Below, in pieces: positions 1 through 64,000 of a stretch of 64,000 nucleotides of DNA (the first letter of the stretch is position 1; each line of letters begins with the position of its first letter). This DNA is from Thermoleophilia bacterium SCSIO 60948 (GTDB lineage: Bacteria; Actinomycetota; Thermoleophilia; Solirubrobacterales; 70-9). Both the position numbers and the translations under genes were made by a program. The stretch is from contig CP053031.1 of assembly GCA_021496505.1 (NCBI GenBank), positions 1,116,001 to 1,180,000 on the forward strand, in the 5' to 3' direction. The notes beneath the pieces were generated by a model. The model was not told where the DNA came from. It did no database searches and saw only the letters and a program-made list of their open reading frames with translations.

Positions 1-583
1 TGCGAAGCAGCTCGAAGGCCTCGGGCTCGACGGGCTCCGCGCCACGCGAGCGAAGCGCGGCGACGAGACGGTCGGCCTCGCCGGAGGCGCAGACCAGATC
101 GGCGCCGCTCTCGGTCGCGATCGCGAGTAGGTCGAGGCCCTCCAGCGCGATCTCGCGGGCGCTGCCCGGGGCGAGCGGGACATCGCCCAGCACGCGCGGC
201 GTCGCGGGGCCGGCGGTGCGGATAAGCGTCCTGTCGGCGCTGACGTCCGTGAGCTCGACCTCGCGGCCGATCTTGTACATCGACAGGTGGCGCAGGGCGC
301 GGTCGGCTCCGGGCTCGTCGAGGTCGATCAGCAGCTCATCGGGCGCGTTCCTCGTCACCCGCATGTCCGTCTGCATGTGGCCCTTGCGATCCAGGAGGGC
401 GGAGTAGGTCGTCTCGCCGGGCGTGAGCGCCTCGACGTCCTGGGTCAACTGGCCCTGGAGGTACTCGGCGGCCTCGGAGCCCGAGGCGAGGAAGAAGCGA
501 TGCCCCTCTTCGACGACGAAGCCCGAGTCCTGGATCAGGGCGCGGTACTGCGCATCGATCTCGACGCTGACCGGGGGAATCAC
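1..583 (-). CDS. ygfZ: YgfZ/GcvT-type folate-binding protein (C-terminus cut by window edge)
   Basis: The first 194 residues are present and the 3' end lies outside the window. The aminomethyltransferase-like N-terminal domain shows LQGQLTQDV (residues 42-50) and SALLDRKGHM (61-70), typical of YgfZ, a tetrahydrofolate-binding protein that helps iron-sulfur cluster enzymes. The family's KGCYxGQE motif would fall beyond the edge, so it cannot be checked. The GTG start is chosen because TAGAAT ends 7 bases upstream and no Shine-Dalgarno is visible, as at many genes here. It is divergent from mntR. Family assignment is good; the precise role is inferred. Confidence 0.8.
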   Translation of the reverse strand, partial: MIPPVSVEIDAQYRALIQDSGFVVEEGHRFFLASGSEAAEYLQGQLTQDVEALTPGETTYSALLDRKGHMQTDMRVTRNAPDELLIDLDEPGADRALRHLSMYKIGREVELTDVSADRTLIRTAGPATPRVLGDVPLAPGSAREIALEGLDLLAIATESGADLVCASGEADRLVAALRSRGAEPVEPEAFELLR

Positions 584-590
584 GCGACTG

Positions 591-596
591 ATTCTA
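591..596 (-). promoter_or_regulatory. -10 box TAGAAT, leaderless start of ygfZ
   Basis: TAGAAT lies 7 bases before the GTG at 583, so the transcript would begin at or next to the start codon. Confidence 0.6.
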
Positions 597-640
597 GGTC
601 GGTCTGAAGCCGCTTGAATTTGGCGGCACGCGATTCCGAG

Positions 641-655
641 TTTGGATGTGCCAAA
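641..655 (+). promoter_or_regulatory. Inverted repeat before mntR, candidate MntR operator
   Basis: TTTGG-ATGTG-CCAAA is an inverted repeat ending 10 bases before the mntR ATG at 666. A related half, TTTGGCGGCAC, lies at 619-629. Position and symmetry suit autoregulation by the DtxR/MntR-type protein, but the sequence is not a textbook box, so this is inference. Confidence 0.4.
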
Positions 656-665
656 ATATCGAACG

Positions 666-1406
666 ATGGCTGAGCCCAACCTGATCAGCGACCCCTCGAC
701 GGCCCGCGCCGGCGTGCGCGGCGTCGCCGGCTCCGAGGCCGTCGAGGACTACGCGAAGGCGATCTACGCGCTCGGCGCTCGCGAGGGCTGGCCGGTCTCG
801 ACTTCGGCGATCGCCGAGCGCCTCGAGATCTCACCCGGCTCGGTGACGGCGATGGTCAAGCGGATGGGCGAGCTGGGCCTGCTCGAGCACCAGCCCTACC
901 GCGGCGTGACGCTGACCGACGCCGGTGAACGGGTCGCGCTCGAGGTGATCCGCCACCACCGCCTGATCGAGTCCTACCTCGCCGAGGCCCTGGGGATGTC
1001 ATGGGACCGGGTCCACGACGAGGCCGAGGTCCTCGAGCACTACATCTCCGAGGAGCTCGAGGAGCTGATCGCGTGTGCGCTCGGCGACCCCAGCCACGAT
1101 CCTCACGGCGACCCGATACCGGGCCGGGACCTCAGGCTCGAGAGCGTCGAGGGTGACGTCCGCAGCCTCGGGGATCTCGAGCCCCCGGCGACGGCGGAGT
1201 TCACGCGCGTCTCCGACTCGGACCCGGCGATGCTCCGCTACCTGGCCGAGCGCGGGATCAGGCCGGGGATCCGGCTCGAGGTGGTCGAACGCCAGCCGTT
1301 CGGCGGCCCGCAGTTCGTGTCCGTCGGCGGCGAGCGCCACGCGATCGGTGGCGAGCTCGCACGACGCATGCTCGTCAGGGTCGACGGTGTGGGGGAGGCT
1401 CGGTGA
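666..1406 (+). CDS. mntR: MntR: DtxR-family manganese-dependent repressor
   Basis: The 246-residue protein has an N-terminal winged helix (about 25-85), a dimerisation/metal domain (about 90-165) and a C-terminal FeoA/SH3-like domain. The metal-site stretch reads EAEVLEH: Glu121, Glu124 and His125 match the Glu-Glu-His of Bacillus MntR, whereas iron-sensing DtxR has Cys at the first position. Asp28 matches MntR Asp8. The site matching MntR Glu11 is Lys31, which is odd. ATG at 666 is preferred over an upstream TTG at 642 because the family starts near here. The gene overlaps the NRAMP transporter by 4 bases (GTGA), supporting manganese control. Confidence 0.88.
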   Translation: MAEPNLISDPSTARAGVRGVAGSEAVEDYAKAIYALGAREGWPVSTSAIAERLEISPGSVTAMVKRMGELGLLEHQPYRGVTLTDAGERVALEVIRHHRLIESYLAEALGMSWDRVHDEAEVLEHYISEELEELIACALGDPSHDPHGDPIPGRDLRLESVEGDVRSLGDLEPPATAEFTRVSDSDPAMLRYLAERGIRPGIRLEVVERQPFGGPQFVSVGGERHAIGGELARRMLVRVDGVGEAR

Positions 1407-2758
1407 GCAAGCCCGTCGCGAGTCCTCCGGGCGCCGAGACGCCGACCGCGCCCGCCGGAGAGTCACCCCCGAATCCCGAGTTCGCGCTGCTCCCACCGGA
1501 CGCGCGCCTCTCCGACGCCGCGCGCAACGCGCTCGACGGCAAGACGCGGGGTCCGCGCCGGCTCTGGCCGTTCCTCGGACCGGCGTTCATCGCCTCGGTC
1601 GCCTACATCGATCCCGGCAACTTCGCGACGAACATCTCCGGCGGCGCCCAGTTCGGCCTTTTGCTGCTCTGGGTCGTGCTGTCGGCGAACCTCGTCGCGA
1701 TGCTCGTCCAGACGCTGTCGGCGAAGCTCGGCATCGCGACGGGTCGCAACCTCCCCGAGCTCTGCCGCGAGCAGTTCGGTCGCACGAAGTCCTTCTTCCT
1801 CTGGATCCAGGCCGAGATCGTCGCGATGTCGACCGACATCGCCGAGGTTGTCGGCACCGCGCTCGGCCTCTACCTGCTGTTCGGCATCCCGCTCTTTCCC
1901 GCCGGGCTGATCGCCGGGGCCGGAGCGTTCGCGATCCTCGCTCTACAGGCGCGCGGCTTTCGCAAGCTCGAGGCGGTCATCGCCTCGCTCGCCTTCGTCG
2001 TCATCGCGGCCTTCGTCGTCGAGCTGTTCCTGGCCAAACCGGACGCCGGTGATGTGGCGATGTCGCTGTTCACTCCGGGCTTCAGCGGTACGGAGAGCCT
2101 GCTGCTGGCGACCGGGATCATCGGAGCGACGGTCATGCCGCACGTCGTCTACCTGCACTCGGCGCTGACCCAGGGCCGGATCGTCGGCCGCAACGTCGCC
2201 GAGCGCAAGCGGATCCTCGGCTTCGAGAAGGTCGACGTCGTGATCGCGATGGCGCTCGCCGGCGTCGTCAACCTCTCGATGATGATCGTCGCGGCGGAAG
2301 TCTTCTTCGGCGGCGACTTCGGCCCCGTCGACACGATCGAAGCCGCCTTTGACGGCTTCGGCGAGGCGCTCGGAGGCGGCGCCGCGACCGTCTTCGGGGT
2401 CGCCCTGCTGGCCTCGGGCTTCGCCTCGGCCTCGGTCGGGACGATGGCCGGTCAGGTCGTCATGCAGGGCTTCATCCGCCGCCGCATCCCGCTCTTCCTG
2501 CGCCGCGCGCTGACGCTCGCCCCGGCGCTCCTGATCCTCGGGATCGGCGTCGACCCGACCCAGGCGCTCGTCATCAGCCAGGTCGTGCTCTCGTTCGGAA
2601 TCCCGTTTGCGTTGATCCCGCTGCTGATCATCTCCTCGCGCCGGTCGGTGATGGGGGAGATGGTCAACCCCGGCTGGGTCTCGGCGCTGGCGTTCACGCT
2701 CGGCGGACTGATCATCGCCCTGAACGTGTTCCTGCTCTACCAGACGTTCTTCGGCTAG
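1403..2758 (+). CDS. mntH: MntH: NRAMP-family manganese/divalent metal transporter
   Basis: This 451-residue inner-membrane protein has about 11 hydrophobic segments after a 50-residue Pro/Ala-rich tail. DPGN (70-73) in TM1 and MPH (245-247) in TM6 are the NRAMP metal-binding motifs. The family imports Mn(II) or Fe(II) with protons. The GTG start overlaps the mntR stop, so the two are co-translated and mntR probably represses uptake when manganese is plentiful. The long polar N-terminal extension is unusual but not unique. Confidence 0.92.
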   Translation: MSKPVASPPGAETPTAPAGESPPNPEFALLPPDARLSDAARNALDGKTRGPRRLWPFLGPAFIASVAYIDPGNFATNISGGAQFGLLLLWVVLSANLVAMLVQTLSAKLGIATGRNLPELCREQFGRTKSFFLWIQAEIVAMSTDIAEVVGTALGLYLLFGIPLFPAGLIAGAGAFAILALQARGFRKLEAVIASLAFVVIAAFVVELFLAKPDAGDVAMSLFTPGFSGTESLLLATGIIGATVMPHVVYLHSALTQGRIVGRNVAERKRILGFEKVDVVIAMALAGVVNLSMMIVAAEVFFGGDFGPVDTIEAAFDGFGEALGGGAATVFGVALLASGFASASVGTMAGQVVMQGFIRRRIPLFLRRALTLAPALLILGIGVDPTQALVISQVVLSFGIPFALIPLLIISSRRSVMGEMVNPGWVSALAFTLGGLIIALNVFLLYQTFFG

Positions 2759-2769
2759 GTCCGGCGGCC

Positions 2770-4761
2770 TCAGGTCGTCGTGCGGAACGCCCCGATGACG
2801 GAGGCGAACTGGCTGGCGATGACCCGGGCGCGGTTGATCTCGGCGCGGGTCCAGGCCTCGGTCGAGTGGCGGTAGACCTCGATCATCCCGAGGCTGTGCC
2901 GGCGTGCGACGACCGGCACCATCAGTACGGAGCTCTGGCCGAGCGCGAGCAGGAGGTCGACCTCGCGCCGATCGCTGTGCGGGTCGCCGACCGTCACGGC
3001 GACGACCTCGTGCTCCTCGATCACCCGCGCGGACGCCGGGTAGTCCTCGATCGCGTAGCTGTCGGGACCCCCGACGTCGCCGTTCTCGGCGAGCGTCTCG
3101 AGCGTCCGCCCGTCGTCTCCGAGCCGCGAGAGGCTCACGCTCTCGGCATTGAGCTCGGCGGCGATCATCGCCAGCGAGCCCTCGAGATCCGCCCGCGATT
3201 GCGAGCCGGCGAGCGCGGCGCTCAGCGCGACCATCCGTGCATCGGTGCCGGTCGCGCCGTCGCCGCTCGCGCGCAGCGCGCGATCGAGTGAGGAGCGGCA
3301 GACGTCGGCGGCGACGGGCGCGACCCCCGCCCATTCGGGACTCGGACGGGCGAGCCCGTAACCCTGGCCCCAGGCGACGTCGAGGTCGGCGACCGTCGAG
3401 AGCTCCTCGAGCGTCTCGATCCCCTCCGCGCAGACCGTGGCTCCGATCGTGTGCGCGTAGCGGACGAGCGACTCGACGAGCGCCGCTCGCGCCGCGTCGA
3501 CGTTGATCCCGCTCGTCAGGTCGATGTCGAGCTTGAGGATGTCAGGGCGGACGCGCATCAGCTGGCGCAGCCCGGCGTAGCCGGCGCCGGCGTCGTCGAC
3601 GGCGATCCGCGCTCCGCGCAGCCGCAGGTTCTCGACCGTACGGTCGAAGACCTGATCGTCCTCGGGGATCGACTCGTGCTCGGTGATCTCGATGATCACG
3701 TCCTCGAGGCTCCCCGACAGCGCGTCGCGAACGGCGAGCGAAGTCAGCGCCGACGGGCTGACGTTGACGCTCAAGAGCGTTCCGGGCGGCCTGCCGGGCC
3801 GCGCGAGAGCCGCGGCGATCGCCGCGGCCTCGAGGTCCGATCCGAGCCCCGACTCGTGGGCGCGGGCGAAGATGACCGCGGGGGAGGGGTCGCTCGCGGT
3901 CGGGAACCGCGCCAGCGCCTCGTAGCCGACGACGAGGCCGGTGGTCAGGGCGACGATCGGCTGCACCGCGATCTCGATCCCGCCGGGCTCGAGGAACGTC
4001 TCGATCTCCTTCGTCTCGCTCTGACTCGACCCGCTGCCGAGGTCGGGGTGGTAGCGGCGGGTGCGGTCCTTGCCCGCGAGCTTCGCCGCCTTGAGCGCCC
4101 GGTCTGCTCGGCTGAGCAGGGCGCCGGGGTCGGCCGCGTCGGCTGGGAAGACGGCGACGCCGGCCGACATCGTCAGCTCGAGCTCGAGCGGCGCCACGGC
4201 GGAGATGCGCTGGCGCACGCGGTTCGCGACCGCGATCGCCTCCTCGGCGTCCGCCGAGGCGAGCAGGAGGGCGAACTCCTCACCACCGACACGCGCGGCG
4301 AGATCGGCGTCGCGAACCGTCGCTCGCAGCTCGCGACCGACGAGCCTCAGCACCTCGTCGCCCGCGGCGTAGCCGGCGCGGTCGTTGACCTGCTTGAAGT
4401 CGTCCAGGTCGAGCGCCAGAAGTGCGAGCGAATCGCCGGACTCGGCGGCCTGCGCCATCGCCGCCGGCAGGCGTTCGCGAAATCCGCGGTGAGTAGCCAC
4501 GCCGCTCAGCGGGTCGAGCTCCGGGCTCGTCTCGTCCCGGTCTGGGCGCGTCGTCACGGCGACGATCAGGCAGCCGCCGAGGGCCAGTGCGAGCGCCGCG
4601 GGAATCGCGAGCCGGCTCGGCAGGCCCGGAAGTCCCGCGTCGTGGATCAGCGCGAGCACGCTCGTCAACGCGACGAGAGCCGCGGTCAGCTCGAAGCCCG
4701 CGCGACGAGCCGCACGGGTCTTCGCGTGGTTCGGCGGGTCTGCCTCCTTGCGATCCCCCAC
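2770..4761 (-). CDS. Bifunctional GGDEF-EAL c-di-GMP enzyme with C-terminal GAF domain
   Basis: Two N-terminal membrane segments are followed by GGDEF, EAL and GAF domains. The cyclase site is GGEEF (about 159-163), preceded five residues upstream by an intact RxxD inhibitory site (RDAD). The EAL half keeps YEALARF, the VNVS Asn, IEITEH, the DD of VDDAGAG, ILKLD and AEGIET, so phosphodiesterase activity is also plausible. The last 140 residues look like a GAF sensor. The start is uncertain: open frame extends to 4845 into the divergent gene's promoter; GTG at 4761 is one reasonable choice, GTG at 4776-4779 others. The net direction of c-di-GMP turnover cannot be read from sequence. Confidence 0.85.
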   Translation of the reverse strand: MGDRKEADPPNHAKTRAARRAGFELTAALVALTSVLALIHDAGLPGLPSRLAIPAALALALGGCLIVAVTTRPDRDETSPELDPLSGVATHRGFRERLPAAMAQAAESGDSLALLALDLDDFKQVNDRAGYAAGDEVLRLVGRELRATVRDADLAARVGGEEFALLLASADAEEAIAVANRVRQRISAVAPLELELTMSAGVAVFPADAADPGALLSRADRALKAAKLAGKDRTRRYHPDLGSGSSQSETKEIETFLEPGGIEIAVQPIVALTTGLVVGYEALARFPTASDPSPAVIFARAHESGLGSDLEAAAIAAALARPGRPPGTLLSVNVSPSALTSLAVRDALSGSLEDVIIEITEHESIPEDDQVFDRTVENLRLRGARIAVDDAGAGYAGLRQLMRVRPDILKLDIDLTSGINVDAARAALVESLVRYAHTIGATVCAEGIETLEELSTVADLDVAWGQGYGLARPSPEWAGVAPVAADVCRSSLDRALRASGDGATGTDARMVALSAALAGSQSRADLEGSLAMIAAELNAESVSLSRLGDDGRTLETLAENGDVGGPDSYAIEDYPASARVIEEHEVVAVTVGDPHSDRREVDLLLALGQSSVLMVPVVARRHSLGMIEVYRHSTEAWTRAEINRARVIASQFASVIGAFRTTT

Positions 4762-4819
4762 CTGCCCACCATCGACAACGCGAGCCCGCGGCTTGAGAGT
4801 GGCGCGTCGCGGGCTCGGA

Positions 4820-4825
4820 TAGCCT
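4820..4825 (+). promoter_or_regulatory. -10 box TAGCCT, leaderless start of the gene at 4833
   Basis: TAGCCT ends 7 bases before GTG 4833; no Shine-Dalgarno is visible. Confidence 0.55.
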
Positions 4826-4832
4826 GCGTGCC

Positions 4833-5195
4833 GTGGGTCTCGCAACCGACTTCCAGGAGATCGTCGACTCGCTCCCGGACGACTGGACCGACCTCGTGTG
4901 CGACGTGCGGCTGGCCGACGAGCATCGCTACGTCGACGCCGCGGTGATCATGAGCCAGGTCAATGCGCAGCCCTACTCGCAGTCCGAGTGGCACTGGCGG
5001 GTCAACGTGGCCCACACGTTCGGTCACGCCGCGGCCGCCCCGACGGTCAAGGGCACGCTCGCGCTGCTCGACCAGGAGGGGATCGAGGCCGAGCTCGTCG
5101 TTCGCGACGTGCGCCAGGGGCGAGCCGAGATCGTCCAGATGTGGGGTCGCCCCGACTCCGTGCGCCGCGAGTTCCGCTCGCGCCGCAGCCTCTAG
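4833..5195 (+). CDS. Small conserved-looking protein of unknown function
   Basis: I do not recognise this 120-residue protein. It is soluble and lacks a signal peptide or membrane segment. A Trp/His-rich central patch (SEWHWRVNVAHTFGH, about 51-65) could bind metal or ligand. The start is fixed by TAGCCT 7 bases upstream. It is divergent from the c-di-GMP enzyme and its TAG stop shares a CTAG with the stop of the convergent lipoprotein gene. Codon use matches the neighbours, so it is probably a real gene. Confidence 0.65.
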   Translation: MGLATDFQEIVDSLPDDWTDLVCDVRLADEHRYVDAAVIMSQVNAQPYSQSEWHWRVNVAHTFGHAAAAPTVKGTLALLDQEGIEAELVVRDVRQGRAEIVQMWGRPDSVRREFRSRRSL

Positions 5196-6169
5196 CCGCC
5201 CCGCGTTCCCTCGAGGACCGCGCCGACGTCGATCGGGCGCTCGACGATGCCGGTCTCCAGGTCCCACCGGGCCCATTCGCGGATCGCGCGCGGATCGACG
5301 GTCCCGGCGCTCGCGTCCGATCCGAAGGCAGCGGCCTCGCCCAGGGCCGCGAGCTGATCGGACTGGGTCGCGGGATCGAGCTCGGGGACCGCATCGGTCA
5401 GTGCGGTGAGCGCGGCATCGGGGTCCTCGACCGCGGCGCGGTAACCGCAAGCGATCCCGTCGGCGAGCTCGCGCACCAGACCGGGCTCGTTCGCGACCGT
5501 CTCGCGCGCCGTCGCGACGACGAGCTCCGGATAGCGCGGCGCACCGTAGTCGTCGACCCGGAACTCGCGCGTCGGCACGTCGAGGTCCTCACGCAGCGCG
5601 ACGCCCTCTGCGTTCCAGAACGCCGTCGCGGCGGCGACGCGATCGGCGGACACGGCCGCGACCGAGTCGAAGCCGATCGCGATCCGCTCGATCGACGCGG
5701 GGTCGCCACCACCGGCCTCCGAGACCGCGTCGAGCACCGCTTCGTCGGAGGGGAGGCCGGTGACGCCCACCCGCTCGCCGTCGAGGTCGGCCGGCGTCCT
5801 GACCGAATCGCGATCGCCGGCGATGACGGCCGCAAGCGGGCGCTGGACGAGCGCGGCGACGATCGTGAGGTCCAGTCCACGCTCGCGCGCGAGCGCGACG
5901 TCGTGGATGTCGAGGACGGCGAACTCGACCTGACCGGCGGCGAGCAGCTTCGCGGAGTCCTGGGAGGAGCTCGGCTCGCGGACCTCGAGCTCGATGGGCT
6001 CGAAGCAGTCCGATGCGAGGCCCGCGTAGATCCCGGCATGGACCGCGTTGGGCTGAAAATCCAGCACGAGCGTCGCCGCGTCGGCGGCACCCGGTTCAGC
6101 ACCCTCACCACCGCAACCACCGGCCGCGATCGCGAGGGCCGCCAGCAGCGCGGTCGCGATCCTCTTCAT
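5192..6169 (-). CDS. NMT1/THI5-like substrate-binding lipoprotein of an ABC transporter
   Basis: The 325-residue protein begins with a lipoprotein signal; Cys19 sits in an AGGC lipobox. LDFQPNAVHAGIYAG, just after the signal, is the hallmark of the NMT1/THI5-like family, which binds pyrimidine (thiamine precursor), sulfonate or related ligands outside the membrane. No permease or ATPase gene is adjacent, so it is an orphan binding protein and its ligand is unknown. Its stop codon shares CTAG (5192-5195) with the convergent gene. The ATG has TAGCCT 11 bases upstream. Confidence 0.8.
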   Translation of the reverse strand: MKRIATALLAALAIAAGGCGGEGAEPGAADAATLVLDFQPNAVHAGIYAGLASDCFEPIELEVREPSSSQDSAKLLAAGQVEFAVLDIHDVALARERGLDLTIVAALVQRPLAAVIAGDRDSVRTPADLDGERVGVTGLPSDEAVLDAVSEAGGGDPASIERIAIGFDSVAAVSADRVAAATAFWNAEGVALREDLDVPTREFRVDDYGAPRYPELVVATARETVANEPGLVRELADGIACGYRAAVEDPDAALTALTDAVPELDPATQSDQLAALGEAAAFGSDASAGTVDPRAIREWARWDLETGIVERPIDVGAVLEGTRGG

Positions 6170-6180
6170 GCTCGGCGGCG

Positions 6181-6186
6181 AGGCTA
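6181..6186 (-). promoter_or_regulatory. -10 box TAGCCT before the NMT1-like lipoprotein
   Basis: TAGCCT ends 11 bases before ATG 6169, leaving room for a leader of only a few bases. There is no space for a TPP riboswitch. Confidence 0.45.
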
Positions 6187-6222
6187 GCGGCCGGCGGCGC
6201 CGCCCTGGCCCGGGATCCGGGC

Positions 6223-6228
6223 TACATT
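6223..6228 (+). promoter_or_regulatory. -10 box TACATT, leaderless start of ppa
   Basis: TACATT ends 7 bases before GTG 6236 and argues against the overlapping TTG at 6227 as start. Confidence 0.55.
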
Positions 6229-6235
6229 GGGGTCC

Positions 6236-6808
6236 GTGACGAGCTCAGATCCGAACGCCAGTCCTGAAGACATCGAACTGCTCGTCCGCGTGGAGATCCC
6301 CAAGGGCTCGCGCAACAAGTACGAGTACGACGAGGAGATCGGCGCGATCATCCTCGACCGCTTCCTCTCCTCATCGGTCGTCTACCCGACCGACTACGGC
6401 TATCTCGAGGGCCATCGCGGCCGCGATGGCGACCCGCTCGACGCGATGGTCTGCGTATCCGAGCCGACGTTCGCCGGCTGCGTGATCCCGGCCAAGCCGA
6501 TCGCGCTGTTCAAGATGTCCGACGAGGCCGGTGAGGACGACAAGATCGTCCTCGTCCCGACCCACGACCCCGGCTGGAACACCGCCTCATCGCTCGACGA
6601 CATCCCCGCGGCGATGCAACGCGAGATCACCCACTTCTTCTCGATCTACAAGCAGCTGGAGGGCAAGGAGGTCGAGGTCGACGGTTGGCACAACCGCGAC
6701 GCCGCCCTCGAGGTCATCGCCGAGGCACGACGCTTCGAGGAGGAGTCGATCGCCGCGGGCGACGAACCCTCCACGGAGATGCGCGCCGACGCTCGCGACG
6801 GCGGCTAG
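6236..6808 (+). CDS. ppa: Inorganic pyrophosphatase, family I
   Basis: The 190-residue protein hydrolyses cytoplasmic pyrophosphate, pulling biosynthetic reactions forward. VEIPKGSRNKYEYD (near 15-28), VVYPTDYGYLEG and the family signature DGDPLDAMV with its metal-binding aspartates are all present. Length is slightly above the usual 165-175 because of a charged C-terminal tail. GTG 6236 is chosen from the TACATT box 7 bases upstream. The TAG stop forms part of the -10 box of the next gene (6806-6811). Confidence 0.93.
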   Translation: MTSSDPNASPEDIELLVRVEIPKGSRNKYEYDEEIGAIILDRFLSSSVVYPTDYGYLEGHRGRDGDPLDAMVCVSEPTFAGCVIPAKPIALFKMSDEAGEDDKIVLVPTHDPGWNTASSLDDIPAAMQREITHFFSIYKQLEGKEVEVDGWHNRDAALEVIAEARRFEEESIAAGDEPSTEMRADARDGG

Positions 6809-6811
6809 ACT
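6806..6811 (+). promoter_or_regulatory. -10 box TAGACT of the aquaporin gene, overlapping the ppa stop codon
   Basis: TAGACT includes the ppa TAG stop. The predicted transcript has a leader of about 47 bases carrying GGAGGAG (6850-6856), 8 bases before GTG 6865. Confidence 0.45.
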
Positions 6812-6864
6812 GCCGCGCGGCCTCAGGGCCGGACGGACACAAGCGACTCGGAGGAGCCGACAGA

Positions 6865-7656
6865 GTGCAGGATCGAGGACTCGCCGCCTATATCGCCGAG
6901 CTGATCGGAACGCTGCTGCTCGTCTTCGGCATCTGCTCGGCCGTCACGCTCTACGTGTCGACATCGGCCGAGTCGCAGACCGGCTCCGACTTCGTCCTCG
7001 TCGGCCTCGTCCATGCGCTGTTCCTGTTCGGCGTGATCATCTCGCTCGGCCAGGTCTCGGGCGGGCACTTCAACCCGGCGGTGACGCTCGCGGCCGCCGT
7101 GATGCGCCGCATCGACCCGATCGACGCGCTCGTCTACGTGCTCGCGCAGCTCTCCGGCGCGGTCCTTGGCGCACTGCTCGTCCGCGGCATCCTGCCGGCC
7201 CCGGGCGAGGCCTCGAACTACGGCGCCGCCGCGATCTCGGACATCCTGCCGAGCTCGTTCGCCGGCTTCGCGGTCGAGGCGATCGGAACCTTCTTCCTCG
7301 TCGCGGTGATCTGTGCCGTGGCCTTCAATCCTCGCGCCCGCCAGGAGTGGGCTCCGCTCGCGATCGGCACGACGCTCGGCGTCGCGGCGATGATCGCCGC
7401 GCCGCTCACCGGGGCCGCCTTCAATCCGGCCCGCTGGTTCGGCCCGGCGCTGATCGGCAACGCTTTCGGCTCGTTCGCCGACATCTGGCCCTACGTCCTC
7501 GGGCCGATCGTCGGCGCGCTGCTTGCCGTCGGCGTCTACCGCTTCGTCATCGCCGGTCCGCAGTTCTCCGAGGGCCCCGAGCCGCCGACCTCGGAGGTCG
7601 CGAGCGCCGAGCGCGCGATCAAGGACGCCGAGGTCCGCGCCCGCCAGTCCGGCTGA
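6865..7656 (+). CDS. MIP-family aquaporin/glycerol channel
   Basis: This 263-residue membrane protein has six transmembrane segments and both channel signatures: FNPAVT with NPA at 70-72 and FNPARW with NPA-Arg at 187-190. It conducts water or small neutral solutes. GTG 6865 is supported by a strong Shine-Dalgarno, GGAGGAG, 8 bases upstream, one of the few clear ones in the window; the open frame further upstream overlaps ppa. The linker between the two halves is longer than in AqpZ, so water versus glycerol preference is not settled. Confidence 0.9.
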   Translation: MQDRGLAAYIAELIGTLLLVFGICSAVTLYVSTSAESQTGSDFVLVGLVHALFLFGVIISLGQVSGGHFNPAVTLAAAVMRRIDPIDALVYVLAQLSGAVLGALLVRGILPAPGEASNYGAAAISDILPSSFAGFAVEAIGTFFLVAVICAVAFNPRARQEWAPLAIGTTLGVAAMIAAPLTGAAFNPARWFGPALIGNAFGSFADIWPYVLGPIVGALLAVGVYRFVIAGPQFSEGPEPPTSEVASAERAIKDAEVRARQSG

Positions 7657-7691
7657 CCGACCGGTTTCGCGAGCACCCGCTCGCCGGCGAC

Positions 7692-7697
7692 TAGCGT
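7692..7697 (+). promoter_or_regulatory. -10 box TAGCGT, leaderless start of fbiC
   Basis: TAGCGT ends 7 bases before GTG 7705. Another GTG at 7696 overlaps this box and is therefore less likely as the start. Confidence 0.55.
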
Positions 7698-7704
7698 GGG
7701 CGGC

Positions 7705-9915
7705 GTGCGACGCGTCACCTTCTCCCGCAACCACACGCTGTCGCTCTCGCGGACCTGCCGCTGCTACTGCAAGTACTGCGCGTTCGCGACCCACAGACCC
7801 CACCTCCACGGCCCGGAGGAGGTGGAGCGCCAGCTCGACGAGGCCGTCAAGCGGCGCGCGAAGGAGCTCCTCGTCCTGACGGGGGAGGGGCCTGACGAGC
7901 ACCCGGGGGTCGCCGAGCGGCTCGCCGAGCTCGGGCACGCCGACTTCGTCTCCTACGTCGTCTGGGCCTGCGAACGGGCGCTCGAGCGCGGGATCCTGCC
8001 GCATACGAACCTCGGCGTGCTCGCGCCGGCCGACCTCGCGCGGCTTCGCGAGGTCACCGCATCCCAGGGCCTGATGCTGGAGTCGGTCTCCGAGCGGCTG
8101 ATGGACACCGTCCACGCGGGCTCGCCGACCAAGCATCCGGCCCGCCGGCTCGAGACGATCGAGGCGGCGGGGGAGCTCCGGATCCCGTTCACGAGCGGGA
8201 TCCTCGTCGGGATCGGCGAGACCGAGGAGGAGCGGGTGGCCTCGCTCGAGGCGCTCGCGGAGGTGCACGAGCGCCACGGCCACGTCCAGGAGGTGATCCT
8301 CCAGAACTTCGTCCCGCATCCGCGCTACTACGGTCGCGAGGTGGCCGAGATCGCCGACCGCGCGGCGCGGACGCGCTGGTCGGAGCTCGGGCGCCCGAGC
8401 GGCTCCGACGTCGCGACGGAGGGTGCCTCGCTGCCCGGGTGGGCCTCGCCGGTGACGCTCGACGACATGCGGCGGTTGGTCGCCGAGGCCGAGCGGCTGC
8501 TGCCCGGCGTCGGGATCCAGATCCCGCCGAACCTCTCGGACTGGTGGGTCGACCTGGTCGAGGCCGGCGCGACGGATCTGGGCGGCCTGTCGGCCAACGG
8601 TGACCACATCTCGCCCGAGCACGCGTTCCCGAGCCCACGCGAGGTCCGCGACCGGCTCGCGCCGATGGGCTACGCGGTGGCCGAGCGGCTCTGCGTCTAC
8701 CCGCAGTACCTCGAGTCCGAGTGGGTCGACGAGGCGGTGCTCGACGTCGTCCGCAACCGCTTCTGGAGCTTCATCCCGCGGCGTGGCTCGGGCCGCGGCC
8801 GGCGCGAGGAGATCGACCCCGACGCGGCTCCGGCCGCGATCGAGCGCTCGCTCGCCGGGGAGCCGCTGACCGAGGACGAGCTGACGGCGCTGTTCTCCGA
8901 GCGGCGTCCGGAGGTGATCGAGTCGATGCGCGCCGGAGCCGATCGGCTGCGCGCCGAGCTCGCCGGCGAGACCGCGACCTACATCGTCAACCGCAACATC
9001 AACTTCACCAACGTCTGCGTCGTCGGCTGCGCGTTCTGCGGCTTCGGACAGAGCCGCCGCTCGCCCGATGCCTACCACCTCTCCGAGGCCGACTTCGAGC
9101 AGCGCGTCGCCGAGGCGGTCGACGTCGGCGCGACCGAGATCTGCATGCAGGGCGGGATCCATCCCGACTACACGCTGGCCGACTACGGCGCCTGGCTCGA
9201 GCGCGCGAAGCGCGTCGCGCCCGACCTCCACCTGCACGCCTACTCGCCGATGGAGATCGACCACATGTGCGAGATCTCTGGGCTCGAGCCGCGGGCGGTC
9301 TTCGAGTATCTCCGCGACCGCGGCCTCGGCTCGACGCCCGGGACGGCCGCCGAGGTGCTCGACGACGGCGTTCGCCAGCGGATCTCGCCGAACAAGCTCC
9401 CGGCGGCGCGCTGGGTCGAGATCATCGAGGCCTGCCACGCCTCGGGGCTGCGCTCGACGTCGACGGTGATGTTCGGTCATGTCGAGGAGCCGCGTGAGCT
9501 CGCCCGGCACATGCGGGTGATCCGGGCGCTCCAGGAGCGCACCGGGGGAATCACCGAGTTCGTCCCGCTGAGCTTCATCCCGCACCAGACGCTGCTCGGC
9601 CGCACGCACGGGGTCGAGGAGATCTCACGCGCGGAGAACCTCAAGCACACGGCGGCCTTCCGGCTCGCGCTCGGGCGCAGCGTTCGCAACCTCCAGGCGA
9701 GCTGGGTCAAGATGGGCCTCGACGCGGCGACCGAGAGCCTGCGCTGGGGGGTGAACGACCTCGGCGGAACGCTGATGGAGGAGTCGATCTCGCGGATGGC
9801 CGGGTCCCAGCACGGGGTCCGGCTCGAGCCCGAGCAGCTGATCGAGGCCGCGCGCGCCGCCGGTCGTGTCCCGGCGCAGCGCACGACCCTGTACGAGGTC
9901 CTCGCGACGCACTGA
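7705..9915 (+). CDS. fbiC: FbiC: two-domain FO synthase (CofG-CofH fusion)
   Basis: This 736-residue bifunctional radical SAM enzyme builds the deazaflavin FO, the chromophore of F420, from tyrosine and 5-amino-6-ribitylaminouracil. The CofG half has Cys18-x3-Cys22-x2-Cys25; the CofH half has Cys438, Cys442 and Cys445 (VCVVGCAFCGFGQ) for the second [4Fe-4S]-SAM cluster. The single-chain form is the actinobacterial type. It converges on cofE, the end of the npdG-cofDCE operon, so FO synthesis and F420 maturation genes face each other. The start is set by TAGCGT. Confidence 0.94.
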   Translation: MRRVTFSRNHTLSLSRTCRCYCKYCAFATHRPHLHGPEEVERQLDEAVKRRAKELLVLTGEGPDEHPGVAERLAELGHADFVSYVVWACERALERGILPHTNLGVLAPADLARLREVTASQGLMLESVSERLMDTVHAGSPTKHPARRLETIEAAGELRIPFTSGILVGIGETEEERVASLEALAEVHERHGHVQEVILQNFVPHPRYYGREVAEIADRAARTRWSELGRPSGSDVATEGASLPGWASPVTLDDMRRLVAEAERLLPGVGIQIPPNLSDWWVDLVEAGATDLGGLSANGDHISPEHAFPSPREVRDRLAPMGYAVAERLCVYPQYLESEWVDEAVLDVVRNRFWSFIPRRGSGRGRREEIDPDAAPAAIERSLAGEPLTEDELTALFSERRPEVIESMRAGADRLRAELAGETATYIVNRNINFTNVCVVGCAFCGFGQSRRSPDAYHLSEADFEQRVAEAVDVGATEICMQGGIHPDYTLADYGAWLERAKRVAPDLHLHAYSPMEIDHMCEISGLEPRAVFEYLRDRGLGSTPGTAAEVLDDGVRQRISPNKLPAARWVEIIEACHASGLRSTSTVMFGHVEEPRELARHMRVIRALQERTGGITEFVPLSFIPHQTLLGRTHGVEEISRAENLKHTAAFRLALGRSVRNLQASWVKMGLDAATESLRWGVNDLGGTLMEESISRMAGSQHGVRLEPEQLIEAARAAGRVPAQRTTLYEVLATH

Positions 9916-9918
9916 GCG

Positions 9919-9938
9919 GACCGTCGCGACGCGCGGTC
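9919..9938. terminator. Small hairpin between convergent fbiC and cofE
   Basis: GACCG pairs with CGGTC around a 10-base loop in the 27-base gap between two convergent stop codons. There is no T-run, so termination is only a suggestion. Confidence 0.25.
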
Positions 9939-9942
9939 GGCG

Positions 9943-10728
9943 CTAGCGGAACAGGTCCTCGGCCTCGGGCCGGCGTAGCGCCGCGGCACCGGGGCCGTCC
10001 TCGGAGGTGATCCAGCGATCGGCACCGCTGATCACCACGGCCGGCGTTCCGGAGCGCTTGTGGCGCGCGAGGTCGGCCGCCGAGGCGAGCTGATCGGCGA
10101 CGGCGATCGCGCTCGCCGCGAGCTCGCGTCCGTCGCGATCGAGCTCGCCACGCAGGTCGTCGAGCGGTGCGAGACCCGCGCAGCCGATCGCGATCTCGGC
10201 CTGCCCGAGTCGCCACGCCCGGCCGAAGCTGTCGGAGATCACGACGGCGGGGGGAGCCCCGAGCTCCGCCCGCAGCTCGGAGCGCAGGCGGCGCGCCGAG
10301 TCGTCGGGGTCGGCGGGGAGGAGGGCGACGCGGTTCTCGCCCGGGACGTTCGAGGCGTCGATGCCCGCGTTCGCGCATACGAGGCCCGAGTGGGTCTCAC
10401 AGATCAGCGCGCCGCGCTCGGCGCGGAGGACCGAGCGCGATTCGGCGAGGACCAACTCGACGAGCGCTGGGTCCTTGCCGAGCTCGCCGGCGAGCCGTAT
10501 GGCACCGGGGCCGGGGACGACGTCACCGAGCGCGAGGACCCGGCCCTCCGCCTTCGAGACGACCTTCTGCGAGACGCAGACGACGCTTGCGCTGCCGAGC
10601 TCGATCCGTGCCCGGGTGGCCGCCGCCGCGATGAGCCGGCCGAGCGGGTCGCCCTCCTCGACCTCCGGGAGGCCCGGGATCGGTTCGGCGCGCAGGCCGG
10701 GCGCTTCGGGCCCGGCTTCCGGTGTCAC
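9943..10728 (-). CDS. cofE: CofE: F420-0:gamma-glutamyl ligase
   Basis: The 261-residue GTP-dependent ligase adds the gamma-linked glutamate tail to F420-0. VVCVSQKVVSKAEGRV, AGIDASNVPGEN and VVISDSFGRAWRLGQAEIAIG are family landmarks carrying GTP- and metal-binding residues. Length matches archaeal CofE; the C-terminal FMN domain found in mycobacterial FbiB is absent, so a dehydro-F420-0 reductase, if used, must be encoded elsewhere. ATG overlaps the cofC stop by 4 bases; it is the last gene of the operon. Confidence 0.92.
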   Translation of the reverse strand: MTPEAGPEAPGLRAEPIPGLPEVEEGDPLGRLIAAAATRARIELGSASVVCVSQKVVSKAEGRVLALGDVVPGPGAIRLAGELGKDPALVELVLAESRSVLRAERGALICETHSGLVCANAGIDASNVPGENRVALLPADPDDSARRLRSELRAELGAPPAVVISDSFGRAWRLGQAEIAIGCAGLAPLDDLRGELDRDGRELAASAIAVADQLASAADLARHKRSGTPAVVISGADRWITSEDGPGAAALRRPEAEDLFR

Positions 10729-11429
10729 CGCGGACGCCGGCGCGCGCGCTTGGCATCCGGACCGGCGGCGATCCGAAGCAGGGCCTCCGCGGTCTGTGGT
10801 GCGCGCTCGGGATCGGCCTCGAGCTCGCCGCGGAGCGCCTCGAGGTCGTCGGGCGTGTCGAGGTCGAGCGCCATCGAAGGGAGCTCGCGGACCGCGCCGG
10901 CGAGCCCGCGGGCCTCGGCGCGCTCGAGGTGGATGCGGCGGCTGTCGGCGCCGAAGGCGGGCCGGATCGCGTCGGCGGGGGAGAGGATGAGCCCGTTCGT
11001 TCCGCTGCCGTGGCGGTCCGGGATCACGCCGACGCCCGAGTCCGGCTGGGCGTCGAGCGCGCCGTCGAGCTCCGAGGGGTCGAGCAGCGGGCAGTCGATC
11101 GGCAGCAGCGCGACGCAGCCCGCGCCGGTCGCCTTCGCGCGCACGATCCCGAGCGTCGCGGCCTCGGAGTGACCCTGGTCGACGGGGTCCTGAAGCACCT
11201 CCAGCGGCCTTCGCAGGCGCTTCGAGGCCTCGAGCGCGATCCGCTCGGCGCGTCCCTCGCCGGTCACGACGATCGTCCGCTCGATCCGCCGCGCTCGAGC
11301 GACGGCCGCGAGCACGTCGCTCAGCATCGAGCCCGCGAGCAGCGCGCGGGCGCGCGGGTCGATCTCGCCGAGCAGCCGCTGGTTGGTCTGCGAGAAGCGC
11401 TTGACCGGGATGATCGCCGTCGCTCGCAG
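10725..11429 (-). CDS. cofC: CofC/FbiD: phospholactate or PEP guanylyltransferase
   Basis: This nucleotidyltransferase activates 2-phospholactate, phosphoenolpyruvate or 3-phosphoglycerate with GTP for CofD. From the CTG at 11429 the protein reads LRATAIIPVKRFSQTNQRLL, exactly how the family begins, including the nucleotide-binding loop. The first ATG in frame (11327) would remove 34 residues with that loop, and no ATG, GTG or TTG is near the family start, so a CTG start is inferred (GAGGG lies about 7 bases upstream). LLPIDCPLL and LDLDTPDDLEAL are core motifs. The predicted 234 residues match the family. It starts 10 bases after the cofD stop. Confidence 0.85.
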   Translation of the reverse strand: MRATAIIPVKRFSQTNQRLLGEIDPRARALLAGSMLSDVLAAVARARRIERTIVVTGEGRAERIALEASKRLRRPLEVLQDPVDQGHSEAATLGIVRAKATGAGCVALLPIDCPLLDPSELDGALDAQPDSGVGVIPDRHGSGTNGLILSPADAIRPAFGADSRRIHLERAEARGLAGAVRELPSMALDLDTPDDLEALRGELEADPERAPQTAEALLRIAAGPDAKRARRRPR

Positions 11430-11439
11430 GGCCGCGCCC

Positions 11440-12396
11440 TCAGTCGGCGATCGGGGGGAGGCCGGTCGGTCCGGAGCCGGTCAGCCCGGCGACCGCGTCG
11501 AGGACCTCGCGGGCCAGCGCGGCACGCCCGGCGGGCCCCTCCATCAGCGTCTCGGTCGCGTGGACGCGGATGCCCGGAACCTCGGGTTCGGGGTCGCCGG
11601 CGTCGAGCACGATCGCGTCGAGCAGGGGCGCGTAGAGCGAGGCCACGCCCGCCGCGCTGACCGGCCGTCCGATCGCCCGCAGGCAGGCCTCGGTCGGCCC
11701 CTTGATCGAGCGCCCGCCGACGAGCGGGCTCACCGCGACGACCGGAGCGCCGCCCGTGGCGATCGCCTCGCGGATGCCCGCGATCGCGAGGATCGGACCG
11801 ATCGACAGGACCGGATTCGACGGTCCGATGACGACCGCGTCGGCGGCGGCGATCGCGGCCGCCACCTCGGGCGTCGGCCCTGCGCCCTCGAGCCCGTCGA
11901 CCTCGATCCCGCGGATCTCGGCCTCGCCGTGATCGAGGATCAGGAACTCCTGGATCGATCGCCGCCCGGCCGGCGTGAGCACGAACGTGCGAACCGGCGC
12001 CTCGGTCATCGGCAGGACGGCGGCCTCGACCCCTAGAGCCGTCGCGATCTGCGCCTGTGCGGCGGTCGCGGTGCCGCCCTCGGCCATGAAGTGGGTTCGA
12101 TAGAGGCAGGTCGCGAGGTCGCGATCGCCGAGCGAGAACCAGTCGGGTGCGCCGAGTCGCGCGAGCCGCCGGTGGGCCTCGAAGCTGTCCTCGAGGAGCC
12201 CCCAGCCTCGCGCCTCGTCGATCTCGCCCGCCAGCCAGTAGGTGACCAGATCGGGGTCGGGGGAGACCCGGACGCCGTGGACGTCGATGTCATCGCCGCT
12301 GTTGGCGACGACCGTGAGCTCGACGTCGTCGAGGTCGGCGAGGCCGGCCGCGAGCTTCGCGCCGCCGGTCCCGCCGGCGAGCAGGCAGACCTTCAA
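11440..12396 (-). CDS. cofD: CofD: phospholactyl/PEP transferase to FO
   Basis: The 318-residue enzyme transfers the phosphorylated three-carbon unit from the CofC product to FO, giving (dehydro-)F420-0. The N-terminus LLAGGTGGAKLAAGL, then VANSGDDID and VVIGPSNPVLSIGP, are diagnostic of CofD/FbiA. Length is typical. Its ATG overlaps the npdG stop by 4 bases, so the two are translationally coupled. Confidence 0.94.
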   Translation of the reverse strand: MKVCLLAGGTGGAKLAAGLADLDDVELTVVANSGDDIDVHGVRVSPDPDLVTYWLAGEIDEARGWGLLEDSFEAHRRLARLGAPDWFSLGDRDLATCLYRTHFMAEGGTATAAQAQIATALGVEAAVLPMTEAPVRTFVLTPAGRRSIQEFLILDHGEAEIRGIEVDGLEGAGPTPEVAAAIAAADAVVIGPSNPVLSIGPILAIAGIREAIATGGAPVVAVSPLVGGRSIKGPTEACLRAIGRPVSAAGVASLYAPLLDAIVLDAGDPEPEVPGIRVHATETLMEGPAGRAALAREVLDAVAGLTGSGPTGLPPIAD

Positions 12397-13136
12397 CCCT
12401 CCGACCCCTTCGGGCCCTTCGGTGCCTTCGGTGCCCAGTGGTCCGCGTCGCGCGGCAGGCCGAGGATGCGAAGCCCGGCGTGGGTCTTGTAGCGGACGTT
12501 GATCGAGATCAGCATCGCGGTCAGCGACTCGACGATCCGCGCCTGCTCGAGCGGCCCCGCGTTGACCGCGCGCAGCCCTTCGATCGACTCGATCAGCTGC
12601 GCGACCCGAGCCTTGTCGGCCTTGCGCTCACCGCAGACGAGCACGTCTTCGTCGAGCTCGGCGTCGGGGTCGGCGAGCGCCGAGGCGCTGACCGTGTGGA
12701 GCGCCGAGATCACCGTGACCCCGTCGGGGACCATCTCCTGTGCCTGCTCGGCGGCGGACCCCTGCCAGACGCCGAGCGTCCGCGTCGCCTTGCCGCTGAC
12801 CGCCGCCGCGAGCGGCACCGTGCAGTCGACGAGCAGCTGGCCCTCCGAAAGCGCGCCGCGCAGGTTCTGGAGGTTCTCCGACTGGGCCCGGAAGGGGACG
12901 GTCAGGAAGACGACCGACCCGCGCGTGGCCGCGTCCGCGTTCTCGGCGCCGGAGACCGCGCAGTCCGGGCAGAGCTCGCGAAGCCTCGCCGCGGACTCCT
13001 CGGCCCGGCCCGCGTCCCGAGATCCGATCACGACGTCGTGGCCGGCCCGCGCGAGCCGGAGCGCGAGGCCGAAGCCGAGGGCGCCCGTGCCACCGACGAT
13101 CGGTACCTGCTGGCGCTCGTGGTCGCTGCCGGACAT
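12393..13136 (-). CDS. npdG: NpdG: F420-dependent NADP reductase
   Basis: The 247-residue Rossmann protein passes hydride between F420 and NADP(H). VPIVGGTGALGFGLALRLA is the dinucleotide-binding loop; SRDAGRAEESA follows the second strand as in NADP-specific members; VISALHTVSA is a family landmark. The C-terminus has a short APKAPKGPKG tail of unknown role. It is first in the operon npdG-cofD-cofC-cofE, which couples the cofactor to a user enzyme. TAGACT lies 8 bases before the ATG. Confidence 0.92.
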   Translation of the reverse strand: MSGSDHERQQVPIVGGTGALGFGLALRLARAGHDVVIGSRDAGRAEESAARLRELCPDCAVSGAENADAATRGSVVFLTVPFRAQSENLQNLRGALSEGQLLVDCTVPLAAAVSGKATRTLGVWQGSAAEQAQEMVPDGVTVISALHTVSASALADPDAELDEDVLVCGERKADKARVAQLIESIEGLRAVNAGPLEQARIVESLTAMLISINVRYKTHAGLRILGLPRDADHWAPKAPKGPKGSEG

Positions 13137-13144
13137 CGGCGGCG

Positions 13145-13150
13145 AGTCTA
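13145..13150 (-). promoter_or_regulatory. -10 box TAGACT, leaderless start of the npdG-cofDCE operon
   Basis: TAGACT ends 8 bases before ATG 13136; the divergent TATCCT box of the lyase gene is only 21 bases away. Confidence 0.55.
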
Positions 13151-13171
13151 GGTCGGCACCGGTCGCGGGCG

Positions 13172-13177
13172 TATCCT
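13172..13177 (+). promoter_or_regulatory. -10 box TATCCT before the HMG-CoA lyase gene
   Basis: TATCCT ends 9 bases before GTG 13187. Confidence 0.5.
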
Positions 13178-13186
13178 CACGCCCCG

Positions 13187-14116
13187 GTGAGCGTGTCGAT
13201 GCCAGGCAGCGTCCGCGTCCGCGAGGTCGGTCCTCGCGACGGCTTCCAGAACGAGCCCGAGGTGATCCCGACCGCCGACAAGGCGCGACTCGTCTCGGCT
13301 CTGGCGCGCACCGGCCTGCGCCGAATCGAGGTCACCTCCTTCGTCCGCCCCGACGTGATCCCGCAGCTCGCCGACGCCGAGGAGGTCCTGGGTGCCGCCG
13401 AACACCCGGACGACGTCGCGTTCTCGGTCCTCGTCCCGAACGAGCGTGGCCTCGAGCGTGCGCTCGGAGTTCGCGACCGCTTCGACGAGGTGAGCGTGTT
13501 CGTCTCCGCGACCGAGTCGCACAATCGCGCCAACGTCCGCAGCTCGGTCGCCGACACGCTCGACGGGCTCGACCGCACCGTGGCGCTCGCCCGCGAAGCC
13601 GGCCTGCGATGCGAGGGCGTGATCTCGGTCAGCTTCGGCTGCCCCTACGAGGGCCGCGTCGAGCCCGCGACGGTGCTCGAGGTCGCGCGTCGGCTCGTTG
13701 ACGCGGGCTGCGAGGAGATCGGATTCGGCGACACGACGGGGATGGCCAACCCACTCAGCGTCCGGCGCCTGTTCGAGGCCGCGTTCGAGGCGCTGCCGGG
13801 CACCGAGCTCACGGCCCACTTCCACAACACGCGCGGACAGGGGCTGGCCAACGTCCTCGCCGCCCTGGAGTCCGGCGTGCGGAGCTTCGAGAGCTCGTTC
13901 GGCGAGCTCGGGGGCTGCCCGGTCCCGCCGGGCGCGACCGGCAACATCGCGACCGAGGATCTCGTCTCGATGCTCGAGGAGATGGGCGTCTCGACGGGCG
14001 TCGACCTCGAGCGGCTGCTCGCCTGCTCGCGCGAGGTCCAGCAGCTGCTCGGCCGCCCGCTCGGCTCGCACCTGCTGACCGCGGGTCCGGTCGCATGGGA
14101 GGGTGTCGAGGCATGA
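13187..14116 (+). CDS. mvaB: Hydroxymethylglutaryl-CoA lyase family protein
   Basis: The 309-residue HMGL/DRE-TIM barrel cleaves HMG-CoA to acetyl-CoA and acetoacetate, the end of leucine breakdown. VREVGPRDGFQNE holds the substrate-binding Arg-Asp pair; TAHFHNTRGQG supplies the metal-binding His-x-His; GGCPVPPGATGNIATED resembles the active-site loop GGCPxAxGAxGNVATED with its catalytic cysteine. Acetoacetate could be reactivated by the acetoacetyl-CoA synthetase at 21113-23113. Members acting on related acyl-CoAs exist, so the exact substrate is likely but not certain. Confidence 0.85.
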   Translation: MSVSMPGSVRVREVGPRDGFQNEPEVIPTADKARLVSALARTGLRRIEVTSFVRPDVIPQLADAEEVLGAAEHPDDVAFSVLVPNERGLERALGVRDRFDEVSVFVSATESHNRANVRSSVADTLDGLDRTVALAREAGLRCEGVISVSFGCPYEGRVEPATVLEVARRLVDAGCEEIGFGDTTGMANPLSVRRLFEAAFEALPGTELTAHFHNTRGQGLANVLAALESGVRSFESSFGELGGCPVPPGATGNIATEDLVSMLEEMGVSTGVDLERLLACSREVQQLLGRPLGSHLLTAGPVAWEGVEA

Positions 14117-14517
14117 CGGGCACGAGGGAGCGCAACAGCGACGGTTTCCGCCACGCCGTCGAGAGCGGTGATTTCGGCGGGATCGATCGCCTCTTCTCGC
14201 CCCAGGTCGTGTTCCGCAGCCCGGCGGTGTTCGCGCCGTACGAGGGCATCGAGGTCGTCCGCGCGCTCCTGACCGCCGTCGGTCACGTCTTCGAGGACTT
14301 CCACTACCTCGAGCAGGTCGAGTCCGAGGATGGCCGCTTCGCGACGCTCCTCTTCGAGGCGCGGGTCGGCGATCGCGACGTGCAGGGCGTCGACCTGCTC
14401 TGGTTCGACGCGGAGGGCCTGATCGCCGAGATGACGGTGATGGTGCGACCCCTGTCCGGCCTGAACGCGCTTGTCGAAGCGATGGGACGCATGCTCGGCG
14501 GCGCCTCGGCGAGCTAG
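14113..14517 (+). CDS. SnoaL/NTF2-like small protein
   Basis: This 134-residue protein has the SnoaL-like pattern: a helical start, then FSPQVVFRSPAVFAPYEGIEVV and a beta-rich second half. The fold makes a cone-shaped pocket used by cyclases, isomerases and binding proteins; no catalytic set lets me choose. Its ATG overlaps the lyase stop by 4 bases, so it is co-translated with it and may act on or bind a related acyl compound, which is inference. Confidence 0.65.
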   Translation: MTGTRERNSDGFRHAVESGDFGGIDRLFSPQVVFRSPAVFAPYEGIEVVRALLTAVGHVFEDFHYLEQVESEDGRFATLLFEARVGDRDVQGVDLLWFDAEGLIAEMTVMVRPLSGLNALVEAMGRMLGGASAS

Positions 14518-14578
14518 CTCGCGGCCGGGCGGAACGTTGCCCCGGCGGGTTGCGGTGGCGCTCCGCCCGCTCGTTTTC

Positions 14579-14584
14579 TAGCCT
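14579..14584 (+). promoter_or_regulatory. -10 box TAGCCT, leaderless start of the DivIVA-like gene
   Basis: TAGCCT ends 6 bases before ATG 14591. Confidence 0.55.
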
Positions 14585-14590
14585 GGACGC

Positions 14591-15697
14591 ATGGACAAGG
14601 ACTCGATCGAACGGATCCGCACCGCGACCTTCCCGCTGGCGCGTCGCGGTTACGACCGCCGTGAGGTCGATCGCTTCCTGGCCCGGCTCGCCGAATGGCT
14701 CGAGGCCGACGCGCCGGAGCCGGTCGCGGTTCCCACCGAACCACCCGAGCCGCCCGAGGCCGTGCGCCAGGCGCTGGCCGAGGTCGGTGAGCGGACGGCG
14801 GCGATCCTGCTGGCCGCCGAGGAGGCCGCGAGCACGATGCGCTCGGAGGCCGAGGCCGAGGTCAAGGCACTCCGCGAGGAAGTGGAGACGAGCACCCGCA
14901 AAGAGCGCGAGCAGGCCGACGAGTACGCGACCGACAAGCGCACGAGCGCCGAGACCGAGGCCGAGCGCACGCGGGTCGATGCCGACTCCTATTCGGCCGA
15001 GATCCGCGAGGGCTCCGACACCTACGCACAGACGACACGGCGCCAGGCTGACCAGTACGCCTCCGAGGTCAAGGGCGAGATCGACGCGATGGCCGAGAAG
15101 GCGCGGGCCGAGACCGAGGCCAAGGAGGCCGATGCGCGCGAGCGGATCGAGCGCTACGAGGCCGAGGAGATGGAGCAGGCGCGTCTGCGCGCCAAGGCGA
15201 TGATCGACGAGGCGACCGCACGCCGCGACGAGATCGAGGCCGAGATCGTCCAGCTCGGCGAGCGCCGAGACAGCGTCCTCGAGGGGATCCGCAGGCTGAC
15301 GAGCGAGCTGACGGGCACCGCGTCCTCGCACGCGCCGGCGGCGTCGCTCGCCACCGCGGCGGCCGAGGTCCAGGCCGAGGCCGACGCCGAGGAGGCCGCC
15401 GACGCCGCCGCCGAGGCGGACCCCGAGGACGAGCTCATCGAGGACGAGGTCGCCGAGGGCGAGGCCGAGCTCGCGGATGAGGACGACGGAGGGGCGGAGG
15501 ACGAGGCGCCGGTGGTGAGCGCGGGCGACCCCGACGCGACCCAGACGTTCCGCCCCGACTTCGACAACGGTGAGCCGCCGACCGACGAGCACCGACCCGG
15601 CGAGGTCGAGGTGGAGGTCGAGGCCGATCCGGTCGACGAGCCCGGCCCGGACTCGGCCGAGGCCGAGACCACCGTCCACCGGATTCCCGAGCGGTGA
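14591..15697 (+). CDS. DivIVA-like coiled-coil protein with a long acidic tail
   Basis: The N-terminus (FPLARRGYDRREVDRFL, about 15-31) is the lipid-binding DivIVA domain that recognises curved membranes at poles and septa. Residues about 60-240 form a long charged coiled coil rich in Glu, Ala and Arg. The final 120 residues are almost pure Glu/Asp/Ala/Pro and probably disordered. The stop overlaps the start of an acyl-CoA carboxylase beta subunit by 4 bases. DivIVA (Wag31) contact with acyl-CoA carboxylase has been reported in mycobacteria, so this coupling may be meaningful. Total length is 368 residues. Confidence 0.8.
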   Translation: MDKDSIERIRTATFPLARRGYDRREVDRFLARLAEWLEADAPEPVAVPTEPPEPPEAVRQALAEVGERTAAILLAAEEAASTMRSEAEAEVKALREEVETSTRKEREQADEYATDKRTSAETEAERTRVDADSYSAEIREGSDTYAQTTRRQADQYASEVKGEIDAMAEKARAETEAKEADARERIERYEAEEMEQARLRAKAMIDEATARRDEIEAEIVQLGERRDSVLEGIRRLTSELTGTASSHAPAASLATAAAEVQAEADAEEAADAAAEADPEDELIEDEVAEGEAELADEDDGGAEDEAPVVSAGDPDATQTFRPDFDNGEPPTDEHRPGEVEVEVEADPVDEPGPDSAEAETTVHRIPER

Positions 15698-17232
15698 GCG
15701 AGACCGAGGCCTCCTCCGACGTCGAGCGGGCGAATCGGGCGGCGCTGGGCGGCGGTCCCGAGCGCCATCACGCCAAGCTCGCCGAGCAGGACAAGCTCGA
15801 GGTGCGCGCACGCGTCGAGCTGCTGCTCGACGCCGGAAGCTTCAGCGAGGAGGGCCTGCTCGCCAACTGGGAGCAGGAGGGGCTCGGCGCCGACGGCGTC
15901 GTGACGGGGATCGGGCGGGTCGGCGGCCGCGCGGTATGCCTGATGGCCAACGATCCGACCGTCAAGGCCGGCTCGTGGGGCCCGAAGACCGTCGAGAAGA
16001 TCCTGCGGATCCAGGAGCGAGCGCTGGCGCTCGAGTTGCCGATGCTCTACCTCGTCGACTCAGCGGGAGCCCGGATCACCGATCAGGTCCGGATGTTCCC
16101 CGGTCGCCGCGGGGCCGGGCGGATATTCCACAACCAGGTCCGCATGTCGGGGACGGTGCCGCAGATCTGCGTCCTGTTCGGGCCGTCGGCTGCGGGCGGC
16201 GCCTACATCCCGGCGTTCTGCGACGTGGTGATCATGCGTGACGGCAACGCCTCGATGTACCTCGGATCGCCGCGAATGGCCGAGATGGTCATCGGCGAGA
16301 AGGTCACCCTCGAGCAGATGGGTGGCGCGCGGATGCACACCGGCGTCTCGGGCTGCGGGCACTTCCTCGCCAAGTCCGATGAGGAGGCGATCGACACCGC
16401 GGTGCGCTGGCTCTCCTACCTGCCTTCGAGCTGGCGCGCCGAGCCACCTCCGGCGGCTCCCGCCGAGCCGGCCTCGGACCGCGCCCCGAGCGAGATCATC
16501 CCCGCCGACGAGCGCACCCCGTTCGACATCCGCGATCTGATCGGCGCGATCACCGACGCGGAGTCGTTCACCGAGTATCAGGCGCGCTGGGCGAAGGAGA
16601 TCGTCTGCGGGCTCGCCCGACTCGACGGGCAGTCGATCGGGATCGTGGCCAATCAGCCGCGCCAGCGTGGGGGAGTGCTGTTCGCCGACTCGGCCGACAA
16701 GGCGGCGCGGTTCATCTGGACCTGCAACGCCTTCAACGTCCCGCTGCTCTTCCTCGCCGACGTCCCGGGGTTCATGATCGGCTCGGAGGTCGAGCGCGGC
16801 GGAATCATCCGCCACGGGGCAAAGATGATCTCGGCCGTCTCGGAGGCGACGGTGCCGAAGATCTCCGTGATCGTCCGCAAGGCCTACGGCGCCGGGCTCT
16901 ACGCGATGGCCGGACCCGCCTTCGAGCCCGACGCGTGCATCGCCCTGCCGGGCGCCCGGATCGCGGTGATGGGGCCGGAGGCGGCGATCAACGCCGTGTT
17001 CTTCAACCAGGTCCAGGCGATCACCGACGAGGACGAGCGGGCCGAGTTCGTCCGCGCCAAGCGCGACGAGTACGTCGCCGACATCGACGTCCTCCACCTC
17101 GCCTCCGAGCTCGTCATCGACGCGATCGTCGAGCCCGACGCGCTGCGCGAGGACCTCAAGCGGCGCTTCGCGGCCGCGGCCGGCAAGGACCGCTCGTTCT
17201 CCGAGCGCCACAACCCGGTGACGCCGGTTTGA
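15694..17232 (+). CDS. Acyl-CoA carboxylase, carboxyltransferase (beta) subunit
   Basis: The 512-residue crotonase-fold enzyme moves a carboxyl group from carboxybiotin to an acyl-CoA. Both halves are complete: the N-terminal GPSAAGGAYIPAFCD oxyanion region and the C-terminal FLADVPGFMIGSEVERGGII and RKAYGAGLYAMAGPAF. It resembles AccD/PccB/MccB proteins; the specific acyl-CoA (propionyl, acetyl, methylcrotonyl) cannot be told from motifs. No biotin-carrying alpha subunit is adjacent. It overlaps the DivIVA-like gene (GTGA) and the next gene (TTGA). Confidence 0.9.
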   Translation: MSETEASSDVERANRAALGGGPERHHAKLAEQDKLEVRARVELLLDAGSFSEEGLLANWEQEGLGADGVVTGIGRVGGRAVCLMANDPTVKAGSWGPKTVEKILRIQERALALELPMLYLVDSAGARITDQVRMFPGRRGAGRIFHNQVRMSGTVPQICVLFGPSAAGGAYIPAFCDVVIMRDGNASMYLGSPRMAEMVIGEKVTLEQMGGARMHTGVSGCGHFLAKSDEEAIDTAVRWLSYLPSSWRAEPPPAAPAEPASDRAPSEIIPADERTPFDIRDLIGAITDAESFTEYQARWAKEIVCGLARLDGQSIGIVANQPRQRGGVLFADSADKAARFIWTCNAFNVPLLFLADVPGFMIGSEVERGGIIRHGAKMISAVSEATVPKISVIVRKAYGAGLYAMAGPAFEPDACIALPGARIAVMGPEAAINAVFFNQVQAITDEDERAEFVRAKRDEYVADIDVLHLASELVIDAIVEPDALREDLKRRFAAAAGKDRSFSERHNPVTPV

Positions 17233-17945
17233 GCGCGGAGGCGGGCGCCGGCCGGCTCGGAGTCGTCGCCGGCAGCTCGCTTCTCGGTCGCCCGCGGCCC
17301 GAGCTTCCAGGCGTCGAGTGGATCCAGCGCCACGACTCCGGGGGGTTCGTCCTTGCCCACGAGATCGACCACCGGGCCAATGCACGCCGTCTCGCCGACG
17401 CCGGTTGCGACCGGGTGCTCGCGATCTCGTCGGTCGGCGGCCTGCGACCCGAGCACGGCCCGGGAACGCATCTCGCCCCCGACGACTTCATCTCGCTCGT
17501 CGCGAGCCCGTCGGCCCACACCGACGCGCGCGCACACATCGTCCCGGGGTTCGACCCCGAGTGGAGGGCGCGGGTGGTCGAGGCGTGGAGCCTGGCGAGC
17601 TCTCGCGAGCTCGTCGACGGCGGCGTCTACTGGCAGACGCCGGGGCCCCGGCTCGAGACCCCGGCCGAGATCCGGATGGCCGCCGCGCACGCCGACGTCG
17701 TCGGGATGACGCTCGCGCACGAGGCCGTCGCCTGCGTCGAGCTCGGGCTCGCCTACGCCGCGATCTGCGTCGTCGACAACCTCGCCAACGGTGTCGCGGG
17801 CCGGCGCCTGGAGATCTCGGAGCTCGAGCGCGCGCGGGCGGAGAACACCGAGTCGCTCGCCGCGGCGCTGGCCGGGGCCGCGCCGGCGCTCGCCGCGGCG
17901 GATCCCGCGACCTCGCCGTCCGAGGCTCCCGGGGAGCCGCTTTGA
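17229..17945 (+). CDS. Purine nucleoside/methylthioadenosine phosphorylase family enzyme
   Basis: The 238-residue protein belongs to the PNP/MtnP family, which splits MTA, methylthioinosine or purine nucleosides with phosphate. TPGPRLETPAEIRMA and VVGMTLAHEAVACVELGLAYA match the substrate and phosphate-site regions. TTG 17229 overlaps the previous stop as TTGA; no other start fits. Because a TRZ/ATZ deaminase of the MTA/SAH type follows in the same operon, the substrate may be 5'-methylthioinosine rather than MTA, as in the Pseudomonas two-step route. The family is clear, the substrate is inferred. Confidence 0.82.
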   Translation: MSAEAGAGRLGVVAGSSLLGRPRPELPGVEWIQRHDSGGFVLAHEIDHRANARRLADAGCDRVLAISSVGGLRPEHGPGTHLAPDDFISLVASPSAHTDARAHIVPGFDPEWRARVVEAWSLASSRELVDGGVYWQTPGPRLETPAEIRMAAAHADVVGMTLAHEAVACVELGLAYAAICVVDNLANGVAGRRLEISELERARAENTESLAAALAGAAPALAAADPATSPSEAPGEPL

Positions 17946-19222
17946 CCGCGCCGGCGCCCCCCCTGACGATCACCGACACGGAGCTCGACGGGGAGCGGGT
18001 CTCGGTTCGGATCGCCGACGGCCGGATCGAGGCGATCGGCGCGAAGGTCGAGCCCGCCGCGGGCGACGCGACCCTCGACGGCCGCGGAACGATCGCGAGC
18101 CCGGGCCTCGTCAACGCACACACCCATGCCGCGATGAGCCTGTTCCGGGGCTTCGCCGACGACCTGCCGCTGATGGATTGGCTCGAAAACCACATCTGGC
18201 CGGCCGAGGCGGGCCTCGACGATGAGGACATCTACTGGGGGACGCGTCTCGCCTGCCTCGAGATGATCCGCAGCGGGACGGTCCGCTTCTGGGACATGTA
18301 CTGGCGCCCGCTCGTCGTCGCCCGAGCCGTCGCGGACTCCGGCTTGCGCGCCGTCCTCGGCGCCCCGCTGATCGACGGCGGACCCGATGCCGCCGACACC
18401 GGCTCGCAGGACCGCCTGCGCTCCGAGGCGATGGATGCCGTCGACGCGCTGCTCGACGTCGGCCTGCCGGGGATCGGAGCCGCGCTCGGGCCGCATGCGA
18501 TCTACACCGTCTCCGACGACTCGCTCGAGTGGCTCGGCGGTCTGGCGCGAGAGCGCGGCCTCGCGATCGAGATCCATCTCTCCGAGACCGAGGATGAGGT
18601 CCGGATCTGCCAGGAGCGCACGGGTCTGCGCCCGGCGGCGCTGCTCGACCGGCTCGGCGTGCTCGGCGAGCGAACGTTGCTCGCCCATGGCGTCTGGCTC
18701 GACGACGCCGAGCGCGAGTTGATCGCCGAGCGCGGAGCGACGGTCGTGTCGAACCCGGCTGCCAACATGAAGCTCGCGGTCGGAGGACCGTTCGACTTCC
18801 CGGCCGCCTCGCGTGCGGGGATCGCCGTCGGCCTCGGGACCGACGGTGCCGGCTCGAACAACTCACTCGACCTGCTGGCCGACGCGAAGCTGTTCGCCCT
18901 GCTCCAGAAGCACCACGCCCGCGACGCCGCCGTCGCTACGGCGGCCGAGACCTGGGAGATCGCGACGGGGCGCCGCTCGGCGCTGCTCGGCGGCGAACCG
19001 CTCGCGCCCGGCGCCGCCGGCGACCTGATCTTGCTGCGGGCCGGCGATCCCGCGTTGGCGATCGGCGCGCTCGACGCCGGGCTCGTCTATGCGGCGACGG
19101 ACTCCGCCGTCCACTCGACGATCGTCGCCGGCCGCGTGCTGATGCGAGACGGGATCGTCGACGGGGCGGACGAGGTCGTCGCCGCGGCGGCCGAGCGCGC
19201 CCGCGGCCTCAAGCGTCGCTGA
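17942..19222 (+). CDS. mtaD: MtaD-like 5'-deoxyadenosine/MTA/SAH deaminase (amidohydrolase)
   Basis: This 426-residue metal-dependent amidohydrolase has NAHTHAAMSLFRG with the HxH metal ligands, then EIHLSETEDEV (His-x-Ser-Glu) and GLGTDGAGSNNSLDLL (catalytic Asp), all typical of MTA/SAH and 5'-deoxyadenosine deaminases. It would turn MTA into methylthioinosine for the phosphorylase encoded just upstream. The start is TTG 17942, again within a TTGA overlap. Related chlorohydrolases share the fold, but the pairing with a nucleoside phosphorylase favours the adenosyl role. Confidence 0.87.
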   Translation: MTAPAPPLTITDTELDGERVSVRIADGRIEAIGAKVEPAAGDATLDGRGTIASPGLVNAHTHAAMSLFRGFADDLPLMDWLENHIWPAEAGLDDEDIYWGTRLACLEMIRSGTVRFWDMYWRPLVVARAVADSGLRAVLGAPLIDGGPDAADTGSQDRLRSEAMDAVDALLDVGLPGIGAALGPHAIYTVSDDSLEWLGGLARERGLAIEIHLSETEDEVRICQERTGLRPAALLDRLGVLGERTLLAHGVWLDDAERELIAERGATVVSNPAANMKLAVGGPFDFPAASRAGIAVGLGTDGAGSNNSLDLLADAKLFALLQKHHARDAAVATAAETWEIATGRRSALLGGEPLAPGAAGDLILLRAGDPALAIGALDAGLVYAATDSAVHSTIVAGRVLMRDGIVDGADEVVAAAAERARGLKRR

Positions 19223-19280
19223 GGGGACGCGGCGCGCGGGCGCCGAATGATCGACGACCCGCTCGGGTAGGCCGATCGCG

Positions 19281-21098
19281 ATGGGTCCCGAGAAAAGCTC
19301 GCGCGCGGCCGTTCCCACCGTTGCGCGAATCGCAGCTCTGTTCACCGCGATCGCGCTGATGGCGCTCGGCGCCGGCGCCTCGGCCGCGAGCGCCAAACCG
19401 ACCGCGATCGGCAAGGGCGGAGCGGCCTCGACGGTCGACGCGGATGCCACTCGGGCTGCGCTGCGCGTGCTCCGCGACGGCGGCAACGCGACCGACGCGG
19501 CGATCGCGGCGGCCGGGGTACTCGGCGTCACCGAGCCGTTCTCGTCGGGCATCGGCGGCGGAGGGTTCTTCGTCATCCGGCTTCCGAACGGGGATGTGCG
19601 GACGATCGACGGCCGTGAGACCGCGCCGGCGACGATGGACGACCGCTCGTTCTTCGAGGACGGCGAGCCGCTCGGGTTCGACGCCGCCCGCTACAGCGGC
19701 CTCTCGGCCGGCACGCCCGGGACCGTGGCGACCTGGGCCCGTGCGTTGCGGCTCTGGGGCTCGCGCTCGCTCGAGCGCTCGCTGGCCCCCGGCGCGCGCA
19801 TCGCCCGCGAGGGCTTTCGGGTCGACAGGACCTTCGCCGCGCAGACGCGCGAGAACCGCGAGTACTTCGACGACATCCCCTCGACCGCTCGCATCTATCT
19901 CGACCGCGACGGCACCCCGCGCGACGTCGGCACGAAGCTCCGCAACCCCGACATGGCCAAGGCCTACGACCGGATCGCCGAGCTCGGGCAGCGAGGCTTC
20001 TACGAGGGCCCGATCGCGCGAGCGATGGTCGCCGCGGCACAGCAGCCGCCGACCGGGAAGAGCGCCGACCACGAGTGGCGTCCTGGACTTCTGACGCTCC
20101 GGGACCTCCGCAACTACGACGCCCTCTCGCGGTCTCCGACGCACGTCTCCTACAAGGGCCTCGATGTCTGGGGGATGGGCCCGCCGTCGAGCGGCGGCTC
20201 GACGGTCGGCGAAGTCCTCAACATCCTCGATGGCTTCCCGACCGACCCGATCGACGAGGCCGAGGCCTATCACCGGCTGCTCGAGGCGACGCGCCTCGCA
20301 TTCGCCGACCGCGGCGCCTACCTCGCCGACCCGGCCTACTTCGGCGTGCCGCTCGCCGGCCTGCTCTCCGAGTCGTTCGCCGACGAGCGGCGTGAGCTGA
20401 TCGGGCCGCAGGCGAACGACGCCGAGGCCGTGGAGCCCGGAGATCCCTACGACGATCAGGGCTCGACTACGCGCGCGCCCGGGTCGGTCGGGGTCGATCG
20501 CGAGGGCAAGTCGACGACGCATCTGGTGGTCGCCGACAGGCGCGGCATGGTCGTCTCCTACACGTTCACGATCGAGTCGACCGGCGGCAACGGGATCGTC
20601 GTGCCCGGCTGGGGCTTTCTGCTCAACAACGAGCTGACCGATTTCGACTACGACGATCCGGAGGCGGCCAACAAGCCCGCCGGCGGCAAGCGCCCGCGCA
20701 GCTCGATGGCACCGACGATCATCACCCGCGACGGTGCGCCGCTGCTGGCGGTCGGCTCACCCGGCGGCTCGACGATCATCAACACGGTCCTGGGGATCGT
20801 GTACGAACGCTTCGAGCTCGGCTCGACGCTCCCCGAGGCGATCGCCGCGCCGCGGACCGCGCAGCAGAACACGCCGGAGACCTTCGCCGAGGCGGCGTTC
20901 CGCCGCTCGGATCTCGCGGCCGAGCTGCGGCAGGTCTACGGGCACGAGTTCGCGCCGGTCGAGCCGACGCCGCCGGGCGAGATCGGGGCCGCGGTCGGGA
21001 TCGAGTTCAAGCGCGACGGGCGGTTCCTCGCCGCGGCGGAGCCGAAGCGCCGCGGCGGCGGGTCGGCGGGCACCGTGACGCGCAGACCGCGTCGCTGA
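19281..21098 (+). CDS. ggt: Gamma-glutamyltransferase (secreted)
   Basis: The 605-residue precursor has a signal-like hydrophobic segment (about 15-37) and the Ntn-hydrolase GGT fold. Thr412 in STTHL is the expected self-cleavage site and nucleophile; IESTGGNGIVVPGWGFLLNNE and the SSMAPTI region are conserved. It cleaves gamma-glutamyl bonds of glutathione-like compounds or gamma-glutamyl peptides outside the cytoplasm. The C-terminus ends in a basic RRGGG/RRPRR tail. The gene stands alone between the deaminase operon and a convergent synthetase gene. Confidence 0.92.
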   Translation: MGPEKSSRAAVPTVARIAALFTAIALMALGAGASAASAKPTAIGKGGAASTVDADATRAALRVLRDGGNATDAAIAAAGVLGVTEPFSSGIGGGGFFVIRLPNGDVRTIDGRETAPATMDDRSFFEDGEPLGFDAARYSGLSAGTPGTVATWARALRLWGSRSLERSLAPGARIAREGFRVDRTFAAQTRENREYFDDIPSTARIYLDRDGTPRDVGTKLRNPDMAKAYDRIAELGQRGFYEGPIARAMVAAAQQPPTGKSADHEWRPGLLTLRDLRNYDALSRSPTHVSYKGLDVWGMGPPSSGGSTVGEVLNILDGFPTDPIDEAEAYHRLLEATRLAFADRGAYLADPAYFGVPLAGLLSESFADERRELIGPQANDAEAVEPGDPYDDQGSTTRAPGSVGVDREGKSTTHLVVADRRGMVVSYTFTIESTGGNGIVVPGWGFLLNNELTDFDYDDPEAANKPAGGKRPRSSMAPTIITRDGAPLLAVGSPGGSTIINTVLGIVYERFELGSTLPEAIAAPRTAQQNTPETFAEAAFRRSDLAAELRQVYGHEFAPVEPTPPGEIGAAVGIEFKRDGRFLAAAEPKRRGGGSAGTVTRRPRR

Positions 21099-21112
21099 GC
21101 CGGCGGGCGCTC

Positions 21113-23113
21113 TCAGCCCGTACGGGCGAGCTCGACGAACGGGTCGAGCGCGTCGGGGTTGTGGAGTGAGTCACGGCTCGCGACGTCGTCGGGATCGGCT
21201 CCCATCAGGATCCGTTTGACCGGGACCTCGAGCGCCTTGCCCGACAGCGTCCGCGGGATCTCGTCGATCCGGCGGACCTCGCTCGGGACGTGGCGCGGTG
21301 AGCAGCGCTCGCGCACCGTCGCGCGGATCTTGCCGACGAGCTCATCGTCGAGCTCGGCGCCCTCGCGCAGGACCACGAACAGCGGCAGCCAGTTCTCCTC
21401 GCCCTCGCGCGGGACGTCGACGACGAGCGCGTCGACGACCTCGTCGAGCGTCGCAACCGCGCGATAGATCTCGGCGCTGCCCATCCGGATCCCGCCGCGA
21501 TTGATCGTCGAGTCCGAGCGGCCGGTGATCTTCGCGGTACCACGGTCGGAGAAGATCTCGATCCAGTCGCCGTGGCGCCAGATACCGGGGTAGGTGTCGA
21601 AGTAGCTCTCGCGCATCCGAGAGCCGTCGTCGTCGCCCCACAGGTAGAGCGGCATCGACGGCATCGGCTGCGTGATCACGAGCTCACCGAGTTCGTCGAG
21701 CACCGGTTCGCCGTCGAGGTCGAAGGCCTGGACATCGGCGCCGAGGGCTCGGGCCTGGAGCTCGCCGCGGTAGACCGGCAACGTCGGGACTCCGCCGACG
21801 AACGCGGTGCAGACGTCGGTCCCGCCGCTCGTGGAGAAGATCCAGACGTCCGCGCCGAGCTCGTCGGCGATCCAGTCGAAGCCCTCCGGAGCCAGCGGCG
21901 ACCCCGTCGAGCCGACCGCCGCGATGCGGCTGAGGTCGCGGCCGTCGGCGGGGTGGAGGCCGTCCTTCATGCAGGCGGCGATGTAGGAGGCGGACGTGCC
22001 GAAGATCGTCACGCCGGCGCGCTCGGCGAGGTCCCAGAGGACGCCCATGTCCGGGCTCCCCGGGTTGCCGTCGTAGAGGACGATCGAGGCGCGGGTCAGC
22101 AGGCCGGAGACGAGGAAGTTCCACATCATCCAGCCGGTCGTCGTGAACCAGAACACGCGGTCGTCCTCGCGCGCGTCGACGTGGAGGTGGAGCTTCTTCA
22201 GGTGCTCCACGAGGATGCCGCCGTGTCCCTGGACGATCGCCTTCGGCAGGCCGGTCGTGCCCGACGAATAGAGGACCCAGAGCGGGTGGTCGAAATCCAA
22301 CGGCTCGAAGCTGAGCTCGGAGCCGGCGCCGGCTTCGAGCAGCTCGTCCCATGAGATCGCGCCATCGAGCGCCCCCGGGTCGGAGTCGGGGTCGAGGTAG
22401 CCGAGCAGGACCGTCCGCTCGAGCGAGTCGATCTCATCCCCGAGGCGGCGGACGACGTCGAGGCGGTCGAAGTCCTTGCCGCCGTAGCGATAGCCGTCGA
22501 CGGTGATCAGGAGCTTGGGTTCGATCTGCGCGAAGCGATCGACGACGCTCGAGGCGCCGAAGTCGGGCGAGCAGCTCGACCACACGGCGCCGAGCGAGGC
22601 GGCGGCCAGGAAGGCGACCAGCGCCTCGGGCGTGTTGGGGAGGTAGGCGACGACGCGGTCGCCCGGCTCGACTCCGAGCGATCGCATCCCGGCCGCGGCC
22701 GCGGCGACCTGGGACTCGAGCTCGCCCCAGGTGAGCTCGGCCAGCTCGCGCAGCTCGGAGGCGTGGCGGACGGCGACGGCTTCGGGGTCACGGTCGCGAA
22801 ATACGTGGCGGGCGTAGTTCGTCCGCCCACCCGGAAACCACTTCGCCCCGGGCATCGAGGCGTCGCCCAGCACGGACTCGGGCTCGGCGTCCCACTCGAC
22901 GTCGAAGTACTCGGCGATCGACCCCCAGAAGTCCTCCGGGTGGTCGACCGACCACTGCCACAGCTCGCCGTAGGCGTCGCCGAGCTCCAGCCCGCGGCTG
23001 TCGGAGAGCCAGGCGGCGAAGTGGGTCAGATTCGAGTCCTCGAGCCGGTCGGCGGACGGCTCCCAGAGAACGGCCGGCGCGTCGTCTCCGGCTCCCTCGG
23101 CACCCGCTCCCAC
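21113..23113 (-). CDS. Acetoacetyl-CoA synthetase
   Basis: The 666-residue ANL-superfamily ligase activates acetoacetate with ATP and CoA. WVLYSSGTTGLPKAIVQGHGG is the AMP-binding P-loop; GRSDSTINRGGIRMG and the C-terminal LSGKALEVPVKR lysine region are intact. The long N-terminal ACAS-N segment (DFWGSIAEYFDVEW) and TTTGWMMWNFLVSGLL match acetoacetyl-CoA rather than acetyl-CoA synthetases. GTG 23113 is chosen because TAGAAC lies 7 bases upstream and the longer open frame runs into the neighbouring gene. It may recycle acetoacetate from the lyase at 13187. Confidence 0.9.
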   Translation of the reverse strand: MGAGAEGAGDDAPAVLWEPSADRLEDSNLTHFAAWLSDSRGLELGDAYGELWQWSVDHPEDFWGSIAEYFDVEWDAEPESVLGDASMPGAKWFPGGRTNYARHVFRDRDPEAVAVRHASELRELAELTWGELESQVAAAAAGMRSLGVEPGDRVVAYLPNTPEALVAFLAAASLGAVWSSCSPDFGASSVVDRFAQIEPKLLITVDGYRYGGKDFDRLDVVRRLGDEIDSLERTVLLGYLDPDSDPGALDGAISWDELLEAGAGSELSFEPLDFDHPLWVLYSSGTTGLPKAIVQGHGGILVEHLKKLHLHVDAREDDRVFWFTTTGWMMWNFLVSGLLTRASIVLYDGNPGSPDMGVLWDLAERAGVTIFGTSASYIAACMKDGLHPADGRDLSRIAAVGSTGSPLAPEGFDWIADELGADVWIFSTSGGTDVCTAFVGGVPTLPVYRGELQARALGADVQAFDLDGEPVLDELGELVITQPMPSMPLYLWGDDDGSRMRESYFDTYPGIWRHGDWIEIFSDRGTAKITGRSDSTINRGGIRMGSAEIYRAVATLDEVVDALVVDVPREGEENWLPLFVVLREGAELDDELVGKIRATVRERCSPRHVPSEVRRIDEIPRTLSGKALEVPVKRILMGADPDDVASRDSLHNPDALDPFVELARTG

Positions 23114-23120
23114 GTCCCCG

Positions 23121-23126
23121 GTTCTA
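23121..23126 (-). promoter_or_regulatory. -10-like box TAGAAC before acetoacetyl-CoA synthetase
   Basis: TAGAAC directly follows the upstream gene's stop codon and ends 7 bases before GTG 23113. Its last base departs from TANNNT. Confidence 0.4.
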
Positions 23127-24398
23127 TCAGCGCGTCGCCGCGACCGGGGCGCCCGTGGTCCCGGCGCCGGCCTCCGGAGCCCCGCGGCGTTCGCGGGCGG
23201 CGTCGCGGTCGAGGGCACGGACGAGCTCGACGGCGAACGTCGCCGCCTGTTCGACGGCCCGCGCCTCGACCGCCTCGGGGACGTCGGCGCGCGTCGCGAT
23301 CTCCGCCGCGCGCCGCTCGCCCTCGACGGCGGCGGTGAGGGTGAGAGCGCGAAGCCGCCGCGCCCTGAGCGCCTGCGCGTCGCCGCTCTCACCACGAACC
23401 ACGGGGTGGGCATCGATTCCGTCGCCGGCCGCCGAGCGGTGGGCTTCGGCGATCAGTTCACAGAGGTCGAGTACGGAGCGGTCAGCGGGGAAGGAGACCG
23501 CTCCGCCCTCGGCGCGGACCCAGCGAAGCTCGCCACGCCCGACCGAGTCGAAGCAGACGTAGATCGTCCGCCGCGGGTCGAGCTCGTCGCGGTGCGAGCG
23601 GGCGAACGAGCGCATTCCCTCGCCGAGTGCCTCGGAGCCGCCGCTCAGGACGACCCAGACGTCGAGCGCGGCGGGTGGCTCGGCATCGAGCCGGCGGACG
23701 GCGTCGAGAGCGGCGGCGACCGCCGAGGCGTTGCGGTTCGCACCCGGGGAGATCCGCGACCGCGCCGTCGCCGCGAACCCGAAGGCCCCCGCGAGCAGCA
23801 GCAGCGTCGGGATCACCTGGAGCAGGGCGATGCCCTCGGCATCCAGTCCCGCCGCTCGCGCCGCGAGGACCGGTACGAGGAAGGCGGTCGACCAGAAGAC
23901 GATCCGGGTCGGCGTGAAGGGCAGCGCGGTCAGGCCGCTGACCCGCGCCAGGACCCGGGTCGCCGTCGGCCCGTTGACCGGGCCCGTCCGCGGGGCGTCG
24001 ACCCCCGCGCAGAGCACGATCCGCTCCGCGACGCTCGGCCGCGAGCCTCGCGAGACGACGTTCTGCGACCCGCGGCGGAAGAACAGCGTCCGCAGGAGGT
24101 AGAAGCGCGCGTTGAGGTCGAGGTAGAGCGAGGTCGCCGTCAGGAGGATCAGCGCGAACGCCGGGACGGGCTGAGTGATCGCCAGGACGCTCGCGACGCA
24201 CGCCAGGACGCAGTGCAGCGCGACCGCCGCCGGCCAATTCGCGTGGACGTAGGTCGCCTCGACCTCGGTGTCACGGCCGGACCGGCGAAGCAACTCGGCG
24301 AGCCGGTTGGACGCGCGGCGCTCGCCGTTCGTCCCCGCACCGCGATTCGGGATCGCGGAGAGCTCCTCGACCACCCGCAGGTTCTCCTCGCCCGCCAT
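23127..24398 (-). CDS. M28-peptidase-like membrane protein lacking metal ligands
   Basis: The 423-residue protein has an M28-like frame broken by membrane segments: two near 55-92 and two near 165-210. In active M28 enzymes the first metal His lies in an AHxD motif; here the equivalent reads CAGVDAP (130-136). The bridging Asp of GANDNASG is Arg222 in PGANRNASAV. A SGGSEALGEGMRSF motif with Glu survives. It is probably not a zinc peptidase and may bind or scaffold something at the membrane. CATAAT lies 8 bases before its ATG. The family resemblance is mine by motif, so moderate. Confidence 0.6.
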   Translation of the reverse strand: MAGEENLRVVEELSAIPNRGAGTNGERRASNRLAELLRRSGRDTEVEATYVHANWPAAVALHCVLACVASVLAITQPVPAFALILLTATSLYLDLNARFYLLRTLFFRRGSQNVVSRGSRPSVAERIVLCAGVDAPRTGPVNGPTATRVLARVSGLTALPFTPTRIVFWSTAFLVPVLAARAAGLDAEGIALLQVIPTLLLLAGAFGFAATARSRISPGANRNASAVAAALDAVRRLDAEPPAALDVWVVLSGGSEALGEGMRSFARSHRDELDPRRTIYVCFDSVGRGELRWVRAEGGAVSFPADRSVLDLCELIAEAHRSAAGDGIDAHPVVRGESGDAQALRARRLRALTLTAAVEGERRAAEIATRADVPEAVEARAVEQAATFAVELVRALDRDAARERRGAPEAGAGTTGAPVAATR

Positions 24399-24406
24399 CG
24401 CCCCCG

Positions 24407-24412
24407 ATTATG
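24407..24412 (-). promoter_or_regulatory. -10-like box CATAAT before the M28-like gene
   Basis: CATAAT ends 8 bases before ATG 24398, the same spacing as other leaderless starts here. Confidence 0.4.
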
Positions 24413-24463
24413 CGCCGCGGTCGGACGGCGAGCGTCAGGCGGGGGTTAAGGCGAGGGTCCGAC

Positions 24464-25026
24464 TCAGCGCTTCGGACCGACGTGGCGGTCGAGGATCGCG
24501 ACCGAGTCCCGCTTCGCCACCGAGACCGTCCATCGGTTCATCCGGCGCGACTCGGCGCCGAGTAGGTCGCACCCCCAGACGAACAGCCCCCGGATGTCGT
24601 CCGAGCGGTTGCTGAACTGGTAGCGGGGATACGCGTAGGTCTTCTTCGGGGTGCGGATGGTGTTCATCGACCGACAGACACGATCGAAATTGCCGCTTCG
24701 CATTCGCGCAGGATCTGCTCGTAGCGCGCGTCGAGCGCAACTTCGAGGCGGTATACGCCCCGCCGGTGCCTGAGGAGACAGCCGTCGCCGAGGTAGAGGC
24801 CCAGTAGGTAGGAGTAGGAGTGCTCCTGCAGTCTTAGCCACACCTTGCGCTCCGGGGAGCATCGAAGGCAGGAGCGCAATTGCGAGGTGCCTCGAGGGGC
24901 GGCTTCGCGTCGAGCCCAGCCCCTGACGGTCGATCGGGGGATGCCCGTCCGCCGAGCGACCTCGCAATGGTTGAGTCCACGTGCAAGAAGGCTGCGGACC
25001 GCGTCAAACTCGGCCGGTGGTCTCAC
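24464..25026 (-). pseudogene. Broken HTH-LAGLIDADG gene next to tRNA-Leu(CAA)
   Basis: Two frames together resemble the intact protein at 63105-63878. Frame one (25026-24664, 120 residues) keeps the HTH with GIPRSTVR, a CLRC knuckle and the first LAGLIDADG motif LLGLYLGDGC. Frame two (ATG 24667, overlapping the first stop as ATGA, to 24464) keeps the C-terminus with YQFSNRSDD and ending HVGPKR. About 80 residues between them are missing, including the second LAGLIDADG motif, so this is a deleted and frameshifted relic. It starts 6 bases after the 3' end of tRNA-Leu on the same strand. Confidence 0.8.
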
Positions 25027-25032
25027 GGCCTA

Positions 25033-25115
25033 TGCGGCGGGTGGGATTCGAACCCACACGCTCTTTCGAGCAATGCCTTTTGAGGGCATCGTGTCTTCCC
25101 TTCCACCACCGCCGC
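25033..25115 (-). tRNA. tRNA-Leu (CAA)
   Basis: The 83-base class II tRNA has acceptor stem GCGGCGG/CCGCCGC, discriminator A, anticodon loop CTCAAAA (CAA), a long variable arm and T-arm GTGGG-TTCGAAT-CCCAC. CCA is not encoded. The LAGLIDADG relic begins right behind it. Confidence 0.95.
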
Positions 25116-25211
25116 GGGGGTCACGCATTCTGACGACCGTACGGCCATCGCCGCAACACGTGGCGCGCACTTCGAGCCGATCCATTCACCGCTTCGTGCT
25201 GAAAGCGTCGC

Positions 25212-25217
25212 TAGCTT
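25212..25217 (+). promoter_or_regulatory. -10 box TAGCTT before the SRAP gene
   Basis: TAGCTT ends 10 bases before ATG 25228. Confidence 0.45.
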
Positions 25218-25227
25218 CACCCAGACC

Positions 25228-25914
25228 ATGTGCGGCCGCTACACGCTCGGAAACCCGGACCCCGCGACGCTCCAGCGCCGCTTCGAGCTTCGCCACATGG
25301 AGTCGCTGCAGGTCGAGCCGCACTTCAACCTCGCGCCGACCGACCCGGTGCTCGCGATCCGGCGTGACTCCGAGGGCGAGCGCGAGCCGGGGATGCTGCG
25401 CTGGGGGCTCGTACCGGGGCGCTGGGCGGAGTCCGGCCGGCCGCTGATCAACGCCCGCGCGGAGACGATCGACTCGCAGCCGGCGTTCGCCGAGTCGTTT
25501 CGTGAGCGGCGTTGCCTGATGGCGGCCGACGGCTTCTACGAGTGGCGTCGCGACGAGCGCGGCAAGGTGCCGATCTGGTTCTCACGCCCGGACGGCGAGC
25601 CGTTCGCCTTCGCCGGCGTCTGGGCTGAGATCAAGGGCTCGGACGGCGCCACGATCACGTCATGCGCGCTCGCCACGACCGAGCCCAACGAGCTGATGCG
25701 CCCCGTCCACGACCGGATGCCGGTCGTTCTCGACCCCCGTGTGGAGGGCACCTGGCTCGACCCGTCCGCCTCGCTCGACGACCTGCGGGCGTTGCTCGTC
25801 CCAGCAGCCGAGGACGCGTTGATCGCGCGCGAGGTGTCGGACCTCGTGAACTCGAATCGAAACGACGGGCCGGAGCTGATCGCCCCGCGGCCGCAGGAGC
25901 AGACGCTCTTCTAG
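25228..25914 (+). CDS. SRAP/HMCES-family abasic-site protein (YedK-like)
   Basis: The 228-residue protein begins MCGRYTL, so Cys2 becomes the N-terminal residue that crosslinks abasic sites in single-stranded DNA. INARAETIDSQPAF (Asn, Glu) and PVHDRMPVVL (His) complete the active site; FNLAPTDPVLAI is also typical. It protects abasic sites and can release itself. Its TAG stop shares CTAG (25911-25914) with the convergent membrane protein gene. Confidence 0.93.
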   Translation: MCGRYTLGNPDPATLQRRFELRHMESLQVEPHFNLAPTDPVLAIRRDSEGEREPGMLRWGLVPGRWAESGRPLINARAETIDSQPAFAESFRERRCLMAADGFYEWRRDERGKVPIWFSRPDGEPFAFAGVWAEIKGSDGATITSCALATTEPNELMRPVHDRMPVVLDPRVEGTWLDPSASLDDLRALLVPAAEDALIAREVSDLVNSNRNDGPELIAPRPQEQTLF

Positions 25915-26438
25915 GCGGTCGCCTCGCCGCCGATGCGTTTCCTGCGATCGCGTTCGCTCTGCGGCTTCTCCTCCTCGACCTGCCATTCCTGGCGGAACGC
26001 GATCATCGTCACGACGACGATCGCGATCTGTGCCGCGATGATGATCACGGTCAGTAGGCCGAGCAGATCCTCGGGCAGCGCGGGGGAGTCGAGGCCGTCC
26101 TTGGAGCGCTCGAACCAGCTCGGGGCCGCGACCCCGGCGAAGATCGCCATGATCACCGCGAGCGCAGCCGCGACGGGGAGGACGCCGCGGTTCCAGCGCA
26201 GCACCAGCAGCGCGAAGATCACGTAGAGCGCGGCCCAGCCGATCGTCACGATCGCGGCACCCGAGCTCTGGAGGCGCTCCCAGCCGCCGAAGGTGACGAC
26301 GGCCAGCAGGCCGGCGGCGATCAGCAGGACGACCGCGACGAGCAGCTTCGTCGTCTTCGACGAGGCCTTCTCGCGGTTCGGTCGCCAGACCTCGCGCTCG
26401 TCGTCTTCCCAGACTGACCTGGAACGGGAACCCTCCAC
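25911..26438 (-). CDS. Hypothetical four-helix membrane protein
   Basis: I do not recognise this 175-residue protein. A charged N-terminal tail (about 1-28) precedes four hydrophobic segments (about 30-50, 60-80, 85-105 and 125-148) and a charged C-terminal tail rich in Glu, Lys and Arg. The start is GTG 26438. Flanked by tRNA genes upstream, it converges with the SRAP gene with shared CTAG stops. Confidence 0.65.
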   Translation of the reverse strand: MEGSRSRSVWEDDEREVWRPNREKASSKTTKLLVAVVLLIAAGLLAVVTFGGWERLQSSGAAIVTIGWAALYVIFALLVLRWNRGVLPVAAALAVIMAIFAGVAAPSWFERSKDGLDSPALPEDLLGLLTVIIIAAQIAIVVVTMIAFRQEWQVEEEKPQSERDRRKRIGGEATA

Positions 26439-26495
26439 CGCGCGGAAGTATCCCCGGTCGGGCCCGCGCGCGCAACGCGGTGCCGCGCGGCGAAA

Positions 26496-26568
26496 CGGGG
26501 GAGCCGGGATTCGAACCCGGGTTCTCGGTTTTGGAGACCGAGCGAATAGGCCACTAACTCACTCCCCC
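26496..26568 (-). tRNA. tRNA-Trp (CCA)
   Basis: The 73-base tRNA has acceptor GGGGGAG/CTCCCCC, discriminator G as usual for tRNA-Trp, anticodon stem TCGGT/ACCGA with loop CTCCAAA (anticodon CCA) and T-arm CCGGG-TTCGAAT-CCCGG. The D-arm is somewhat irregular, with GAGT/ATTC pairing and an extra base before the anticodon stem. Confidence 0.9.
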
Positions 26569-26609
26569 GGAGGGCGCGAGGCCGGGGCCAGCTTATCCCG
26601 CGTCCCGAG

Positions 26610-26692
26610 TGCGGACGAGAGGACTCGAACCTCCACGGGCAAAGCCCACCAGGACCTAAACCTGGCGCGTCTTCCAGTTCCGCCACGTCCGC
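26610..26692 (-). tRNA. tRNA-Leu (TAG)
   Basis: The 83-base class II tRNA has acceptor GCGGACG/CGTCCGC, anticodon stem CCAGG/CCTGG with loop TTTAGGT (anticodon TAG), a long variable arm and T-arm GAGG-TTCGAGT-CCTC. No LAGLIDADG relic adjoins it. Confidence 0.95.
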
Positions 26693-26800
26693 GCTGGCGC
26701 CGCGCTCCAGCGGCGCGGGCCGACCCGACGCTAGCCGCTCGCGGCTTCGCCGGGGTGCGAGGGACCGAAACTCTCGCGCCTCCAGGTCGTTACCTCGCCA

Positions 26801-27397
26801 GTGACGCTTCCCGCCAGATCGACGATCCGCGGCGTCCTGCTGGCGGGGCTCGCGGCCGCCTGCGTGGCCTTGCTGTTGCTCGGCGTCGAGGGCTCCGACT
26901 CGCCGGCCCGGGCCGGCGAGGAGACCGCGGCGGCGAAGTGCGCCGGAGCGAACAAGCCCGTGCGCCGCCTCGGATCGCAGAAGGCCGAGCGGGCGCTGGC
27001 CTGCCGGGTTCGCGCCGAGCGCACGGCGCGAGAGCGCAGCCCGGGTGAGATCGATGCGCTGCTCGAGGCGGCGGCCGATGCTCACGCCAGGCGGATGCTC
27101 GAGCGCGACTGCTTCAGCCATCGGTGCCCCGGCGAGGCAGACCTCGAGGGCCGGCTTCGCAAGGCCGGGTATCTCGACGGGGCGAGCGATTGGGAGTTCG
27201 CCGAGAACATCGGTTGCGCCACGACCGCCGACGCGATGGTCCGCGCCTGGCTCCGCGACCGCTCGAGTCGGCGCAACCTCCTGGGCCCCGAGTTCGAGGA
27301 CATCGGGATCGGGTTCACCAAGCGTGCCCCGAGTGGGTGTGAGGGACCGCGAAAGGCCGGTGCCTTCACGCTCGTCCTCGTCATCGCGAAGCGCTGA
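26801..27397 (+). CDS. CAP/SCP-domain secreted protein, degenerate tetrad
   Basis: The 198-residue protein has a signal or anchor segment (about 8-28) and a CAP domain: AADAHARRML, CFSHRCPGEADLEGRL, AENIGC and FEDIGIGF. The second tetrad His, normally in SxxHRxN, is replaced: DRSSRRNLL has Arg. The two cysteines in CFSHRC probably form a disulfide. It is a tandem paralogue of the next gene and sits between tRNA genes. CAP proteins in bacteria are extracellular and mostly of unknown activity. Confidence 0.78.
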   Translation: MTLPARSTIRGVLLAGLAAACVALLLLGVEGSDSPARAGEETAAAKCAGANKPVRRLGSQKAERALACRVRAERTARERSPGEIDALLEAAADAHARRMLERDCFSHRCPGEADLEGRLRKAGYLDGASDWEFAENIGCATTADAMVRAWLRDRSSRRNLLGPEFEDIGIGFTKRAPSGCEGPRKAGAFTLVLVIAKR

Positions 27398-27409
27398 ACT
27401 CATACGAGC

Positions 27410-27425
27410 GTCCAGGCAACTGGAC
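27410..27425 (+). terminator. GNRA-tetraloop hairpin between the two CAP genes
   Basis: GTCCAG-GCAA-CTGGAC is a perfect 6-bp stem with a GNRA-type loop, 13 bases after the first CAP gene's stop. There is no T-run after it, so a terminator or RNA-stability role is only suggested. Confidence 0.4.
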
Positions 27426-27478
27426 ATCTGACGGTCGATTCGTCAAGCGCCCGGCGCCCCGGCACGAAAGCCCGGGAC

Positions 27479-28054
27479 ATGAAGACGAATGCGACGTTCA
27501 AGCTGGTGTCGGGGGTCGTGATGGCACTGATCTCCGCGTTCATCCTCAGCGCCGCGGCGGCGCCGGCCGCTCACGCGAAGCCGAGCTGCAGTGGGGCCAA
27601 CAAGGCGCCGCAGCAGCTGCGCGGCAAGCAGGCCAAGAAGGCCGTCCTCTGCCTCGTCAACGAGAAGCGCAGGAGCCACGGGCTCGGCGGGTTGCGGCGC
27701 GACGGCCGCCTCGAGCGTGCCGCCAAGGCCCACAACCGGGTCATGGTCCGAAAGAACTGCTTCTCTCACCAGTGCCCGGGTGAGAAGGACCTCGTCGGGC
27801 GCCTCAGCCGCTCGGGCTACCTGAAGGGCAAGCTGAGCCGTTGGGCCTACGGCGAGAACATCGCCTGGGGCAGCGGCGACCGCGGCACCCCGCGCCAGAT
27901 CGTCAACGCCTGGATGCACAGCGCGCCGCACCGCGCAGCGATCCTCTCGCGGACCTTCAAGGAGGCCGGGATCGGGTTCCACTCGAAGCTCCCCAGCAAG
28001 TCCGGGGGCTCCGGGGGCACCTACACGATCGACTTCGGGTTGCGGCTGAAGTAG
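27479..28054 (+). CDS. CAP/SCP-domain secreted protein, intact tetrad
   Basis: The 191-residue protein has a clear signal peptide (about 1-33, ending APAAHA) and a CAP domain with AAKAHNRVMV, CFSHQCPGEKDLVGRL, GENIAWG, VNAWMHSAPHRAAIL and GIGFH. Unlike its upstream paralogue it keeps the SAPHR histidine. The mature N-terminus starts KPSCSGANKAP, matching KCAGANKPV of the paralogue, so the pair arose by duplication. It is likely exported to the cell surface or medium. Confidence 0.85.
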   Translation: MKTNATFKLVSGVVMALISAFILSAAAAPAAHAKPSCSGANKAPQQLRGKQAKKAVLCLVNEKRRSHGLGGLRRDGRLERAAKAHNRVMVRKNCFSHQCPGEKDLVGRLSRSGYLKGKLSRWAYGENIAWGSGDRGTPRQIVNAWMHSAPHRAAILSRTFKEAGIGFHSKLPSKSGGSGGTYTIDFGLRLK

Positions 28055-28140
28055 CCCGCGCGAGACCTCGCAGCGGACCGGCCGGGCCACCTCGACGCTC
28101 GGCCGGTTACGCGTTCGAGGCAGGGTCGAGACGGACGACC

Positions 28141-28146
28141 TAGAAT
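28141..28146 (+). promoter_or_regulatory. -10 box TAGAAT of the tRNA-Gly gene
   Basis: TAGAAT ends 10 bases before the tRNA 5' end, a normal distance for a tRNA promoter. A -35 is not obvious. Confidence 0.5.
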
Positions 28147-28156
28147 CCGTCGCCAC

Positions 28157-28228
28157 GCGGGCGAAGTGTTACTGGTTGCACGTGAGCCTTCCAAGCTCGA
28201 AGAATCGGTTCGAGTCCGATCGCCCGCT
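28157..28228 (+). tRNA. tRNA-Gly (TCC)
   Basis: The 72-base tRNA has acceptor GCGGGCG/CGCCCGC, discriminator T, D-stem GTGT/GCAC, anticodon stem TGAGC/GCTCG with loop CTTCCAA (anticodon TCC) and T-arm ATCGG-TTCGAGT-CCGAT. Confidence 0.95.
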
Positions 28229-28263
28229 CTCTTCGGCCACGGCTAGGATCGTGGCCTCGCGCA

Positions 28264-28337
28264 CGGGGCGTGGCGCAGTCTGGTAGCGCATTCGGCTGGG
28301 GGCCGAAAGGTCGCTGGTTCAAATCCAGTCGCCCCGA
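28264..28337 (+). tRNA. tRNA-Pro (GGG)
   Basis: The 74-base tRNA has acceptor CGGGGCG/CGCCCCG, D-arm GGCGCAGTCTGGTAGCGC, anticodon stem TTCGG/CCGAA with loop CTGGGGG (anticodon GGG) and T-arm GCTGG-TTCAAAT-CCAGT. It lies 35 bases after tRNA-Gly and is probably co-transcribed. Confidence 0.95.
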
Positions 28338-28394
28338 CTTCGCGGACCGGGGGAACTGCCGCGCCGTCGTTGGCGCCTTGCCAGACTCCGGCGC

Positions 28395-29522
28395 GTGGCG
28401 CAGGGGGCGGGCCAATCTTCGATCCCGAGGGATCTCTCCAAGCTCGAGGAGAAGGCCAAGAAGGTCCTCGAGCCGGAGTCGCTCGCCTACATCCTCGCCG
28501 GGGCCGGCGACACCGACACCACGCGCGCGAACGCGAGAGCGTTCAGGCGCTGGCAGGTCAAGAGGGGGTCGCGCCGGCCAGGCAAGGTCGATCTCTCGAC
28601 GAGGATCCTCGGGACGAGGATGCCGGCGCCGGTCATGTTCGCGCCGATCGGGGTCCAGACGCTCGCGCACCCCGACGGCGATCTCGCAACCGCCCGCGCC
28701 GCGAATCAGCTCGGCCTGACCTACATGCACTCGACCCAGGGCGCCTTCGACATGGAGGACGTGGCCGAGGCCAACGGCGACGGCTCGCGCTGGTACCAGC
28801 TCTACTGGCCGACCGACGACGAGATCTGCGTCTCGTTCCTCAACCGCGCCAAGGCGGCGGGCTACACCCACCTCGTGATCACCCTCGACACGACGCTGCT
28901 CGGCTGGCGCCCGCTCGACCTCGACCGTGGCTACTCGCCGTTCCTCGAGAACAAGGGCATCGCCAACTACACGAGCGATCCGGTCTTCTCGAGCAAGATG
29001 CCGGTCCCGCCGATCACGCCGGCCGGAGAGATCGCCGTCGGCGTCTACTTCGCGAGCGTCTTCCAGAATCCGGGTCTGAGCTGGGATCAGCTCCCGCTGA
29101 TCCGCGAGAACTGGGACGGGCCGATCCTGCTCAAGGGGATCCAGAGCCCGCGCGACGCCCGCCGGGCCGCGAAGGAGGGGATCGACGGCATCGTCGTCTC
29201 GAACCACGGCGGGCGCCAGGTCGACGGCGCGATCGGCGCCCTCGACGCGCTGCCACCGATCGTCGAGGCCGTCGGGCGCAAGATGCCCATCCTCTTCGAC
29301 TCGGGGATCAGGACCGGCCGCGACGCCGCCGTCGCGCTCGCGCTGGGCGCCGACGCGGTGCTGATCGGCCGCCCCTACATCTACGGGCTCGCGCTCGACG
29401 GACAGCGCGGCTCCCGGATCGTCATGCAGAGGCTCGTCGACGACCTCGCCGACGAGGTCCGCAGGGCGGGGCACCGCAGCCACCGCCGCCTTTCCCGTTC
29501 GTCGCTGGTCAGGGCCCGATGA
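28395..29522 (+). CDS. FMN-dependent 2-hydroxyacid oxidase/dehydrogenase
   Basis: The 375-residue TIM-barrel flavoenzyme belongs to the glycolate/lactate oxidase family. VMFAPIGVQTL, Lys247 in LLKGI, His271-Gly-Gly-Arg274 in VVSNHGGRQVDG (catalytic base and substrate Arg), Asp301 in FDSGIRTG and ADAVLIGRPYIYGLA are all intact, so it should oxidise an L-2-hydroxy acid. Lactate 2-monooxygenase or lactate oxidase are closest by feel, but the substrate is open. The GTG start has CAGACT 7 bases upstream. Its stop overlaps the start of a dead, exported paralogue (ATGA). Confidence 0.87.
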   Translation: MAQGAGQSSIPRDLSKLEEKAKKVLEPESLAYILAGAGDTDTTRANARAFRRWQVKRGSRRPGKVDLSTRILGTRMPAPVMFAPIGVQTLAHPDGDLATARAANQLGLTYMHSTQGAFDMEDVAEANGDGSRWYQLYWPTDDEICVSFLNRAKAAGYTHLVITLDTTLLGWRPLDLDRGYSPFLENKGIANYTSDPVFSSKMPVPPITPAGEIAVGVYFASVFQNPGLSWDQLPLIRENWDGPILLKGIQSPRDARRAAKEGIDGIVVSNHGGRQVDGAIGALDALPPIVEAVGRKMPILFDSGIRTGRDAAVALALGADAVLIGRPYIYGLALDGQRGSRIVMQRLVDDLADEVRRAGHRSHRRLSRSSLVRAR

Positions 29523-30679
29523 CGCCCCGCGACGAGATGAACGAGACCACGCGCCGGCAATTCATCGAGCGGGCTGCCGCGCTCGCCGCCGCGAGCGTCG
29601 TGCTCCCACCCGCTCTCGGTGCGCTGCGCTCGCCGCCGCCGGCCCTGGCGCAGGGGCCGGTCGGTCCCGGCGCTCCGTTCGGCGCCTACCAGTCGGAGAT
29701 CTACATCGAGGGAATGACCGCCCGCGGTGCCGGTCAGGAGTCCAATCCGCCGTTCACGACGAACCTGACCGACCTCGAGAAGGTGGCTTCGGAGGAGCTC
29801 AGCGCCGAGGCGCGCCGGTATTTCCTCGCCGAGGCGGGCGGTGCCGCGGCGGCGCGTGCGAACGCAAGGGCGCTTCGCGCTTGGCGAATCGTTCCGCGGA
29901 TGTTCATCGGGCGCGAGGAGCGGACGCTCGACACCACGATCCTCGGCGTCGACATGCCCGCGCCGGTGATCCTCGGTCCCGTCGGTCGCCAGGACCTCGC
30001 CGATCCGCAGGCCGAGTCCGCCACCGCGCGCGCGGCCGCGGGCCTCGACCTCACCTACGTCCACTCCCAGCGCGCCAGCCAGCCCCCTGCCGCCGTTGCG
30101 GCGGCCGCGCCGCAGGGCTCGCGCTGGTACGGGTTCGACTGGCCCGACGGCGGCGAGCCCGACCTCGCCGCGCTGGCAGGCGCGCAGGCCGCCGGGTGCA
30201 CCCACCTCGTGCTCTCGCCGCCGCAGCCGGGCCAGCGCTGGGCGCCGCTCGCCGCGATCCGTGAAGCGTGGACCGCCGGACCGATCCTCCTCAGCGGAAT
30301 CCAGAACGTGCAAGCCGCTCGGATGGCCGTACGGCGCGGATTCGAGGGCATCGTCGTATCGAACGAACGCGGCCGCCGCGGCGCGAAGCCGAACGGGACC
30401 ATCGACCGGCTGCCGAAGATCGTCGACGCGGTCGCCGGTCGCGCCGCGGTCCTGTTCGGCTCGGGCGTGCGAACCGGTCCCGACGTCTACCGGGCGATGG
30501 CGCTCGGCGCCGACGCCGTCATGATCGGGCGCCCCTACGTCTACGGGCTGGCGCTCGACGGCGAGGCCGGCGTGACGCACATGCTTCGCACGCTGCTCGC
30601 CGAGCTCGAGATCGACCTCGCGATCGCGGGGATCGAGGACCACCTCGAGCTGCGCCGAAACGCGCTCGTCCGCGACTGA
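29519..30679 (+). CDS. Tat-exported paralogue of the hydroxyacid oxidase, catalytic residues lost
   Basis: This 386-residue protein starts with a twin-arginine signal (TTRRQFIERAAALAAA, residues 10-25), then aligns with the preceding enzyme. The catalytic His is Glu283 (SNERGRR instead of SNHGGRQ), the active-site Lys is Ser259 (LLSGI), and FDSGI has become FGSGV. The phosphate-binding end, ADAVMIGRPYVYGLA, is kept, so FMN may still bind; Tat export fits a folded cofactor protein. About 50 residues of the barrel middle are missing. Likely an extracytoplasmic binding or sensor protein rather than an oxidase. ATG 29519 overlaps the previous stop. Confidence 0.8.
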   Translation: MTPRDEMNETTRRQFIERAAALAAASVVLPPALGALRSPPPALAQGPVGPGAPFGAYQSEIYIEGMTARGAGQESNPPFTTNLTDLEKVASEELSAEARRYFLAEAGGAAAARANARALRAWRIVPRMFIGREERTLDTTILGVDMPAPVILGPVGRQDLADPQAESATARAAAGLDLTYVHSQRASQPPAAVAAAAPQGSRWYGFDWPDGGEPDLAALAGAQAAGCTHLVLSPPQPGQRWAPLAAIREAWTAGPILLSGIQNVQAARMAVRRGFEGIVVSNERGRRGAKPNGTIDRLPKIVDAVAGRAAVLFGSGVRTGPDVYRAMALGADAVMIGRPYVYGLALDGEAGVTHMLRTLLAELEIDLAIAGIEDHLELRRNALVRD

Positions 30680-30685
30680 CGCTCG

Positions 30686-31267
30686 CTACCCGGCCATGAG
30701 CTCGGCGGTGAGAACCGCCACGCCGAAGCCTGCCGCGAGCACGAGGATCGCGCCGACGAGCTTTGGCGAAGGGCCGCCGTGGATCCCGGTCTCGTGGACG
30801 GCGACGTGCCCCTTTCCTCTCGAGATCAGCCAGCGATTGACCGGAAGCGCGAAGAGGAAGGCGACGGCGAGTGCGAACGAGAGCGCTCCCCAGAAGAGCA
30901 GGTCCGCGAGACCTGACTCCATCGCGCCCGGGATCACGAGCATGATCGCGTTGTCGACGATCTCCATGACTGCGATCGAGAACGTGTCGGAGGCGAGCGC
31001 GATCGGGATCACGGCGCCCAACGACAGTCCGGCCCGCAGCAGCGGCAGGCTGGTCAGGCCGTAGCCGAACAGGAACGCCAGTCCGACCGCCAGCGCGATC
31101 GTGCCGAGGTCGGAGAAGCCGAGGGCCGTCCCGATCGCCATCCCGGAGACCTCGCCGAGTGCGCAGCCGGTCAGGCAGTGCAGGGTGGCGCTGACGGCGA
31201 CCGCGGTCAGCGCCCGGCCTTCGGTCGGCATCTCGTGCTCATGGATCTGCTGAGTCGATTCGGTCAT
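30686..31267 (-). CDS. DUF4396 integral membrane protein
   Basis: The 193-residue protein has a His-rich start (HEHE), then TLHCLTGCALGEVSGMAIGTALG, the signature of DUF4396, and about five membrane helices. Cys/His residues in TLHCLTGC hint at metal or electron chemistry; function is not established. The gene is preceded by a strong promoter with a CsoR-type operator between -10 and ATG, which suggests control by copper, nickel, formaldehyde or sulfur stress. Confidence 0.8.
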   Translation of the reverse strand: MTESTQQIHEHEMPTEGRALTAVAVSATLHCLTGCALGEVSGMAIGTALGFSDLGTIALAVGLAFLFGYGLTSLPLLRAGLSLGAVIPIALASDTFSIAVMEIVDNAIMLVIPGAMESGLADLLFWGALSFALAVAFLFALPVNRWLISRGKGHVAVHETGIHGGPSPKLVGAILVLAAGFGVAVLTAELMAG

Positions 31268-31270
31268 TGG

Positions 31271-31285
31271 TACCCCCAGGGGGTA
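31271..31285. promoter_or_regulatory. CsoR/RcnR-type operator palindrome
   Basis: TACCCCC-A-GGGGGTA is a perfect inverted repeat between the -10 box and the ATG of the DUF4396 gene. CsoR-family repressors bind such G/C-tract TACCC...GGGTA sites. No csoR gene lies in the window. Confidence 0.7.
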
Positions 31286-31314
31286 TAGTAATAGTCACGC
31301 CAAGGGGGTGTCGA
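31285..31314 (-). promoter_or_regulatory. Promoter of the DUF4396 gene
   Basis: On the minus strand TCGACA (-35) is followed after 18 bases by TACTAT (-10). Transcription would start inside the operator palindrome, the usual layout for repression. Confidence 0.6.
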
Positions 31315-31369
31315 GCCCCCAATCCGGGTAGGACCCGCTCGTCGGTTGATGGCCGTCCGGCCCCGGAGG

Positions 31370-31388
31370 GGGGTCGTGCTGCGACCCC
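31370..31388 (+). promoter_or_regulatory. Leader hairpin directly before the gadB ribosome binding site
   Basis: GGGGTCG-TGCTG-CGACCCC forms a perfect 7-bp stem with a 5-base loop. It ends exactly where the Shine-Dalgarno GGGAGGG (31389-31395) begins, 5 bases from ATG 31401, so it could modulate translation or protect the 5' end. Confidence 0.45.
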
Positions 31389-31400
31389 GGGAGGGACCCC

Positions 31401-32819
31401 ATGCCTACTTACACGTCCGCCAAGGACCTAGAGGGCGGAATCGACGTTCGCCCGCAGTTCTCGAGCGACGGCGCCGTCGTCGACATCCCTCGCCGGCGCA
31501 TGTCGGAGTCCTCGGTCGACCCGGACACCGCCTATGCGGTGATCAACGACGAGCTGATGCTCGACGGCCACGCCCGCCTCAATGTCGCGACCTTCGGCAC
31601 GACCTGGATGGAGCCTCAGGCCGAGCAGCTGATGGCCGACGCCGCCGACAAGAACCTCGTCGACCGCGACGAGTACCCGCGGACCGCCGAACTCGAGGAC
31701 CGCTGCCTCGACATCATCGCCGACTTCTGGAACGCGCCCGAGCCCGACAACCCGATCGGGTGCTCGACGATCGGCTCTTCGGAGGGCTGCATGCTCGCCG
31801 GGATGGCGCTCAAGCGCCGCTGGGCCGAGCGTCGTCGCGAGGCCGGGAAGTCGACCGACCGGCCCAACCTGATCGTCGGGGCCAACGTCCAGGTGTGCTG
31901 GCACAAGTTCTGCCGCTACTGGGAGGTCGAGCCGAAGGAGGTGACGATCCGAAAGGGCGAGACGACCATGCATCCCGACGACGTCGCCGCCGCCTGCGAT
32001 GAGAACACGATCGGCGTCGTCGCGATCCTCGGCTCGACGTTCGACGGCGCCTATGAGGACATCGCCGGTATGTCCCAGGCGCTCGACAAGCTCGAGACCG
32101 AGACCGGCCTCTACGTGCCGATCCACGTCGACGCGGCCTCGGGCGGGCTGTTCGCTCCGTTCGTGGATCCGGAGCTCGTCTGGGACTTCCGGATCGAGCG
32201 CGTGCAGTCGATCAACGCCTCCGGCCACAAGTACGGGCTCGTGTATCCGGGCGTCGGCTGGGTCCTGTGGCGAAACGAGGAGGCGCGGCCGGAGGAGCTC
32301 GTCTTCCGCGTCGACTACCTCGGCGGCGATCACCCGACGATGTCGCTGAACTTCACGAAGCCCGGCTCGGCGGTCGTGGCGCAGTACTACCAGTTCGTCC
32401 GGCTCGGATATGACGGCTTCAAGCGCGTCCACACGCACAGCCGCGAGATCGCCCAGACGATGGCCGAGGCGATCGGCGACATGGACGAGTTCGAGCTGAT
32501 CGCAGACGGAAGCGACCTGCCCGTCGTGACCTTCTGCTTCAACGGGGCCAACACGAAGTCGGGCAAGCCACGCAAGGGCAGCTACGCCGAGAAGGTCGGC
32601 TTCAAGCTCCAGGACATCGCCGACTCGATGAAGCAGGGTGGCTGGGCGGTCCCCGCCTACCACTTCTGCGCCGACCGCGAGGAGCTCGAGATCATCCGGA
32701 TCGTGATCCGAAACGCCTTCAGTCGTGATCTCGCGCAGATGTTCCTGATGGAGCTCGGCCGCGCGGTCGGGCGCTGCGACGGGACCGGGGAGGACCCGGG
32801 GCGGCCGTTCCGCCACTGA
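31401..32819 (+). CDS. gadB: Glutamate decarboxylase
   Basis: The 472-residue PLP enzyme converts glutamate to GABA, consuming a proton. SINASGHKYGLVYPGVGWVLW contains the PLP lysine; VDAASGGLFAPF, CSTIGSSEGCMLAGMALKRRW and NFTKPGSAVVAQYYQF are hallmark GAD sequences. The N-terminal tail and a C-terminal His-containing end (FRH) resemble GadB, in which they gate activity with pH. No glutamate/GABA antiporter is adjacent. A strong Shine-Dalgarno and a stable leader hairpin precede it. Confidence 0.94.
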   Translation: MPTYTSAKDLEGGIDVRPQFSSDGAVVDIPRRRMSESSVDPDTAYAVINDELMLDGHARLNVATFGTTWMEPQAEQLMADAADKNLVDRDEYPRTAELEDRCLDIIADFWNAPEPDNPIGCSTIGSSEGCMLAGMALKRRWAERRREAGKSTDRPNLIVGANVQVCWHKFCRYWEVEPKEVTIRKGETTMHPDDVAAACDENTIGVVAILGSTFDGAYEDIAGMSQALDKLETETGLYVPIHVDAASGGLFAPFVDPELVWDFRIERVQSINASGHKYGLVYPGVGWVLWRNEEARPEELVFRVDYLGGDHPTMSLNFTKPGSAVVAQYYQFVRLGYDGFKRVHTHSREIAQTMAEAIGDMDEFELIADGSDLPVVTFCFNGANTKSGKPRKGSYAEKVGFKLQDIADSMKQGGWAVPAYHFCADREELEIIRIVIRNAFSRDLAQMFLMELGRAVGRCDGTGEDPGRPFRH

Positions 32820-32822
32820 GAC

Positions 32823-33752
32823 TCAGCGGACGGAGCGGCCCCAATTCGGGTCGTGCGCGGGATGCCGGTGAAGCCGGATCCGCTCGCTGCCGTCGATCCG
32901 CATCGTGTAGAGGCGCTTCGGCGTTATCGGCAGGCGGCGGCAGCGACGAGGACCGGCTGGACGGTCGCGGCCGCTCGTGAAGACGATCCGCCGACCGTTC
33001 GGCGAGAACGATGGATCTGAATTGGAGAGTCCCTCCGCGCATCGCCGCGGCTCGAGTTCGCGACGGCCTGTCCCGTCGGGCCGCACAACCTGGATGCCGT
33101 CGCCGACGGAGTAACTCCCGTAAGCGATGAGCTTGCCGTCCGGGGAGATGTCGGGATCCGAGGCCCCGCTGCCGTTTCGCGTCAGCCGGCGCACAGCGGT
33201 TCCGTCCGATCTCATGGTCATCAGCCGCTCGTAGACACCACCGCGCGAGAAGACGATCCGCCGCCCATCATCGGAAATCGCCGGGTCGTAGTCGGAGGCA
33301 GGGCCCGAGGGTTGGGCGAAGCAGCGGCGCCCTGAGCCGTCGAGGCGCATCTTGCAGATGCTTCGACGGCCTGCGAACAGGATTCGCTTGCCGTCGGGCA
33401 TGAAGGTGGGCGAGTAGCCGGGTCCGATGCGCCGCCTGTGCGTCCCGTCGGATCGCATGACCCAGACCCCACGGATCCGAGTCTGCCCGCGGGTGTAGAT
33501 GCCGAAGGTGACCAGGCGGCCGTTCGGCGAGAACTCCGGTTCCTCGAGCAACGGGTCGCCGGGCGGGTCGAAGAGCGTCTGCACCGGCCCGCGCTCGGGC
33601 GAGAGAAGGATCTGCTCTTGGCCCCTCTTGCCAACGTAGTCGAGGAAGGCGATCGGTCCCTTCGACTGCCGGGCGGTCTCGGCTTGCGTCGCCGCTGGAA
33701 CCAAGAACGAGAGGACGGCTGCGAGGACGACCGTGGCGAAGCGATTCAGCAC
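32823..33752 (-). CDS. Secreted PD40/TolB-like beta-propeller protein
   Basis: The 309-residue protein has a signal peptide (about 2-24) and five PD40 repeats recognisable as SPNGRLVTFG, MPDGKRILFA, SDDGRRIVFS, SPDGKLIAYG and SPNGRRIVFT. Such propellers resemble TolB and mediate protein or sugar binding at the surface; no enzyme domain is attached. GTG 33752 is chosen because TAGCGT lies 7 bases upstream and the signal peptide begins there; the open frame extends further without support. Confidence 0.8.
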   Translation of the reverse strand: MLNRFATVVLAAVLSFLVPAATQAETARQSKGPIAFLDYVGKRGQEQILLSPERGPVQTLFDPPGDPLLEEPEFSPNGRLVTFGIYTRGQTRIRGVWVMRSDGTHRRRIGPGYSPTFMPDGKRILFAGRRSICKMRLDGSGRRCFAQPSGPASDYDPAISDDGRRIVFSRGGVYERLMTMRSDGTAVRRLTRNGSGASDPDISPDGKLIAYGSYSVGDGIQVVRPDGTGRRELEPRRCAEGLSNSDPSFSPNGRRIVFTSGRDRPAGPRRCRRLPITPKRLYTMRIDGSERIRLHRHPAHDPNWGRSVR

Positions 33753-33759
33753 ACGCCGG

Positions 33760-33765
33760 ACGCTA
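33760..33765 (-). promoter_or_regulatory. -10 box TAGCGT, leaderless start of the PD40 gene
   Basis: TAGCGT ends 7 bases before GTG 33752. Confidence 0.55.
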
Positions 33766-33859
33766 TGGCGCGGTCGAAGGGCCTCGGCCACCCCCGGGGA
33801 TGAAAGCCGCACGCCCCCGGTCGTTGACCTCCGGCCGCCGGGCGGGGAGACTCGAACGC

Positions 33860-34234
33860 GTGTCGGTCGCCGCCGCAACAGGGGACGGGTTCGCTCGCGC
33901 CCTCGCGGCGAAGGACTTCGAGCGGCTGTCAGGGCTACTCGATCCAGCCGCCGACTTCCGTGCCCTGACCCCGAACCGGGCCTGGGAGGCGACGGGCCCC
34001 GAGGAGATCGAGCCGATCCTGCGCGCCTGGTTCGACCATGAAGATGAGATCGAGGAGCTCGAGCGTGTCGAGTCGGAGGGCTTCGCCGACCTCGAACGCG
34101 TCGGCTACCGGCTTCGCGTTCGCAACCCGAAGGGTCTCTTCGCCGTCGAGCAACAGGCCTATCTGGCCACGAAGGACGGCATGATCAGTTGGCTTCGGAT
34201 CCTCTGCTCGGGGTTTCGCCCGATCGACGGCTGA
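33860..34234 (+). CDS. SnoaL/NTF2-like small protein
   Basis: The 124-residue protein shows the SnoaL pattern: a helical start (GFARALAAKDFERLSGLL), then PAADFRALTPN, a WEATGPEEIEPILRAWF helix and a beta-rich C-terminus. GTG 33860 is preferred, with GGGGAG a few bases upstream; ATG 33800 is an alternative that adds 20 basic residues. It converges with a serine hydrolase gene, the two stops touching within TGATCA. The ligand is unknown. Confidence 0.62.
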   Translation: MSVAAATGDGFARALAAKDFERLSGLLDPAADFRALTPNRAWEATGPEEIEPILRAWFDHEDEIEELERVESEGFADLERVGYRLRVRNPKGLFAVEQQAYLATKDGMISWLRILCSGFRPIDG

Positions 34235-35398
34235 TCAGTCGAGCAGAGCGCAGACGGCGAGCTCGTAGTCCTCGCGGAGCGTCGGGAAGACGTCCTGCGC
34301 GAGCCGGCCCGGGGCGTCCGGGGCGATCTGGCGGTTGACCGAGAAGCTCAGCGCCTTCCTGCCGGAGCGATTGGTCGCCGCGAACTGCGTGTAGCCCGGG
34401 AAGTTGCCCGTGTGGCCGAAGACCGTGCCGCAGCGGCTCTCGTATCGGAACACGCCCAGCCCGGCCGAGTTCAGCCCCGGCCCGGGGGGCTCGGACGTGT
34501 TGCCCTCGTTGCCCTTGAAGGCGAACTGCTGCTCGCGGACCCCGGCCGAGAACATCTTGCCGCCCGCGTAGTTGCGCATGAAGTCCATAAGCTCGAACGG
34601 GGTCGAGACGAGCCCGCCCGAAGCCGAGACGAACGCCATCGAGCAGCACTCGGTGATGTCCTGGAGCGGGAGCAGGTCGTAGCCGCGGATCTTCGGCCCG
34701 AAGAACGAGACTCCGGGCGGCAGGTCGGTTCGACTGAGCTCGAGCGGATCGAAGACCTGCCGCTGGAGCAGCTGGCGGTAGGTGAGCCCGGTTGCCTGCT
34801 CGGCGAACAGCGCGACGATCAGGTTGTCGGTGTTCGAATACTTGAAGCTCGTGCCAGGCGTGTACTCGAGCGGCTCGTCGGCGACGAAGTCGATCAATTC
34901 GGGGATCGTGATCCCCTCCTCGGTGAGGTTCTCGCTGAAGTACTCGATGAAGTCCGGGTCCGTCGTGTAGTTCGGCACCCCGCCGCGGTGCTGGAGCACC
35001 TGCCCGAGCGTCACGGCGCTCCAGGCATCCGGGAGGTCCGGGAGCTTCTCGCCGATCGTGTCGTCGAGCTCGAGCAGGCCTTCGTCGACGAGGGTCAGCG
35101 CGACCGCTCCGCTGTAGGCCTTCGAGGTGCTCGCGAGTCGCATCGACTTGTTCGGCCCGAACTTCGAGTTCGTCTCCAGGTTCGCTCGCCCGGAGGTGAG
35201 GAAGGTCTGCTTCTCACCGCGTCTCAGGAGCACGGATGCTCCGGGCGGGCCGCCCTTGATCTTCGAGGTCAGCCGGTCGAGCGCGCGCTGGAGCTGGCGC
35301 TCCTCCGACTTGTCGGCGAGCGCGTTCGCGGGCACGGATAGCACCAGAGCCGCGAGCGCCAGAACCCCTGCCAATTTGCGTACGAATCCCCCAAGCAT
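34235..35398 (-). CDS. Secreted serine hydrolase, class C beta-lactamase/DD-peptidase family
   Basis: The 387-residue protein has a signal peptide (about 1-28, ending NALA) and the penicillin-binding fold: nucleophile Ser in LASTSKAYSG (SxxK), YSN in FKYSNTDNL (YxN) and GHTG near the C-terminus. Such proteins act as carboxypeptidases, esterases or amidases on cell wall or small molecules. ATG 35398 is chosen because the longer open frame overlaps the divergent VOC gene. Two adjacent cysteines (TECCSM) are notable. The substrate cannot be deduced. Confidence 0.85.
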   Translation of the reverse strand: MLGGFVRKLAGVLALAALVLSVPANALADKSEERQLQRALDRLTSKIKGGPPGASVLLRRGEKQTFLTSGRANLETNSKFGPNKSMRLASTSKAYSGAVALTLVDEGLLELDDTIGEKLPDLPDAWSAVTLGQVLQHRGGVPNYTTDPDFIEYFSENLTEEGITIPELIDFVADEPLEYTPGTSFKYSNTDNLIVALFAEQATGLTYRQLLQRQVFDPLELSRTDLPPGVSFFGPKIRGYDLLPLQDITECCSMAFVSASGGLVSTPFELMDFMRNYAGGKMFSAGVREQQFAFKGNEGNTSEPPGPGLNSAGLGVFRYESRCGTVFGHTGNFPGYTQFAATNRSGRKALSFSVNRQIAPDAPGRLAQDVFPTLREDYELAVCALLD

Positions 35399-35414
35399 TC
35401 GCGGGACTGTGGCA

Positions 35415-35420
35415 TAGGTT
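35415..35420 (+). promoter_or_regulatory. -10 box TAGGTT, leaderless start of the VOC gene
   Basis: TAGGTT ends 6 bases before ATG 35427. Confidence 0.5.
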
Positions 35421-35426
35421 GCACGC

Positions 35427-35819
35427 ATGAGCAATTCGAGCGCCAGGCCGCTGATCACCGGAACGGACTTCATCATCGTCGGCACCGAGGACTTCGACGC
35501 CTCCGTCCGCTTCTACGAGGAGACGCTCGGCCTCGAGCGCTCGAAGCGCTGGGGCAACATGCCCGGTCTCGAATTCGAGACCGGCAACCTGACGATCGCG
35601 GTCATCGAGTCGGCGGCGTTCGGTATGACGTTCAGCCCGCATTCGCATCCGATCGAGCTGCGCGTCGACGACGTGCCCGAAGCCCGCGCCGAACTCGAGT
35701 CGCGCGGCGTCGAGTTCCGCGGCGAGACGATCGACTCCGGCGTCTGCCACCAGGCGTTCTTCGCCGACCCCGCCGGCAACTCGCTGGCGATCCATCACCG
35801 CTACGCGCCTCCGGCCTAG
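35427..35819 (+). CDS. Glyoxalase/VOC-superfamily protein
   Basis: The 130-residue protein has paired beta-alpha-beta-beta-beta units: FIIVGTEDFDASVRFYEETLGL and a second half with HPIELRVDDVPEARAELESRGV, ending FFADPAGNSLAIHH. A Glu or His in each half could bind metal, as in glyoxalase I and resistance proteins. The substrate is unknown. It is followed 29 bases later by the DUF3556 gene with its own promoter. Confidence 0.82.
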   Translation: MSNSSARPLITGTDFIIVGTEDFDASVRFYEETLGLERSKRWGNMPGLEFETGNLTIAVIESAAFGMTFSPHSHPIELRVDDVPEARAELESRGVEFRGETIDSGVCHQAFFADPAGNSLAIHHRYAPPA

Positions 35820-35823
35820 CCCG

Positions 35824-35829
35824 TAGTCT
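35824..35829 (+). promoter_or_regulatory. -10 box TAGTCT of the DUF3556 gene
   Basis: TAGTCT is followed by GGAGGAGGGG (35837-35846) just before GTG 35849, so this start is served by a Shine-Dalgarno on a very short leader. Confidence 0.45.
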
Positions 35830-35848
35830 GCGGCCCGGAGGAGGGGTC

Positions 35849-37651
35849 GTGGCATTCATGAGTCCAGCGGATCCGCCCGTCGATCTCGACGAGTGGAGCC
35901 GCCGAACGCATCTCGAGCGCATCATCCCGGCGGCGCGGGACTGGGCCGAGAACGGCTCCGGTGTACCGAGCGCGGTCTACCTGCTCTACATCGTCAAGCT
36001 CGTCGTCTTCTCGGTCGCCGGCCTCGCGATCATCGGCGCGACGTCGGACCTCGGCGGCCTCGGTTCGATCGGCGAGTGGTGGACCGAGCCGATCGTCTTC
36101 CAGAAGCTCTGCGTCTGGTTGATCCTGTGGGAGATCCTCGGGCTCGGGTGCGGGTCGATGCCGCTCACGTTCCGCTTCATCCCGCCGATCGGCGGCGCGC
36201 TCTACTGGCTGCGACGCGGAACGGTACGCCAGCCGCCGTGGCCGGACCGGGTGCCGCTCACGGCCGGGACGACCCGGACCCCGCTCGACGTCGCGCTCTA
36301 CATCGGAGTGCTCGGAGTTCTGGTGTACCTGCTCGTCGCCGGCGGCTCCGGGTCGGTGATCCCCGACGGGGCTCCGACCCTGCTTCCGGTCGAGCCGAGC
36401 CCCGATCTGCTCCCGGTCGGCGGGATCCTCGCTCTTCTGGCACTGCTCGCCGCACTCGGCCTGCGCGACAAGGTCGCGTTTCTCGCCGCCCGGCCCGAGG
36501 TCTACCTGCCGCTGCTGATCGTCGCCTGCTTCCCGCCGGAGACGATGATCGTCGGCTGGCAGTTCGTCTTCCTGTGCATCTGGCTCGGCGCGGCCAGCTC
36601 GAAGCTCAACCGCCACTTCCCGTTCGTCGTCTCGGTGATGATCTCCAACACGCCGTGGAACCGCTCGCGGCGGATGAAGCGAGACCTCTACAAGGGCTTT
36701 CCGGACGACCTGCGACCGGGGCGCAATGCGGCCTTCGCGGCACACCTCGGGACGGTCATCGAGTTCACCCTGCCGCTGATCCTGTTCTTCGGGCCAGGCG
36801 GTCTCATCGGGACGGTCGCGGTGATCGGGATGCTGATCTTCCACGTCCACATCACGTCGACGTTCCCGCTCGCCGTCCCGCTCGAGTGGAACCTGTTCAT
36901 GCTCTTCGGGATCGTCTTCCTGTTCGGTCACTACGGCGACGTCCCGCTCTCGACCTTCGACCCGCTCCTGCTTGCGATCCTGCTCTGCACGTCGGTCGCG
37001 CTGCCGGTCCTCGGCAACCTGATGCCGGACAAGATCTCGTTCCTGCCCTCGATGCGCTACTACGCCGGCAACTGGGCGACGAGCCAGTGGCTGTTCCGCC
37101 GCGAGGGTGACGCCGAGGGCAAGCTCGACGCGGGCGTGAAGAAGCCGGCCGCGGCGGTGATCGAGCAGCTGAGCCGGCTCTACGGACGCCAGATGGCCGA
37201 GTACCTGCTCTACAAGGGGCTCGCCTTCCGCTCGATGCACCACCACGGCCGAGCGCTCAACGGCCTCGTCTTCCGCGCGGCCGACGGTGACGTCGAGTCC
37301 TTCCACGTCCGCGAGGGCGAGCTCGTGTCGGGGATCGTCAACGGTTGGAACTTTGGCGACGGCCACCTCCACGACGAGGGCCTGTTGCAAGCCGTCCAGG
37401 AGCGTTGCGGGTTCGCGCCCGGCGAGCTGCGGGTCGTCTGCCTCGAGTCGCAGCCGGTCCAGGTCCAGCGCCAGCGCTACCGGATCCTCGACGCCGCCGA
37501 CGGGCTGATCGAGGAGGGGACGATCGAGGTCGCCGACATGTGCTCGCGCCAACCGTGGCTCGACGGACGCGATGGCGAGTTCCCGGTGACGGTGACCGGT
37601 CCGGGCGCCGTCGCGGTGGGCGATCGCCCCGTCACCGCGGCCGGCGCGTAG
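35849..37651 (+). CDS. DUF3556 integral membrane protein
   Basis: The 600-residue protein matches the DUF3556 family known from mycobacteria: an N-terminal LERIIPAARDW segment, about eight membrane helices, ISNTPWNRSRRMKRDLYKGF, STFPLAVPLEWNLF, then a soluble C-terminal domain of about 230 residues. Function is not established; the membrane half recalls HTTM/gamma-carboxylase-like proteins. It has its own strong Shine-Dalgarno, GGAGGAGGGG. A phytoene-desaturase-like oxidoreductase follows after 6 bases, so the two probably act in one lipid or isoprenoid pathway (inference). Confidence 0.82.
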   Translation: MAFMSPADPPVDLDEWSRRTHLERIIPAARDWAENGSGVPSAVYLLYIVKLVVFSVAGLAIIGATSDLGGLGSIGEWWTEPIVFQKLCVWLILWEILGLGCGSMPLTFRFIPPIGGALYWLRRGTVRQPPWPDRVPLTAGTTRTPLDVALYIGVLGVLVYLLVAGGSGSVIPDGAPTLLPVEPSPDLLPVGGILALLALLAALGLRDKVAFLAARPEVYLPLLIVACFPPETMIVGWQFVFLCIWLGAASSKLNRHFPFVVSVMISNTPWNRSRRMKRDLYKGFPDDLRPGRNAAFAAHLGTVIEFTLPLILFFGPGGLIGTVAVIGMLIFHVHITSTFPLAVPLEWNLFMLFGIVFLFGHYGDVPLSTFDPLLLAILLCTSVALPVLGNLMPDKISFLPSMRYYAGNWATSQWLFRREGDAEGKLDAGVKKPAAAVIEQLSRLYGRQMAEYLLYKGLAFRSMHHHGRALNGLVFRAADGDVESFHVREGELVSGIVNGWNFGDGHLHDEGLLQAVQERCGFAPGELRVVCLESQPVQVQRQRYRILDAADGLIEEGTIEVADMCSRQPWLDGRDGEFPVTVTGPGAVAVGDRPVTAAGA

Positions 37652-37657
37652 ACGCCC

Positions 37658-39073
37658 GTGGCCGAGGCGTTCGTCGTCGGTTCGGGCCCCAACGGGCTCG
37701 CGTGCGCCGCCGCTCTCGCGACCCGCGGCGTCAGGGTCACGGTGGTCGAGGCCGCGGAGCGGATCGGCGGTGGGACCCGAACGAGCGAGCTCACGCTGCC
37801 CGGCCTGCTCCACGACGAGTGCTCGGCCTTCCACCCGATGGCGCTCGGCTCGAAGGCGATCGTCGACCAGGATCTCGCCCGCCACGGGCTCGAGTGGCTC
37901 TGGCCGGAGATCGACCTCGCCCACCCGCTCGACGACGGGGGCGCCGCGGCGATGCACCGTTCGATCGATCGGACCGCCGCCGGGCTCGGGGCTGACGGCG
38001 CGGTCTGGAAGCGCCTCTTCGCGCGGCCGTCGCGCGGCTTCGAGGCGCTGTCGGAGGACGTGATGCGACCGGTGCTCCACCTGCCGCGCCATCCGCTGCG
38101 GCTCGCCCGCTTCGGCATCCCGGCGGCGCTGCCGGCGACCGTGCTCGCGCGGAGCTTCCCGACGGCGCGGGGGAGGGCGCTGTTCGGCGGCTCGGCCGCG
38201 CACGCGTTCAGCCGCCTCGACACCCCGATGAGCGCGGCGGTCGGCGTCGCGCTGATCTGCTCCTCCCACGCCTACGGCTGGCCCGTCGCGCGCGGAGGAT
38301 CGCGAGCGATCTCAGACGCGCTCGCGGCCGTCGTGGTCGAGAACGGTGGCAGCGTCGAGACCGGGCGGCGCGTGCGCTCGCTGGGAGAGCTGCCGAAGAC
38401 CGACGCTGTGGTGCTCGACCTCGCGCCGCGCGGGGTCGTCGAGGTCGCGGGCGATCGCCTCCCGGTTCGGGTCAGGCGGGCCTACGAGCGCTATCGCCAC
38501 GGGCCGGGCGCGTTCAAGCTCGACCTCGCGGTCGAGGGCGGCATCCCGTGGACGGCGGAGGAGCCGCGGCGAGCCGGGTCGGTCCACCTCGGCGGGACGA
38601 TGGCCGAGATAGCGGCCGCCGAGCGCGACGTGAACCGCAGCCGGATGCCCGAGCGCCCGTTCGTCCTCGTCGGCCAGCAATACCTGGCCGACCCCTCGCG
38701 CTCGAATGGCGACACGCACCCGATCTGGGCCTACGCCCATGTGCCGCACGGCTACGAAGGCGATGCAACGGAGCCGATCCTCGGCCAGCTCGAGCGTTTC
38801 GCGCCGGGGGTTCGTGAGCGCGTCCTCGCGATCCACTCGACCTCGCCGGCGCAGATCGAGGCCCAGAACCCGAACCTGATCGGCGGCGACATCATCACCG
38901 GCGCGAACACGCCGGTTCAGACGCTGATCCGGCCGCGTCTCGCGCTCGACCCGTATCGCACGGGAGTGCCGGGCGTCTGGGTCTGCTCGGCCGCAACGCC
39001 TCCAGGGGCCGGAGCGCACGGAATGAACGGCTGGAACGCCGCGATGTCGGTGCTCGGCGAGCTCGGGGACTAG
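37658..39073 (+). CDS. FAD-dependent phytoene desaturase-like oxidoreductase
   Basis: The 471-residue flavoprotein has an N-terminal FAD loop VVGSGPNGLACAAALATRGV followed by the GGGTRT motif of the CrtI/amine oxidase superfamily, and a C-terminal FAD region PGVWVCSAATPPGAGAHGMNG. The family covers carotenoid desaturases, isomerases and saturases; this branch is not a classical CrtI and the substrate is unknown. It sits directly behind DUF3556 and its TAG stop shares CTAG (39070-39073) with the convergent flippase-like gene. Confidence 0.82.
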   Translation: MAEAFVVGSGPNGLACAAALATRGVRVTVVEAAERIGGGTRTSELTLPGLLHDECSAFHPMALGSKAIVDQDLARHGLEWLWPEIDLAHPLDDGGAAAMHRSIDRTAAGLGADGAVWKRLFARPSRGFEALSEDVMRPVLHLPRHPLRLARFGIPAALPATVLARSFPTARGRALFGGSAAHAFSRLDTPMSAAVGVALICSSHAYGWPVARGGSRAISDALAAVVVENGGSVETGRRVRSLGELPKTDAVVLDLAPRGVVEVAGDRLPVRVRRAYERYRHGPGAFKLDLAVEGGIPWTAEEPRRAGSVHLGGTMAEIAAAERDVNRSRMPERPFVLVGQQYLADPSRSNGDTHPIWAYAHVPHGYEGDATEPILGQLERFAPGVRERVLAIHSTSPAQIEAQNPNLIGGDIITGANTPVQTLIRPRLALDPYRTGVPGVWVCSAATPPGAGAHGMNGWNAAMSVLGELGD

Positions 39074-40032
39074 GCCTGGCTCGTCGCCGCGGCCGCCGCG
39101 GCGATCACCGCCGACTCGCGGCGCACGCTGGGGCGCAGGCGGTCGGCTCCGGCCCAGAGCGCGAAGACGATGCAGCCGACAGCTCCGGTCGCGGTCAGCA
39201 GCGCTCCGCCCGCGGCGACGACGGCGACGCCACTCGAGCCGAGGATCAGGATCGCCGCCGTCGCTCCGAGGCTCGGGCCAACAGGCAGGAGGCCGATCGC
39301 CGCGGTCGCGATCAGCAGCGCGATCGCGTCGAAGAACGAGATCTCGACGCCGATGCCCTCGAGGATCATGAAGTTGCGGACGGCCTGCATCAGGACCGCG
39401 GCGACCACGAGCCCGACGATCAGGTTGCGGCTCCCGAGTCCCTTCAGCACGGCGAGTCCAGTCCACATTCCGGCGTGCGAGCGACCCGCGAAACGGGTCA
39501 CCGCGTAGAAGAGCGCTCCGCCGAAGAGCAGGACCGCAAGCGGCACGTACCACGGAACTCCGAGCGGCCCTATCAGGGTGAACGACATCAGGGCCGCCAG
39601 AACGATCTCGATGACGATGATCGGCATCTCGGCGGCGATCAGCACCGACGGCTTCGGGCTCTGGGCGGGGGCCGACCGGCGCAGGGCAGCGATCCGGACG
39701 GCGACGCCGAAGTTGGGGTTGAAGACGTTGCCGAGGTAGCCGACCGCGCCGGCGCGGAACAGGCGCCGGCGCCGGACCGTCGCGCCGGCGGCCCCGACGC
39801 AGCGGTGCCAAGCCTCGCAGCGAGCGATCAGCCAGAGCACCTGGAGCGCGACCGCGGCGATCAGCGTCACGACCGAGAGCCGGGTGAACGCGGCGGCGAA
39901 TTCGTCGCGCTTGTCCCAGAGGCCGAAGATCAGCGCCGCACCGACGACCAGGCCGCCGAGAACCGTGACCGTGCCGGGGTGGCACCTGAGCCAGGCTGAC
40001 GCGCGACGCAGCGGACCGGCGCTCGGCGGCAC
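39070..40032 (-). CDS. UPF0104/LPG-synthase-TM flippase-like membrane protein
   Basis: The 320-residue protein has about eight hydrophobic segments in the pattern of the lysylphosphatidylglycerol-synthase transmembrane domain: an N-terminal VLWLIARCEAWHRC helix, GYLGNVFNPNFGVAVRIAALRR and a C-terminal glycine-rich LLPVGPSLGATAAILI. Such proteins are thought to flip lipid-linked molecules. No aminoacyl-transferase domain is attached. The start is GTG 40032. A second member lies at 59146. Confidence 0.78.
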   Translation of the reverse strand: MPPSAGPLRRASAWLRCHPGTVTVLGGLVVGAALIFGLWDKRDEFAAAFTRLSVVTLIAAVALQVLWLIARCEAWHRCVGAAGATVRRRRLFRAGAVGYLGNVFNPNFGVAVRIAALRRSAPAQSPKPSVLIAAEMPIIVIEIVLAALMSFTLIGPLGVPWYVPLAVLLFGGALFYAVTRFAGRSHAGMWTGLAVLKGLGSRNLIVGLVVAAVLMQAVRNFMILEGIGVEISFFDAIALLIATAAIGLLPVGPSLGATAAILILGSSGVAVVAAGGALLTATGAVGCIVFALWAGADRLRPSVRRESAVIAAAAAATSQA

Positions 40033-40111
40033 CGGCTCGGGCTCGGCGATCGCGGCCAGGGGCTGTGGGTCGGGAGGGGAGACGGTCTGTTTCGCCGTAC
40101 CCGCGACCGTC

Positions 40112-40117
40112 TAGATT
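40112..40117 (+). promoter_or_regulatory. -10 box TAGATT, leaderless start of the DHFR-like gene
   Basis: TAGATT ends 8 bases before GTG 40126. Confidence 0.55.
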
Positions 40118-40125
40118 TCACGCCG

Positions 40126-40683
40126 GTGGCACGGCTTCGCTACAGCGCGATCGGCTCGGTCGACGGCTTCGTCAGCGATGCCGACGGTCGGTTCGACTGG
40201 GCGGCCCCCGACGAGGAGGTCCACGCCCACGTCAACGACCGCGAGCGGGCGACGGGGACGTTCTTGCTCGGCAGGCGCACCTACGAGCTGATGACGCCGT
40301 GGGAGAACGACCCCGAGCTGGCCGAGGACGGGCCGACGATGGCCGACTTCGCCGCGCTCTGGCAGGCAGCCGAGAAGATCGTCTTCTCGCGCACGCTCGA
40401 ATCAGCATCGACGTCGCGAACGTCGATCGAGACCGACTTCGACCCCGCGAAGGTCCAGGAGCTGAAGGCGACGAGCGAGGCCGACATCGGGATTGGCGGG
40501 CCGACCCTCGCCGCCCACGCGCTCAAAGCCGGCCTCGTCGACATCATCGACCTCTACCTGGTGCCCGTCGTGATCGGCTCGGGGCTGGCAGCGCTGCCGC
40601 ACGGGCTGCGGCTCGATCTCGAGCTGCTCGACGACCACCGGTTCGCCAACGGCACGCTGCACCTGCGCTACGGCGTGCGCTGA
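40126..40683 (+). CDS. Dihydrofolate reductase-like/RibD C-terminal domain protein
   Basis: The 185-residue protein has the RibD-C/DHFR-like fold: RYSAIGSVDGFVSD at the start, TGTFLLGRRTYELM, IGIGGPTLAAHALKAGLVD with the NADPH-binding glycine pair, and YLVPVVIGSG. These family members are NAD(P)H-dependent reductases of mostly unknown substrate; true DHFR and RibD are usually encoded elsewhere. Confidence 0.85.
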   Translation: MARLRYSAIGSVDGFVSDADGRFDWAAPDEEVHAHVNDRERATGTFLLGRRTYELMTPWENDPELAEDGPTMADFAALWQAAEKIVFSRTLESASTSRTSIETDFDPAKVQELKATSEADIGIGGPTLAAHALKAGLVDIIDLYLVPVVIGSGLAALPHGLRLDLELLDDHRFANGTLHLRYGVR

Positions 40684-40711
40684 GCCGGGGGTCGGGCGGG
40701 CTTCGCCGGAC

Positions 40712-40717
40712 TACGAT
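40712..40717 (+). promoter_or_regulatory. -10 box TACGAT and Shine-Dalgarno of the FGE gene
   Basis: TACGAT is followed by GGAGG (40719-40723) 8 bases before TTG 40732, so a short leader carries the ribosome site. Confidence 0.4.
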
Positions 40718-40731
40718 CGGAGGGCGAGCGA

Positions 40732-41664
40732 TTGTCTGACCGAGCGCCACAGAACGGCATGGTCGAGCTGCCCGGGGGCGAGTTCCTCATGGGCTCGGAC
40801 CGGCACTATCCCGAGGAGGCCCCGGCCCGGCGGGTCGCGGTCGATCGATTCGAGATCGATGCCCACGCGGTGACGGTCGAGCAGTACGCCGCGTTCGTCG
40901 AGGACACCGGGTACGTGACCGTGGCCGAGCGCCCGCTTGACCCGGCGGACTATCCGGGGGCGGACCCATCGCTGCTCGTTCCCGGCTCGCTGGTCTTCCA
41001 GCGCACCCCGGGCCCGGTCCCGCTCGACGACTACCGGCGCTGGTGGGCATACATGCCGGGCGCGAGCTGGCGATCGCCGGAGGGCGAGGGGACGAGCGTC
41101 GCCGGCCGCGAGCGCCATCCCGTGACGCAGGTCGCCCACGAGGACGCCGCCGCCTACGCGGAGTGGGCGGGCAAGTCGCTGCCGTCCGAGGCCGAGTGGG
41201 AGTACGCGTGCCGCGGTGGGATCGAGGGCGCCGCCTACGCCTGGGGCGAGGACGAGAAGCCCGGCGGCCAGCTGATGGCGAACACCTGGCAGGGCGACTT
41301 CCCGTGGCGAAACGCGCGTGCGAAGGGCTACGCCGGGACCTCGCCCGTCGCGACCTTCCCGCCGAACCCGTTCGGTCTCTACGACGTGACCGGGAACACC
41401 TGGGAGTGGACCGACGACTTCTTCTCGCTTCCGGAGGATGCGACCGAGAGTCCGTGCTGCGTCCCGCGCAACCCACGCGTCGAGTCGGCCGAGGGGAGCT
41501 ACGAGCGCGGTCGCCCGGGCGAGACGATCCCGCGGCGCGTCATCAAGGGGGGGTCGCACCTGTGCTCTCCCCAGTACTGCCTGCGCTTCCGTCCCGCGGC
41601 GCGTCAGGGCGAGCAGATCGACAGCGCGACGACTCACATCGGCTTCCGCTGCCTGCGGCGCTGA
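40732..41664 (+). CDS. Formylglycine-generating enzyme (sulfatase activator)
   Basis: The 310-residue enzyme oxidises the active-site cysteine of type I sulfatases to formylglycine. The copper-binding cysteine pair is present: Cys278 and Cys283 in GGSHLCSPQYCLRFRPAAR, matching the human and Streptomyces enzymes. VELPGGEFLMGSD, SLPSEAEWEYACRGG and GNTWEWTDDFF are fold markers. It starts at TTG with a Shine-Dalgarno. The sulfatase it would activate is the next gene. Confidence 0.93.
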   Translation: MSDRAPQNGMVELPGGEFLMGSDRHYPEEAPARRVAVDRFEIDAHAVTVEQYAAFVEDTGYVTVAERPLDPADYPGADPSLLVPGSLVFQRTPGPVPLDDYRRWWAYMPGASWRSPEGEGTSVAGRERHPVTQVAHEDAAAYAEWAGKSLPSEAEWEYACRGGIEGAAYAWGEDEKPGGQLMANTWQGDFPWRNARAKGYAGTSPVATFPPNPFGLYDVTGNTWEWTDDFFSLPEDATESPCCVPRNPRVESAEGSYERGRPGETIPRRVIKGGSHLCSPQYCLRFRPAARQGEQIDSATTHIGFRCLRR

Positions 41665-41680
41665 GTGCCCGCGATCGTCA

Positions 41681-41705
41681 TTAGTTGACCGACTCAGTCA
41701 ACTAA
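41681..41705. promoter_or_regulatory. 25-bp palindromic operator upstream of the sulfatase gene
   Basis: TTAGTTGAC and GTCAACTAA are perfect 9-base arms around CGACTCA; including the inner bases the two 12-base arms match at 11 positions around a central C. It lies just upstream of TACTCT, where a repressor would block RNA polymerase. Shape and size resemble TetR-family sites. No regulator gene is adjacent. Confidence 0.7.
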
Positions 41706-41709
41706 TCGC

Positions 41710-41715
41710 TACTCT
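41710..41715 (+). promoter_or_regulatory. -10 box TACTCT of the sulfatase gene
   Basis: TACTCT ends 9 bases before ATG 41725 and begins 4 bases after the palindrome. Confidence 0.5.
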
Positions 41716-41724
41716 CGCCCGCTG

Positions 41725-43068
41725 ATGCCCGAGCGCCCGAACGTCCTCTACCTGCACTCCCACGACACGGGGCGCTACGTCCAGCCCTACGGCTACGGCG
41801 TCCCGACGCCGAACATCCAGCTGCTGGCCGACCAGGGGGTGCTGTTCCGCCAGGCGTTCTGCGCCGGGCCGACCTGCTCGGCCTCCCGTTCGGCGCTGCT
41901 GACCGGCCAGTATCCGCACCAGAACGGGATGAACGGTCTCGCGCACCGCGGCTGGGCGCTCGACGACCCTTCCAGACACATCGTCCATCCGCTGCGCGAC
42001 GCGGGCTACCGGTCGGTCCTGATCGGCGAGCAGCACGTCTCCGAGGACCCTGGGATCCTCGGCTACGACGAGGTCCTCGACGTCGATTCGACCCGCGCCG
42101 AGGACGTCGCCCCGCTCGCCATCGACGCGCTGGCCGAGGCCGCGGACGCGGACTCGCCGTTCTTCATGTCGGTCGGGTTCTTCGAGACCCACCGCCAGTT
42201 CACCGTCCCGACATCGGTCCGCGACACGCTCTACTCGCTGCCGCCGCCCAACATCCCCGACACGCCGCAGACCCGCGAGGACATGGCCGCGTTCAAGGCC
42301 TCGGCGCGCGAGCTCGACCAGGGCGTCGGCGCCGTGTTGAACGGACTCGCGAGAGCGGGACTCGCCGAGTCGACGCTCGTGATCTGCACCACCGACCACG
42401 GCCTGCCCTTCCCGGGGGCCAAGGCGACGCTGTTCGATCGCGGCACCGGGGTGCTGATGATCCTGCGCGGGCCCGGAGGCTTCGACGGCGGCCGCGTGAT
42501 CGACCCGATGGTCAGCCACCTCGATCTCTATCCGACGATCTGCGAGCTCGCCGGGGCCGTGCCACGTCACCGGCTCGAGGGCGCCTCGCTGCTGCCGCTC
42601 GTCGCCGACGAGGTCCCCGAGCTGCACCGGGAGATCTACGCCGAGATGACCTACCACGCCGCCTACCAGCCGCAACGCTCCGTCCGCACGAATCGATGGA
42701 AATACATCCGTCGTTTCGGGGCATACGACAAGCCCGTGCTCGCGAATTGCGACGACTCCGCCTCGAAGCAGGTCCTGATCGACGCCGGCTGGGGAACGCG
42801 CCCGGTCGCCGAGGAGCGCCTCTACGACCTGATCAGCGACCCGAGCGAGTCGAACAACCTCGTCGCCAACCCGGCCTGCGCGCGTGAGCTCGGGCTGCTG
42901 CGCGCGAAACTCGAGGCCTGGATGCGCGAGACGCGCGATCCATTGCTCGACGGGCCGATCGCGCCGCCGCCCGGCGCGCTGTTCAACCTGCCCGAACAGC
43001 GTTCGGCGGAGGAGCCGCCGAGCGTCGCCGGCGCGCACCCGTTCGACACGGTCCCGGTGGGGCGATGA
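41725..43068 (+). CDS. Type I sulfatase, sulfamidase-like
   Basis: The 447-residue hydrolase removes sulfate from an ester or amide. Cys51 in CSASR is the residue converted to formylglycine by the enzyme encoded upstream, with the following SALLTGQYPHQNGM typical. TTDHGLPFPGAKATLFDRG resembles N-sulfoglucosamine sulfohydrolase-type sulfatases. The metal-binding start reads HSHDTGRY instead of the usual DDLG. No signal peptide is seen, so it probably acts in the cytoplasm. It overlaps a sulfotransferase gene by 4 bases. Confidence 0.92.
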   Translation: MPERPNVLYLHSHDTGRYVQPYGYGVPTPNIQLLADQGVLFRQAFCAGPTCSASRSALLTGQYPHQNGMNGLAHRGWALDDPSRHIVHPLRDAGYRSVLIGEQHVSEDPGILGYDEVLDVDSTRAEDVAPLAIDALAEAADADSPFFMSVGFFETHRQFTVPTSVRDTLYSLPPPNIPDTPQTREDMAAFKASARELDQGVGAVLNGLARAGLAESTLVICTTDHGLPFPGAKATLFDRGTGVLMILRGPGGFDGGRVIDPMVSHLDLYPTICELAGAVPRHRLEGASLLPLVADEVPELHREIYAEMTYHAAYQPQRSVRTNRWKYIRRFGAYDKPVLANCDDSASKQVLIDAGWGTRPVAEERLYDLISDPSESNNLVANPACARELGLLRAKLEAWMRETRDPLLDGPIAPPPGALFNLPEQRSAEEPPSVAGAHPFDTVPVGR

Positions 43069-43979
43069 GCCGCGCCGAGCGCTCCTACCTCGTCTGCTCG
43101 ACCCAGCGCAGCGGCTCGACGCTCGTCTGCGAGGCGCTCAAGCAGTCCGGTGTCGCGGGCGTGCCCGAGGAGTACTTCGAAGCGCTGCGCCGGTCGGGTC
43201 GCCGTCGGCGGCCCGAGGAGTACTTCCACGGCGTCGACGATCCGTCGATCCTCGACCACCTCGGCGAGCGCGAGATCGGCGAGACCGAGCAGCAGCGCTC
43301 GCCGCTGTGGAGCCGGGCCGCCTACGACCGCTATCTCGAATGGGCGGTCGAGCAGGGCACCGGGCCGAACGGCGTCTTCGGCGCCAAGCTGATGTGGAAC
43401 TACCTCGGCGACTTCGTCGGACTGCTGCGAAACGTCCCCGCCTACCGCGACCTGCCGCTCAAGGACCTGTTCGGCGAGGTGTTCCCGAACCTGACGTTCG
43501 TCCGCGTCGTCCGCGCGAACAAGATCCGCCAGGCGGTCTCGCTGTGGAAGGCGGTGCAGACGGCGACCTGGTCGCAGAAGAAGTCCGAGCACTCCGCCGA
43601 AGGGCCGCCGTACCGCGACTTCTTGTCGGAGAACCGGCCCCAGCTGCGCTTCCACTACCGCGCGATCGACCACCTGCTCCAGCAGCTCCTGGCCGATGAG
43701 GCGATGTGGGACGCCTTCTTCGAGCACGTCCGGATCAAGCCGATCCTCGTCCTGCACGAGAACTTCGCCGCCGATCCGCAGGCGTCGACCGAGAACATCC
43801 TGCAGCGGCTCGAGATCGAGGTCCCGGAAGGGTTCGTCTTCAAGCCCGAGATGAAGGCGCAGTCCGACGGTCTCAACGACGACTGGGCCCGCCGATATTC
43901 GGAGCTGCGGCTCGGACGCGAGCTCGATCTCGTGCCCGCCGTCCCGGAGGGCGAGCTCAGCCAGGGCTCGTTCGGCTGA
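43065..43979 (+). CDS. Stf0-family sulfotransferase
   Basis: The 304-residue enzyme transfers sulfate from PAPS. STQRSGSTLVCEAL (12-25) is the 5'-phosphosulfate loop and VVRANKIRQAVSLWKA the 3'-phosphate site, both as in Stf0, the mycobacterial trehalose 2-sulfotransferase. The acceptor here is unknown; trehalose or another sugar is a fair guess. It is translationally coupled (ATGA) to a sulfatase, so one transcript makes enzymes that add and remove sulfate. Confidence 0.88.
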   Translation: MSRAERSYLVCSTQRSGSTLVCEALKQSGVAGVPEEYFEALRRSGRRRRPEEYFHGVDDPSILDHLGEREIGETEQQRSPLWSRAAYDRYLEWAVEQGTGPNGVFGAKLMWNYLGDFVGLLRNVPAYRDLPLKDLFGEVFPNLTFVRVVRANKIRQAVSLWKAVQTATWSQKKSEHSAEGPPYRDFLSENRPQLRFHYRAIDHLLQQLLADEAMWDAFFEHVRIKPILVLHENFAADPQASTENILQRLEIEVPEGFVFKPEMKAQSDGLNDDWARRYSELRLGRELDLVPAVPEGELSQGSFG

Positions 43980-44020
43980 GCAGCCACCGTCGCCTCGGGC
44001 GCCCCGCCCGGCCGCCTCGG

Positions 44021-44026
44021 TAGATT
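44021..44026 (+). promoter_or_regulatory. -10 box TAGATT, leaderless start of the helicase gene
   Basis: TAGATT ends 7 bases before TTG 44034, so even a TTG codon appears to be used without a leader. Confidence 0.55.
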
Positions 44027-44033
44027 CGATCGT

Positions 44034-45650
44034 TTGAAGCTTCGTCCCTACCAGCAGGAGGCGATCGACGCCATCGAGCGCGCGCTCGCCCGCGGGATCA
44101 GCCGTTCGCTGATCGCTCTCCCGACCGGGTCGGGCAAGACCGTCGTCTTCTCGCACCTGATCAAGAAGCGGGGAGGGAAGGCGCTGATCCTCGCCCACCG
44201 TGACGAGCTGCTCCAGCAGGCGAAGGACAAGCTGACGACCGTCGCGCCCGAGCTCGCCGGCAGCGTCGGGCTCGTCAAGGGCCGCTCGGACGAGATCGAC
44301 GCGGACATCGTCATCGCCTCGGTTCAGACGCTCGCGCGGCGGCCCCGCCTGGCGCGGCTGCCGCGCCGCTTCGACACGGTGATCGTCGACGAGGCCCACC
44401 ACGCGGCGGCGAACACCTACAGGCGGATCCTCGGCCACGTCGAGCCCTCGCCGCTGGTCGCGGGCTTCACCGCGACGCCTGAGCGCTCGGACAAGCGGCG
44501 GCTGTCCTCGGTCTTCGGCGAGATCGTCTACGCGAAGTCGATCGAGGAGATGATCCGCTCGGGCTATCTCTGCGACCTCCAGGGGATCCGCGTCGGGGTC
44601 GATGTCGACCTCGATCAGGTCAAGCAGAGCCGCGGCGACTTCCAGGCCGACGACCTCGGCCGCGCGCTGTCGGCCTCGGGTACGCCGCGGGAGGTGCTGC
44701 AGGCGTTCAAGGAGCACGCCTCCGAGCGCCGCACGGTGATCTTCTGCCCGACGGTGGCACTCGCCCACGAGATGGCAGACACGTTCCGCGCCGACGGGAT
44801 CGCCGCCGGCTCGGTCGACGGCAAGACCCCGATCGACGAGCGCCGCGCGACGCTCGCGGCGCTCGGGTCCGGCGAGGTCCAGGTCGTGACGAACGTCGGC
44901 GTGCTCACCGAGGGCTTCGACGAGCCCTCGATCTCGTGCGTGATCATGGCCGCGCCGACCCGGTCGCGCGTCAAGTACGTGCAGGTGGTGGGGCGGGGGC
45001 TGCGGCTTTACCCCGGCAAGGACGATTGCCTCGTCCTCGACGTCGCGGGAGTCTCCGACAAGCTCTCGATCCAGAGCCTGCCGACACTGTTCGCCCTCAA
45101 GGCGCCGCCGAAGCCGAAGGAGCGGGTAACCGAGGCGGTCGACCGCGAACGCGCGGAGGACGAGGTCCAGTTCGGCGAGGAGCGCAGGCGCAAGGCGCGC
45201 GAGGACGAGCACCGACAGCGAAACCGCTCGATCTCGTTCTTCACCCGCGACCGGCTCCACTGGCTCCACATCGGCGAGCGCTGGGTGCTGTCGGCCGGGC
45301 AGGACGAACTGCTCGTCCTCGACCAGGAGACGAAGGAGCAGACCTCGTGGCGGGTGCTGCTCGTCGGGCCCGACAAGGCGAGGATCGTCGCTCGCGGGCT
45401 CGACCTCGGCTACGCCCAGGGCGCCGCTGAGGAGGCCGTCCGCGAGCGCGGGATAACCAGCCTCGTCGACCGCGAGGCGCCGTGGCGCGAGGTCAGGGCG
45501 AGCCCGGGCCAGCGGCGCTTCATGCAGAAGCTCGGTGTCGATGCGTCCAACCCGACGCGCGGCGAGGCCGCGGACCTGATCACGACCGCGCTCGCCGAGC
45601 GCCGGCTCGGCCTGATGGACAAGGCGCTCGGGGAGCGCGAGGCGGCCTGA
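44034..45650 (+). CDS. SF2 DNA/RNA helicase (SSL2/RadD-like)
   Basis: The 538-residue ATPase has LRPYQQEAIDAI (Q-like motif), Walker A PTGSGKT, Walker B DEAH, FTATPER (motif III) and QVVGRGLRLYPGK (motif VI). The C-terminal 180 residues carry a charged stretch and no recognised nuclease domain. It resembles RadD and XPB-type repair helicases. The TTG start is placed from TAGATT 7 bases upstream. It converges on the antiporter operon. Confidence 0.88.
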   Translation: MKLRPYQQEAIDAIERALARGISRSLIALPTGSGKTVVFSHLIKKRGGKALILAHRDELLQQAKDKLTTVAPELAGSVGLVKGRSDEIDADIVIASVQTLARRPRLARLPRRFDTVIVDEAHHAAANTYRRILGHVEPSPLVAGFTATPERSDKRRLSSVFGEIVYAKSIEEMIRSGYLCDLQGIRVGVDVDLDQVKQSRGDFQADDLGRALSASGTPREVLQAFKEHASERRTVIFCPTVALAHEMADTFRADGIAAGSVDGKTPIDERRATLAALGSGEVQVVTNVGVLTEGFDEPSISCVIMAAPTRSRVKYVQVVGRGLRLYPGKDDCLVLDVAGVSDKLSIQSLPTLFALKAPPKPKERVTEAVDRERAEDEVQFGEERRRKAREDEHRQRNRSISFFTRDRLHWLHIGERWVLSAGQDELLVLDQETKEQTSWRVLLVGPDKARIVARGLDLGYAQGAAEEAVRERGITSLVDREAPWREVRASPGQRRFMQKLGVDASNPTRGEAADLITTALAERRLGLMDKALGEREAA

Positions 45651-45666
45651 GCGGCGGCGGCCCGCC

Positions 45667-47232
45667 TCAGCGCAGCCGCGATTCCTCGACGTCGAGGTCG
45701 AGCTCGAGCTCGCGCAGCGCCGTTCCCGGCAGGCTGCGCTCCTGGCGAAGCGCGATCAGCCGCTCGCGCTCGGCCTCGAGCAGCCGGCGGCGGACATCGC
45801 GATAGATCTCGGCCGACTCCGCCTCGCTGTCGGCGTCGCCGCCGGCCTCCTCGCGGCGTCTCGCGATCCGCATCTCATACGACTCGCGCGCTCGCGCCAT
45901 GACCTTGTCGGGAACGTCCTCGCCGGACTCGATCTGACGCGCGCGCTCGATCGCGGCCTCGGCGAGTTCGATCCTGGCGGCGGCGACGCGCTCGCGGGTC
46001 TCGTCGTCCTCGCCGAGCCCGAGCCGGCGCAGCACCGTTCCGAGCCCGAGCGCCGGGACGACGAGCGTCAGCAGAACCGAGGTGTAGGCGAGGAACAGGA
46101 TCAGGTCGCGCTCGCCGAACTCCTGGCCGTCGACGGTCAGCGGCACCGAGAGCGCCGCGGCGACCGTGACGACGCCGCGCATCCCGGCGAGCCCGAGGAC
46201 GAGTTTCTCGCGCGCGTCCGGTTCGGGCGAGGCGCCGGATTCGCGGCGGTCGAAGTAGCGGCCGACGCGCGGGGCGGTGAACATCCAGGCGAGCCTGATC
46301 ACGCCGATCGCCACCGCGACCAGCAGCGCCTGGCCGATCAGCTCGAGCGCCGGGTCGGTGAGCTCGAAGACGACCTCGGCGAAGGCGAGGCCGACGAGCA
46401 GGAACAGCGCCGACTCGACGAGGAAGACGACGATGCGCCAGAACGAGTCCGCCTGCAGCCTGGTCTCGGGGGTTCCGAGCTCCGGGGCGCGGGCGCCGAG
46501 GACGAGACCGGCGACGACCGAGGCGAGGATTCCCGACGCCCCGATCAGGTCAGCGGCGAGGAAGCCGCCGTAGGTCGCGACGATCGCGGCCGTGATCTCG
46601 ACCTGGGCCTGGCCGGAGCGCTTGCGCGCCTCGGACGCGAGCCAGCCGAGCGCGCCGCCGATCAGCACGGCGACGACCGCGGTCCACGCGAGCTCGCCGC
46701 CCGCCTCGAGCAGCGAGAACGTCGCCGCCCCGAGCGCGCCGATCGCGATGTTGAGCGACGCCAGCGCGGTCGCATCGTTGACGAGCGACTCGCCCTCGAG
46801 GATCGTCGCGAGGCGGTCGGGGGCGCCGAGCCGGCGGATCACGCTCGTGGCGGCGACGGGGTCGGTCGGGGCGACGGCGGCGCCGAGGACGAAGGCGGCC
46901 GGCCACGACAGCCCGATCACGAAGTGCGCGATCAGCGCGATCCCGCCGAGCGTCGCGCCGACGAGGCCGATCGCGAGGAACCCGATAGCGCGCAGGTGGG
47001 GCCTGACGTCCTGGGCGGCGAACCCGAACGCCGCGCGGTAGAGCAGCGGCGGCAGGAAGAGCAGGAAGACGACGTCGGGCTCGAGGCGGATCTCCGGCAG
47101 ACCCGGGATGAACCCGATCGCGAGTCCCGCGAGCACGAGCACGACGTAGTCGGGCAGGCGGACCACCGCGGCGACCGCCGAGATCGCGGCGACGGCCAGG
47201 AACAGCCCTGCGATCAGCTCGACGCCGTGCAT
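45667..47232 (-). CDS. NhaP-type Na+/H+ antiporter (CPA1)
   Basis: The 521-residue membrane protein has about 12 helices and the CPA1 motifs APTDPVAATSV and EGESLVNDATAL, with the acidic ion-binding residues. A cytoplasmic tail of about 120 residues, rich in Arg and Glu and probably coiled coil, may regulate it. ATG 47232 abuts the upstream lipoprotein stop (TGATG), so the start is well fixed and the long upstream open frame is not used. Exchanges sodium or potassium for protons. Confidence 0.9.
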   Translation of the reverse strand: MHGVELIAGLFLAVAAISAVAAVVRLPDYVVLVLAGLAIGFIPGLPEIRLEPDVVFLLFLPPLLYRAAFGFAAQDVRPHLRAIGFLAIGLVGATLGGIALIAHFVIGLSWPAAFVLGAAVAPTDPVAATSVIRRLGAPDRLATILEGESLVNDATALASLNIAIGALGAATFSLLEAGGELAWTAVVAVLIGGALGWLASEARKRSGQAQVEITAAIVATYGGFLAADLIGASGILASVVAGLVLGARAPELGTPETRLQADSFWRIVVFLVESALFLLVGLAFAEVVFELTDPALELIGQALLVAVAIGVIRLAWMFTAPRVGRYFDRRESGASPEPDAREKLVLGLAGMRGVVTVAAALSVPLTVDGQEFGERDLILFLAYTSVLLTLVVPALGLGTVLRRLGLGEDDETRERVAAARIELAEAAIERARQIESGEDVPDKVMARARESYEMRIARRREEAGGDADSEAESAEIYRDVRRRLLEAERERLIALRQERSLPGTALRELELDLDVEESRLR

Positions 47233-47738
47233 CAGGGCGCGTAGGCGACCGCGACCGCGTCGGCCTCGATCTGGCGTTGGCCATAGGAGCCCTCGAGAAC
47301 CGGGCCAGAGGCCGAGATCGCATCGCCCGGCCCCGGGAGGGGGTCCGGGCGCAGGTCGGTGCGGACGTCGAAGACGGTGACCCCCGGCGCGGTGACCGAG
47401 TCGGGGCTCGTCGTGACGAAGTGCGCGTCGCCGTCGCCGTCCGGATCGACGCGCTCGACGTAGAGGATCCGGCCGCCCGCCTGGACGCATGCGTCGCCGT
47501 CGTCGACGCACGCCGGCGGTTCGGGGATCTGGACCTGGGCCGGCCGCGCCGGCTCGCGAGGCTCGTCTCGCGGGGTCTCCCGCTGCACCTTCTCCGCCGG
47601 CTTCGGGTCCTGCGCCGACGCGCCCGGTGGCGCCGGGTCACCGCCGCAGGAGGCGAACGCCGTCGCGAGCAAGAGCGCCGTCGCCGCGATGATCCCGGCC
47701 GGCGCCGGAGCCGTGCGGCGCCTCAGACCGATTCCCAT
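47232..47738 (-). CDS. Small lipoprotein-like protein with an OB-like C-terminus
   Basis: The 168-residue protein starts at ATG 47738, overlapping the phosphatase gene by 16 bases. A signal ends at Cys31 (TAFASC, an imperfect lipobox), then a Pro/Glu-rich linker and a domain with CVDDGDACVQAGGRILYVERV and VFDVRTDLRPDPLPGPGDAI. The alternating strands recall small OB-fold proteins but I cannot assign a family. It sits between a phosphatase and an antiporter gene in one operon. Confidence 0.6.
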   Translation of the reverse strand: MGIGLRRRTAPAPAGIIAATALLLATAFASCGGDPAPPGASAQDPKPAEKVQRETPRDEPREPARPAQVQIPEPPACVDDGDACVQAGGRILYVERVDPDGDGDAHFVTTSPDSVTAPGVTVFDVRTDLRPDPLPGPGDAISASGPVLEGSYGQRQIEADAVAVAYAP

Positions 47739-48397
47739 GGCCGGCTCATCCACGTGCGGGCCCGCCAGCGGTCGGGCGCCGGGTCCTTGATCGCGTCCTC
47801 GGCGTCGCGGAGCTCGAACTCCGAGAGCGCGCAGTTGAACGACCCGAGCTGCCACATCCGCTCGCCGATCGCGGGCCCGAAGCCGTCGCCGAGCACCGTG
47901 TCGAGCCAGAAGAAGCGCAGGAAGATGCCGTGCGAGACGGCGAAGACGAGTTCGGCGTCCTCGGACTCGAGCCGGCGCTTCGCCGCGCGGACCCGCCTGA
48001 TCATGTCGGCGAAGCTCTCGCCGTCGCCGATCGCGTGCTCGGAGTCGTGCGCGTTGCGCGCCATCCGCGTCGCCCAGCGCTGGGCGATCTGCTCCTCGAC
48101 CGCGAGGTCCGCGTAGTCAGAGGACTCGCTGAGCTCGACGATCGACGGCTCCGTCTCGAATCGGACTGGAGGACCGTCGAGCTCGCCGGCGATCGCCTCC
48201 GCGGTCTCCTGCGCGCGGCGCATCGGGCTCGCGAGCAGCAGGTCCGGGCTGCCGAGCCGCGCGAGCCAGCGACCGGCCTCGCCCGCCTGCGCCCAGCCCC
48301 GTTCGGTCAGCCGGTCGCCCTCGGAGGCCGGCAGCGCGACGACGTCGGTCGCTGCGTTCGAGCGCGACTCGCCATGGCGGATGAAGATCACTCGCAT
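47723..48397 (-). CDS. Histidine phosphatase (phosphoglycerate mutase-like)
   Basis: The 224-residue protein has the phosphohistidine motif FIRHGES (5-11) and the second catalytic His in VSHGIFLRFF. It is longer than SixA and similar to GpmB-like broad phosphatases; there is no sign of true mutase specificity. First or second in an operon with a membrane protein upstream and a lipoprotein and antiporter gene downstream. Confidence 0.87.
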   Translation of the reverse strand: MRVIFIRHGESRSNAATDVVALPASEGDRLTERGWAQAGEAGRWLARLGSPDLLLASPMRRAQETAEAIAGELDGPPVRFETEPSIVELSESSDYADLAVEEQIAQRWATRMARNAHDSEHAIGDGESFADMIRRVRAAKRRLESEDAELVFAVSHGIFLRFFWLDTVLGDGFGPAIGERMWQLGSFNCALSEFELRDAEDAIKDPAPDRWRARTWMSRPWESV

Positions 48398-48410
48398 CGG
48401 TCGAGCGAGG

Positions 48411-48725
48411 TCAGCGGGTCGAGGCCGGATCGCGGCGGCGCCGCGACTGCGAGTAGGCGTCGAGCTCGCGCTCGAAGTCCGGCCACCAGGACGGTTCCGG
48501 CGGAGGCTCGGGCATCGGGCCGGTCCCGCCCTCGCCGGGGGGCGGGGAGGCGGGTCGCAGCAGGCGCTCGAGCGCGACCGCCAGTCCCGCGGTTGCGACC
48601 GCGCAGGCGGTGACGAAGAGACCGATCCGGACCGATCCGACGGCGGCCAGGACGTACGCGGCGAGCGCCGCCTCGAGGGCGGCGAACGCCCCCACTCCGA
48701 AGGCGGTTCGTCGGGCTGGGTCCAT
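48411..48725 (-). CDS. Small two-helix membrane protein of unknown function
   Basis: The 104-residue protein has two hydrophobic segments (about 12-30 and 34-52), a Pro/Gly-rich stretch and a charged C-terminus (SWWPDFERELDAYSQSRRRR). I do not recognise a family. ATG 48725 is supported by TAGCCT 7 bases upstream. It lies 13 bases before the phosphatase gene, so it heads that operon. Confidence 0.65.
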   Translation of the reverse strand: MDPARRTAFGVGAFAALEAALAAYVLAAVGSVRIGLFVTACAVATAGLAVALERLLRPASPPPGEGGTGPMPEPPPEPSWWPDFERELDAYSQSRRRRDPASTR

Positions 48726-48732
48726 GCACTCC

Positions 48733-48738
48733 AGGCTA
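48733..48738 (-). promoter_or_regulatory. -10 box TAGCCT, leaderless start of the operon at 48725
   Basis: TAGCCT ends 7 bases before ATG 48725. Confidence 0.55.
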
Positions 48739-48839
48739 CCCGCGTACGGGCGCGGTGCCATCGCGCCGCGAACCCTGCTTATATGGGCTTTAGGCGATGC
48801 GCCCGGGCCATGGGTGGGCTCGAGGACTGGGAGGTAGTG

Positions 48840-50273
48840 GTGGCGGACTCGACTGGGCAGGGTGGGGGCGGAGATGCCGCCTATCTCGAGAAGCGCCAGC
48901 TGAAGCGCGGGGCCGCGGGCTGGGTGCTCCTGGCCGGGCTCGGCGTGGCGTACGTCATCTCCGGCGACTTCGCCGGCTGGAACTTCGGTCTCGCCGAGGG
49001 CGGTTTCGGCGGTCTGCTGATCGCGACGATCCTGATGGCGACGATGTACAGCTGCCTCGTGCTCGGCCTCGCCGAGATGTCCTCGGCGCTGCCGGTGACC
49101 GGCGCGGGCTACGGATTCGCGCGTCGCGCGCTCGGTCCGCTCGGCGGTTTCGCCACCGGCACTGCGATCCTGATCGAGTACGCGATCGCGCCCGCCGCGA
49201 TCGTCACGTTCATCGGCGGCTACGTCGAGGCGCTGGGGATCTTCGGCCTCGAATCGGGCTGGCCGCTCTACCTCGTCTTCTACGCGATCTTCGTCGGCAT
49301 CCACATCTTCGGAGTCGGCGAGGCGCTCAAGCTGATGTTCGCGATCACCGCGATCGCCGCCGTCGCGCTCATCGTCTTCATCGTCTCGATGATCCCGCAG
49401 TTCGACACCGCCAACCTGACCGACATCGCGGCGACGAACGCCGCCGGCGCCAGCGACTTCCTGCCGTTCGGTATCGCGGGCATCCTGGCCGCGTTCGTCT
49501 ACGGGATCTGGTTCTTCCTCGCCGTGGAGGGCGTCCCGCTCGCCGCCGAGGAGAGCCGCAACCCCACGCGCGACATGCCCCGTGGCCTGATCGCGGCGAT
49601 GCTGACGCTGCTCGTGTTCGCCGGTCTGATCCTGGTCTTCGGCCCGGGCGGCGCGGGCGCTTCGACGATCGCCGAGTCCGACAACCCGCTGCCGCAGGCG
49701 CTCGGCGCCGCGCTCGGCGACGGGTTCGTCCGCGACTTCGTCAACTACGCCGGGCTGGCGGGACTGGTCGCGAGCTTCTTCTCGATCATCTATGCGTACT
49801 CGCGCCAGTTGTTCGCGCTCTCGCGCGCCGGCTACCTGCCGACCGGCCTCTCGGTCACGACCTCCCGGCGCACGCCGGCGATCGCGCTCATCGTGCCGGG
49901 CCTGATCGGGTTCCTGCTCGCCGCGATCACCGAGGACGGCGCGCTGCTGATCAACATCGCGGTCTTCGGAGCCACGGTCTCCTACGTCCTGATGCTCGTC
50001 TCGCACATCGTGCTGCGAAGCAAGGAGCCGAACCTCGAGCGCCCATACAAGACCCCGGGTGGCGTCCTGACGACCGGGATCGGCCTCGTGCTCGCCATCG
50101 CCGCGGTGATCGCGACGTTCTTCGTCGACGAGCTGGCAGCCGGAATCACGGCGGCCGTGTTCCTCGCCTTCATGGCCTACTTCTGGTTCTACAGCCGCCA
50201 CCATCTCGTCGCCTCGGCTCCCGAGGAGGAGTTCGACGCGATCGAGAAGGCCGAGTCGCAGCTGGCGGGCTAG
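48840..50273 (+). CDS. APC-superfamily permease, ethanolamine permease-like
   Basis: The 477-residue transporter has about 12 helices. VISGDFAGWNFGLAEGGFGG and TMYSCLVLGLAEMSSALPVTGAG are close to the ethanolamine permease (Eat) family rather than generic amino acid permeases. GTG 48840 is chosen because GGGAGG lies about 5 bases upstream; ATG 48810 is an alternative. It begins a five-gene cluster whose other members fit gamma-glutamylation of the imported amine. The substrate is inferred from family and context. Confidence 0.85.
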   Translation: MADSTGQGGGGDAAYLEKRQLKRGAAGWVLLAGLGVAYVISGDFAGWNFGLAEGGFGGLLIATILMATMYSCLVLGLAEMSSALPVTGAGYGFARRALGPLGGFATGTAILIEYAIAPAAIVTFIGGYVEALGIFGLESGWPLYLVFYAIFVGIHIFGVGEALKLMFAITAIAAVALIVFIVSMIPQFDTANLTDIAATNAAGASDFLPFGIAGILAAFVYGIWFFLAVEGVPLAAEESRNPTRDMPRGLIAAMLTLLVFAGLILVFGPGGAGASTIAESDNPLPQALGAALGDGFVRDFVNYAGLAGLVASFFSIIYAYSRQLFALSRAGYLPTGLSVTTSRRTPAIALIVPGLIGFLLAAITEDGALLINIAVFGATVSYVLMLVSHIVLRSKEPNLERPYKTPGGVLTTGIGLVLAIAAVIATFFVDELAAGITAAVFLAFMAYFWFYSRHHLVASAPEEEFDAIEKAESQLAG

Positions 50274-50276
50274 TCG

Positions 50277-51620
50277 ATGGCCGAGCCCGCGATGACGCTC
50301 GACGAGCTCCGCGCGAAGGCGGCGGACGGGTCCGTCGACACCGTTCTGCTCGCGATCGCCGACATGGAGGGTCGGGTCCAGGGCAAGCGCCTGACGGCAC
50401 CGTTCTTCCTCGAGGAGATCGTCGGCCACGCCGCGGAGGGCTGCAACTACCTGCTCGCCGTCGACGTCGACATGGAGACGGTCGACGGCTACGAGATGAG
50501 CTCGTGGTCGTCGGGCTACGGCGACTTCGAGATGGTCCCCGACCTCTCGACGCTGCGGCCGGTCCCGTGGCTCGAGGGCACGGTCATCGTGATGGCCGAC
50601 GTCCAATGGCATGACGGCTCGCCCGTCGTCGCGTCGCCGCGCCAGATCCTCCGGCGCCAGCTCGACCGGCTCGCCGAGCGCGGCTGGAAGGCGATGGCGG
50701 GCACCGAGCTCGAGTTCATCGTCTTCAAGGACACCTACGAGGACGCCTGGCGGGGCGCCTATCGCGACCTCGAGCCGGCCAACCTCTACAACATCGACTA
50801 CTCGCTGCTGGGCACCGCGCGCGTCGAGCCGCTGATCCGTCGGATCCGCAACTCGATGATGGGCGCCGGGATGAAGGTCGAGGACTCGAAGGGCGAGTGC
50901 AACTTCGGCCAGCACGAGGTCAACTTCCACTTCGGCGAGGCGCTCGCGACCTCCGACCAGCACGTGATCTACAAGAACGGCGCCAAGGAGATCGCCTCGC
51001 AGGAGGGGATGTCGCTGACGTTCATGGCGAAGTTCGACGAGCGCGAGGGCAGCTCGTGCCACATCCACTGCTCGCTCGCCGACGATTCGGGTCAGAACGC
51101 GTTCGCCGAGGACGACACGCTGTTCGATCGCTTCGTCGCCGGTCAGGTCGCGTGCATGCGCGACATGACCTTGTTCTTCGCGCCGCAGATCAACTCCTAC
51201 AAGCGCTTCGCGAAGGGCTCGTTCGCTCCGACGGCGGTCGCCTGGGGCCACGACAACCGCACCTGCTCGTTGCGCGCCGTCGGCCATGGTGGCGGGCGCC
51301 GGATCGAGAACCGCCTGCCGGGCGCCGACGTCAACCCGTACCTGGCGTTGGCGGCGATGATCGCCTCGGGACTGCACGGGATCGACAACGAGCTCGAGCT
51401 CGAGCCTCCGATGGAGGGGTCGGCCTACGACTCCGACGCGCCGACCGTGCCGCGGACGATGTACGAGGCACGCGAGCTCTTCGGTGCCTCGGAGGTCGCG
51501 CGTGAGGCGTTCGGCCAGGAGGTCGTCGACCACTATCTGAACCGGGCTCGCGTCGAGCTCGAGGCGCATGAGACCGCGGTGACCGACTGGGAACGGTTCC
51601 GCGGCTTCGAACGTTTGTAG
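50277..51620 (+). CDS. Glutamine synthetase-like gamma-glutamyl ligase (GlnA4-like)
   Basis: The 447-residue protein has the type I fold: GTELEFIVF, FGQHEVNFHF (metal glutamates), GSSCHIHCSL (catalytic His region), NSYKRF and GRRIENRLPGADVNPYLALAA. It lacks the adenylylation loop of true GlnA. In Streptomyces a member of this subfamily, GlnA4, makes gamma-glutamylethanolamide; the permease just upstream, 3 bases away, supports that role. Polyamine or another amine remains possible. Confidence 0.83.
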   Translation: MAEPAMTLDELRAKAADGSVDTVLLAIADMEGRVQGKRLTAPFFLEEIVGHAAEGCNYLLAVDVDMETVDGYEMSSWSSGYGDFEMVPDLSTLRPVPWLEGTVIVMADVQWHDGSPVVASPRQILRRQLDRLAERGWKAMAGTELEFIVFKDTYEDAWRGAYRDLEPANLYNIDYSLLGTARVEPLIRRIRNSMMGAGMKVEDSKGECNFGQHEVNFHFGEALATSDQHVIYKNGAKEIASQEGMSLTFMAKFDEREGSSCHIHCSLADDSGQNAFAEDDTLFDRFVAGQVACMRDMTLFFAPQINSYKRFAKGSFAPTAVAWGHDNRTCSLRAVGHGGGRRIENRLPGADVNPYLALAAMIASGLHGIDNELELEPPMEGSAYDSDAPTVPRTMYEARELFGASEVAREAFGQEVVDHYLNRARVELEAHETAVTDWERFRGFERL

Positions 51621-51623
51621 CGT
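51618..51623 (+). promoter_or_regulatory. Internal -10 box TAGCGT, using the ligase stop codon
   Basis: TAGCGT starts with the TAG stop of the ligase gene and ends 7 bases before ATG 51631, so the downstream genes may also be transcribed separately as a leaderless mRNA. Confidence 0.5.
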
Positions 51624-51630
51624 CAGGGCC

Positions 51631-52362
51631 ATGAGCACCGACCTGCCGGTCATCGGCATCTGCGCGGCCGTCGAGCGCGTGCGCTGGGCCGCCTGGAACG
51701 AGACCGTGGTGATGGCGCCCCGCTCCTACGCCCACGCCGTCCAGCGGGCGGGCGCACTCGCCCTCCTGCTGCCGCCCGACGACGGTGGCGCCGGGCGCCG
51801 GGCGGCGCTGCTCGACCAGATCGACGGGCTCCTGCTGGCCGGCGGTTCGGACATCGACCCGGCGCTCTACGGCGCTGAGCCCCACCCCGAGACGAAGGGC
51901 GTCTGGCCCGAGCGTGACGAGTTCGAGCGCGACCTCACCCTCGAGGCGCTCGAGCGCGGGATGCCGATCCTCGGCATCTGCCGCGGGATGCAGGTCCTCA
52001 ATGTGGCGCTCGGCGGCAGCCTCAGCCAGCACCTGCCGGAGATCGTCGGCCACGGCGATCACCGCCACACGCCTGGAACGTTCGGCGACCACGAGGTCGT
52101 GCTCGATCCCGGCTCGCTGGCCGAGCGGGCCGCGGGCGGCCGGCGCCGGCTCGGCGTCAAGTCCCATCACCACCAGGGCGTCGACCGGATCGCCCCTGGG
52201 CTGCGGGTCTCCGGACACGCGGTCGAGGACGAGACGGTGGAGGCGCTCGAGCTTCCCGGGCATCCGTTCTGCCTCGGGGTCCTGTGGCATCCCGAGGAGG
52301 ACGTCGAGGATGCGGTCATCGGCGCGCTGGTCACGGCGAGCCGCTCACTCGTGGAGGTCTGA
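51631..52362 (+). CDS. Class I glutamine amidotransferase-like hydrolase (PuuD-like)
   Basis: The 243-residue enzyme has Cys117 in GICRGMQVLN and His220/Glu222 in LWHPEED, the catalytic triad of gamma-glutamyl-GABA hydrolase PuuD. SHHHQGVDRIAPGL is also typical. Here it would release glutamate and the oxidised amine product, glycine if the amine is ethanolamine. ATG overlaps nothing upstream, but its stop overlaps the aldehyde dehydrogenase ATG by one base. Confidence 0.87.
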   Translation: MSTDLPVIGICAAVERVRWAAWNETVVMAPRSYAHAVQRAGALALLLPPDDGGAGRRAALLDQIDGLLLAGGSDIDPALYGAEPHPETKGVWPERDEFERDLTLEALERGMPILGICRGMQVLNVALGGSLSQHLPEIVGHGDHRHTPGTFGDHEVVLDPGSLAERAAGGRRRLGVKSHHHQGVDRIAPGLRVSGHAVEDETVEALELPGHPFCLGVLWHPEEDVEDAVIGALVTASRSLVEV

Positions 52363-53774
52363 TGAGCGCTGGAACCATCGAGGTCATCGAACCCGCGACC
52401 GGCGCTCCGATGGCGAGCATCGAGCGCGCGGGCGCGGAGGACGTCGACGCCGCCGTCGAGCGGGCGCGCCGGGCGCTGCCGGCCTGGCGGGCGATGGCCC
52501 CGGCCGCCCGGGCCGAGTTGCTCTACGGACTCGCCGACCGGATCGACGCCGAGCGCGAGCACGTCGCGCGGATCGAGGCCCGGAACGCCGGCAAGCCGAT
52601 CTCCGACGCGCGCGGTGAGATCGGCATGGTCGCGGCGACGTTCCGCTACTACGCCGGCGGGGTCGAGCGCCTCACCGGCCGCACGATCCCGGTGGCGGGC
52701 GGTGTCGACATGACCTTCCGGGAGCCGCTCGGGGTCGTCGGTCTGATCACGCCGTGGAACTTCCCAGCCGCGATCGCGTCGTGGAAGCTCGCGCCGGCGC
52801 TCGCCGCCGGCAACACCGTCGTCCTCAAGCCGGCGGAGCTGACGCCGCTCTCGGCGCTCGAGCTCGAGCGGATCGCGCTCGAGGCGGGTCTGCCCGACGG
52901 CGTGATGAACGTCGTCGCGGGGCCCGGCTCGACCTGCGGCTCGCGTCTGGTCTCGCACCCTGACGTCGCCAAGATCGGCTTCACCGGCTCGACCGAGGTC
53001 GGCCGCTCGATCGCGGCCGCCGCCGCCGATCAGATCAAGCGGGTGACGCTCGAGCTCGGCGGGAAGTCGGCCAACGTCGTCTTCGCCGACGCCGACATCG
53101 AGGCGGCCGCGGCGGCCGCGCCCTCGGCGGTCTTCGGCAACGCCGGTCAGGACTGCTGCGCGCGCTCGCGGATCCTCGTCGAGCGCCCCGTCGTCGACGA
53201 GTTCATGGCCGCGCTCGAGCGCTCCGTCGCCGCGATCGACGTCGGCGACCCGCTCAGCGAGGACACCGAGATGGGGCCGCTGATCTCTGCCGCGCACCGC
53301 TCCGAGGTCGCCGCCTACCTGGACACGGGGCTCGACGTCGCGATCCGCGGCTCGGCGCCCGAGGGGGACGGCTTCTGGTTCGCGCCGGCGGTGCTCGCTC
53401 CGGCCTCCAACGACGATCGCGCCGCGCGCGAGGAGATCTTCGGACCGATCGCCTGCGTGATCCCGTTCGACGGCGAGGCGGAGGCGGTGCGGCTCGCCAA
53501 CGACACGATCTACGGGCTGTCCGGCTCGATCTGGACCGAGAACGGCGGCCGAGCGCTGCGCGTCGCGCGTCAGATCGAGACCGGCGTGCTGTCGATCAAC
53601 TCGAACAGCTCGGTCAGGGTCGCGACTCCGTTCGGCGGCTTCAAGCAATCGGGCTACGGTCGTGAGCTCGGACCCGACGCCCTCGACCACTACACCGAGG
53701 TCAAGAACGTCTACTTCGCCACCGGTGAGCCCGAACCGGCGGCCGAACCCGATCGCGACGAGCTGGGCAGCTAG
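52362..53774 (+). CDS. NAD(P)-dependent aldehyde dehydrogenase (PuuC/BetB type)
   Basis: The 470-residue enzyme has catalytic Cys265 (GQDCC), general base Glu231 (LELGGKS), TPWNFP and FTGSTEVG of the cofactor site. In this operon it would oxidise a gamma-glutamyl aldehyde to the acid before the hydrolase removes glutamate. Betaine or aminobutyraldehyde dehydrogenases are close relatives, so motif alone does not fix the substrate. TGATG coupling to the upstream hydrolase; an SDR gene follows. Confidence 0.88.
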   Translation: MSAGTIEVIEPATGAPMASIERAGAEDVDAAVERARRALPAWRAMAPAARAELLYGLADRIDAEREHVARIEARNAGKPISDARGEIGMVAATFRYYAGGVERLTGRTIPVAGGVDMTFREPLGVVGLITPWNFPAAIASWKLAPALAAGNTVVLKPAELTPLSALELERIALEAGLPDGVMNVVAGPGSTCGSRLVSHPDVAKIGFTGSTEVGRSIAAAAADQIKRVTLELGGKSANVVFADADIEAAAAAAPSAVFGNAGQDCCARSRILVERPVVDEFMAALERSVAAIDVGDPLSEDTEMGPLISAAHRSEVAAYLDTGLDVAIRGSAPEGDGFWFAPAVLAPASNDDRAAREEIFGPIACVIPFDGEAEAVRLANDTIYGLSGSIWTENGGRALRVARQIETGVLSINSNSSVRVATPFGGFKQSGYGRELGPDALDHYTEVKNVYFATGEPEPAAEPDRDELGS

Positions 53775-53784
53775 GAGGCCAGGG

Positions 53785-54537
53785 ATGGCAGGACGTTTGG
53801 CCGACAAGGTCTGCGTGATCACCGGCGCCGCGAGCGGGATCGGAGCCGAGTCCGCGCGACTGTTCCGCGCCGAGGGGGCGACGGTCGTCGGCGTCGATCT
53901 GAGCCCGGGCGCCGAGGGCGATCTCGCGATCGCCGCCGACGTCTCCGACGAGGCTCAGGTCGAGGCGATGTACGCGCGGGCGGTCGAGGAGTTCGGCCGC
54001 ATCGACGTCCTGTTCAACAACGCCGGCATCAACCCGCCCGACGACGTCTCCGTGGTCGACGAGCCCGAGGAGGTCTTCGAGCGCGTCCAGCGGATCAACG
54101 TCCGCAGCGTCTTCCTGTGCTGCAAGCACGGGATCCCGCACCTGCTCGAGTCGGGTGGCGGCTCGATCGTCAATACGGCGTCGTTCGTCGCGACGATGGG
54201 GGCGGCGGTCTCGCAGATCTCCTACACCGCCTCGAAGGGCGCGGTGCTGGCGCTCTCGCGCGAGCTCGGGGTCGAGTACGCGCGGCGCGGCGTGCGGGTC
54301 AACGCGCTCTGCCCGGGGCCGGTCGACACGCCGTTGCTCCGCGAGCTCTTCCTCTCCGACCCCCGCAAGGCCGCGCGGCGCCTCGTCCACCTGCCGATGG
54401 GCCGCTTCGCCGAGGCACGCGAGATCGCGCAGGGCGCGCTCTTCCTCGCCTCGGACGACTCCTCCTACATCACCGCCTCGACGTTCATGGTCGACGGCGG
54501 GCTGTCCTCCGCCTACATCACGCCGGAACAGGAGTAG
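53785..54537 (+). CDS. Short-chain dehydrogenase/reductase
   Basis: The 250-residue SDR has TGAASGIG (13-20) for NAD(H), NNAG (78-81) and the catalytic set Ser133, Tyr147, Lys151 (YTASK). Asp38 in VVGVDLS favours NAD(H). AGGAGG lies 6 bases before ATG 53785. As the last gene of the cluster it could oxidise the alcohol of gamma-glutamylethanolamide to the aldehyde, a step needed before the aldehyde dehydrogenase acts. This role is inferred. Confidence 0.87.
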   Translation: MAGRLADKVCVITGAASGIGAESARLFRAEGATVVGVDLSPGAEGDLAIAADVSDEAQVEAMYARAVEEFGRIDVLFNNAGINPPDDVSVVDEPEEVFERVQRINVRSVFLCCKHGIPHLLESGGGSIVNTASFVATMGAAVSQISYTASKGAVLALSRELGVEYARRGVRVNALCPGPVDTPLLRELFLSDPRKAARRLVHLPMGRFAEAREIAQGALFLASDDSSYITASTFMVDGGLSSAYITPEQE

Positions 54538-54557
54538 GCGCCGGCACGAGCCCGGCG

Positions 54558-54563
54558 TAGCCT
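54558..54563 (+). promoter_or_regulatory. -10 box TAGCCT, leaderless start of the gene at 54572
   Basis: TAGCCT ends 8 bases before GTG 54572. Confidence 0.55.
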
Positions 54564-54571
54564 CGGGCGCG

Positions 54572-55189
54572 GTGAGTCGACCACCGAGCAAGCGCGCGGC
54601 CGGGCTCGCGGCGATCGTCGCGGTCCTGATCCCGCTGGTCGCGGTCCTGCTCGGCGAGTCGATCGGCGCCGAGTCGCCGGATGGCGATGACCCGTCGGGC
54701 GAGGACGCGATCGTCTTCGAGCCGGGGGCCGAGCCCGGCGGGGGAGGGTTTCGCCAAACGACCCTCGCGGATCTCGCGCGTCGCGACGAGGTCGTCGTCA
54801 CGGCACGCGCGACCCGCGCCGAGCAGGTCGCGGGCGGTCCGGACGGCGCCGCCTATACGCGCCAGACCTTCGTGCGCGGCGAGACGCTTGCAGGGCAGGT
54901 CGAACGACGCTTCATCGTCCGCTTCTTCGGTGGTCCTGTGCGGACGCCCGACGCCGTGATTCCGGCCGACCCCGAGGACCCGCAGTTCGAGTCCGGCACG
55001 AGCTACCTGCTCGTGCTCGATCGGAGAGCCGGCGGCGAGTGGTCGATCGTCGGACCGGCGGCCGGTCGCTACGAGGTCGGGCGCAGCGGGCTCGAGCCGG
55101 TCGGCTCTGGTCCGGCCCAGTCGGCGCTCGGCGGCCTGTCCCCACAGCAGGCCGCGGGTCGGATCGCGAGGGCGCAGGCCGGCAGCTGA
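54572..55189 (+). CDS. Anchored extracytoplasmic protein of unknown function
   Basis: The 205-residue protein has a membrane segment at about 9-27, an acidic Gly/Pro linker and a beta-rich domain of about 130 residues with VVTARATRAEQV, RFIVRFFGGP and GTSYLLVLDRRAGGEW. I do not recognise the family; the pattern recalls small secreted OB-like domains. The GTG start is placed by TAGCCT 8 bases upstream. It converges with the amidotransferase gene. Confidence 0.62.
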   Translation: MSRPPSKRAAGLAAIVAVLIPLVAVLLGESIGAESPDGDDPSGEDAIVFEPGAEPGGGGFRQTTLADLARRDEVVVTARATRAEQVAGGPDGAAYTRQTFVRGETLAGQVERRFIVRFFGGPVRTPDAVIPADPEDPQFESGTSYLLVLDRRAGGEWSIVGPAAGRYEVGRSGLEPVGSGPAQSALGGLSPQQAAGRIARAQAGS

Positions 55190-55193
55190 GTCC

Positions 55194-55925
55194 TCAGCCG
55201 GGGCTCGCGCCCTGCGTTCGGATCTCAGTGGCCGCGGCGAGAAAGCGGTCGCAGAGCTCGCGGCCGGTCGCGTTCCAGTCCGGCATTCGGCGCTCGGTCT
55301 CCGGGCCGAGGACCTCGGGGTCGACCCCGATTCGTACGGCGTCCGGGTCGGTGTCGAAGATCGAGATCCAGTGCAGCGCGTCGGCGGCCGAGACCTCGGC
55401 GTGGAACTGGATAGCCCATGTCGAGGTGCCGGCTCGAAAAGCCTGGACGCAGACGGGCGAGCGGGCGAGCACGACGACGTCGTCGGGCGGCGCCGTCTCG
55501 TAGGAGTGCCATTGGAAGGCCTCGAACGAGGGCCCGAGTCCGTCGAGCAGGGGGTCGAGCTCGCCCTCCGGCGTCACCTTGACCTCGTGCCAGCCGATCT
55601 CGGGCTCGGACGACCGCCTCGGGGAGCCACCGAGCGCGCCCGACACCAGCTGCGCGCCCAGGCAGACGCCGAGCAACGGGATCTCGTTCGCGTGGACCTC
55701 GGCGAGGATCGCGGTCTCGTCCCTGAGCGCCGGGAAACGGTCGGTCTGATCGACGTTCATCGCGCCGCCGAGCGAGAAGACGGCGTCGGCCTCCAGCGGG
55801 TCCATCGGTCGCTCCTCGCCGTCGAGGATCCGCCACTCGACGAGCTCCCAGCCGGCGTCTGCGATCGCCTCGCGGAACACACCGATCCCGCTGTCGGTCT
55901 GGTTGACGAGTGCGAGGGCGCGCAT
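55194..55925 (-). CDS. Type 1 glutamine amidotransferase (GMP synthase-like)
   Basis: The 243-residue protein has the nucleophile in GVCLGAQ and QFHAEVS with the partner His-Glu, as in free-standing GATase1 proteins that hydrolyse glutamine-like or gamma-glutamyl compounds. The C-terminal 60 residues are extra. CAGACT lies 7 bases before its ATG. It shares the class with the PuuD-like enzyme in the nearby amine cluster but is not closely similar. Confidence 0.82.
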   Translation of the reverse strand: MRALALVNQTDSGIGVFREAIADAGWELVEWRILDGEERPMDPLEADAVFSLGGAMNVDQTDRFPALRDETAILAEVHANEIPLLGVCLGAQLVSGALGGSPRRSSEPEIGWHEVKVTPEGELDPLLDGLGPSFEAFQWHSYETAPPDDVVVLARSPVCVQAFRAGTSTWAIQFHAEVSAADALHWISIFDTDPDAVRIGVDPEVLGPETERRMPDWNATGRELCDRFLAAATEIRTQGASPG

Positions 55926-55938
55926 CGGGCCGAGTCTG

Positions 55939-57132
55939 TCAGGCGCGCTCGCCGGACCTCCGCCTGACCGCGAGGCCGAGGATCGGGAAGACGAGCACGC
56001 TGAGCATCCCGGCGCCGATCAGGCTCAGCGCCTCGGACTCCTTCATCGACCCCGAGTCGACGCCGAGGGTCGTGATCGCGATCAGCAGCGGGAGCGCTGC
56101 GGCGCTGAACAGGGCGAGCGAGGCACGGTCGCGGCCGTCGGGGAGGGCGCGGCGGTAGAGCAGGGCGACCGGGAGGCCGCGCGTCAGCAGGAACAGGACC
56201 GCGAATCCGGGTACGAGGGCGAGCGCCGCCGGGTCCGAGACGAGCGCGTCGAGGTCGAAGTCGATGCCGGTGGCGATGAAGAAGACGGGGACGAGGAAGC
56301 CGAATCCGACGGCCTCGATCTTCGAGCGGAACTCGGCGGCGTCGAGCGACTCCTCGCCCTCGACCTGGAGCGCGATCCCGACGACGATCCCCGCCGTGAA
56401 GGCGCCGAGCACCAGGTCGAGACCGAATCCGGTCGCGAGCGCGACGAGCGCTGCGAGGATGAGGATCGCGAGCCGGACCGCGAGCTGGCCGGAGGAGTGC
56501 ATCGTCGCGCCGAGCAGCCGGACGAGGCGCGCCGGCCGGGCGCGGAGCGCGACGGCGCCGGCGACGACGGCCACGATCGCGAAGACGATCAGCAGCGCGG
56601 AGTGGAGCGGCTCGCCGACCACGAAGGCCGTGATCACCGACAGCGCCACGAGCGGCAGGAACTCACCGGCGGCACCCGCCCCGACGATGAACGCGCCGAG
56701 TCGCTGCTCGACGACGCCGGTGTCGCGGAGGATCGGCATCAGGGTGCCGAGGGCGGTCGTGGTCAGCGCGAGGCCGACCAGGATCGGGGAGTCGATCAGC
56801 CCGGTCGCCGCGAGCCCGGCGGCCACCGCGAGACCGGTCGCCAGCGAGATCGCCCAGCCGCCACCGCCGAGATCGAGCGGCCGGCCCCGTATGCGCGCCG
56901 GATCGAGTTCGAGCCCGGCGAGGAAGAACAGGAAGGCCAACCCGATCGACGACAGGGCCTCGGTGAGCTCGTCGGTCTCGACGATGCCGAGCAGGGATGG
57001 GCCGAGGATGATTCCGAGCGCGACCTCGGCGACGACGATCGGCAACCTGCGACCCGGCGATACGTCGGCGAGGATCGGCGCGAGGACGGCGATCGCGGCG
57101 ATCAGAACCAGGTTGTCCGCGTCGATCTCCAC
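55939..57132 (-). CDS. Cation:proton antiporter, CPA2 family
   Basis: The 397-residue membrane protein has about 12 helices. LPIVVAEVALGIILGPSLLG, FLFFLAGLELD and LGAFTAGIVVGIALQ are KefB/NapA-like; no RCK/TrkA-N domain is attached. TAGCTT ends 9 bases before GTG 57132. It exchanges sodium or potassium for protons; the ion is unknown. Confidence 0.88.
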   Translation of the reverse strand: MEIDADNLVLIAAIAVLAPILADVSPGRRLPIVVAEVALGIILGPSLLGIVETDELTEALSSIGLAFLFFLAGLELDPARIRGRPLDLGGGGWAISLATGLAVAAGLAATGLIDSPILVGLALTTTALGTLMPILRDTGVVEQRLGAFIVGAGAAGEFLPLVALSVITAFVVGEPLHSALLIVFAIVAVVAGAVALRARPARLVRLLGATMHSSGQLAVRLAILILAALVALATGFGLDLVLGAFTAGIVVGIALQVEGEESLDAAEFRSKIEAVGFGFLVPVFFIATGIDFDLDALVSDPAALALVPGFAVLFLLTRGLPVALLYRRALPDGRDRASLALFSAAALPLLIAITTLGVDSGSMKESEALSLIGAGMLSVLVFPILGLAVRRRSGERA

Positions 57133-57141
57133 CTCGCGCGC

Positions 57142-57147
57142 AAGCTA
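57142..57147 (-). promoter_or_regulatory. -10 box TAGCTT before the CPA2 antiporter gene
   Basis: TAGCTT ends 9 bases before GTG 57132. Confidence 0.5.
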
Positions 57148-57185
57148 GCCGACGCGAGCGGCACGGGTTCGGCCCCGTGTTCGCC

Positions 57186-57878
57186 TCAGGCCAGTTCGAC
57201 CCAGGCTGCGAGCCCACGCTCGATCAGATCGGGGAGCAGGGTCTCGAGCGCGAGCGGGCGGCCGGCGTCGATTCCCAGTCCCTCGGCGGCGAGGACGAGC
57301 GCGCCACGACGGTCCTCGCCGAGTGCGATCCAGTCTCCGTGCGCCGCGCCGGGTAGCAGTTCGAGCTCCTCGTCGGAGTCGAGGATCAGCGCGAGATCGG
57401 CGCGGTCGGGTCCGCGCCTGGTGAGCGTGAGCCGGTCCGAGCGCGGCGGGGGGCCGGTCCCCGTCGCGAACAGCTCCGAGTCGAGCGCGTCGCGGGCCGG
57501 CCCGAAGCCGAGTCGTTCGAGCATTCGCAGGATCGCCGGGCGCTCCTCGTCGGTCCACACGCCGCCGCTCGGCTCGAGCACGAGCAGCGGGACGCCCGGC
57601 ATCGTGAACGACGCCCAGCGCGCCGCGATCCGCGCGTCGGACGGGTCGGCGATCTCGCCTTCGATCACGTCGGACGGGCCGCAGCCCGGATGCGAGAGCC
57701 GCGCGGCGACGCGGCGCCGCGCGGAGTCGACGACGAGGACGAGCGCTGCGTCTCCGTCGATGTCCGCGCCGCAGTGGAGGCAGGGGGCTCCGCCGCTGGC
57801 CGCCTGGGTCCTGACGGACTCGATCTGCTCGTCGGAGAGCAGCTCGACGACCTGCGGCGCGACGGAGAGCTCGTTCAC
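57186..57878 (-). CDS. Hypothetical protein with a CxxC motif, coupled to a phosphoesterase
   Basis: I do not recognise this 230-residue protein. It is soluble, has one CLHCGADI motif (Cys-x2-Cys, near 37-40) that might bind zinc with a later cysteine (SHPGCGPSD), and a regular alpha/beta-looking C-terminus. GTG 57878 overlaps the metallophosphoesterase stop by 4 bases, so the two are made together. Confidence 0.68.
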   Translation of the reverse strand: MNELSVAPQVVELLSDEQIESVRTQAASGGAPCLHCGADIDGDAALVLVVDSARRRVAARLSHPGCGPSDVIEGEIADPSDARIAARWASFTMPGVPLLVLEPSGGVWTDEERPAILRMLERLGFGPARDALDSELFATGTGPPPRSDRLTLTRRGPDRADLALILDSDEELELLPGAAHGDWIALGEDRRGALVLAAEGLGIDAGRPLALETLLPDLIERGLAAWVELA

Positions 57879-59077
57879 GCGCCGCCGCCCGAGAGCTCGG
57901 GCTCGACCGGGACCTCCTCGTCGATCTCGACGTCGCGGCCGCCGTCGGGACGCAGCTCGGTGAGCTCCTCCGGCGTCTTCTCCTCGAGCAGGTGCTCGAG
58001 ATGGGGCGGGCCGTACTCGCCCAGGACCGCGATCGTGCCCGGCCAGTAGACGCTTCTCGAGGCCTCGAAGCCGAGCACGGTCGGGACGTGGACCCAGCTG
58101 CCCGTGTTCCACAGCTTGGTCCCGGCGGTCGTCCGCCAGCCGCCCTCCGCGGGTAGGGGTCCGCGGCGATGGGTGTGGCCGAAGATCACATGCTCGGCGT
58201 CGATCCGCATCCGCTCGACGACCTCGCGCATGGCGTCGAGACCGGCGTCGGTTACGGCGCCCGGGGTGAGATCGGAGCGGACCGGCCCGAGCCCGAGCCG
58301 GTTCGCCGCGCCGACCGCGCCCGGCACCGCGACCGAGCCGAGCAGCCATGCGCGGAGCTTCGAGAACGCCGAGTCGCCGCCCCCGACCATCGCCCAGATC
58401 CTGGCCGAGGGGCTCGCCTGGCCGGCCCGCTGTCCGGTTCCGGCCTGCGCGAGCGCGTAGAGCAGGGCGTAGACGGGGTTCGTCACGCGTTCGTACTCGT
58501 GCGCCGGCACGGCGGCTCCCTCGGCGGGGTCGAGCGGGTCGGGACCGCCCGGCGGGATGCCGAGTGCTCGCTCGACCATCGCCACCCCGAGTCGCTCGAA
58601 CATCGGCACGGTGAGATGGCGGTCGAGGTAGTGGCCATGGGTCGCGTAGACGTCGTCGCGCAGCCAGACGCCGGGGTAGGCGAGCTCGATCCCGTCGACC
58701 CCCGCGAGCTCGAGCAACCGCGCCGCGGCGCCCGTCGGCTTCAGCCGGGCCTCGAGCCCGAGCTCGGTCTCGCCACCGAGAGCGCGCTCGTCGAGGGCGT
58801 CACGCGCGAGGCGGTGATCGTGGTTGCCGGCCAGCATGACGATCTCGGCGTCGGGGAGAGCGTCGCGGAGTGCGGCGAGGAAGGGCGCCGCGAGCTCGAG
58901 CGCGTCGGCGACCGGTCGGTCGCGGAGCTCGACGACGTCGCCGAGCAGGACGACGCGGTCGGAGCCCGCGATGCGCTCGAAGAGGATCTCCTGCGCTCCC
59001 GCGCCGCGGAGCAGGTCGCCGTTTCGCCCCGCGCCGAGGTGGAGGTCGGAGATGACTGTGGTTCGCACGGCCCGCAT
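57875..59077 (-). CDS. Calcineurin-like metallophosphoesterase
   Basis: The 400-residue protein has all metal motifs: DLHLG, GDVVE, GNHDHR, THGHY and GHTHR, as in LpxH-like and phosphodiesterase members. A central insert of about 100 residues and a Glu-rich C-terminal tail set it apart; there is no signal peptide. The substrate is unknown. It is first in a two-gene operon. Confidence 0.88.
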   Translation of the reverse strand: MRAVRTTVISDLHLGAGRNGDLLRGAGAQEILFERIAGSDRVVLLGDVVELRDRPVADALELAAPFLAALRDALPDAEIVMLAGNHDHRLARDALDERALGGETELGLEARLKPTGAAARLLELAGVDGIELAYPGVWLRDDVYATHGHYLDRHLTVPMFERLGVAMVERALGIPPGGPDPLDPAEGAAVPAHEYERVTNPVYALLYALAQAGTGQRAGQASPSARIWAMVGGGDSAFSKLRAWLLGSVAVPGAVGAANRLGLGPVRSDLTPGAVTDAGLDAMREVVERMRIDAEHVIFGHTHRRGPLPAEGGWRTTAGTKLWNTGSWVHVPTVLGFEASRSVYWPGTIAVLGEYGPPHLEHLLEEKTPEELTELRPDGGRDVEIDEEVPVEPELSGGGA

Positions 59078-59132
59078 CCTCGCAGGCCGCGACGTCGAGC
59101 CCGACCGGCCCCGCCGTCGTTAACCCCCGACT

Positions 59133-59138
59133 TAGAAT
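59133..59138 (+). promoter_or_regulatory. -10 box TAGAAT, leaderless start of the flippase-like gene
   Basis: TAGAAT ends 7 bases before GTG 59146. Confidence 0.6.
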
Positions 59139-59145
59139 CCGCCCT

Positions 59146-60228
59146 GTGAGCGCTGAGCAGGAGGCGGCCGACGGCGGCGCGGACCCCGGCGCTCAGCCGA
59201 TCACGCCCAAGCGCATCCTGATCGTGCTCGCGATCCTCGTGGTCGCGATCGTGGCCTTCTATTTCCTCGCGCCGAACCTCGCCGGCCTCGAGAGCACCTG
59301 GGAGCGGATCAAGCAGGGAAGCCCGGCGTGGCTCGCGCTGGCGCTCGGGTTCGAGGCGCTGTCCTTCGGCAGCTACATCCTGCTCTTCCGAGCTGTGTTC
59401 GGCGCCGAGCACGAGATCTCATGGCGAGCGAGCGCCGAGATATCGATGGGCGGAGTCGTCGCCACTCGCGTGCTCGCCGCGGGTGGCGCAGGCGGGATCG
59501 CGTTCATCGCCTGGGCCGTGACGCGGCTCGGGATGGCGGCTCGCGAGGTCGCCTGGCGGCTGACGGCGTTCCTCGTCTGCCAGTACGCCGTCTTCATGTT
59601 CACCGTGATCATCGTCGGGTTCGGGCTCTACCTCGGGCTGCTCCCCGGACCGGCGCCGTTCAGCCTCACCGTCGTGCCGGCGCTGCTGGCGGTCGGGGTG
59701 GTCCTGGTCTGCCTGGGGTTCACGCTCGCGCCGGCGGATCTGCCCGACCGGCTCGAGTCGCTCGCGCAGCGGCGGCCGAAGCTGGCTCGCGTCGCGCGCT
59801 GGCTGGCGACCGTTCCCGCGACGCTCGGGTCGGGCGTTCGCGGAGCGATCCACCTCGTCCGCCACGGCGGGTGGATGGTTCCGGCCGGCGCCGTCGGGTG
59901 GTGGGCCTTCGACATCGCGACTCTCTGGGCCTGCTTCCACGCGTTCGGGGGGGCGCCCGAGGTCCCGGTCGTCGTGCTCGGCTACTTCGTCGGCCAGCTC
60001 GGCAACCTGATCCCGCTGCCCGGTGGGATCGGCGGGGTGGAGGGGGCGATGATCGGGGCCCTGATCGGCTTCGGCGTCGACGGCGGCCTCGCGCTCGTCG
60101 CGGTCCTCGCCTACCGGGGCTTCTCGTTCTGGCTGCCGATGATCCCCGGGCTGCTCGCCTACGTGACGCTGCGAAAGACCGTGCGCGAGGAGTCGCTGGC
60201 CGACGAGCCGCAGCCCGCCGCGCCCTGA
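59146..60228 (+). CDS. UPF0104/LPG-synthase-TM flippase-like membrane protein
   Basis: The 360-residue membrane protein shows the UPF0104 pattern of about eight helices: ALSFGSYILLFRAVFG, RVLAAGGAGGIAFIAWA and the C-terminal GNLIPLPGGIGGVEGAMIGAL, a strongly conserved family motif. Such proteins probably flip lipid-linked intermediates. It is more complete than the paralogue at 39070-40032. It converges with the LmeA-like gene. Confidence 0.87.
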   Translation: MSAEQEAADGGADPGAQPITPKRILIVLAILVVAIVAFYFLAPNLAGLESTWERIKQGSPAWLALALGFEALSFGSYILLFRAVFGAEHEISWRASAEISMGGVVATRVLAAGGAGGIAFIAWAVTRLGMAAREVAWRLTAFLVCQYAVFMFTVIIVGFGLYLGLLPGPAPFSLTVVPALLAVGVVLVCLGFTLAPADLPDRLESLAQRRPKLARVARWLATVPATLGSGVRGAIHLVRHGGWMVPAGAVGWWAFDIATLWACFHAFGGAPEVPVVVLGYFVGQLGNLIPLPGGIGGVEGAMIGALIGFGVDGGLALVAVLAYRGFSFWLPMIPGLLAYVTLRKTVREESLADEPQPAAP

Positions 60229-60243
60229 CCCGCGGTCGACGGC

Positions 60244-60882
60244 CTAGAGCCGGACGACGATCGCGCTCGTGATCAGCGCCGCGAGCGGCCCGGTGTCGAC
60301 GCCCGCCACCTCGCCACCGCCCTCGGTGACGACGATCCGTCCCTCGTCGGAGCGCAGCTCCATGTCGAGGTCGAGCTCGATCGGCTCCTCACCCGCGTCG
60401 CCCGGGATGAAGCCCAGTAGTCCGGCGCCCGGGACGTCGAGGCGCGAGGCCCCGAAGATCGCGAGCGAGCGCGCGTCGGTCGTTCCATGGGCCGTGAACA
60501 GGTAGTCCTCCGAACCCGGCCTGAGCAAGGCCAGCGAGTCGAGCGCGAGCGGACCGACGCGGACGTCGGTGAGCGCGATGTCGACCGTTCCGAACTCGTC
60601 GAGTCGCCCGAAGACGCCATCGGGGTCCTCGTCGCCGAGCGGCAGCACGAGGTCCTCACCCTCGATCTCCAGGCGCGAGCCCGAACCAAGCAACAGGCGC
60701 AGCGCGGGGAACGCGGAGGCCTCGACGCGCGCCGTGCCCCCGTCCTCGGTCAGCCGCTCCTCGATCGCGCGCGAGGCGGCGGGAGGGATCACGATCTGGC
60801 TCAGGACGACCGCCGCGGCGGCGATGCCGGCGAGAGCGACCGCCAGGCGGCGATTCCGCGATGATCGCTCCGCGCCCTCCAC
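60244..60882 (-). CDS. LmeA-like DUF2993 phospholipid-binding protein
   Basis: The 212-residue protein has an N-terminal anchor or signal (about 12-30), then a beta-rich domain with VEASAFPALRLLLGSGSRLEIEG and DVRVGPLALDSLALL, typical of DUF2993/LmeA. In mycobacteria LmeA binds phosphatidylinositol mannosides and supports lipomannan maturation. The role here is inferred by family. The GTG start lies 10 bases downstream of the patatin stop, so the two may be co-transcribed. Confidence 0.75.
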   Translation of the reverse strand: MEGAERSSRNRRLAVALAGIAAAAVVLSQIVIPPAASRAIEERLTEDGGTARVEASAFPALRLLLGSGSRLEIEGEDLVLPLGDEDPDGVFGRLDEFGTVDIALTDVRVGPLALDSLALLRPGSEDYLFTAHGTTDARSLAIFGASRLDVPGAGLLGFIPGDAGEEPIELDLDMELRSDEGRIVVTEGGGEVAGVDTGPLAALITSAIVVRL

Positions 60883-60892
60883 GCGCGGGTGC

Positions 60893-61945
60893 CTACCCGA
60901 TCCGGACCAGGTCGGCCCACTCGGAAGCGGGCCCGGCGGGCCGGCGCGTCCGCTCGGGCGTTCCCTGCGGGATTCCCTCGAGCAGGGCGGCGACGTCTGG
61001 TTGGCGCAGGTGCTCGGTGACCGTCCGCTGCGCCGTCTGGATGACGCGGTCTCGGGAGCGGCGGCTCATCAGGTTCGGGCCCATCGCGTCGAGGTCGTCG
61101 CGGGTCGGCTGGATCAGGACGACCTTCGTCCCGCTCGCCCGCAGCTTGCGCGCCTCGCTGCCGAGCCGCCGGCCCGAAGCACCCTGGAAGTACCCGGCGG
61201 CGCGCTCGAGCGGGTTCCAGGCACGGGTCGGATGCAGCGAGGATGTCGGGTTGAGGCAGATCGCGAGGTCGAGCTCGCGGCCGCGCAGGATGTCGAGGTT
61301 CGAGGTCGAGTAGATCCCGCCGTCGACGTAGAGGCGCTCGCCGATGCGCACCGGCTTGTAGAAGCCGGGAATCGCGCATGAGGCTGCGACGGCGTCGGCG
61401 AGGTGGGCGTCGGGGAAGCCGTCGCGGCCGAACGGGATCCGGCGGCCGGTCGCGTAGTCGCAGGCGACGATTCGCAGGCCGGGGTGCTGCGACCAGCCCT
61501 CGGGCACGACATGGCGGACCTGCCGCTTCAGCGGCTCGGTCGAGATCACGCCGCGTGGCGCCCAGCCGGCGGCGAGTGCCGTCGGGGTGTGGCGGTGTGG
61601 GCGGAGCGCGGTGCGGGCGATCAACCGGGGCGAGCCCGGGAAGAGGGGGATCGCCCCACGATGCCAGCCGAACGTGCCGCCCCCCGATCGATCGGCTTCG
61701 TGGGCCGGCCTTCCGTTCGCATCGGTTATCGCGTCGAAGGTCTCCCCGCGCGAGTGGGCGACCATGAACCAGGGGGGTACGCCACCCGCGATCAGCGCGC
61801 CGATCATCGAGCCGGCCGAGGTGCCGACGATCCGCTCGGCTGAAGCCGGGTCCCATCCGGTCTCGGAGGCGATCGCATCGAGCGCCCCGACGAGCCAGGC
61901 ACCGCCCTGGATGCCGCCGGCGCCGAGCACGAGCCCGACCCTCAT
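60893..61945 (-). CDS. Patatin-like phospholipase
   Basis: The 350-residue protein has oxyanion glycines VLGAGGIQGGAW, nucleophile Ser44 in GTSAGS and the catalytic Asp in DGGIYS, so it should hydrolyse lipid acyl esters. The C-terminal 120 residues are basic and helical. No signal peptide or membrane helix. With the LmeA-like gene next to it, a role in lipid turnover is likely but unproven. Confidence 0.88.
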   Translation of the reverse strand: MRVGLVLGAGGIQGGAWLVGALDAIASETGWDPASAERIVGTSAGSMIGALIAGGVPPWFMVAHSRGETFDAITDANGRPAHEADRSGGGTFGWHRGAIPLFPGSPRLIARTALRPHRHTPTALAAGWAPRGVISTEPLKRQVRHVVPEGWSQHPGLRIVACDYATGRRIPFGRDGFPDAHLADAVAASCAIPGFYKPVRIGERLYVDGGIYSTSNLDILRGRELDLAICLNPTSSLHPTRAWNPLERAAGYFQGASGRRLGSEARKLRASGTKVVLIQPTRDDLDAMGPNLMSRRSRDRVIQTAQRTVTEHLRQPDVAALLEGIPQGTPERTRRPAGPASEWADLVRIG

Positions 61946-61970
61946 CGTCCGCGAGCCCCCGCCATCAGAC

Positions 61971-62918
61971 TCAGCCCAGCAGGGCTCTGTCCTGCGGCGC
62001 GTCCCAGTCGATCATCGGCCCGATCGGGACGAACCGCGTCGGATTGATCTGCGGGTGGGTCGTGTAGTAGTGGAGCTTGATCTGGTCGATGTCGAGCGTC
62101 TGGCGGACGCCTGGGATCGACAGCAGATCCCGCGTGTAGTCCCAGAGCCGCGGATAGTCGACGATCCGCCACAGGTTGCACTTGAAGTGCACGTAGTAGA
62201 CGGAGTCGAAGCGCACGAGCGTCGTGAACAGGCGCCAGTCCGCGAGGGTCGGCGAATCCCCGATGAGGAAGCGACGGTCGGCGAGCCGGCGCTCGAGCGA
62301 GTCGAGCTCCTCGAAGAGCGGACCGGCGGCGGCCTCGTATGCCGACTGTGAGCCTGCGAAGCCCGCCCGGTAGACGCCGTTGTTGACGCGCTCGTAGACC
62401 CGCCGGTTGGTCTCGTCGATCTCCTCGCGATGCTCGGCGGGGTAGAGGTCGAGCCCCGGGTTCTCGGCCCATTCGTCCCAGGCCGAGTTCAGCATCACGA
62501 TCACGTCGGCCGATTCGTTGTTGACGATCCGGCCCGTCTCGCGGTCCCAGAGGACCGGCACGTTCCAGCGACCCTCGTAGTCGGACGCCGTGGCGTCGTA
62601 GGCCTCTGACAGGTAGGAGAACCCGTTGACGGGGTCCTCCTGACCGCCGTTCTCCTCGCGGAAGGTCCAGCCGCGCTCGTCGCGGTAGGGATCGACGAAC
62701 GACATGGAGACGACGTCTCCGAGTCCCTTGAGCTCGCGGACGATGACCGCCCGGTGAGCCCACGGACAGGCCGCGCACACATACAGGTGGTAGCGGCCCG
62801 GCTCAGCCTTGAAGCCTGTCGAGCCGTCGGCCGAGACCCACTCGCGAAGCGAAGCGGTCTCCCGCACCCACTCGCCGGACTCGGAGGTCTTAAAGACGTC
62901 TCGTTCGGCGGTGGTCAT
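61971..62918 (-). CDS. Glutathionyl-hydroquinone reductase-like GST (xi class)
   Basis: The 315-residue protein matches the YqjG/ECM4 family: YHLYVCAACPWAHRAVIVRE with catalytic Cys51 in CPWAHR, VPVLWDRETGRIVNNESADV and the C-terminal HFKCNLWRIVDYPRLW. It reduces thiol-conjugated hydroquinones. Most actinobacteria use mycothiol rather than glutathione, so the thiol partner may differ. TAGCGT lies 9 bases before ATG 62918. Confidence 0.92.
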   Translation of the reverse strand: MTTAERDVFKTSESGEWVRETASLREWVSADGSTGFKAEPGRYHLYVCAACPWAHRAVIVRELKGLGDVVSMSFVDPYRDERGWTFREENGGQEDPVNGFSYLSEAYDATASDYEGRWNVPVLWDRETGRIVNNESADVIVMLNSAWDEWAENPGLDLYPAEHREEIDETNRRVYERVNNGVYRAGFAGSQSAYEAAAGPLFEELDSLERRLADRRFLIGDSPTLADWRLFTTLVRFDSVYYVHFKCNLWRIVDYPRLWDYTRDLLSIPGVRQTLDIDQIKLHYYTTHPQINPTRFVPIGPMIDWDAPQDRALLG

Positions 62919-62927
62919 CGCCCGGCG

Positions 62928-62933
62928 ACGCTA
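62928..62933 (-). promoter_or_regulatory. -10 box TAGCGT before the hydroquinone reductase gene
   Basis: TAGCGT ends 9 bases before ATG 62918. Confidence 0.5.
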
Positions 62934-63104
62934 GCAGCGGCGCGTCGGGGGCTCGCCCGCGTCCGGCACGCGGCGCAAACCGACCGCTTCTACCTGGGCC
63001 CCGTGCGATCGCATCAAGAGGGGTGCGCGAATCGGCTCGAACCGGACCTGAAGACGACCCAAACTGCGCGCCACGCCCGCGCGGATTCCCTGCAAAGTCG
63101 GTGA

Positions 63105-63878
63105 ATGCACCAGCAAGAGACGCGGACGAGGGTCCAATCCCTGCTTGCTTCCGGGATGAACGATTGTGCCGTCTCGCGCGAGACCGGCATCCCGCGATCA
63201 ACGGTTCGTGAGATGCGTCTGGAGGCCGAGGGCCGGCCTCGGTACGAGAAGCGCGTCGAGCGGGAGCGGTGTCCCCGCTGCTGGGCCTCGTCCAAGCCCA
63301 TCCGTTTCGGGCCCGCGGACTACGCACAGCTTCTCGGCCTCTACCTCGGCGATGGGTGCATCTCACGGCAGGGCCGCACGTTCAGGCTCCGTATCGCCCT
63401 CGACGCGGCCTACCCCGAGATCGTCTCCGCGACGGCCGAGCTTCTCCGGCGCGGCTTTCCGGCGAACCCGGTCGCGGAGGTCCGAGGCTCAAAGGGGAAT
63501 TACATCTCGGTATCCGTCCACTGCGCTCACCTGCCTTGCCTGCTCCCCCAGCACGGGCCGGGTAGGAAGCACGAGCGCGACCTATCGCTCGAGGCTTGGC
63601 AGTCCGCACTGCTCGAGGAGCATCCATGGTCCTTCCTGTGCGGCTGTATCTGGAGCGACGGTTGCTCCTTCGTCAATCGCACAGGGCGATACGAGTACCT
63701 CGCGTACGGATTCGCGAACCGCTCGGAGCAGATCGCGTCTCTCTTCGAACAGTCGTGCGACCGCGTGGGTGTTCGTTGCCGCAAGACGTACTCCGCGACA
63801 ACGGGCCTCTGGCAGATCCGCGTCAATCGTCGGGGCGACGTCGCGCGCTTCCTCCGCCACGTGGGGAGAAAGGCGTGA
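63105..63878 (+). CDS. HTH-LAGLIDADG protein, homing-endonuclease-like, beside tRNA-Leu(CAG)
   Basis: The 257-residue protein has an N-terminal resolvase-like HTH (about 14-36, with GIPRSTVRE), a CPRC knuckle (56-59) and two LAGLIDADG motifs: LLGLYLGDGC (76-85) and FLCGCIWSDGC (177-187). Spacing of about 100 residues is that of single-chain two-motif endonucleases. It is free-standing, not in an intron or intein. Codon use looks less GC-rich than its neighbours (for example CGA, ACA, AGA, TCA), suggesting transfer. Its stop is 23 bases before tRNA-Leu(CAG). A decayed homologue lies beside tRNA-Leu(CAA) at 24464-25026. DNA cleavage is inferred; a regulatory role like that of WhiA is also possible. 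Confidence 0.82.
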   Translation: MHQQETRTRVQSLLASGMNDCAVSRETGIPRSTVREMRLEAEGRPRYEKRVERERCPRCWASSKPIRFGPADYAQLLGLYLGDGCISRQGRTFRLRIALDAAYPEIVSATAELLRRGFPANPVAEVRGSKGNYISVSVHCAHLPCLLPQHGPGRKHERDLSLEAWQSALLEEHPWSFLCGCIWSDGCSFVNRTGRYEYLAYGFANRSEQIASLFEQSCDRVGVRCRKTYSATTGLWQIRVNRRGDVARFLRHVGRKA

Positions 63879-63901
63879 TCATCGATAAATTGACCCAGTC
63901 T

Positions 63902-63986
63902 GCGGCTGTGGCGGAATTCGGCAGACGCGCCAGCTTCAGGTGCTGGTGGGGGAAACCCCGTGGAGGTTCGAGTCCTCTCAGCCGCA
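63902..63986 (+). tRNA. tRNA-Leu (CAG)
   Basis: The 85-base class II tRNA has acceptor GCGGCTG/CAGCCGC, discriminator A, anticodon stem CCAGC/GCTGG with loop TTCAGGT (anticodon CAG), variable arm GGGGG-AAA-CCCC and T-arm GAGG-TTCGAGT-CCTC. It follows the LAGLIDADG gene by 23 bases. Confidence 0.95.
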
Positions 63987-64000
63987 TCGAAATTCGGGAC

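What the first reader, a model, noticed from the sequence alone, without database searches (positions are those of the whole stretch)
40732..43979. Sulfate-on/sulfate-off cassette: FGE, sulfatase and Stf0 sulfotransferase
The sulfatase has the CSASR site that the neighbouring FGE would activate, and it is translationally coupled to a Stf0-type sulfotransferase. Genes that add and remove sulfate from one transcript suggest a reversible sulfated metabolite or sulfur store, or remodelling of a sulfated glycolipid. No signal peptides are visible, so both may act in the cytoplasm.
Basis: partly seen in the sequence, partly recalled or inferred. Interest (0 to 1): 0.7.

Follow-up and report, generated by a model that had tools for sequence, protein, structure and literature searches.

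The report
Conserved sulfate-adding/removing gene pair
An enzyme that attaches sulfate and an enzyme that removes it are kept side by side in many actinobacteria, inside the sulfur-supply machinery, which suggests the cells make and then take back a sulfated small molecule, most likely a sugar such as trehalose.

Summary
The three genes are real: an FGE, an SGSH-like type I sulfatase (CSASR) and a Stf0 sulfotransferase; sulfatase and Stf0 overlap by 4 nt. The triplet is local: an FGE adjoins the pair only here and in one other genome. The pair is strongly conserved. In 61 relatives all 14 Stf0 genes adjoin the sulfatase. Across Actinomycetota I measured 27 adjacent loci in 26 genomes, in three orientations (5 sulfatase-first, 12 Stf0-first, 10 divergent). 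These Stf0s form one clade with mycobacterial Stf0, which makes trehalose-2-sulfate.

The pair belongs to sulfur metabolism: it is linked to APS kinase, CysDN, CysH, a sulfate transporter and TauE, and to a palindromic operator. That operator separates the FGE from the pair, so one three-gene transcript is doubtful.

Best explanation: Stf0 makes a cytosolic sulfate ester from PAPS, probably of trehalose or another sugar, and the sulfatase hydrolyses it. Linkage is shown; a shared substrate is inferred. Unexpectedly, most orthologues carry CSGSR, and 12 of 30 genomes (one complete) lack detectable FGE or anaerobic maturase. Closest known: M. tuberculosis Rv0295c/Rv0296c (AtsG), whose native substrate is unknown.

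The parts
40732..41664 (+). Formylglycine-generating enzyme (FGE), TTG start; only FGE found in this genome; a local neighbour of the pair, not a conserved one
   Evidence: PF03781 254.5 bits; PDB FGE E 1.3e-65; CSPQYC Cys pair; single copy in G000
41681..41705 (.). Perfect palindrome TTAGTTGAC-N7-GTCAACTAA, probable operator overlapping a TTGACC -35-like box of the pair's promoter
   Evidence: Unique in window and genome; top hit in 64 kb of a PWM trained on relatives' pair promoters
41725..43068 (+). SGSH-like (S1_8-like) type I sulfatase, no signal peptide
   Evidence: PF00884, PF16347; PDB 4mhx, 9bb9; orthologues A1
41875..41889 (+). Formylglycine motif C51-S-A-S-R55 (CSGSR in most orthologues)
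   Evidence: Sequence
43065..43979 (+). Stf0-family sulfotransferase, translationally coupled to the sulfatase
   Evidence: PF09037 165.5 bits; 1TEX E 1.4e-29; fold match rank 1; orthologues A2
43101..43121 (+). PAPS 5'-phosphosulfate-binding loop (T13-QRSGS-T19)
   Evidence: T13, R15-L20 invariant in A2
43512..43547 (+). PAPS 3'-phosphate-binding segment R150...V158-S159-L-W161, equivalent to R143, V151, S152 and W154 of 1TEX
   Evidence: Alignment to 1TEX; residues named in PMC10638397; invariant in A2

Best explanation
A two-gene module of the sulfur regulon that makes and unmakes one cytosolic sulfate ester. Sulfate is activated to PAPS (CysDN plus APS kinase). Stf0 moves the sulfuryl group from PAPS to a hydroxyl of a small abundant acceptor, most likely trehalose or a similar sugar. 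The SGSH-like sulfatase hydrolyses the same ester and returns free sulfate. The ester would serve as a sulfate buffer or turnover pool. A sulfur regulator of the Rrf2 type probably controls the pair through the palindromic operator. In this genome the adjacent FGE probably installs formylglycine in the sulfatase, but it is an optional neighbour. Shown: gene identities, conserved pairing, linkage to PAPS and sulfur genes, shared operator motif. Inferred: the common substrate, its identity, the buffer role, the regulator.
For: 14/14 Stf0 genes in 61 relatives adjoin the sulfatase. 27 adjacent loci in 26 genomes in three orientations, with short gaps or overlaps. Pair-linked Stf0s plus mycobacterial Stf0 form one clade, 25 of 27 adjacent to the sulfatase. 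APS kinase is linked to the pair in 7 of 9 f20 loci and directly follows Stf0 in G487; in family f2 it is present in 3/3 pair-positive and 0/9 pair-negative genomes. CysH, CysDN, TauE, CysPTWA and SsuABC-like genes nearby. Operator motif shared with sulfur genes, 17 sites against about 2 in shuffles. OtsA in 30/30 genomes with the sulfatase. The mycobacterial homologue makes trehalose-2-sulfate. Sulfatase, CysD2 and Stf0 of one Rhodococcus cluster rise together on dibenzothiophene (PMC8557817).
Against: No direct evidence that the sulfatase acts on the Stf0 product. The window Stf0 scores 185 against the cut-off of 400 for the trehalose 2-sulfotransferase equivalog. Co-expression of both enzymes would form a futile cycle unless one is controlled. 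The sulfatase exists without Stf0 in G005 and in outgroup phyla, and Stf0 is apart from the sulfatase in G155 and G207. The mycobacterial sulfatases are not sister to these ones. The OtsA background was not measured.
Confidence: 0.5

Rival explanations
1. Sulfate relay with different substrates: the sulfatase frees sulfate from imported or foreign sulfate esters, CysDNC/APS kinase turns it into PAPS, and Stf0 spends it on a separate sulfated product such as a glycolipid headgroup. The genes are neighbours because they are the first and last steps of one supply line.
For: In Rhodococcus the order is sulfatase-CysNC-CysD-Stf0 and the proteins rise when sulfate is not the sulfur source (PMC8557817). 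SsuABC-like and sulfate transporters lie nearby in g11 and G167. Outgroup sulfatases of this family occur without Stf0.
Against: Sulfatase and Stf0 stay adjacent even where the activation genes are elsewhere, as in the window genome. No signal peptide, so foreign esters would have to be imported.
Confidence: 0.25
2. Overflow valve: when organosulfur breakdown yields excess sulfite and sulfate, PAPS formation and Stf0 drain it into an exported or stored ester; the sulfatase recovers it later or limits it.
For: TauE/SafE exporters and a sulfite dehydrogenase lie beside the pair in several genomes. A sulfite-detoxification role for Stf0 was proposed in Rhodococcus (PMC8557817).
Against: Costs ATP; no exporter of an ester is consistently linked.
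Confidence: 0.12
3. Metabolite repair: the sulfatase removes sulfate wrongly placed by Stf0 on side substrates.
For: Same pairing and cytosolic location.
Against: Does not explain the sulfur-gene operator or the linkage of sulfatases of this family to sulfate transporters.
Confidence: 0.08
4. Chance neighbourhood of unrelated genes.
For: The triplet with FGE is indeed local, and most other neighbours are not conserved.
Against: The pair stays adjacent in three orientations across several families while other neighbours change.
Confidence: 0.02

Closest known systems
M. tuberculosis Rv0295c (Stf0, trehalose 2-sulfotransferase) and Rv0296c (AtsG arylsulfatase); homologous pair in Mycobacterium genomes G098 and G133
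   Same: Stf0 beside an SGSH-like sulfatase, sulfatase first, 65-67 nt apart in G098 and G133; Stf0s in one clade.
   Different: Mycobacterial Stf0 feeds sulfolipid-1 in M. tuberculosis; sulfatase motif CSPSR/CSPAR; the sulfatases are not sister clades; the native AtsG substrate is unknown (PMC3141025).
Rhodococcus qingshengii IGTS8 cluster peg167-170 (sulfatase, CysNC, CysD, Stf0; PMC8557817)
   Same: Sulfatase and Stf0 in one sulfur-responsive cluster with PAPS synthesis.
   Different: Activation genes lie between the two; sulfatase subfamily not checked here; described there as separate functions.
Human SGSH and bacterial S1_8 sulfatases
   Same: Closest solved relatives of the sulfatase; SGSH_C domain.
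   Different: Metal-site residues differ: H13-D14 and D224-H225 in place of the usual D-D and D-N; no signal peptide; substrate unknown.
Fungal choline-O-sulfate and choline sulfatase (own knowledge)
   Same: Works-like analogue: an intracellular sulfate ester made and reclaimed as a sulfur store.
   Different: Different enzymes and acceptor; the window sulfatase scores 119 bits against a cut-off of 433 for choline-sulfatase.

Membership tests
Stf0 sulfotransferase family (PF09037) | Match over the family cut-off and PAPS-binding residues | tested here: met
   165.5 vs 22 bits; R150, V158, S159, W161 and the SGST loop invariant
Trehalose 2-sulfotransferase equivalog (NF047724) | Score over the curated cut-off | tested here: not met
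   185 vs 400 bits
Trehalose 2-sulfotransferase equivalog (NF047724) | Sulfates trehalose at O-2 | not testable with these tools
   Needs an enzyme assay; OtsA present in the genome is only permissive
Type I (formylglycine) sulfatase | Sulfatase domain and C-x-[P/A]-x-R motif | tested here: met
   PF00884; CSASR. Most orthologues have CSGSR instead
Type I (formylglycine) sulfatase | A maturase in the same genome | tested here: met
   FGE adjacent here; but 12 of 30 genomes with the sulfatase show none
Type I (formylglycine) sulfatase | Usual metal ligands D-D and D-N | tested here: not met
   H13-D14 and D224-H225, invariant in A1
N-sulfoglucosamine sulfohydrolase (SGSH, S1_8) | Closest family by sequence | tested here: inconclusive
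   Best PDB hits 4mhx and 9bb9, SGSH_C 51 bits, but no S1_8 subfamily model was available
Formylglycine-generating enzyme | FGE domain and C-terminal Cys pair C-x4-C | tested here: met
   PF03781 254.5 bits; CSPQYC aligned with the Cys pair in A3
   FGE beside the pair only in G000 and G487; the pair alone is conserved

The most novel reading that the evidence does not exclude
A phylum-wide, sulfur-regulated sulfate-ester cycle in actinobacteria, in which a free cytosolic sugar sulfate (probably trehalose sulfate) is a managed sulfur pool rather than only a lipid precursor, and in which many sulfatases carry the unusual CSGSR motif and work without any known formylglycine maturase.
Probability: 0.25. 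Interest if true: 0.75.

Novelty: new variant of a known kind. Interest (0 to 1): 0.55.

Why it matters
Stf0 is known for starting sulfolipid-1 synthesis in M. tuberculosis, and the native substrate of its genomic neighbour AtsG is unknown. The conserved pairing in soil actinobacteria predicts that this sulfatase hydrolyses the Stf0 product, which one enzyme assay can test. If right, it would explain why a sulfated sugar could exist outside sulfolipid makers and would add a reversible sulfate pool to bacterial sulfur metabolism. The CSGSR motif and the missing maturases raise a separate question about how these sulfatases are activated.

Tried and rejected
I first read the palindrome as a MarR-type operator; its form and the neighbouring Rrf2 genes fit an Rrf2/IscR-like site better, but the regulator is not proven. 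Short profile hits (about 230 of 303 positions) in G029, G031 and G487 at first looked like non-FGE proteins; reading them showed the catalytic cysteines, so they were counted as FGE, while those in G101, G167, G187 and G332 are EgtB-like. The AlphaFold model of the sulfatase was too poor to use (mean pLDDT 48.7), so no fold search was run on it. Chance adjacency and the conserved triplet were rejected by the survey. The consensus promoter and terminator scan found nothing between 40600 and 44100. PF09037 loci in G171, G238, G202, G150, G336, G312, G091, G218 and G155:C50 show no sulfatase of this family nearby and fall outside the pair-linked clade, so they were set aside as other subfamilies.

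Full report
Observation. The FGE starts at TTG 40732 behind a good ribosome-binding site and has the two catalytic-type cysteines (CSPQYC). The sulfatase (41725-43068) has CSASR and is closest among solved structures to human SGSH and bacterial S1_8 enzymes. Stf0 (43065-43979) overlaps it by 4 nt and matches M. smegmatis Stf0 1TEX by sequence and fold. Its PAPS-binding residues, including the 3'PB set named in PMC10638397, are invariant in orthologues. Neither enzyme has room for a signal peptide, so both should be cytosolic (sequence).

What is conserved. The window lies in a 3.42-Mb single-contig genome close to a Solirubrobacterales MAG. In 61 genomes (the window's and 60 relatives, 28 genera), the Stf0 profile hits 14, once each (in pieces in G009), and every Stf0 adjoins the sulfatase orthologue. 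A phylum-wide draw found the same sulfatase in family f20, with Stf0 adjacent in all nine loci, and more distant sulfatases beside Stf0 in two of four mycobacterial genomes; two further genomes of the same order (G454, G487) came from a class-level Stf0 search. In 27 measured loci the order is sulfatase-Stf0 (5), Stf0-sulfatase (12) or divergent (10), never convergent, with overlaps or gaps of at most about 145 nt. Keeping two genes adjacent while their orientation changes argues for a functional link.

Trees. The pair-linked Stf0s and mycobacterial Stf0s form one clade (27 rows, support 94/97) apart from other PF09037 proteins. Of the 27, 25 are adjacent to the sulfatase; G155 and G207 carry both genes at separate loci. 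The sulfatases of the window's order and f20 form one clade (100/98), but the mycobacterial sulfatases are not their sisters. The pair is either ancient with losses or was assembled more than once from the same two families; the data do not decide.

What is not conserved. The FGE lies beside the pair only here and in G487 (about 1 kb away); elsewhere it is on other contigs or absent. A perfect palindrome, unique in the genome, sits between the FGE and the sulfatase. The pair therefore probably has its own promoter, although the consensus promoter scan found none.

Sulfur context. In f20 genomes the pair lies near APS kinase, ATP sulfurylase, CysH, sulfite reductase, a sulfite dehydrogenase, rhodanese and TauE, and in G167 next to CysPTWA. 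APS kinase is within about 3.5 kb of the pair in 7 of 9 f20 loci. In G487 Stf0 is followed directly by an APS kinase, then a CysJ-like reductase (by sequence), CysH, TauE, CysD and CysN. In genus g11 an Rrf2 regulator, TauE and an SsuABC-like transporter are nearby. In family f2, APS kinase is present in 3/3 pair-positive and 0/9 pair-negative genomes (exact one-sided p = 1/220, without correction for relatedness). The window genome has one APS kinase, unlinked. A PWM trained only on four relatives' sites ranks the window palindrome first in 64 kb and finds 17 sites in about 290 kb against about 2 in shuffles; by my reading 12 of the 17 are at the pair or at sulfur genes. Likeness to IscR/Rrf2 sites is from memory and is a lead only.

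Mechanism. Most likely Stf0 makes, and the sulfatase hydrolyses, the same small cytosolic sulfate ester. Trehalose is the leading acceptor because the mycobacterial clade member uses it and all 30 genomes examined with the sulfatase carry OtsA. Against this, the window protein is far below the trehalose equivalog cut-off, identity is low, and the OtsA background was not measured. A relay with different substrates is the main rival. Co-induction of a sulfatase, CysD and Stf0 in Rhodococcus on dibenzothiophene (PMC8557817) fits either model and also fits an overflow valve.

Unexpected. The sulfatase orthologues in the window's order and f20 carry CSGSR, apart from CSASR in the window, G454 and G487; mycobacterial ones have CSPSR or CSPAR. 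Of 30 genomes with the sulfatase, 17 have a true FGE, one an anSME and 12 neither, including the complete genome G101. Absence in MAGs is weak evidence; in G101 it is stronger. How these sulfatases are activated is open.

Known or new. Adjacent Stf0 and sulfatase genes are already implied by M. tuberculosis locus numbers (Rv0295c trehalose 2-sulfotransferase, PMC8006519; Rv0296c AtsG, PMC4734655). AtsG's native substrate is unidentified (PMC3141025). I found no paper in the held library that describes the pairing as a module; most subscription papers are not held, so novelty is provisional.

Noticed in passing
L162-L166 (f20), G101 and 11 other genomes: Sulfatases with C-S-G-S-R in genomes without detectable FGE or anaerobic maturase; activation unexplained.
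   Followed up: partly
L165:11821-13752 (-): One 644-aa ORF joins a Sulfotransfer_5 domain to PUA_2 and ATP-sulfurylase domains.
   Followed up: no
L061 (G011:C5) 8944-10304 and 13324-16408; window 35849-39073: A second, broken sulfatase copy without Stf0 lies about 3 kb from DUF3556 and CrtO-like genes (60-65% identical to the window's), the same two genes that lie near the pair in the window.
   Followed up: partly
window 48810-54537: Amino acid permease, glutamine synthetase-like, peptidase C26, aldehyde dehydrogenase and short-chain dehydrogenase in a row: looks like gamma-glutamyl-polyamine catabolism.
   Followed up: no
L048:9406-9426: A strong copy of the operator motif (20-22 bits) upstream of a gene not obviously linked to sulfur in G009, about 1.2 kb from the pair.
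   Followed up: no
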